In this document: positions 1 to 25,893 of the stretch, piece by piece
How the letters are laid out: each line of letters begins with the position of its first letter
Numbering within the stretch: position 1 is the first letter of the stretch
Assembly (NCBI GenBank): GCA_027067015.1
Contig: JAMOMS010000250.1
Span: 1 to 25,893, forward strand
DNA: 25,893 nt
Direction: 5' to 3'
Source of the DNA: Campylobacterales bacterium
GTDB lineage: Bacteria; Campylobacterota; Campylobacteria; Campylobacterales; Hydrogenimonadaceae
The notes under the pieces: generated by a model
Seen by the model: only the letters and a program-made list of their open reading frames with translations
What the model was told of the DNA's origin: nothing
Databases searched by the model: none
Program-made: the position numbers and the translations under genes

Positions 1-2317
1 TGCCGCTTTGGGTCAATACCATCAGGTCTTTGTTCTCCTCCACGATCACCACGCCCACGGCACTGCCGGTGCGGGGGGTGAGTTTCATGGCCACTACCCC
101 TTTGCCGCCGCGGCTTTGCAGGCGGTATTCGCCCGCTTCGGTCCGTTTTCCCAATCCCTTTTCGGCCACCGTCAATAGCTCTTGCTCATCACTTTTGACA
201 GTGGCCGCGCCGACCACATGGTCGCCTTCGATCTTAAAGCGAATACCCGTCACGCCCCTGGCGGTACGGCCTATCTCGCGCACGTCCGAGACGGGGAAAC
301 GGATACATTGGCCTTTGTGGGTCAGGATAAAGAGGTTTTCGGTCTCGGGCAGGATGATTTTGCAGGTAACCAGCTCGTCGTTTTCATCCAGCGTAATGGC
401 CCGTACGCCCACGGAGCGGATGTTTTTGAACTCGCTGAGGTTCGTGCGTTTGACGATGCCGTTTTTGGTGAAGAAGGCCAGCGATTTGTTTTCGTCAAAA
501 TCGGTGGTGGGGATGATGGCCATAATATTCTCATCGGGCTGAAGCTGAATGAGGTTGACCACCGCCTTGCCCTTGGCGGTACGGGTGCCTTCGGGAATTT
601 TGTAGACTTTGAGCCAATACAGCTGTCCCCGGTCGGTGATGAACATCAGCGTGTCGTGGGTATTGGAGATGAAGAAGCTTTCGATAAAGTCGTCATCATG
701 CGTCGTAACGGCGGTTTTGCCCTTGCCGCCCCGGTGCTGACGCTCATACTGTTTGACCGGCACCCGCTTGATATAACCGCGGTGGGTAATGGTGACCACC
801 ATCGGCTCGTTGGGAATAAGGTCTTCAATGTCAATATCGTCATAATCATCCACAATCTCGGTGAGTCGCGGGGTGGAGAACTGCTCTTTGACCTCCAGGA
901 GCTCTTCCTTGATGATCTGGTTGAGGAGCTCTTCGCTTTTGAGGATGTTGGAGAGGCGCTCAATTTCCGCCATCAGCTCCCGGTACTCTTTTTCTATCTT
1001 GTCGCGCTCCAGGCCGGTGAGGCGTTGCAGGCGCATCTCCAAAATGGCCTGGGCCTGCTTTTCGCTCAGCCCAAAGCGCTCCATCAATCCAGCTTTGGCT
1101 TCGTTGGCGTCGGCGGAGGCGCGAATGAGGGCCACGATTTCGTCGATGTTGTCCAACGCGATGCGAAGGCCCTCAAGAATATGGGCGCGGGCCTTGGCCT
1201 TTTCAAGTTCAAAGATGGTGCGGCGGATAATGATGGTTTTGCGGTGCTGGATGAAGAGTCGCAAAAGCTCCATGAGGGTGAAGATTTTGGGCTCTTTGTT
1301 GACAATGGCCAGCAGGATAATACCAAACGTGGTCTGCATCTGGGTCGATTTGAAAAGGTTGTTGAGCACAATCTCGCTCATGGCGTCTTTTTTGAGCTCA
1401 ATGACCACCCTGATCCCTTCGCGGTCGCTTTCGTCGCGCACTTCGCTGATCCCCTCAATCGCCTTGTCCTTGGCCAGTTGGGCGATGTTTTCGATTAGGC
1501 GTGACTTGTTGACCTGGTAGGGCAGTTCGTCAATGACAATGACTTCCCGGTTCCCCTTTTTCTCGATATGGGTCTTGGCCCGCACCTTGATGCGGCCCCG
1601 GCCCGTCTTGTAGGCGTCCAGGATCCCCTTGCGGCCAAAGATAATGCCGCCGGTGGGAAAGTCGGGCCCCTGGATATGGGCCAGCAGATCTTCCAATTCG
1701 GCTGAGGGGTTGTCAATGAGTGCAAGCAGGGCGTCGATCAGTTCATCCAGGCGGTGGGGCGGGATGTTGGTGGCCATCCCCACGGCGATACCGTTGGAGC
1801 CGTTGAGAAGCAAATTGGGTACCCGGCTGGGGAGCACGTCGGGCTCTTGCATGGTGTCGTCGTAGTTGGGAATAAAATCGACCGTATCTTTTTCAATATC
1901 GCGCAAAAGCTCTTCGGCCAGACGCGTCATGCGGGCTTCGGTGTACCGCATGGCCGCCGGGTTGTCGCCGTCGATGGAGCCGAAGTTCCCCTGACCGTCC
2001 ACCAGCGGGATGCGCATGGAAAAGTCCTGCGCCATCCGCACCAGGGCGTCATAGACGGCGGTGTCGCCGTGGGGGTGATACTTACCGATGACATCCCCCA
2101 CGATACGGGCCGACTTTTTGTAGGCCGCGCGGGAGGTGACCCCCAGCTCGTGCATGGCGTAGAGGATACGGCGGTGTACCGGTTTAAGACCGTCCCTGGC
2201 GTCAGGCAGGGCCCGGCCGATGATGACGCTCATGGAGTAGTCGAGGTAACTGCCTTTGATGCTCTCTTCAATGGAGACTTCCTGGATATCTTCGTGCTCG
2301 CTGAACAGATCGGACAT
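1..2317 (-). CDS. gyrA: DNA gyrase subunit A (N-terminal 772 residues; 3' end outside window)
   Basis: Breakage-reunion subunit of DNA gyrase, which introduces negative supercoils using ATP hydrolysed by GyrB. The reading frame is open from the ATG at 2317-2315 to the left edge. The N-terminus matches GyrA closely ([20 protein letters not shown], residues 23-42). The quinolone-determining segment [20 protein letters not shown] spans residues 78-97, with Thr86 and Asp90. Catalytic Tyr125 lies in AAMRYTEAR. The GyrA box (QHRGGKG) that starts DNA wrapping by the C-terminal pinwheel is present around residue 560, followed by the first beta-pinwheel blades. A Shine-Dalgarno AAAAGG lies at 2323-2328. 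The gene is transcribed away from the hyf-like operon. Thr86/Asp90 is the quinolone-sensitive Campylobacter-type state. The family is about 830-870 residues long, so roughly 60-100 residues are missing beyond the edge. Identity is secure. Confidence 0.97.
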
Positions 2318-2349
2318 TCAAAACCTTTTGCTTTGAAAAATTGCACTTG

Positions 2350-2380
2350 ATTTTATCAAAAATAAACTTAATACTTGCAA
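2350..2380 (-). promoter_or_regulatory. Possible gyrA promoter
   Basis: On the minus strand a TTGCAA (2380-2375) is followed after 19 bases by TAAAAT (2355-2350), about 30 bases upstream of the gyrA ATG. The spacing is long and the region is AT-rich, so this is only a candidate. Confidence 0.3.
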
Positions 2381-2413
2381 CTATATTAATTGCTCTCTAT
2401 GTTTATTGTGATG

Positions 2414-2422
2414 TGATATAAT
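2414..2422 (+). promoter_or_regulatory. Extended -10 promoter for the hyf-like operon
   Basis: TGATATAAT is a perfect TGnTATAAT extended -10 element inside the AT-rich gap between divergent gyrA and hyfB-like genes. No good -35 is present at the right distance, which is normal for the main sigma factor of Campylobacterota. Transcription would start near 2429, giving a leader of about 80 bases. Confidence 0.55.
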
Positions 2423-2476
2423 TCGCGCAAATTTAAAAATAGCTTTTTAAAGCACAAATCCGACGGAACCAATCCG

Positions 2477-2500
2477 CCGAACGTGTATTTTCGTGTTCGG
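2477..2500 (+). promoter_or_regulatory. Leader hairpin touching the ribosome binding site of hyfB
   Basis: CCGAACGTG (2477-2485) pairs with CGTGTTCGG (2492-2500) through nine pairs, two of them G-U, around the loop TATTTT. The last two bases belong to the GGAG (2499-2502) that serves the ATG at 2513. The fold could modulate translation; that role is inferred. Confidence 0.35.
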
Positions 2501-2512
2501 AGTTTACTCGTG

Positions 2513-4411
2513 ATGACCCATTTTTTCCAGTTCGACACCCTTTCGCTCCTCTTTGCGGGGCTGATCGTGCTCGGTAGCGTGCCTAACCTTTTCTACTCCC
2601 GGGGCTACATGAGCCACATTTCACGTCCCTGGCACTACCGCATCCACTACGCCGCGTTCATCCTTTCGATGCTGGGGGTGGTGACGGCCGGAAGCGCCCT
2701 GAGCTTTCTGCTCTTTTGGGAGCTCATGAGCCTCACCAGCTGGCAGCTGATCCTTACCGAGGCGGAGAAAGAGCCCGAGACGACGCTGAGAGCGGCGCGT
2801 TTTTATTTCTTTATGACCCATTTCGGTTTCGTCTTTTTGCTGCTCTTTTTTCTCATCGTCACCCGGGGCGATTTGGAGGCAGGTTTCGCGACAATGCAAG
2901 GTATTGCCCACGCCTTTGCCTACCCGACGCTGCTCTTTTTCCTGCTGCTGCTCGGTTTCTTTTCCAAGGCGGGGGCGGTGCCGCTGCATGTCTGGCTCCC
3001 CTACGCCCACCCCGCGGCTCCCAGTCCCGTCTCGGCGCTCATGAGCGGCGTGATGCTCAAAGTCGCCATCTACGGGATCTTCCGCTTTTTCCTCACGGTG
3101 CTCTACCCCTGGCCATTGGAGTGGGGGGTGCTGGTGCTGGTGATCGGGGCGATGAGCGCTCTGATCGGCGTGCTTTACGCCCTAAGCGAACATGACATCA
3201 AGGCGCTACTGGCCAACCACTCCATCGAAAACATCGGCATCATTCTCATCGGTTTTGGGATGGGGATGATCTTTGACGCTTTGAAACTGCCGGTGCTTAG
3301 CGCCTTTGCCTTCACCGCCGCGCTCTTTCACACCTTCAACCACATGAGTTTCAAGTCGCTCCTTTTCATGGGGGCGGGCAGTGTCCTGCACGAGACCCAC
3401 ACCAAAAACATCGAAGCCTACGGCGGACTCATCAAAAGTATGCCGGTGACGGCGTTGACCTTTCTGCTCGCCTCCGTCTCCATCTCCGCCCTGCCGCCGA
3501 CCAACGGCTTTTTGAGCGAGTGGATGACCTTTCAGGCGATGCTGGGCTCCAGCCACATCGACAACATGTCGCTCAAACTTGCGATCCCCTTCGCCATCTT
3601 CGCCCTGGCGCTGACGGCGGGGCTGGCCGTCGCCTGCTTTGTCAAGGCGTTTGGCATCACCTTTCTGGGGCTGCACCGCAGCGCCAACGCCCGCCACGCC
3701 AGAGAGGTCAACGGCATGATGCGCGCGGGCATGATGCTCATGGCGGGCGTCGTGCTCGCTTTGATGCTCTTCGCCCCCTGGTTCATCGGCCGCTTCGGGG
3801 CGGCGCTGGCCGCGCTGGGTCGCCGGGACGTGACGCCTCTGATCTTTCCCGACGGCATTTGGCAGATGCACTCGGTGGCGATCCACGGCGGGGTGGTCTC
3901 GCCCCTGCTGCTGACCCTGGCCCTGCTGGCGGTGACGGGGGCGCTCTGGTTCGGGATGCGGCTGTTGGGGGTCAGGGAGCGTCTGCACCGCACCTGGGCC
4001 TGCGGCTACCGCACCTCCGCGCGCACCCAGTATTCGGCCACCGGATTCGCCGGGCCGATCCGCCGTTTCTTCGAGTGGCTCTACCGCCCCGAAGAGCATC
4101 TGGAGAAAGAGACCCTCGCCGGCCACGCCACCAAGTTCGACCGCTCCCGCTACGCGGTGCATGTGACGCCGCTTTTTGAAAAGTCGCTTTACGACGGCGC
4201 GGCGCGGGCGGCCAACTTCGTCAGCTACTGGGTTTATCGTCTCGCCCATTTCGAGCAGACCCGCTACGCCGCGATGATCTTCAACCTGATGCTGCTGGTG
4301 CTCTTTAGCTACCGGATCTTCGCCCACGAGTTCAGCTGGGCCACCTTCGCCCTGGAGTCGGTGGTGATGATCGTCTCGATCAAAGTGCTGATTATCGGAG
4401 AGAAACGATGA
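2513..4411 (+). CDS. hyfB: Hydrogenase-4 component B-like antiporter subunit (Ehr complex)
   Basis: Membrane subunit of the HyfB/HycC/NuoL family, thought to move protons or sodium ions through the membrane arm. The chosen ATG at 2513 gives 632 residues and has GGAG 10 bases upstream; a GTG at 2483 is in frame but lies within a leader hairpin and lacks a good ribosome site. About a dozen or more membrane helices are visible. Hallmark ion-path residues are kept: Glu70 in LLFWELM, Lys152 in FFSKAGAVPLHVWLP, Lys183 in SGVMLK, and the HDIKALLANHSIENIG segment. Compared with E. coli HyfB the protein starts at the helix FQFDTLSLLF, so about 70 N-terminal residues (roughly two helices) are absent. 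It overlaps the next gene by 4 bases. First gene of a six-gene operon. Family assignment is firm; transported ion unknown. Confidence 0.9.
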   Translation: MTHFFQFDTLSLLFAGLIVLGSVPNLFYSRGYMSHISRPWHYRIHYAAFILSMLGVVTAGSALSFLLFWELMSLTSWQLILTEAEKEPETTLRAARFYFFMTHFGFVFLLLFFLIVTRGDLEAGFATMQGIAHAFAYPTLLFFLLLLGFFSKAGAVPLHVWLPYAHPAAPSPVSALMSGVMLKVAIYGIFRFFLTVLYPWPLEWGVLVLVIGAMSALIGVLYALSEHDIKALLANHSIENIGIILIGFGMGMIFDALKLPVLSAFAFTAALFHTFNHMSFKSLLFMGAGSVLHETHTKNIEAYGGLIKSMPVTALTFLLASVSISALPPTNGFLSEWMTFQAMLGSSHIDNMSLKLAIPFAIFALALTAGLAVACFVKAFGITFLGLHRSANARHAREVNGMMRAGMMLMAGVVLALMLFAPWFIGRFGAALAALGRRDVTPLIFPDGIWQMHSVAIHGGVVSPLLLTLALLAVTGALWFGMRLLGVRERLHRTWACGYRTSARTQYSATGFAGPIRRFFEWLYRPEEHLEKETLAGHATKFDRSRYAVHVTPLFEKSLYDGAARAANFVSYWVYRLAHFEQTRYAAMIFNLMLLVLFSYRIFAHEFSWATFALESVVMIVSIKVLIIGEKR

Positions 4412-5328
4412 GCCTCTATCTGTTGACTGTCGCCGTGTTGTTGCTGATCGCCCCGCTGTTGCTGGGGGTGATCAAGGCGCTGAAGATGTGGCTGCTCTTC
4501 AAGCGTCCCCTTTCGCTCCTCCAGGGCTACCGCGATGTCGCCAAGCTTCTGCACAAAGAGAATGTTGTCAGCGAAGAGGCCAGCCTCATCACCCGCGTCG
4601 CCCCGTTCCTGATCCTCTCGCCCCTGCTCATCGTCCTCTTTTTCCTACCGCCCGCTGTTCAGGGGGCGTGGTATGTCAGCTTCGTTGATGCCTTCACTCT
4701 CACGGGGCTCATGGCGCTTTCGACCTTTTTCCTGATGCTGTTGGGGCTTGACAGCGCCAGCAGTTTCGGGGGGATCGGCGCCAGCCGCGAAGCTTTCATC
4801 GCCGCCCTGGCCGAACCGGCGATGGTGCTGACGATCTTCGCCGTCTCCATGATGGCCGGGGATCTGGGGGTGGGCCAGGCGGGGGTCAACCTGGCGAGCC
4901 GCTTCCCCGAAAAGCATATGGCCAGCTATCTCTTCGCCGCCATCAGTTTCTTTATCCTGCTGATCGCCGAAAACGGCCGTATCCCGGTGGACAACCCCGA
5001 AACCCACCTGGAACTGACGATGGTGCATGAGGCGATGATCCTCGACATCGGCGGGGTCTGGCTGGCCATCGTCGAGACCGCGGCGGCGGTGAAGTTCGTC
5101 ATCTTCGCCTCGCTGTTTGCTTCGCTCTTTCTTCCCTTCGGTTACGGCCTGGCCTGGCCTCTGGCCCTGGCCCTCTTTGTGGGCAAGCTCTTTGGGGTGG
5201 CCCTGGCCGTGGCGCTGGTGGAGGTCAACACCGCCAAACTGCGCCTGTTTAAAGTCCCTAACCTGCTGGGCATCGCCATCGTCTTTGCCTTTTTGTCACT
5301 GATTACCTTTTACGTACTGGGAGCCTGA
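4408..5328 (+). CDS. hyfC: NuoH/HyfC-like membrane subunit (Ehr complex)
   Basis: A 306-residue integral membrane protein of the complex I subunit 1 / HycD-HyfC family, which anchors the soluble electron-transfer arm and links it to the ion-moving subunits. Family signatures are clear: GASREAFIAALAEP on a loop at about residue 123-136 and AENGRIPVDNPETHLEL at about residue 190-206, with acidic residues of the coupling channel kept, followed by HEAMILD. About eight membrane helices are visible and the length is normal for HyfC. The ATG overlaps the hyfB-like stop (ATGA), implying translational coupling, and the next gene starts one base after its stop. Nothing is missing from this subunit, so the membrane arm looks functional. 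Confidence 0.92.
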   Translation: MSLYLLTVAVLLLIAPLLLGVIKALKMWLLFKRPLSLLQGYRDVAKLLHKENVVSEEASLITRVAPFLILSPLLIVLFFLPPAVQGAWYVSFVDAFTLTGLMALSTFFLMLLGLDSASSFGGIGASREAFIAALAEPAMVLTIFAVSMMAGDLGVGQAGVNLASRFPEKHMASYLFAAISFFILLIAENGRIPVDNPETHLELTMVHEAMILDIGGVWLAIVETAAAVKFVIFASLFASLFLPFGYGLAWPLALALFVGKLFGVALAVALVEVNTAKLRLFKVPNLLGIAIVFAFLSLITFYVLGA

Positions 5329-5329
5329 C

Positions 5330-5941
5330 ATGGTCGATCTGTTAATCGGCATCTTTCTCGCCACACTCATTACTGCGCTTTTTACCGCGCGCCTCTATCG
5401 TCTGCTGATGTGGTACAGCCTCAACTCCCTGTCGCTGGGCCTGCTGGCGCTTACCATCGGCCGTGCCCAGCACGACGGGGCGATGATCATCAGCGGCCTC
5501 ATCACCCTCCTGCTCAAAGCCGGGGCGATTCCCTGGATCCTCAAGCGCCTGAGCCAGCGTTTCGGCCTGGTGCGTCAGATCACCCCCAACATCCGCATCC
5601 AGTACGCCATCATGCTGGTGCCGGCGATTCTGGTCTTTACCTTCTACCTGGCCGAGCCCATCAGCCATATGGTCGAGGGCAACGCCAACTACGTCGCCAT
5701 CAGCATCTCGTCGCTCTTTTTAGCACTCCTGCTGATGATGGAGCATAACAACATCGCCCCCAAGATCGTGGGATTTCTGAGCATGGAGAACGCCCTGTTT
5801 CTGCTGGGGACCACCGCGACGGGCGGGATGCCGATGCTGGTGGAGCTGGGGATCTTCTTCGATCTGCTGATGGCCATCGTCGTCATCAACCTTCTGATGC
5901 GGCGTGAAGAGATGGAAAACAGCGGGGAGGCGGGGGCATGA
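5330..5941 (+). CDS. hyfE: HyfE/NuoK-like membrane subunit (Ehr complex)
   Basis: A 203-residue, very hydrophobic protein with about six membrane helices and a short charged C-terminus. Position, length (E. coli HyfE has 216 residues) and pattern fit the HyfE family, whose C-terminal half resembles NuoK. Segments such as LLLKAGAIPWILKRL and LLLMMEHNNIAPKIVGFLSMENALFLLG are typical; the Glu of MMEHNN and of SMENALF sit inside helices where NuoK carries its ion-path glutamates. The ATG follows the preceding stop by one base and the gene overlaps the next by 4 bases. A standalone NuoK would be about 100 residues, so this is the longer hydrogenase-type version. Confidence 0.87.
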   Translation: MVDLLIGIFLATLITALFTARLYRLLMWYSLNSLSLGLLALTIGRAQHDGAMIISGLITLLLKAGAIPWILKRLSQRFGLVRQITPNIRIQYAIMLVPAILVFTFYLAEPISHMVEGNANYVAISISSLFLALLLMMEHNNIAPKIVGFLSMENALFLLGTTATGGMPMLVELGIFFDLLMAIVVINLLMRREEMENSGEAGA

Positions 5942-7353
5942 TGGTCGCGCTTTTGCTGTTGCCGGCGCTGGTGATGTTCGCCGCCAGCTTTTTGCACACG
6001 CCCCGGGCCCGCCGTCTGCTGCCTATAAGCTCCGTGGCGATCCTGATTCCGGTGGGGATACTCTTTCTCCACGCCAAACCCTGGAGCATCTGGGGCGACT
6101 ACCTGGTGGCCGACGATCTCAACAGCTATGTATTGCTGGTCTCTTCGGTCGTCGGGATCGGCGTGACGCTGGCATTGCTGACCCTGGATCGGCACGTGGC
6201 GATCACCGAAGTATCCACCCGCCGTTTTTACCGTTTTTTCGCGCTCTTTTGGATCGGTCTGATCCTCTCGATCCTGGCCAACCACATGGGGATCTATTGG
6301 ATCGGCCTGGAGATGGCGACCCTCTCGACGGTCTACATGATCAAGACCAACCGAAGCGCCGCGGCGCACAAAGAGGCGTGGAACTACATGATCGTCGGGG
6401 CCATCGCCATTTCGCTGGTGCTTTTTGGCATCATCCTCATCTACGCTTCGGCCAAGCCGATCCTGGGGGAGGAGGCGATGCTGTTTGATGCCCTGCTGGC
6501 CAAAGCCCACGCCATCCCCTCGCCCTTTCTTTTTGAGATGGGCTTTGCGCTGGCGACGGTGGGGATGTTTGTCAAGATGGGCTTTTTCCCCATGAACCTC
6601 TGGCTGGCCAACATCGAACGCGCCTCCTTCTACCCCGTGGCGGCGCTTTTTAGCGGGATTTTGGAGAGTGCGGTGATCGTGGGATTTTTCCGCTTCTCCA
6701 CCGTCGCCCGGGCGGTCAACGAGGCGCATCTGGTGGGCTTTGTGGTCGCCTATACGCTGCTGACGATCTTCATCGTCGCCTTTCTCATCTACCGGGCCAA
6801 GGATTTCATGCGGCTCTTTTCGCTTTCGGGGATCGAGCACATGGCGCTGATCGCGCTCTTCTGGGTCGGGGGCGGCACCTTCGCGGCACTGCTGCACTTC
6901 GGGGCCCACGCCTTTTTGAAACCGGCGCTTTTTCTCTCCACCGGGGTACTGGAGTCCAGCGGCCGCTACCACATCGCCGGGGCGCTCAAAGGTTACCGGG
7001 GTGTCAGGGGCAAGCTCTTCTATTTCCTGGTGAGCCTCTTTCTTCTGGCCATCGTCTCCCTGCCTCCCAGCCCCATGTTCTTCTCCGAGCTCTACGGCTT
7101 CGGGGCGATGGTGGACGCGGCGGAGTCGAGCCACCACCTGCTGGCAATGATCGGCGCGACACTGCTGCTGCTGATTTTGCTTTCGGTCATCTTCTACCGC
7201 TTCGTGGCGATCTATCAAAGCATGAAGTACGAGGGGGAAGCGGCCGAGCGGCCGGTCTACGCCGCGGAGGTGGCGGCTTTGGCGATCTTCGCCGTCGGCC
7301 TGCTGGCGCTGATCACCCCGGCGGCCATGCACTTTCTCAGGAGTATCGCATGA
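5938..7353 (+). CDS. hyfF: HyfF-like antiporter subunit (Ehr complex)
   Basis: A 471-residue membrane protein of the Mrp-antiporter/NuoN-like family, the second ion-moving subunit of the set. It has about 13-14 helices. Glu in IGLEMATLSTVYMIK, Lys in FVKMGFFPMNLWL, SGIEHMALIALF and HAFLKPALF correspond to conserved ion-path elements. Some family features have drifted: the Pro-rich loop that reads HPAAPSPVSALMSG in the hyfB-like protein reads ERASFYPVAALFSG here. Two methionine codons open the gene; the first overlaps the hyfE-like stop (ATGA), and the second (5941) is equally possible. Its stop overlaps the ATG of the large subunit. No third antiporter (HyfD) is present in the operon. Confidence 0.88.
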   Translation: MMVALLLLPALVMFAASFLHTPRARRLLPISSVAILIPVGILFLHAKPWSIWGDYLVADDLNSYVLLVSSVVGIGVTLALLTLDRHVAITEVSTRRFYRFFALFWIGLILSILANHMGIYWIGLEMATLSTVYMIKTNRSAAAHKEAWNYMIVGAIAISLVLFGIILIYASAKPILGEEAMLFDALLAKAHAIPSPFLFEMGFALATVGMFVKMGFFPMNLWLANIERASFYPVAALFSGILESAVIVGFFRFSTVARAVNEAHLVGFVVAYTLLTIFIVAFLIYRAKDFMRLFSLSGIEHMALIALFWVGGGTFAALLHFGAHAFLKPALFLSTGVLESSGRYHIAGALKGYRGVRGKLFYFLVSLFLLAIVSLPPSPMFFSELYGFGAMVDAAESSHHLLAMIGATLLLLILLSVIFYRFVAIYQSMKYEGEAAERPVYAAEVAALAIFAVGLLALITPAAMHFLRSIA

Positions 7354-8726
7354 AACGGCTCATTGCACGCTACGCCGTCGAACGATCCGACGCTTTGGAC
7401 GTGGTGACGGTGTTTGATACCGAAACCCTCCATGAACGGTGCGATCCGGCCGATCCGGTCGTACACTCCATCGCCCCGAAACATCCGGCGGCGATCTGGT
7501 TCGAGCGCAAGATGGCGGACGATTTTGGCCTTCGCATCGAGGGGGCTTTCGACCGCCGCCCCCTACTGCACCACGAGCGATGGCCCCAGGGGATTCACCC
7601 AATGCGCAAAGCCTTCGACGCCAAAACAGAGCTGGACTACGCCGATTTTCGTCCCTACCGTTACGAGGCGATTGGGGGCGACGGGGTCTTCGAGGTGGCG
7701 GTGGGGCCGATCCACGCCGGCATCATCGAACCGGGTCACTTCCACTTCTCCCAGGCGGGGGAGGATATGCTCCACCAGGAGGTGCGCCACTTCTACAAGT
7801 ACCGGGGTATCGAGAAGATGCTGGAGGGCAGGAGTCCCGAAGAGGCCGCGCCCGTCATCGCGCGAATCAGCGGCAACGAGAGTATCGCCGCCCAGATCGC
7901 CTGGCGCGACATTCTGACGCAGGCGTCGGTGGGGGAGCTTCCCGACTTCGTGCGGGCCCGCGACGCTTTGCTGTTGGAGCTGGAGCGGGTGATCCACCAC
8001 CTGACCGATCTGGGCTTCATCGCCAACGACGCGGGCTTCGCCGCCGCCCTGGCCTGGGGCTCCAAAAGCGCCGAGGAGGCCCGCCGCCTCATGGTGCGCC
8101 TCACCGGCCATCGCTTCGGTTTCGACGCTATTTTCAAGGATTTGGAAGGGTTCGAGACCGTGCCCGTGCGGGAGTGGATCGCCGGGATGGAGGAGGAGAT
8201 CGCCTGGTTTGGCGACTGGATCACCGACATCCCGTCGCTGTGGGACCGTTTCGATACCACCGGCATTCTGCGGCCCGAAAAGGCGCGCAAATACGCCGCC
8301 GTCGGCGTCGTGGCCCGGGCGTCGGGAGTGCCGCTGGATGTGCGGGACACCCCCTGGTACCGGGAACGGGGCTACGAAATGGTTACCGAAGAGGCGGGAG
8401 ACGTGGCCGCGCGCTTCAGGGTGCGGCTGCGGGAGCTTGCCGTGAGCCTGCGGCTGATGCGCACACTGCTGGAGGAGGCGCAGAGCGCGGGTATGCCGAT
8501 CCCGACCGTTCGGGACGGGGAGTACACGGCTTTTGTCGAAAGTTCCCTGGGCGAGCTTTTCATGACGGCGATCTTCGAAGAGGGGCGCATCGTGCGCTTT
8601 TTCATGCGCGATCCGAGCTTCGTCAACTGGCAGGCGTTGCACCTGATGATGCCGGGCAATATCATCGCGGATTTCCCGCTGATCAACAAAAGCTGCGATC
8701 TGAGCTATGCGGGGAACGACCTGTGA
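7350..8726 (+). CDS. hyfG: Large subunit of an Ehr-type complex: HyfG-like, Ni-Fe cysteine ligands lost
   Basis: A 458-residue soluble subunit combining a short NuoC-like N-terminal domain (WFERKMADDFGLRIEGAFD, residues 50-68) with a NuoD/HycE-like domain starting at VGPIHAGIIEPGHFHFS (about 118-134) and YRGIEKMLEG (151-160). In hydrogenases the next motif is RVCGICG; here the same place reads RISGNES (172-178), so Cys is Ser174 and Glu177. The C-terminal DPCxxC reads DLSYAG (450-455), so the cysteines are Ser452 and Gly455. Only Cys31 and Cys449 exist. No Ni-Fe centre can be held by the normal four ligands. The protein ends three residues after that motif, without the tail that a maturation protease would cut off. 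It is therefore an Ehr (hydrogenase-related) subunit, perhaps using a quinone-like or unknown site. ATGA overlap with hyfF. Confidence 0.9.
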   Translation: MKRLIARYAVERSDALDVVTVFDTETLHERCDPADPVVHSIAPKHPAAIWFERKMADDFGLRIEGAFDRRPLLHHERWPQGIHPMRKAFDAKTELDYADFRPYRYEAIGGDGVFEVAVGPIHAGIIEPGHFHFSQAGEDMLHQEVRHFYKYRGIEKMLEGRSPEEAAPVIARISGNESIAAQIAWRDILTQASVGELPDFVRARDALLLELERVIHHLTDLGFIANDAGFAAALAWGSKSAEEARRLMVRLTGHRFGFDAIFKDLEGFETVPVREWIAGMEEEIAWFGDWITDIPSLWDRFDTTGILRPEKARKYAAVGVVARASGVPLDVRDTPWYRERGYEMVTEEAGDVAARFRVRLRELAVSLRLMRTLLEEAQSAGMPIPTVRDGEYTAFVESSLGELFMTAIFEEGRIVRFFMRDPSFVNWQALHLMMPGNIIADFPLINKSCDLSYAGNDL

Positions 8727-8738
8727 CGCTTTGCGTCA

Positions 8739-8761
8739 AGTGAAAAACGAAAAGTGAAAAG
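8739..8761 (+). repeat. A-rich GTGAAAA repeat, copy 1
   Basis: Right after the large-subunit gene lies a run of AGTGAAAA units in the gap before the small-subunit gene. A near match, differing by about one substitution and one inserted base, follows amtB2 (12675-12698). No reading frame or hairpin explains it. Confidence 0.5.
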
Positions 8762-8818
8762 TTGGACAATACCACATTCCAATAACCAATTACGCCGCGA
8801 AACGGGCGAGGAGTTTTC

Positions 8819-9337
8819 ATGCTGAGATTCTGGGAAAAACGGGCCAAAACGGGCATTCTGACCGAGCATCCCGAGTTCGATGAGGAGATGGCGAAGATCC
8901 GTCGTGAACTCAAAGAGGCGATCAAAAAGCGTTTCGCCGGTTCACTGGCGATCCGCATGGTCGACGGCGGCAGTTGCAACGCCTGCGAAGCGGAGTGCAA
9001 CGCGCTTTCGAACCCCTACTACGACCTGGAGCGGCTGGGGATCCGCTTCGTCGCCTCGCCCCGGCACGCCGACGTGATGCTGCTCAGCGGCGTGCAGACC
9101 TTTAACATGCTGCTCCATGTGCTCGACTGCTGGGAACAGATCCCTGCTCCCAAGTGGTGCATCACCCTGGGTGATTGCCCCGCGATGGCCGCGCCGTTTG
9201 AAAAAACCTTCGCCGTCAAAGGCCCCGCCGCTGACTACCTTCCCGTGGCGCATCACATCCCCGGCTGTCCTCCAAGTCCAAAAATTATTCTACAAGGTTT
9301 ATTGAATTTTGTAAAAAAGATCCATATAAATGATTAA
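8819..9337 (+). CDS. hyfI: HyfI/NuoB-like iron-sulphur small subunit (Ehr complex)
   Basis: A 172-residue protein of the NuoB/HycG/HyfI family, which carries the [4Fe-4S] cluster next to the large subunit and docks on the NuoH-like membrane protein. Cluster cysteines are visible: Cys53 and Cys56 (GGSCNAC), Cys120 (TLGDC) and Cys150 (IPGCPPSP). The stretch ASPRHADVMLLSG is typical of the family. The first 40 residues form a charged helical extension. GAGGAG at 8808-8813 fixes the ATG. It is separated from the large-subunit gene by 92 bases, unlike the overlaps elsewhere in the operon. The last 55 bases are sharply AT-rich compared with the rest of the gene. So electron transfer remains possible although the Ni-Fe ligands are gone. 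Confidence 0.92.
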   Translation: MLRFWEKRAKTGILTEHPEFDEEMAKIRRELKEAIKKRFAGSLAIRMVDGGSCNACEAECNALSNPYYDLERLGIRFVASPRHADVMLLSGVQTFNMLLHVLDCWEQIPAPKWCITLGDCPAMAAPFEKTFAVKGPAADYLPVAHHIPGCPPSPKIILQGLLNFVKKIHIND

Positions 9338-9368
9338 AAATTAGGCAATTTATAGAAGAAAAAAATTT

Positions 9369-9374
9369 TATACT
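9369..9374 (+). promoter_or_regulatory. Candidate -10 box for amtB1
   Basis: TATACT lies in the AT-rich gap 55 bases upstream of the amtB1 ATG. No clear -35 and no sigma-54 (GG/GC) pair was seen in this 91-base gap. Confidence 0.3.
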
Positions 9375-9428
9375 GCCGGTGTCGATTCCCATTGGGGATA
9401 CAAAAGAAATCTTTTATGAGGAGATACC

Positions 9429-10679
9429 ATGAAAAGATGGTTGTTTGTTTTGGCCATGTTGCCGGCCGTGGCCTTTGCCGGTGAGCTTAACGGCGGCGAT
9501 ACGGCGTGGATGCTGGTGGCCACCGCCTTTGTCATGCTGATGACCCCGGCGGGTCTGGCGCTCTACTACGGCGGTCTGACCCGCAGCAAGAACGTGCTCA
9601 ACACCATGGGCATGAGTCTGGCCTCTTTTGCCGTGGGCACCCTGGTATGGGTGGTGATCGGTTATTCCATCGCTTTTGGCGACGGGGATCTGATAGGAAC
9701 GGGCAAGGTACTGCTTGCCGGCATCAACGCCGATTCGCTCAGCGGTACCATTCCCGAACTGCTCTTCGTGGCCTTTCAGGGGACTTTCGCGGCCATTGCC
9801 GTGGCCATTGCCAGCGGGTCGATGATCGAGCGGGTGAAATTCTCTACTTTCGTGATCTTTTCGGCCCTTTGGATCGTGGCGGTCTACGCACCTATTACCC
9901 ATTGGGCCTGGGGCGGCGGCGAGACGCTCAACTTCGACGAGATTGACTTCGCCGGCGGTACGGTGGTGCATATCAACGCCGGTGTGGCCGGCTTTGTGGT
10001 GGCGATGATTCTGGGAGCCCGCAAAGATTACCAGCGCACCGCCATCAAGCCTTTCAGCCCCATTCTGGTGGTGTTGGGCGCCATGCTCTTGTGGTTTGGG
10101 TGGTTCGGTTTCAACGCCGGTAGCGAAGTGGCGGCCGACGCAACGGCGGCTTCGGCCTTTCTGGTGACCAACGTGGCGGCCTCTTTGGGCGTGATCGGCT
10201 GGGTGGCCGGCGAGTGGCTGCTCTATAAAAAACCGACCCTGGTCGGCGGCGCTTCCGGCGCGGTGTCTGGCCTGGTGGCCATTACCCCCGCTTCCGGCAC
10301 CGCCGGTGTGGGCGGCGCCCTGATCATTGGCCTGGTGGGCGGATTTTTGGGCTTTCTGGCGGTAGCCAAGATCAAAAAGGCGTTCAAAGTGGACGATTCG
10401 TTGGACGCTTTCTGGGTACACGGTTTGGTAGGTATCTGGGGCTCTATCGCCACGGCTATCTTTATAGCCGATTACGCTGTGCCCGAAAACTACCATATGG
10501 TTTCCCAGCTTGGCAAACAGTTGATGGCGGTGGGGCTGACCATTGTCTATAGCGCCGTCATGACGGCGGTGATCTACTTTGTCTCTTCGGCGATAACCGG
10601 TGGCGGACGGGTGGATGAAGAGACCGAGACCATGGGACTGGATGAGGCGGTCCACGGCGAGCGCGGCCTGAATATGTAA
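9429..10679 (+). CDS. amtB: Ammonium transporter AmtB (copy 1, with signal peptide)
   Basis: Trimeric inner-membrane channel that takes up ammonium. The protein has 416 residues. A signal peptide (MKRWLFVLAMLPAVAFA) precedes the first of about eleven membrane helices, as in E. coli AmtB. The pore twin histidines are His181 (GGTVVHINAG) and His331 (FWVHGLVGIWGS), 150 residues apart as in E. coli (168 and 318). HWAWGGG and WFGWFGFNAGS are family signatures. The cytosolic tail that PII proteins bind is present (MGLDEAVHGERGLNM at the end). The ATG has GAGGAG at 9418-9423. The gene is followed, after 313 bases, by a PII gene; in many bacteria the two touch, so the long gap is unusual. It resembles amtB2 only moderately. 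Confidence 0.95.
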   Translation: MKRWLFVLAMLPAVAFAGELNGGDTAWMLVATAFVMLMTPAGLALYYGGLTRSKNVLNTMGMSLASFAVGTLVWVVIGYSIAFGDGDLIGTGKVLLAGINADSLSGTIPELLFVAFQGTFAAIAVAIASGSMIERVKFSTFVIFSALWIVAVYAPITHWAWGGGETLNFDEIDFAGGTVVHINAGVAGFVVAMILGARKDYQRTAIKPFSPILVVLGAMLLWFGWFGFNAGSEVAADATAASAFLVTNVAASLGVIGWVAGEWLLYKKPTLVGGASGAVSGLVAITPASGTAGVGGALIIGLVGGFLGFLAVAKIKKAFKVDDSLDAFWVHGLVGIWGSIATAIFIADYAVPENYHMVSQLGKQLMAVGLTIVYSAVMTAVIYFVSSAITGGGRVDEETETMGLDEAVHGERGLNM

Positions 10680-10797
10680 AAGTCCTGCGGCTCTTGCAGG
10701 GAGCGGCGAAAAGAACAAGGGAACGGCTTCTCTTTTTCCGTCGCTCACGCCGATGGCGATGTGGCGAAGCCACCGCCAGACGGCAACCGCCGAAGCA

Positions 10798-10852
10798 AAC
10801 CCAGCGTTAGCGTAGGTAAGCGGGCTTGGCCCGTTTACCGTATTTTTAACAA
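10798..10852 (+). repeat. Structured repeat upstream of glnK1, copy 1
   Basis: The unit begins AACCCAGCGTTAGCG and contains a hairpin at 10815-10839: GGTAA, G, CGGGC, loop TTG, GCCCG, T, TTACC. It is followed by GTATTTTTAAC, so it looks like a terminator or attenuator. Copy 2 is identical apart from one T. Confidence 0.8.
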
Positions 10853-10891
10853 ATGGAGCGGAGCGGAGGCTTTGCCTATGCGAAGCGACAA

Positions 10892-11331
<440 letters not shown>

Positions 11332-11363
11332 GCCTGATTGGTTAAAAAATAGACACAACTTTT

Positions 11364-11400
11364 GCCGGACTTTTCAAACGGGTCCGGCCTATTGATTAAT
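11364..11400 (+). terminator. Possible terminator after glnK1
   Basis: GCCGGAC (11364-11370) pairs with GTCCGGC (11382-11388) around an 11-base loop, with a T-rich stretch (TTAATTTTTATT) starting about eight bases later. The T-run is not immediately adjacent, so termination is plausible, not certain. Confidence 0.4.
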
Positions 11401-11442
11401 TTTTATTCATCCGCCCCCTTTTCCCCTTTACCGTAGCCGCAC

Positions 11443-11448
11443 TATAAT
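11443..11448 (+). promoter_or_regulatory. -10 box for amtB2
   Basis: A perfect TATAAT lies 43 bases upstream of the amtB2 ATG, downstream of the putative glnK1 terminator. The -35 region shows no TTGACA-like sequence, as is usual in this phylum. It suggests that amtB2 is transcribed on its own. Confidence 0.5.
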
Positions 11449-11491
11449 TGCGTTTGACTCTATACATACAAACCTATGAAGGAGCGCAACA

Positions 11492-12670
11492 ATGCAGGCT
11501 GGTGACTTTTCCTACGTGATCGACACCCTGTTTTTGCTTTTTTCCATGACCCTCATCATCTTTATGGTGCCGGGGTTTGCCATGCTGGAGGCGGGGATTG
11601 TCAGAACCAAGAACGTCAGCGCCGTTTTGACGGTCAATACCATGATCTACGCCGTGGCCTCTTTGGTCTTTTTGCTGGTGGGGTATCAGCTCGCTTTCGG
11701 GAGCTGGGAGAACGACAGTGTTAGCAAGTGGGCCGCCTTTTTGTTTCAGATGGCTTTTGTGGGCAAAACCGTCAATATCATGAGCGGCGGGGTGAGTGAA
11801 CGGACGCGGATCGTGCCGCTGATGCTCTTTACCGTGGTGATGGCGGCGGTGATCTACCCGTTGGCGGTTAACTGGACCTGGGGCGCCAATATGCTAAAAA
11901 ACACTTTCCTGGATATCAGCGCTATGCATGACCTGGCGGGCTCTACCGTCATTCACTCCACCGGCGCCTGGGCCCTGTTGGCGGCCATTTTGATTATCGG
12001 TCCCCGCAAGGGGCGCTACGTCAACGGCAAAGTACGGGTGATTCCGGCTTCCAACATTCCCCTGGTGACCCTGGGGGCTTTGGTGCTGTGGATCGGGTGG
12101 TTCGGCTTTAACGGCGGATCGGTCGGTTCCATCGCCTCCAAAGAGAACGCCGATACGGTGGCGTTGACCATTATGAACACCAATACCGCCGGGTTGGCGG
12201 GGGCGATTGTGGCGGCGCTGATTGTCTACTGGCAGTATCGTAAATTTGATATTACCATGATCCTTAACGGCGCGTTGGGCGGTCTGGTGGCCGTCACCGC
12301 CGGCGCAGATCTGTTTGATATTTACACCCCAATTCTTGTGGGATTTGTCGGCGGGGCGCTGGTGGTGTTTGCCGTACCCTTTTTTGACCGGCTCCGTATT
12401 GACGATCCGGTGGGGGCATTGTCGGTTCACCTGGTCAACGGCGTGTGGGGGACGCTGGCCGTGGGGCTCTTTGCCGAAGGCGTCTCTTTCTGGGCGCAAC
12501 TTAAAGGGGTTTTGGTGATCGGTATCTACGCCTTTGTGGTATCATATTTGGTCATTTACGCCATCAACAAAGTGTTGCCTTTCCGTGCGGATGACGAGGC
12601 GCAGATGGAGGGGATGGATGTGAGTGAGTGCGGCCTGGAGGCCTACCCCGAATTCAAACGGGCCTTTTGA
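11492..12670 (+). CDS. amtB: Ammonium transporter (copy 2, no signal peptide)
   Basis: A second Amt-family channel of 392 residues, starting directly in the first membrane helix (DTLFLLFSMTLIIFMVPGFA). Pore histidines are His155 (AGSTVIHSTGAW) and His313 (LSVHLVNGVWGT), 158 residues apart. WIGWFGFNGGS is the family signature. It differs from amtB1 in lacking a signal peptide, in spacing of the twin histidines, and in the C-terminal tail (ending YPEFKRAF, with no HGE motif), so it is a different Amt subtype and not a recent duplicate. AAGGAGCG precedes the ATG. A PII gene follows after a 241-base leader. The two transporters may differ in affinity or in PII control; this is inference. Confidence 0.94.
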   Translation: MQAGDFSYVIDTLFLLFSMTLIIFMVPGFAMLEAGIVRTKNVSAVLTVNTMIYAVASLVFLLVGYQLAFGSWENDSVSKWAAFLFQMAFVGKTVNIMSGGVSERTRIVPLMLFTVVMAAVIYPLAVNWTWGANMLKNTFLDISAMHDLAGSTVIHSTGAWALLAAILIIGPRKGRYVNGKVRVIPASNIPLVTLGALVLWIGWFGFNGGSVGSIASKENADTVALTIMNTNTAGLAGAIVAALIVYWQYRKFDITMILNGALGGLVAVTAGADLFDIYTPILVGFVGGALVVFAVPFFDRLRIDDPVGALSVHLVNGVWGTLAVGLFAEGVSFWAQLKGVLVIGIYAFVVSYLVIYAINKVLPFRADDEAQMEGMDVSECGLEAYPEFKRAF

Positions 12671-12674
12671 GTTC

Positions 12675-12708
12675 AGTGAAAAATGAAAGAGTGAAAAGTG
12701 AAAAATTC
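12675..12708 (+). repeat. A-rich GTGAAAA repeat, copy 2
   Basis: Starts four bases after the amtB2 stop. AGTGAAAAATGAAAGAGTG and a further GAAAAGTGAAAAATTC match the tract after the hyfG-like gene (8739-8761) almost base for base. Confidence 0.5.
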
Positions 12709-12711
12709 AGG

Positions 12712-12735
12712 AGGCGCCTGGCGGCGCTTTCAGTT
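12712..12735 (+). terminator. Possible terminator after amtB2
   Basis: GCGCC (12714-12718) pairs with GGCGC (12723-12727) around TGGC, extended by two weaker pairs, then TTTCAGTTTT. The stem is short and the T-run broken. Confidence 0.4.
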
Positions 12736-12750
12736 TTGAATTGATGATGA

Positions 12751-12780
12751 GGTGAGTGGGCTTTGCCCGAATATCGTATG
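12751..12780 (+). repeat. Degenerate copy of the glnK-leader hairpin
   Basis: Aligns with 12853-12882 (GGTGAG, a GGGC stem arm, TTT loop, GCCCGA, then CGTATG) but with several changes that weaken the outer stem. It sits 102 bases before the intact copy, much as copy 1 precedes copy 2 in front of glnK1. Confidence 0.6.
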
Positions 12781-12801
12781 ATTCGGGAGCGAAGCGGTCA
12801 G

Positions 12802-13885
<1,084 letters not shown>

Positions 13886-13911
13886 TTAACATCCTGCTAA
13901 CAAGTTGGCGC

Positions 13912-13917
13912 TATAAT
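13912..13917 (+). promoter_or_regulatory. -10 box for the pyrC operon
   Basis: A perfect TATAAT in the 63-base gap between divergent dedA and pyrC, with transcription expected near 13924. No clear -35. AAGG at 13937-13940 serves the pyrC ATG eight bases later. The same AT-rich core could serve dedA on the other strand. Confidence 0.5.
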
Positions 13918-13948
13918 AACGAGAAAAAGAGAAAAAAAGGCTTTCGGT

Positions 13949-14959
13949 ATGTACATAACCCTTGATTCCCCCTTGGATATGCACCTGCACCTGCGTGACG
14001 GCGAAATGCTCAAAACCGTGGCGCCCTTGAGCGCGAAAGATTTTGCGGGCGGGCTTGTTATGCCCAACCTGGTTCCTCCCGTCACCGACCTTGCCATGGT
14101 TCGCGCCTATCGGCAAAGGATTGAAGAGGCGATGGGTGAGGCGGTTTTCAAGCCCTATATGACGCTTTTTTTCAAAGCCGACTACTCCCCGGCCTTTTTG
14201 GAGGAGGCCAGGGAGGAGATTTTGGCGATCAAACTCTACCCCGCCGGTATTACCACCAACTCCGAAGGGGGGGTGAAGGGATTTGACCTGGCCACGCTCT
14301 CTCCGGTGTTGGGGGTCATGAGCGATCTGGGCATTCCGCTGTGCGTGCACGGGGAGAGCGACGGGTTCGTGATGGACAGGGAGAGTGAGTTTATTCCCGT
14401 CTACGAGCGGCTGGCCGGGGCCTTTCCCGATCTTAAGATCGTGATGGAGCATATCACCACCGCCAAAGCGTTGGAGGCGCTGGAACGGCACGAAAACCTT
14501 TACGCCACCATTACCCTGCACCATCTTTACATCACCCTGGATGAGGTGGCGGGCGGGTTACTGCGTCCGCATCTGTTTTGTAAGCCCATCGCCAAGCGCC
14601 CCGAAGATCGTACCGCCCTGCGCCAAGCGGCTTTCAAGGCCCACCCGAAGGTGATGTTCGGCTCCGACTCGGCGCCGCACCCCAGGGAAGCCAAGGAGGC
14701 GCCCGGTTGCGCGGCGGGCGTCTTTACCGCGCCCGTGGCCCTGCCGGCGTTGGCGCAGATATTTGAAGAGCACGGTGCGTTGGAGAATTTGCAAGCCTTT
14801 GTCAGCGATAACGCCCGCCGTATTTACGGTATAAAACCGCCGGCTAAAAAGGTGACACTGCAAAAAAGCCCCATCCGCGTGCCCGCCGATTACGGTGAGG
14901 CGGTGGTGCCGATGTTCGCGGGCGAAGAGCTGGCTTGGAGCGTGGTGCGTGCCGGCTAA
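13949..14959 (+). CDS. pyrC: Dihydroorotase, class II
   Basis: Zinc amidohydrolase that closes N-carbamoyl-aspartate to dihydroorotate, third step of pyrimidine synthesis. All metal ligands are visible in this 336-residue protein: His12 and His14 (DMHLHLRD), the Lys that is carboxylated, Lys95 (AIKLYPAG), His134 (CVHGE), His168 (MEHITT) and Asp240 (FGSDSAPH). Length and the short loop structure fit the class II (E. coli PyrC) type. It is the first gene after the promoter at 13912 and its end overlaps the response-regulator start, so pyrimidine synthesis and the signalling genes downstream probably share a transcript. That linkage may be one of convenience. Identity is secure. Confidence 0.95.
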
Positions 14960-15605
14960 AGTCCTTCTGCTCGAGGATGACCGGCTCTTTGGCGAGACGC
15001 TGGTTGACTTTTTAGAAGGAGAGGGGTATGCGGTGGAGCACTTTCTCTCCGCCCGCCCCGCCGCCGAAAGAATTTACGAGAAGGGAGGGTTCGATCTCTA
15101 TCTGTTGGATGTGAACGTGCCCGACATGAACGGGTTTGACCTTTTGCGTCAGCTCAGAGAGAGCGGAGACGAGACCCCCGCCATCTACATCACCTCGGCA
15201 CGTGACAAGGCGGCACTGGCGGAAGGGTTTGGCAGTGGGGCGGATGATTATATGAAAAAACCGATTGACCTGGATGAGCTGATTTTGCGCATGGAAGCGC
15301 ACCTGAGACGATTTGAGAAACCGGGTCGGGTGGAAGTGGGGGATTACCGTTTTGATATGGAGCGGCTGGTGCTTTATAAAGAGGATGAGCCGGTCAAACT
15401 TCCCAAAAAGATGGCCGAATTGCTGGGCCTTTTGCTCAAACACCGGGGAGAGGTGGTGAGCACCGAAGAGATTTTGTATGAACTCTACGGCGATGAGCGT
15501 CCCGCCAGCGGGGTGTTGCGGGTTTATATTAACAAGCTCAAACAGCTTTTTGGCAAAGAAGCCATTCAAAACATCCGGGGGGTCGGGTACTGTTTTGAAG
15601 CGTAG
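14949..15605 (+). CDS. OmpR/PhoB-family response regulator
   Basis: A 218-residue DNA-binding regulator. The receiver domain (residues 3-115) has the acidic pair Asp10/Asp11, phospho-acceptor Asp54 ([14 protein letters not shown]), Ser83 and Lys104 (YMKKP). A winged-helix domain follows (about 125-217) with the ending [13 protein letters not shown] and [10 protein letters not shown]. The start is taken as GTG at 14949 because the receiver begins directly there ([11 protein letters not shown]) and GGAG lies at 14937-14940; a longer in-frame start at 14895 would add residues that are just pyrC read in another frame. It overlaps pyrC by 11 bases and the kinase gene by 11 bases. The target genes are unknown. 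Confidence 0.93.
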
Positions 15606-16467
15606 ACAGACTCTTTTGGTTTTGACCTTCTATATGCTCACCTTCGTCGCCATGGCGGGGTTGATGTGGGTGGTGTTTGAGAATTTCGGTTACAGCAACG
15701 AGAATTTTGTTGTGGTACTTGCACTGCTACTGCCGCTTTCGGCCCTCTTTGGCTACATTCTCTCCAAGGCGGCGCTTGAGCCGCTCTTTATGACCAACGA
15801 CATGCTTGACAGATTGCTCAAAGACACCCTCCATGAGCTCAACATTCCCCTCTCAACCGTCCTGGCCAACGTGGCCATGCTCAAACGGGGTGAGCGCGAT
15901 GCCAAACGCCTGGTGAGGCTGGAGCGGATCGAAAAGGCCGCCGAACATCTGGGAGAGCTCTATGAGGATCTGGACTACTTTATCAAAAAAGAGATCGGTT
16001 CTGTTGAAAAAGAGACCTTTGCCCTGCATGAGGTGGTTGAGCGCAGTATACAAAAGGTTGACGGGATAAAAGGGGATATTTCGATACAATACTCTCCAAA
16101 AAAGCTCTATGTGCAAGCGGATGTGAGAGGGTGTCGCAAGTGTGTGGACAACCTTCTTTCCAACGCCGTCAAGTACAACCGGCCCGGCGGTTGGGTGCGC
16201 GTGGGTTTTGAGGGGGATTGGTTGGTAATTGAAGACAGCGGGATCGGGATGGATGAGGAGACCCTTTTTCATATTTTTGACCGTTACTACCAAAATGACC
16301 TGAGCGCTTCCGGGTACGGCATAGGCTTGCATATTGCCAAAACCTTTTGCGACGAGCACGGCATAAAGATCAAGATCGCCTCACGCAAGGGTAAGGGGAC
16401 GACCTTCCGGCTCAATTTCGGGCCGGTGGTTGTACCAAACACGCAGAAGAAGGAAATAACGGCATGA
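15595..16467 (+). CDS. Membrane sensor histidine kinase with minimal periplasmic part
   Basis: A 290-residue kinase paired with the preceding regulator. Two membrane helices (about 7-27 and 38-57) are joined by only about ten residues, so no periplasmic sensor domain exists. The phospho-acceptor is His80 in TLHELNIPLS, the H-box. The catalytic domain shows the N box (CVDNLLSNAVKYN), G1 (EDSGIGM), F box (IFDRYYQ) and G2 (GYGIGLHIAK). The start is taken as TTG at 15595, overlapping the regulator stop; no ATG lies before the first helix and earlier frame belongs to the regulator gene. A GG-rich ribosome site lies about a dozen bases upstream. Such kinases often sense through the membrane or a partner protein; ExbB is encoded next, overlapping by 4 bases. 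Confidence 0.9.
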   Translation: MKRRQTLLVLTFYMLTFVAMAGLMWVVFENFGYSNENFVVVLALLLPLSALFGYILSKAALEPLFMTNDMLDRLLKDTLHELNIPLSTVLANVAMLKRGERDAKRLVRLERIEKAAEHLGELYEDLDYFIKKEIGSVEKETFALHEVVERSIQKVDGIKGDISIQYSPKKLYVQADVRGCRKCVDNLLSNAVKYNRPGGWVRVGFEGDWLVIEDSGIGMDEETLFHIFDRYYQNDLSASGYGIGLHIAKTFCDEHGIKIKIASRKGKGTTFRLNFGPVVVPNTQKKEITA

Positions 16468-16907
16468 ACACCTCGCAAATGGCGGATTGGGTCGATTACG
16501 GGTTTATCGGGCTTTTGGGCCTGATGAGCGTGATTGCCCTCTGGCTGATTTTGGAACGCTACTTCTACTATCGCCATATCGATCTGCACAGCTTCCGCGA
16601 AAAGGAGGAGTTGGAGATCGCTTTGGGCGAGAATATGACCATGATCGCCTCCATCGGGGCCAACGCCCCGTTTATCGGTCTACTTGGAACGGTGATGGGC
16701 ATTATGGTGACCTTTATTACCATCGGCCAGAGCGGCCTGGTGGAGACCAAGCAGATTATGGTGGGGTTGGCGTTGGCGCTCAAAACCACCGCCGGGGGGA
16801 TTTTGGTGGCCATCCCCGTTATCTGGTTTTACAACCTCCTGGGACGCAAGGCCGAGATTCTGACGGCCCGCTGGGAGATGATGAAACGGCGGGGTGAAAC
16901 AGGGTGA
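16464..16907 (+). CDS. exbB: ExbB/TolQ-type proton channel protein
   Basis: A 147-residue MotA/TolQ/ExbB family protein, the pentameric part of the motor that turns proton flow into force on TonB or TolA. Three membrane helices are visible (about 12-30, 66-88, 102-127). The conserved helix-2 and helix-3 segments read APFIGLLGTVMGIMVTF and ALKTTAGGILVAIPVIWF, including the Thr pair lining the channel. It is shorter than E. coli ExbB (244 residues), lacking much of the cytoplasmic loop, as is common in Campylobacterota. Its ATG overlaps the kinase stop (ATGA). ExbD follows after ten bases, but no TonB, TolA or receptor gene is in the operon, so its partner is unknown. Confidence 0.9.
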   Translation: MNTSQMADWVDYGFIGLLGLMSVIALWLILERYFYYRHIDLHSFREKEELEIALGENMTMIASIGANAPFIGLLGTVMGIMVTFITIGQSGLVETKQIMVGLALALKTTAGGILVAIPVIWFYNLLGRKAEILTARWEMMKRRGETG

Positions 16908-16917
16908 CGGAGTGGGC

Positions 16918-17295
16918 GTGAAACTCAAAAAATTTGATCAGATCAACGTCTTGCCCTTTATTGACATTATGCTTGTTTTGCTGGTTATTGTGTTAACCAG
17001 CGCCTCGTTTGTGAGCAAAGGGACCATTCCGGTCAAACTGCCCGAAGCCGAAGGCACGACGCAGACGCCTTTGAAGATGACCCGCATTGTCATCGACGCG
17101 AAAGGCCGTCTCTATTTTGAGGGGAAACGGGTCGATTTCGGGGCGCTTAAAGAGGCGGTGTCGCGGCTTGATCCAAAAAAATCGCCCATTCTGATCCAAA
17201 GTGACGCCCGCAGTCAGTTTCAAAATTTCGTCAAGGTGATCGACCTGCTTAAGAGGCGGGGATTTGAGAACGTAAGTATTGAGACCAAACGGTGA
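16918..17295 (+). CDS. exbD: ExbD/TolR-type proton channel protein
   Basis: A 125-residue partner of ExbB. A short basic cytoplasmic start (MKLKKFDQINVLPF) leads into one membrane helix bearing the essential proton-carrying Asp16 (PFIDIMLVLLVIVL), then a periplasmic domain that is expected to bind peptidoglycan or the energy-transducing protein. The GTG at 16918 has GGAG five bases away (16909-16912); other GTG codons at 16894 and 16912 are in frame, but the first overlaps exbB and would place extra residues before the family's normal start. The following PilZ gene begins ten bases after the stop. Confidence 0.9.
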   Translation: MKLKKFDQINVLPFIDIMLVLLVIVLTSASFVSKGTIPVKLPEAEGTTQTPLKMTRIVIDAKGRLYFEGKRVDFGALKEAVSRLDPKKSPILIQSDARSQFQNFVKVIDLLKRRGFENVSIETKR

Positions 17296-17304
17296 GAGAA
17301 AAAG

Positions 17305-18432
17305 ATGTTTGTAAGCAAAGAGTGTAAACATTATGAGACCCTTCGCCAAAGGCGGGGGGAGATGGAGACATTTAGGGGCTTTTTCCCCCGCCATAAAGAG
17401 CACTTCGCGACCCAATTTGTGCAGGAGATTCGCAAGCAGGGGCGCTTGTCGGGCGTCAAGGTGCGGGTAATATTGCCGCTGGTTTTGCAGGTGTACCGCT
17501 ATTTGAGCGATTTTGACGCCGCCTTGCCCGAGACGGTGCTTAAAAACCTCTCCAAACTCAAAACCCTGGATGTCGAACCCGACCGCCTGATGCGAAAGCT
17601 TTTGACGTCGCTTTCATTGCGCTATCTGGATGATTACAAGGATGATCCCGAGCTCCTAGGCCACCTCTCTTTGCTGACCTTCTACTTTCAGGCGGTGGTT
17701 GATTGCGTGGAGAAAAAGATTCAGGGCGTAGAAAGTCGTCCCATCGGCTATGCGCCCATGCGCCGAGAAGAGATAGAGAGTGCCCTACACAAAGGGGCGA
17801 CGGTGCGGCTTTTTAGTATCTACAAAGGGATACCCATTCGCTTTAAGGGGGTTGTCAAGCGCGTTGAAGAGGGCAGAGCGGAGTTGGTGGTACCCAAAGA
17901 GAAGGGGGTCGTGGCCGAGTGGGAGGGCCAGCTTGTCAAATATGACGACGAAAAAAACGACAAACGGGTCGTGGCGATGCGGGTGCGCCGGGTCGGCTAT
18001 TCGCACAAGCACGCCTTTATTGAGGTGGACGGCTTTTCATGGACCGAAAACTTCCTCTCCCGCCGTAAATCGGTGCGGGTGATGATTGACAAACCCATCA
18101 AAGCCACCATCAAGTCGATCAACAAGCAGTTGGAGTTGGATGTGATCGATCTGTCGGTTCACGGCATCTGCCTGGAGGGCTCTATCGCGGGGGGATTGCC
18201 CTCGTCTGAGCACGTAGAGGTGGTGGTGCCCATTCCGCAGGAGGAGGGCAAAACCAGAAACCTGCGGATGCGAGGCGTTTTGCGTTATGTCTCTCAGCAT
18301 GACGGTCTGCGGCGTCGGTACCATATTTTGCTCCATCACGACCCGCAAAAGGAGCAGATCATCGCCTCTTTTGTGGCCAGGGAGGAGATGCGACTGCTAC
18401 GGGAGATCAAAGAGACGGCGGCAAACAAATGA
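17305..18432 (+). CDS. PilZ-domain protein (probable c-di-GMP receptor)
   Basis: A 375-residue cytoplasmic protein with no membrane helix. A C-terminal PilZ domain (about 250-365) keeps both c-di-GMP binding motifs: RxxxR as Arg254-Arg258 (RRKSVR) and DxSxxG as Asp282-Ser284-Gly287 (DLSVHG). Residues 160-245 form a beta-rich region resembling the YcgR-type PilZN domain, which accompanies PilZ in flagellar brakes. Residues 1-150 are helical, with no family I recognise. So it should bind c-di-GMP and pass the signal to an unknown partner. Being cotranscribed with a two-component system and ExbB/ExbD hints at control of an envelope process or motility; this is inferred. It overlaps the next gene by 4 bases (ATGA). 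Confidence 0.82.
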   Translation: MFVSKECKHYETLRQRRGEMETFRGFFPRHKEHFATQFVQEIRKQGRLSGVKVRVILPLVLQVYRYLSDFDAALPETVLKNLSKLKTLDVEPDRLMRKLLTSLSLRYLDDYKDDPELLGHLSLLTFYFQAVVDCVEKKIQGVESRPIGYAPMRREEIESALHKGATVRLFSIYKGIPIRFKGVVKRVEEGRAELVVPKEKGVVAEWEGQLVKYDDEKNDKRVVAMRVRRVGYSHKHAFIEVDGFSWTENFLSRRKSVRVMIDKPIKATIKSINKQLELDVIDLSVHGICLEGSIAGGLPSSEHVEVVVPIPQEEGKTRNLRMRGVLRYVSQHDGLRRRYHILLHHDPQKEQIIASFVAREEMRLLREIKETAANK

Positions 18433-18893
18433 GTCAAAGAGGGGGTGTGTTTGCCGGTGCGCTCTTTTTGTCGGCGGTGGCGTTGTGGGGCGCTTCGCAG
18501 GGGTGCAAAGGGTGCTCGGCGGGCAAACTGATGTTGCAGTGCGACTATTACGTGGCCCAAAAGGGCGATCTTGCGCGTCGGGACTTTTGCCGAGAGTACG
18601 CCAAAGTGGTGGATATCGACGGGGCGTCGGCCAAGGCGGCGTGGTACTACCTTTTGGCCGGTGACGCCGACAAAGCCTACGATTCAGCCCGTCGGGCCAC
18701 GGCGATCGGTCAGCGCTACGCGGCCGGGTATGCGGCCATGGCCCTGGCGCTCAAAGGGGAGCTGGACAAAGCGCGACGGCAGATGAAAAAAGCGTTGGAG
18801 GCGCTGGGACGTTCCGACTATTTTGAGCGGGAATTAAAGGTGCTTTCACGCCTCTATCCCGCCGTGGCGTGGCGGGAACTTGCCGATTACTGA
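18429..18893 (+). CDS. Secreted small protein with CxxC and TPR-like helices
   Basis: I do not recognise this 154-residue protein. It starts with a signal peptide (hydrophobic FAGALFLSAVALWGA, residues 8-22), so it should act in the periplasm. The mature part has Cys26 and Cys29 (CKGC), Cys38 and Cys54, which could form disulphides. The remainder (about 65-135) is Ala-rich and helical with a pattern like TPR or Sel1 repeats (AAWYYLLAGDADKAYDSARR, then AAGYAAMALALKGELDKARR). No lipobox fits. Its ATG overlaps the PilZ stop, making it the last gene of the operon, and its 3' end overlaps the convergent OmpA-like gene by 7 bases. Confidence 0.7.
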   Translation: MSQRGGVFAGALFLSAVALWGASQGCKGCSAGKLMLQCDYYVAQKGDLARRDFCREYAKVVDIDGASAKAAWYYLLAGDADKAYDSARRATAIGQRYAAGYAAMALALKGELDKARRQMKKALEALGRSDYFERELKVLSRLYPAVAWRELADY

Positions 18894-19603
18894 CAGGCGT
18901 TGATAACGGAAGCCTCGTCGGGATAGAGGTAGATTTCGACCCGGCGGTTCATCGCCATATGGGCGGGGGTGTCGTTGGGTACGATCGGTTTGGAGAATGA
19001 ACAGCCCCGCGCGTAAATGGTGTTGGTGACCTCCAGGCTTTTGAGCATATTGGCCACGTCCCACGCCCGGCGTTGGGAGAGTTTGAGGTTGTAGTCGTAA
19101 CTGCCGCGGCTGTCGGTATGGCCCACGACCTGTACGATGGTGTCGGGATAGTTTTTGAGCACATCCACCAGTCGGGCGATCTTCTCTTTGGCCTGGGGTG
19201 TGGGTTCGGCCTTGTTCGTTTCAAACATCATGGCGCTTTTGAAAGTGATTTTGACATATCTGTCGGTTTTGGTGACAACGATATCCTGATGTTGTATGGC
19301 CTCCTGCTCGTTTTGGCTTACCGCCGTCTGCATGGAGTCGGCCACTTCCTGGGCCTGTTTGTCCAGACTGTAGCCGATCGCCCCGCCGACGACGGTGCCG
19401 ACCGCGGCGCCGACCGCGGCGCCTTTGTTGCGGTTTCGGTGGTTGATTACCGCGCCGAGTACCGCGCCGGCCACCGCGCCGATGGCCGCCCCCTCGCCGG
19501 TCTTTTCGCCGCCGTTGGGCATCGGCTCTTTGGAGGCGCATCCGCCCATCATCAATGCGGCCGCCAGGGTAACGGCCAGGCTCTTTTTGGTTTGTGATCG
19601 CAT
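18887..19603 (-). CDS. OmpA-family lipoprotein with glycine zipper
   Basis: A 238-residue outer-membrane lipoprotein of the YiaD/Pal-like kind, tying the outer membrane to peptidoglycan. A signal sequence ends at a lipobox with Cys22 (LMMGGC). Residues 38-80 form a glycine zipper (AAIGAVAGAVLGAV and AAVGAAVGTVVGGAIG), likely membrane-inserting or self-assembling. The OmpA C-terminal domain spans about 115-228; the peptidoglycan-binding pair Asp164 (GHTDSRG) and Arg179 (LSQRRA) is kept, 15 residues apart as in OmpA. The ATG at 19603 follows AGGAAG. It is divergent from mutS7 with facing promoters. It could be cotransporting nothing; the role is structural by family knowledge. Confidence 0.9.
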   Translation of the reverse strand: MRSQTKKSLAVTLAAALMMGGCASKEPMPNGGEKTGEGAAIGAVAGAVLGAVINHRNRNKGAAVGAAVGTVVGGAIGYSLDKQAQEVADSMQTAVSQNEQEAIQHQDIVVTKTDRYVKITFKSAMMFETNKAEPTPQAKEKIARLVDVLKNYPDTIVQVVGHTDSRGSYDYNLKLSQRRAWDVANMLKSLEVTNTIYARGCSFSKPIVPNDTPAHMAMNRRVEIYLYPDEASVINACQ

Positions 19604-19637
19604 CTTCTTCCTTTAATTTTGGTGATTTTTTGACGTG

Positions 19638-19646
19638 ATTATAACA
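19638..19646 (-). promoter_or_regulatory. Extended -10 promoter of the OmpA-like gene
   Basis: On the minus strand TGTTATAAT is a perfect TGnTATAAT, 35 bases upstream of the ATG at 19603. A TTGCAA lies 19 bases further upstream. Confidence 0.55.
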
Positions 19647-19674
19647 GCCCAATGTGAGTCCATTGCAAATTGGT

Positions 19675-19680
19675 TATAAT
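19675..19680 (+). promoter_or_regulatory. -10 box of mutS7
   Basis: A perfect TATAAT 28 bases upstream of the GTG at 19709. Transcription would start near 19687, downstream of the in-frame TTG at 19670, which helps to choose the GTG as the true start. Confidence 0.5.
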
Positions 19681-19708
19681 CCACTATTCCAAAAAACGGG
19701 GACTGGGT

Positions 19709-22657
19709 GTGCAGATCGAGGCGATCAACGAGCTTTTAAACGACAAAAAACGCTTACTGACCGACATCTACTTTGAGTTACAGCGGCTTTTTGAGGAAAA
19801 ATACGGGCCCGATACCGTGGTGCTGATGGAGGTGGGCACCTTTTTTGAGGTCTACGAGGTCAACAACGACGAGCTTAAAATCGGCAAGGCCAAAGAGATC
19901 GCCGAACTGCTCAATATCCAGCTGACGCGCAAAAACAAGACCATTCTGGAAAACTCCGTGGCCAACCCGCTGATGGCCGGCTTTCCTACCGTGTCGCTGG
20001 AGCGATACCTCTCAAGGATGGTGCAGAGTAACCGCTACACGGTGGTGCTGGTCCGCCAAAAAGGGGTACCGCCCAAGGTGAAGCGCTATATCGCCAATAT
20101 CCTCTCTCCCGGTACCAATTTCGACTACCTGGTGGAGCCGACGGAAAACTATATTGTCAGCCTGATTATCGATGTCAACAAGGGGATCTACTCCTGCGGG
20201 TACGCCGCCATTGACGTCAGTACCGGCAAGACGTGGCTCAATGAGGTGCACGGTACGCGAGAAGACAAAACCTACGCGCTGGACGAGATTTTCAACCAGC
20301 TTCAATCCTACCATACCGCCGAATTGCTTTTAACCCTCAACGACGCCTCCATCGACCCGGAGTGGGTGGTGCGGTATCTGGAGATCGAGGGGCACATCCG
20401 TTGGACGCTGGGGCATACCCGCCACAAGATCGCTTACCAAAACGAGCTCTTTGCCAACGTCTACGCCATCCGCTCCTTTTTAAGCCCCATCGAGTACCTG
20501 GATCTGGAGCGCTACCCTTACGCCAGTGAGTCCCTCTCGCTTCTGATCGATTTTATTATCGAACACGACGCGGCGCTGATTGAGAAGATGGACCGTCCCC
20601 GCTTTTTGGGCGGACGGCGCTATATGTACCTGGGCAACAACGCCCTTGAACAGCTCAATATCATCAGCCGTGACCCGGACGAGATGACGCTTTTAAAGCT
20701 TATTGATCTAAGCGCCACGGCCATCGGCAAGCGGCTTTTCAAAGAGCGCCTGCTCAATCCCATTTGCGACCCCAAGGAGCTTAAGCGCCGCTACGATCTG
20801 GCCGAGACGGTGATGGACCATACCCAAAGTTTTAGCAATACCCTCAAAGAGGTGTATGACCTTGAGCGGATTTTGCGGCGGATCCGTCTGGGCAAACTCC
20901 ACCCTTTCGAGCTGGTCTATTTGCATGACTCATTAAAGGCTCTGGAAGGGTTGGTCTGGGAGGCCAAAGGGGTCGGCGTGGAAGTAGACGAGGATCTGCG
21001 GGTGCGCATTGAGGGGTTTGTGCGTGAACTTGAGCGCACCTTCGTGCTTGAGGAGTGCGCCAAGTATCGGCGGGATCAGATTGAGAGCAATATTTTTCAG
21101 CCCGGCATCAACCTCTTTGTCGACCAGGTTGTGGAGGAGAATGACAAAGAGTTGCAAAAGCTGGAGCAGATTCGGCTTCATATTGAGAACTTTTTCGACC
21201 TGGCCGACGAGGAGACGCAGTATGTCACCGTCGGTTGGCTGGAGAGCGAGGGGTATTATCTACAGATGACCCGCACCCGTTTCGGGTTGATCGAAAAGGG
21301 GTTGATGGAGAGTTTTCTCCTGCTGGACGGCAAACACTATTTCCTCAAAGATTTTACCTACAAAAAGCTCAAAAACAGCGTCAAGATCACCGCCGGGGTG
21401 ATTGAGAGTATCTCCCGCCGGGTCATGGCCAATCAGGCCCGGATCGTGGCGCTGGTGAAGCAGAGTTACGGGGAGTCGCTGGAATTACTGGAGCGGCGCT
21501 ACGCCCAGCTGTTAGAGCAGATTATCGCCTTTGTGGGGCAGATTGACGTAGCCATCGCCACCGCCCTGGCCGCTACGCGCTACAACTATGTGCGTCCCGA
21601 GATTCTGGAAGCGGACGAGAAGAGCCAGACCCTGGAGTTCGTGGGGTTGCGTCATCCGCTGATTGAGTCAAGGGAAGAGAACGGCATCTACATTCCCAAC
21701 GACCTGCTCATGGGCGATCTGCCCGAAACGGTTGAACACGACCATGTGACGCTGGAGGCCAGTGACGGCAAACCGGTGCGGGGGGTACTGCTTTACGGCA
21801 TCAACGCCAGCGGCAAGAGCTCTTTGATGAAGAGCGTAGGCATGGCGGTTATTATGGCCCAGGCGGGCTTTTTTGTCCCCGCCGTGACGATGCGTTTTCA
21901 TCTCTTTGACAAGCTCTTTACCCGAATCGTGAGCAAAGACAACCTTTACAAGGGTTTAAGCACCTTCGCTATTGAGATGATGGAGCTTAAAAACATCTTC
22001 AATCGTGCCGATCGCAAATCGCTGGTGTTGGGTGATGAGATCAGCCACGGTACCGAGACCGAATCGGCACTGGCCATCGTGGCCAGCGCCGTCAAGCGGC
22101 TTTATGATCTTGGCAGTCTCTTTATTGTGGCCACCCACCTGCACAAGCTGACCATTCTAAAAACCGTCAATACCCTGGAGGGGGTGGTCTTTTTGCACCT
22201 GGGCGTAACCTACGATGAAAAGAGCGATACCCTCATCTACAATCGCAAACTCTCTCCCGGCGCGGGCAGTACCCGTTACGGCCTGGAGTTTGCCAAATCA
22301 CTGCATATGGATAAGGCGTTTATCGAAACCGCTTTTGCCATTCGCGAGTCGCTGGGAGAAGCCAGTGACGCGCTCAAAGCGTTGAGAAAAAAGAAGCGGA
22401 GCCGCTATCACAAAGATCTCTACCTCTCCACCTGCGCCCTGTGCGGCGCGCCGGTGGAGGAGGTGCACCATATTGCTCCCAAAGCCGAGGCGGACGAGAG
22501 GGGAAAGATTGGCCATTTTCACGCCAACCACCGCTACAACCTCATTCCGCTGTGCAAAAAACATCACCGTATGGTGCATGAGGGCAAAGTGATTATCCAG
22601 GGATTTGTCATGACCGACGGGGGATTGCAGTTGCGTTACAGCGAAAATGATGTATAA
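19709..22657 (+). CDS. mutS7: MutS7-type mismatch repair protein with C-terminal HNH nuclease
   Basis: A 982-residue MutS homologue. The N-terminal mismatch-reading domain keeps the Phe-x-Glu motif (VGTFFEVYE, Phe45-Glu47). Connector, lever and clamp regions follow, then the ABC-type ATPase with Walker A at 697-704 (GINASGKS) and Walker B at Asp776-Glu777 ([12 protein letters not shown]). The last 75 residues form an HNH nuclease with a zinc site: Cys909-x2-Cys912, Cys949-x2-His952, and catalytic His920/His921, Asn944 and His953 ([15 protein letters not shown]). This layout defines MutS7, known in Epsilonproteobacteria, octocoral mitochondria and giant viruses, where recognition and cutting are on one chain and MutL is not needed. 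The start is GTG 19709 with CGGGGA six bases upstream. Alternatives MutS1 and MutS2 lack this HNH tail. Confidence 0.93.
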
Positions 22658-22658
22658 T
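22631..22658 (+). promoter_or_regulatory. Promoter inside the 3' end of mutS7 for the DUF2231 gene
   Basis: TTGCGT (22631-22636) and TATAAT (22653-22658) are 16 bases apart. The -10 overlaps the mutS7 stop codon, and transcription near 22665 would give a 35-base leader containing AAGGAGAGAG. Confidence 0.45.
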
Positions 22659-22699
22659 CTTTGCTCATAAAGAATTTGAAAGCCAATCAAGGAGAGAGT

Positions 22700-23641
22700 A
22701 TGCAACTGCCTGCCATTGACATTCCGGTACAGATTCCCTTTGACGTACCGGTGATGATCCACCCTGTTGTCGTCCATTTTGCGATTGTTCTGCCGGTGAT
22801 TGCCCTGTTGCTGGAGCTGGTCAACTTCAAATCCCGTAACCGCGCGATCAGCCTGACTTCGCTCTTTCTTATTACCCTGACCATGCTGGTGGTGGCCGCC
22901 GCGTGGCTGACCGGTAAGGCCGACGGTTCCCACGCCGCCGCCATGCTGAGCGCCGGCGCCAAAGAGGAGCTGGCCGAGCACAAACTCATTGGAACCTACC
23001 TGGTCTACGCGTCCGCGGCGCTCTTTGTCTTCAAACTGCTGGCCATGATGATTCGCGCCAACTGGATGCGCGATATTTTCCTGATTTTGATGCTGGTCTA
23101 CGTAGGCGCCACCTTCAAACAGGGTAAAGACGGCGGCGAGCTGGTGTATGAGTACGGCGTGAACGTCGAAGCTGTGCAATCGTCTGCCGGTGCGCCCGAG
23201 AGTGAAGCGGAGACGGAAACGAAAGCCTCAGCGTCGGCAGAAGCCGAACAACCCGCTGTCGAAGCGCCCCAAAGCGCCGAGGCCAGTTCCGCGGATGAGA
23301 CGGAGAGTCAAAACGAAGCGCCTGCTGTCGAGTCTGCGCAAAAGAGTGTGAACGAGACGGTCGAAGCGGTCAAAGAGAGCGCGAACGAAGCGGTAGAATC
23401 TGCCAAAGAGGGCGCGAATGAGGCGGTTGAGGCGGTTCAACAGAGTGCCCAGGAGGCGGTAGAGTCCGCTAGCGAAACAGCCAAGCAGACCGTAGAGGGT
23501 GTTCAGGAGAGTGCCAACGAGGCGGCCGAAGCCGCCCAGGAGGGTGCCGATAAAGCGGTAGAAAGCGCCCATGAAGCTCTCCAAAACGCCGCTGAGGCGG
23601 CTAAAGAGGCGGGTGCCGAAGCGGAAGAAACCGCGCACTGA
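22700..23641 (+). CDS. DUF2231 membrane protein with LEA-like repeat tail
   Basis: A 313-residue protein in three parts. Residues 1-155 are a DUF2231 membrane domain with four helices (about 22-42, 50-70, 95-117, 122-138), the HP-x3-HF start (MIHPVVVHF, 19-27) and the closing GGELVYEYG. Residues 156-211 are a low-complexity acidic, Ala- and Ser-rich linker. Residues 212-310 are about nine tandem 11-residue repeats such as AVKESANEAVE and SAKEGANEAVE, like LEA group 3 proteins. DUF2231 has no firmly known function; some members are linked to haem or redox proteins. The ATG at 22700 has AGGAGAGAG; an in-frame start at 22661 would lie upstream of the ribosome site. The helicase ATG overlaps its stop by one base. 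Confidence 0.85.
   Translation: MQLPAIDIPVQIPFDVPVMIHPVVVHFAIVLPVIALLLELVNFKSRNRAISLTSLFLITLTMLVVAAAWLTGKADGSHAAAMLSAGAKEELAEHKLIGTYLVYASAALFVFKLLAMMIRANWMRDIFLILMLVYVGATFKQGKDGGELVYEYGVNVEAVQSSAGAPESEAETETKASASAEAEQPAVEAPQSAEASSADETESQNEAPAVESAQKSVNETVEAVKESANEAVESAKEGANEAVEAVQQSAQEAVESASETAKQTVEGVQESANEAAEAAQEGADKAVESAHEALQNAAEAAKEAGAEAEETAH
23333..23629 (+). repeat. Nine 33-base coding repeats (LEA-like 11-mers)
   Basis: The reading frame repeats every 33 bases: SAQKSVNETVE, AVKESANEAVE, SAKEGANEAVE, AVQQSAQEAVE, SASETAKQTVE, GVQESANEAAE, AAQEGADKAVE, SAHEALQNAAE, then a frayed ninth. Eight units end in Glu preceded by Val or Ala. The DNA copies have diverged, so this is conserved at protein level and not a fresh expansion. 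Confidence 0.85.
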
Positions 23642-25827
23642 TGGCGCCCAAGCGCCCCTTGCCCTTTATCCTGCCCGCCTCACTGCACGAGGGGGCCAGG
23701 AACAGAGTGCTTAAACGCCACAAAATCAAACCCTCCAATATCGCCCGTCGCTACGAAGCGGACGGGTCTATCCTTTATATTCCCACCAAAAAGAGCTTTT
23801 TCAACCTGCCCAAAGAGATGATTCCCTCCCGAGAAAAGGAGCGGCGTATTCGCCTCATTGACGAGACCATTGCCGAGTACAAGGCGATGGTGGAGACCGA
23901 ACGGCGGGCGGAGATGGCGGCGCAAAAAGCGGAGATCGCGTCGATGAGCGGGCCGGAGCGGGAGTTTTTCGGCCGGGCGGTGCTGGGGCTTAAAGGGCGC
24001 GGTGTCGGGCGGCGTTTTGAGCTTTGGGTGGTGCGTTTTGGCAGGGATAGAGCTATTGAGACGGAGATTTCCGGCGGCGACCTGGTGCTTGTGAGCCGGG
24101 GCGAGCCCCTTAAAAGCGATCTGACCGGTACGGTGATGGGGGTGGCGAAACAGTACGTTGAAGTGGCTTTTGAACAACGCCCGCCCCGGTGGATCAAAGA
24201 GGGCGGGGTGCGGCTGGATCTGTATGTCAATGACGTGACGTTTAAACGGATGGAAGCCAACCTGGAGGCACTGCGCCACGCCGGGGGGGAGACGGGGCGA
24301 ATGCGGGACATTCTCTTTGGGCTTGAGAGTGCCTGCGCGCCGGCGGCCGTCACTTTTACGCCGCAAAACGGCTTGCTCAACGCCGCCCAGAAGCGTGCCG
24401 TGGCGGGGGCGCTGGGGTGTCGGGATATAGCACTGATACACGGCCCGCCGGGCACGGGCAAGACCACCACGCTGATCGAGGCGATCGTGCAGTTTATCGG
24501 GCAGGGCAAACGGGTGCTGGCAAGCGCCGACTCCAACGTGGCGGTGGACAATATGCTCAGGGCCCTGATCGAAAAGGAGGGGCTTAAAGTGGTGCGGGTG
24601 GGGCATCCGGCCAGAATTGACGAAAAGCTTGGGGCCTACTCGCTTTTACATCTGGCATCCCAGGATCCCAGGGCCAAACAGGTGCGTGCCATGCTGGAGG
24701 AGGCCAACGCCCTGGTGGAGGCCCGCAACGCCCACAGCAAGCCTACCCCCGCCAGGTTACGCGGCATGAGTCGTGAGCAGGTGCGCCGTCTGGCCAAAGA
24801 GGGGCGAAGTATGCGGGGGGTGGACGCCAAAACGATCGCCTCCATGGCCCGGTGGATTGAAGAGGATGAGAAAGTGACCCGCTTTTTCGAGGCGATTCGT
24901 GAGCTGGAGCGCGCCATAGAGCAAGAGATTCTGGAGGGGGCCGACGTGGTGCTTGCCACCAACGGGATGATCGGATCAGAGAGCATGGAGGGGTTACGCT
25001 TTGACGTGGCGGCGGTGGACGAGGCGGGCCAGCAGATTCTGCCCTCCACCCTCATGGCCCTTGCCCGCGCGCCGATAGGTGTGTTGGCGGGCGATCACAG
25101 GCAGTTGCCCCCCACGGTGCTCAGCAACCTGCCGGAGCTTGAGGTGTCGCTTTTTGAGCGGTTGAAAGCGCGTCGTGACGTCACCTCCTTTTTGCTCGAT
25201 ACCCAGTACCGGATGCACGAAACCATTATGGACTTTCCCAACCGCCTGATGTACGGCGGGGCGCTCAGGGCCCACGAGAGCGTGGCCAAATATACCCTGA
25301 AGACCCTGGCGAAACTGCCGGCTCCTTTATGCGCCGATAGGCCCGTTGTCTTTGTGGATACGGGCAGGGGCGAAGAGCGAAAGGGTGATCGTACCGCCTC
25401 TTATGAAAACGTCACGGAAGCGGAGCTTATAACCGAATGGGTGGCGTCACTGACAACGGCCGGGGTGGCGTCGGACGCGATTGGGGTGATTACCCCCTAC
25501 CGGGCGCAGGTGAAGCGTATGAAAAGATTGCTTGAAGAGAAAGACCTGTCTGTAGAGGTCAAGAGTGTCGACGGCTTTCAGGGGCGGGAGAAAGAGGTGA
25601 TATTCATCTCTTTGGTGCGCTCCAACGAGGAAGGAAACGTGGGCTTTTTGAAAGATGCCAGGCGCCTCAATGTCGCCATGACCCGCGCCCGCGCCAAGCT
25701 TGTGATGGTCGGCGACCTGAAGACGCTCAAGCAGTGCTATCCTTTCGACAGACTGGCGCTATGGCTAAAGGAGAAAGGCGCGCTTTACGAACCGGAAGCG
25801 GCACACGTGTATGCCGGAACGGAATAG
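23641..25827 (+). CDS. SF1 helicase of the IGHMBP2/UPF1-like family
   Basis: A 728-residue ATP-driven nucleic-acid helicase of superfamily 1B. Motifs in order: Q motif with NAAQKRAV, Walker A GPPGTGKT (268-275), Walker B as VDEAGQ (Asp460-Glu461), GDHRQLPPT (motif III), QYRMH (522-526, motif IV), VDGFQGREKEV (643-653, motif V) and VAMTRARAK (motif VI). The first 250 residues include a charged helical segment and a beta-barrel-like region (GDLVLVSRGEPLKSDLTGTV) as in IGHMBP2 domain 1B. It is not UvrD/Rep: the DEAGQ and QYRMH forms are UPF1-like. The ATG overlaps the DUF2231 stop (TGATG). It lies downstream of mutS7, so a repair role is possible but inferred. Confidence 0.92.
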   Translation: MAPKRPLPFILPASLHEGARNRVLKRHKIKPSNIARRYEADGSILYIPTKKSFFNLPKEMIPSREKERRIRLIDETIAEYKAMVETERRAEMAAQKAEIASMSGPEREFFGRAVLGLKGRGVGRRFELWVVRFGRDRAIETEISGGDLVLVSRGEPLKSDLTGTVMGVAKQYVEVAFEQRPPRWIKEGGVRLDLYVNDVTFKRMEANLEALRHAGGETGRMRDILFGLESACAPAAVTFTPQNGLLNAAQKRAVAGALGCRDIALIHGPPGTGKTTTLIEAIVQFIGQGKRVLASADSNVAVDNMLRALIEKEGLKVVRVGHPARIDEKLGAYSLLHLASQDPRAKQVRAMLEEANALVEARNAHSKPTPARLRGMSREQVRRLAKEGRSMRGVDAKTIASMARWIEEDEKVTRFFEAIRELERAIEQEILEGADVVLATNGMIGSESMEGLRFDVAAVDEAGQQILPSTLMALARAPIGVLAGDHRQLPPTVLSNLPELEVSLFERLKARRDVTSFLLDTQYRMHETIMDFPNRLMYGGALRAHESVAKYTLKTLAKLPAPLCADRPVVFVDTGRGEERKGDRTASYENVTEAELITEWVASLTTAGVASDAIGVITPYRAQVKRMKRLLEEKDLSVEVKSVDGFQGREKEVIFISLVRSNEEGNVGFLKDARRLNVAMTRARAKLVMVGDLKTLKQCYPFDRLALWLKEKGALYEPEAAHVYAGTE

Positions 25828-25893
25828 CGCAGGGGCTTATGGCTCTTTTTGTCGTAAACGACGATAATACCGTTGTCTTGAGTGATGACGTAA
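25785..25893 (-). CDS. Possible 3' end of a convergent gene, cut by the right edge
   Basis: On the minus strand a frame is open from the window edge to a stop at 25787-25785, giving 35 residues (YVITQDNGIIVVYDKK, then SHKPLRYSVPAYTC and a short end). The hydrophobic/Gly/Asp pattern resembles a beta-propeller strand. It would overlap the helicase end by 43 bases. A short plus-strand frame from the ATG at 25840 is also open to the edge, so the call is uncertain. Confidence 0.4.
   Translation of the reverse strand, partial: YVITQDNGIIVVYDKKSHKPLRYSVPAYTCAASGS

Follow-up and report, generated by a model that had tools for sequence, protein, structure and literature searches.

A Campylobacterota energy-converting hydrogenase related (Ehr) operon without Ni-Fe ligand cysteines, and Ehr relatives without the 4Fe-4S cysteines

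We have identified a hydrogenase-4-like operon in a Campylobacterales bacterium whose large subunit lacks all four cysteines that hold the Ni-Fe centre. On the evidence of sequence, gene order and tree, it is the operon of an energy-converting hydrogenase related (Ehr) complex, a known but uncharacterised kind, and not of a hydrogenase, in agreement with a sequence-only reading that preceded this work. Judged from the alignments, two features go beyond what is known of Ehr: the Campylobacterota pocket without its canopy arginine, and small subunits of some relatives without the cysteines of the 4Fe-4S cluster (here FeS-less). The complex probably moves ions for a purpose other than hydrogen chemistry.

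Background

We take Rv0082-Rv0087 of M. tuberculosis to be an Ehr operon. Ehr complexes go back to Marreiros et al. 2013, as cited in PMC6349859, and are described in Nitrospira, Sulfobacillus and the Candidate Phyla Radiation.

Methods

The window is the whole stretch of DNA analysed, 25,893 nucleotides long. For comparison, 88 loci were gathered by similarity and two peptide patterns. A quick tree was built from 95 rows, a length filter having admitted four of eight extra complex I and group 4 rows; the four that failed had probably been taken from the wrong strand. A careful tree omitted 17 of the 95, namely NuoCD, three other complex I or group 4 rows, one fragment and 12 near-duplicates. 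The 24 Campylobacterota rows represent 23 genomes, L012 and L052 being from the same one. Further samples comprised 286 and 197 genomes, which we take to be of phylum Patescibacteria and class Dehalococcoidia, respectively. For the neighbourhood, ORFs were taken with a crude script that picks the longest reading frames; from 311 near the genes, 150 were drawn at random and 148 scanned, the remaining two being one antisense window ORF and one L061 ORF. The names gyrA, amtB and PII were read by eye and are presumptive.

Results

Six intact genes in hyfBCEFGI-like order form one operon (2483-9337):

2483..4411, + strand: HyfB-like antiporter subunit (NuoL/M family); PF00361, 4e-53
4408..5328, + strand: HyfC-like subunit (NuoH family); PF00146, 2.6e-29
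5330..5941, + strand: HyfE-like membrane subunit; NF008556, 2.5e-14, under the model cut-off
5938..7353, + strand: HyfF-like antiporter subunit; PF00361, 4.2e-20
7350..8726, + strand: HyfG/HycE-like large subunit, a NuoC-D fusion without Ni-Fe ligands; 458 aa
8819..9337, + strand: HyfI/NuoB-like small subunit; PF01058, 9.9e-21

The HyfB-like protein also matched NF005086 (hydrogenase 4 subunit B) at 3.6e-171, under the model cut-off, and the HyfE-like protein had no match in a Pfam scan. Antiporter-like, NuoH-like and NuoB-like subunits thus stand together in one operon, as expected of Ehr, and the six-gene order is nearly fixed across relatives. No HyfA/HyfH/NuoI-type ORF and no HyfD gene was seen among the operon ORFs, nor was the ferredoxin-like electron-input subunit HyfH/HycF, a group 4 hydrogenase trait; a fused ferredoxin motif was sought in the HyfI-like subunit and was absent as well. 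In lacking HyfA, HyfD and HyfH from the operon, as in lacking Ni-Fe ligands and a maturation tail, the window differs from E. coli hydrogenase-3/-4 (HycE, HyfG). The HyfB-like subunit retains equivalents of E144, K229/K234, K265 and E407, and the HyfC-like subunit those of E157, D213, E216 and E220, with His for E218. In the HyfF-like subunit E133 and K217 equivalents are present, while K247 is Ser and K395 is Glu (NuoN numbering).

Residues 30-456 of the large subunit align with E. coli HycE (7z0s_E; HMMER, E 7.6e-44), and an alignment with HycE, HyfG and NuoCD gave the same register. The ligand motifs are replaced at two sites:

7863..7883, + strand: RISGNES (residues 172-178), facing RVCGICG; alignment
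8697..8714, + strand: DLSYAG (residues 450-455), facing DPCYSC, three residues from the C-terminus; alignment

HycE C241, C244, C531 and C534 thus correspond to S174, E177, S452 and G455, confirming the replacement of all four cysteines claimed earlier, and both group 4 [NiFe] motifs, RxCGxC and DPCxxC, are missing. Among the 120 best listed homologues, Cys occurs at none of the four positions; S174, S452 and G455 are constant (120/120), and position 177 holds E (116) or A (four). Because the replacements hold across these homologues, chance or a sequencing slip, the latter already thought unlikely, is ruled out. The Ni-Fe cysteines are missing in 75 of the 88 loci (none of four in 74, one left in L096), a share that is no frequency because the loci were found by similarity and two peptide patterns.

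The protein ends in SYAGNDL, which 115 of the 120 best listed homologues share exactly, and has no maturation tail. That absence had been reported correctly, but its value as a sign of inactivity is lost, because all 13 four-cysteine relatives (among 80 named loci) end in CxDR and are tailless too; we have discarded the argument. For a degenerating, functionless remnant there is nothing besides the loss of the Ni-Fe site, and we consider it most improbable in view of six intact genes of nearly fixed order, this conserved C-terminus, and reading frames and motifs conserved across phyla.

In the careful tree, 75 rows form one clade with a four-cysteine sister (100/100), and the window lies inside a separate Campylobacterota clade (100/100). 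The Ehr rows grouping with it are L080 (N. moscoviensis), L065/L082 (Moraniibacteriota) and L078/L087 (Saganbacteria), whose identity with published Ehr sequences is assumed by lineage. The sister position of the four-cysteine relatives has modest support (81/76) and the basal forks are weak. Since the quick tree nests the four-cysteine clade among cysteine-less rows, the direction of cysteine change rests mainly on the careful tree. A close relative with four cysteines and a tail had been named as counting against the sequence-only reading; four-cysteine close relatives do exist, but they are tailless, and the window stands apart from them in its Campylobacterota clade. A scan of viral contigs found no relatives, and tblastn against a phage collection returned five records, all at ≤29% identity.

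The four-cysteine six-gene relatives (Selenomonas, Thermincola, Phascolarctobacterium), which are presumably of group 4f, share with the window the module, the NKS and EPGHF motifs and the missing tail; they differ in having all four cysteines and G227, S421 and R458. Two ferredoxin-like motifs occur in the small subunit of 8 of the 15 that were read, a count in which the anchor motif was missing in nine rows.

While the window shares with known Ehr complexes the six-gene module and the HycE/NuoD-like large subunit without Ni-Fe cysteines, its pocket is remodelled:

7728..7730, + strand: E127, counterpart of HycE E193, b1-b2 loop; alignment
7995..7997, + strand: H216, at canopy residue HycE S283; alignment
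8028..8030, + strand: D227; Asp also in NuoD, Gly in four-cysteine relatives, Phe in HycE
8547..8549, + strand: L400, at the canopy arginine position (HycE R478); alignment

The canopy arginine is Ile or Leu in all 24 Campylobacterota rows, window included; it is Arg in 51/51 other Ehr, 9/9 FeS-less and 13/13 four-cysteine rows. Campylobacterota rows mostly carry E177, H216, C449 and D450, with Asn at 176 in 19 of 24; at the position of H216, 49 of 51 other Ehr rows have Asn. The complex I equivalent of D227 is, we assume, near the quinone site. HycE E193 is described as a proton-transfer glutamate on the b1-b2 loop in the portion of PMC9474812 consulted; in the predicted structure of the window protein, the stretch holding its counterpart E127 (residues 122-127) has pLDDT < 50.

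A cryptic hydrogenase with alternative Ni-Fe ligands might be read from the fold and E127, which resemble HycE. It is scarcely credible given the ligand positions that are never Cys in the 120 best listed homologues, the lost canopy Arg, and the occurrence of Ehr in a 99% complete genome, G028, with neither a HypD nor a PF00374 match. G012 (79% complete) likewise has neither match. No HypD match was found in the window's own genome (92% complete, 297 contigs), a gap that probably lies in the assembly because PF00374 hydrogenase pieces are present there, and it was dropped as evidence. HypD does not separate the groups, being carried by 9/12 four-cysteine and 6/8 FeS-less genomes.

The small subunit of the window keeps its cluster cysteines:

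8975..9268, + strand: proximal 4Fe-4S cysteines C53 and C56 (8975-8986), C120 (9176-9178) and C150 (9266-9268); alignment

This CCCC set is present in all 24 Campylobacterota small subunits read, window included, and in 63 of the 72 Ehr with the small subunit in the stretch. It is lost in the other nine (eight with none, one with a single Cys), in three separate losses on the careful tree; a single clade of FeS-less rows was rejected (p-AU 0.0108). Patescibacteria (286 genomes searched) yielded 12 loci, nine of them FeS-less, two of a different type with CCCC and one a fragment. In Dehalococcoidia (197 genomes; 27 matched, seven unread), 13 of the 20 loci read are FeS-less, one presumably being the D. 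mccartyi 'Hyc'. One FeS-less locus in each sample is already among the nine of 72. These sequences suggest that several lineages, likely D. mccartyi 'Hyc' among them, are without any known metal-ligand cysteine. A literature search, covering its sources in part, found no published description of FeS-less Ehr small subunits.

Where read, FeS-less large subunits retain NKS and SY.G and mostly SGD at 174-176 (GGE in L038, AGD in L134/L167). The HyfB Glu and Lys are present in 15/15 FeS-less loci, and the HyfF TM5 Glu and TM7 Lys in 17/17. D227 is Gly in four of nine FeS-less rows and is retained in FeS-less Dehalococcoidia; residue 421 is Thr in 3/9 FeS-less rows and in 12/12 Dehalococcoidia rows. 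Cluster-cysteine loss also occurs outside Ehr, because at L151/L163 and L154/L164 (Dehalococcoidia-class) a four-cysteine large subunit accompanies a small subunit that lacks at least three cluster cysteines and bears a fused ferredoxin-like domain. Reductive dehalogenases were found in 9 of 13 close Dehalococcoidia genomes.

Among the 148 neighbour ORFs scanned no conserved partner gene was found, the top Pfam families matching only four. atpC lies within ~2 kb of 6/13 Patescibacteria-type loci, and Trk and/or ClC adjoin 4/19 Campylobacterota loci; ion-related neighbours are missing at 7/13 and 15/19 (some with little flank), respectively, and these associations were spotted first and counted afterwards.

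Discussion

We tentatively favour, at a little under even confidence, an Ehr pocket that works without electron transfer, where the binding of a ligand or proton gates ion translocation by the complex. A non-redox translocator is favoured because most of the pocket signature, and the ion-pumping residues checked, are still present in FeS-less relatives. Further points in its favour are the lack of a conserved partner among the sampled neighbours, the ion-related genes beside some loci, the presence of Ehr in G028, and FeS-less loci in Dehalococcoidia, of which Dehalococcoides has no quinones. The coupling to ion transport proposed earlier is consistent with the retained antiporter-like Lys and Glu; of the redox and conformational reactions then left side by side, the FeS-less relatives favour the non-redox one, which is unproven for the window.

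In the favoured mechanism, the cytoplasmic arm (HyfG-HyfI) would sit on a membrane arm that combines two antiporter-like subunits with a NuoH-like one for coupling. The old Ni-Fe cavity would now serve as a polar site for a ligand or proton. When a ligand binds or the site is protonated, the b1-b2 loop (E127) may shift, and this movement, via HyfC, would open ion movement in HyfF and HyfB. The putative substrate of translocation is H+ or another cation, and the complex would be powered by an ion gradient or by a ligand reaction of a non-redox kind rather than by electrons passing through the pocket. The single 4Fe-4S cluster of the window lineage may be structural or a redox switch. Against this, retention of CCCC usually means electron transfer, FeS-less rows have lost some of the pocket residues (D227, residue 421), and loss of cluster cysteines reaches beyond Ehr.

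A redox role is a serious rival because the window's small subunit keeps those cysteines, and we regard it as quite possible, if on balance doubtful. Ferredoxin or flavodoxin would dock on HyfI and electrons would pass via the single 4Fe-4S cluster to a pocket substrate (quinone, sulphur species or other), the free energy being used to pump ions. The cluster cysteines of 24/24 Campylobacterota rows and 63/72 Ehr speak for it, as do D227, common to the window and complex I, and the related MBS sulphane sulphur reductase, which, according to the part of PMC7684303 available, reduces polysulphide at its proximal cluster. MBS is likewise complex I-like with Ni-Fe ligands lost, but by the same source it retains two of the four cysteines along with three FeS clusters, whereas the window has none of four (S, E, S, G) and one cluster site. 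Since complex I shares D227, lineages that have quinones could use a quinone-like substrate. As proof of quinone use D227 was discarded, since FeS-less Dehalococcoidia retain it; Dehalococcoides has no quinones, as stated in the section of PMC10772276 consulted. Against the redox role, no HyfA/HyfH/NuoI-type ORF was seen in the operon and no conserved partner gene in the neighbour sample, most of the pocket recurs in FeS-less relatives, and quinone-site His38 and Tyr87 of Nqo4 are I126 and G175 in the window. These two residues set complex I apart, as do the adjacent CC of NuoB against CxxC (C53-C56) and its NuoI-type gene, of which none was seen in the window operon.

Non-redox chemistry in the pocket, such as the hydration of a small molecule (CO2, for example), could also drive the pump, possibly with a new metal at D176/E177, D227, H130 and E127. 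Relative to four-cysteine relatives there is a coordinated acidic and polar gain (S174, D/N176, T/S/E177, D227, D421). We think this improbable, as no substrate-linked gene appears among the sampled neighbours, D227 is missing in 4/9 FeS-less rows and residue 176 is Asn in 19/24 Campylobacterota rows.

Returning to the gated translocator, its extension to the whole family is somewhat more doubtful: Ehr may be a non-redox, ion-translocating branch of the complex I superfamily that lost its electron wire stepwise, putatively ferredoxin domain, Ni-Fe site and proximal 4Fe-4S, and is now driven or gated by a ligand or proton at the former active site.

It is not yet settled how complex I couples the reaction in its cytoplasmic arm to distant ion pumping in the membrane. 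If our reading is true, a natural relative that has the coupling parts without the electron-transfer centres would set coupling apart from redox chemistry, and conformational coupling models of complex I would become testable. A 'Hyc' from a vent Campylobacterota and that of Dehalococcoides have been counted as hydrogenases in the portions seen of PMC4584964, PMC5102406, PMC8516407, PMC2930330 and PMC6113397; these annotations would then be corrected.

The window operon and its family

The window carries a six-gene hyf-like module whose large subunit lacks the four Ni-Fe ligand cysteines, as in energy-converting hydrogenase related (Ehr) complexes. By profile matches the remaining subunits are NuoL-type, NuoH-type, HyfE-type, a second antiporter-type and a NuoB-type small subunit, the last with four cysteines in hydrogenase-like CxxC spacing; no HyfA, HyfD or HyfH gene was seen among the operon ORFs. 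The flanking genes were assigned by eye.

Upstream of the operon, minus strand: gene which we take to be gyrA
2483-9337: module, gene order B-C-E-F-G-I
7350-8726: HyfG-like large subunit
9429-13250, directly downstream: presumably two amtB-like genes with a PII-like gene behind each

A gap of 91 bases separates hyfI from the first amtB-like gene. The window's genome also contains fragments of large subunits of the ordinary NiFe hydrogenase type (G000:C91 and G000:C97).

Plasmid matches by tblastn comprised 112 records, every one below 60% identity, and the six-gene set was common to all seven records opened. These seven, the window and 80 genome loci (the 80 best among at least 579 relatives in a genome contig scan, spread over many bacterial phyla and several archaea) gave 88 loci for comparison. 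Where the stretch was long enough, two near-constant gene orders were found, B-C-E-F-G-I or I-B-C-E-F-G, the latter on a Rhodococcus plasmid (L035, 3014-10302). The Ni-Fe cysteines are absent in 75 of the 88 loci (L096 has one of four) and all present in 13, shares that are not frequencies because selection was by similarity and two peptide patterns. Some loci encode an extra antiporter-like subunit: HyfB occurs twice in two loci each of Campylobacterota and Acidobacteriota (L048, L181, L089, L119), and HyfF twice in two loci from Nitrospirota and one from Limisphaerales (L064, L071, L072).

Passages in six papers name the cysteine-less form Ehr and give its function as unknown or suspected (PMC6349859, PMC12342949, PMC10284858, PMC4378227, PMC7304191, PMC10432482). 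The Sulfurimonas 'Hyc', also found in vent relatives, is taken as a group IV hydrogenase in a passage of one review (PMC4584964). The Sulfurimonas proteins compared here are without the cysteines, and may or may not be the 'Hyc' gene of that review.

Large-subunit pocket and phylogeny

Relative to loci with the same module and all four cysteines, Ehr large subunits show C174S, A/V176D or N, C177T/S/E, G227D, S421D, C452S, C455G and R458L (window protein numbering), while H130, N446, K447, S448 and Y453 are common to both. The 24 Campylobacterota rows, from 23 genomes, have a pocket of their own: N176 (19/24), E177 (22/24), H216 (21/24), C449 (20/24) and D450 (24/24). All 24 have Ile or Leu at the canopy position, equivalent to HycE R478 (L400 in the window); among the 120 homologues listed, this residue is Ile in 68, Leu in 49, Met in two and Pro in one. 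Arginine occupies it in 51/51 other Ehr rows, 9/9 rows whose small subunit has lost proximal 4Fe-4S cysteines (FeS-less), 12/12 Dehalococcoidia rows and 13/13 four-cysteine rows. This arginine is described in a passage of PMC9474812 as conserved in hydrogenases, with Lys or Arg in complex I.

In a careful tree of 78 rows, from which the cysteine columns were taken out, the Ni-Fe cysteine state changes once. The cysteine-less rows (90/53) have the 12 four-cysteine rows (81/76) as their sister group, and a Campylobacterota clade (100/100) contains the window. A quick tree made earlier nested the four-cysteine clade within cysteine-less rows, and the basal branching order is therefore tentative. 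The sequence-only reading had also taken the missing maturation tail as a mark of a lost Ni-Fe site; this argument fails to discriminate because the four-cysteine proteins, too, are tail-less and end at DR.

Loss of the proximal cluster and retention of the ion arm

Among the 72 Ehr loci whose stretch includes a small subunit, 63 keep all cluster cysteines and nine have lost them (eight with none, one with one); the four-cysteine loci of the same set keep all of them (13/13). The loss amounts to three changes on the careful tree, in an Allomeiothermus plasmid, in Dehalococcoidales, Methanosarcina and Altiarchaeales MAGs, and in Patescibacteria with one further MAG; a single FeS-less clade was rejected (p-AU 0.0108). 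The pocket is not whole in the FeS-less rows, with GGE at residues 174-176 in L038, AGD in L134/L167, and Gly at 227 in four of nine. Residue 421 is Thr in Dehalococcoidia rows.

Matches were found in 12 of 286 sampled Patescibacteria genomes (nine Ehr-type loci lacking at least three cysteines, two of another type with all four, one fragment) and in 27 of 197 Dehalococcoidia-class genomes, the first locus in each sample being already in the earlier count. The 20 Dehalococcoidia-class loci read comprised 13 close relatives with D[TAV]DN, two FeS-less loci with a four-cysteine large subunit, two Ehr loci with all cluster cysteines and three such loci of another type. Nine of these 13 close relatives have reductive dehalogenases in their genomes; passages in the literature give DET1570 as a group 4 HycG (PMC5102406) and quinones as absent from Dehalococcoides (PMC10772276). 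The predicted structure of an FeS-less small subunit retains the NuoB fold (pLDDT 89.9, from an input alignment that included cysteine-bearing rows). Further observations at FeS-less loci were as follows.

L163, 4622-5554 and 5478-7814, minus strand: four-cysteine large subunit, small subunit with three or more proximal-cluster cysteines missing
L164, 7875-8786 and 5759-7723, plus strand: same combination
L038 (Allomeiothermus plasmid), W01:C1:21491-22360: second, identical FeS-less small-subunit gene
L095 (Altiarchaeales), 14586-19291: further B, C, E and F gene set downstream of the module

The L163 and L164 small subunits, from the Dehalococcoidia-class sample, have a fused two-cluster ferredoxin-like domain; judged by sequence, these loci encode a predicted Ni-Fe-type site with a broken wire. 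The L038 small subunit has a single cysteine-rich stretch in its N-terminus.

Of the HyfB residues in the ion-translocation arm, Glu in TM5, Lys in TM7 and Glu in TM12 are present in 62-63 of 64 FeS-bearing Ehr rows and 15/15 FeS-less loci, and the TM8 Lys in 54/64 and 15/15. HyfF has TM5 Glu and TM7 Lys in 72/73 FeS-bearing and 17/17 FeS-less loci; Lys is rare at its TM8 position, and TM12 is Glu in 71/73 FeS-bearing loci and Glu (10) or Lys (7) in FeS-less ones. The HyfC E157 and E220 equivalents occur in every row and that of D213 in all except one; the E216 equivalent varies, and that of E218 is His in all Ehr and four-cysteine rows.

We tentatively favor a reading in which the pocket would bind a ligand or proton and so work the ion arm with no electron transfer, because the cluster-less lineages keep so much of the pocket, which is unexpected if it took electrons from the proximal cluster. 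A redox role in the window and other Campylobacterota is somewhat less probable, and stays close behind because these rows retain the cluster cysteines.

Genomic neighborhood

A Pfam scan of 148 sampled neighbor ORFs found no family in more than four, and therefore no fixed dehydrogenase partner. The module lies directly behind atpD-atpC in four Patescibacteria-type loci (L065, L082, L091, L100), with atpC at most about 2 kb away in 6/13 such loci, and ATP synthase genes adjoin it in Methylovirgula. TrkA/TrkH and/or ClC flank it, in two arrangements, in 4 of 19 Campylobacterota loci (L053, L055, L172, L175). These gene neighborhoods may offer a hint, and are suggestive only. One 99% complete genome (G028) contains Ehr, and neither HypD nor a PF00374 match was found in it.

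Conclusions

Ehr as such is already known. As far as our literature search shows, the Campylobacterota pocket lacking the canopy arginine is new, as is the finding that the last known metal ligands were lost repeatedly, with pump residues retained. M. tuberculosis Rv0082-Rv0087, which carries a formate hydrogenlyase annotation, presumably has a gene order like that of the Rhodococcus plasmid locus; if this likeness holds, that annotation may also be wrong.
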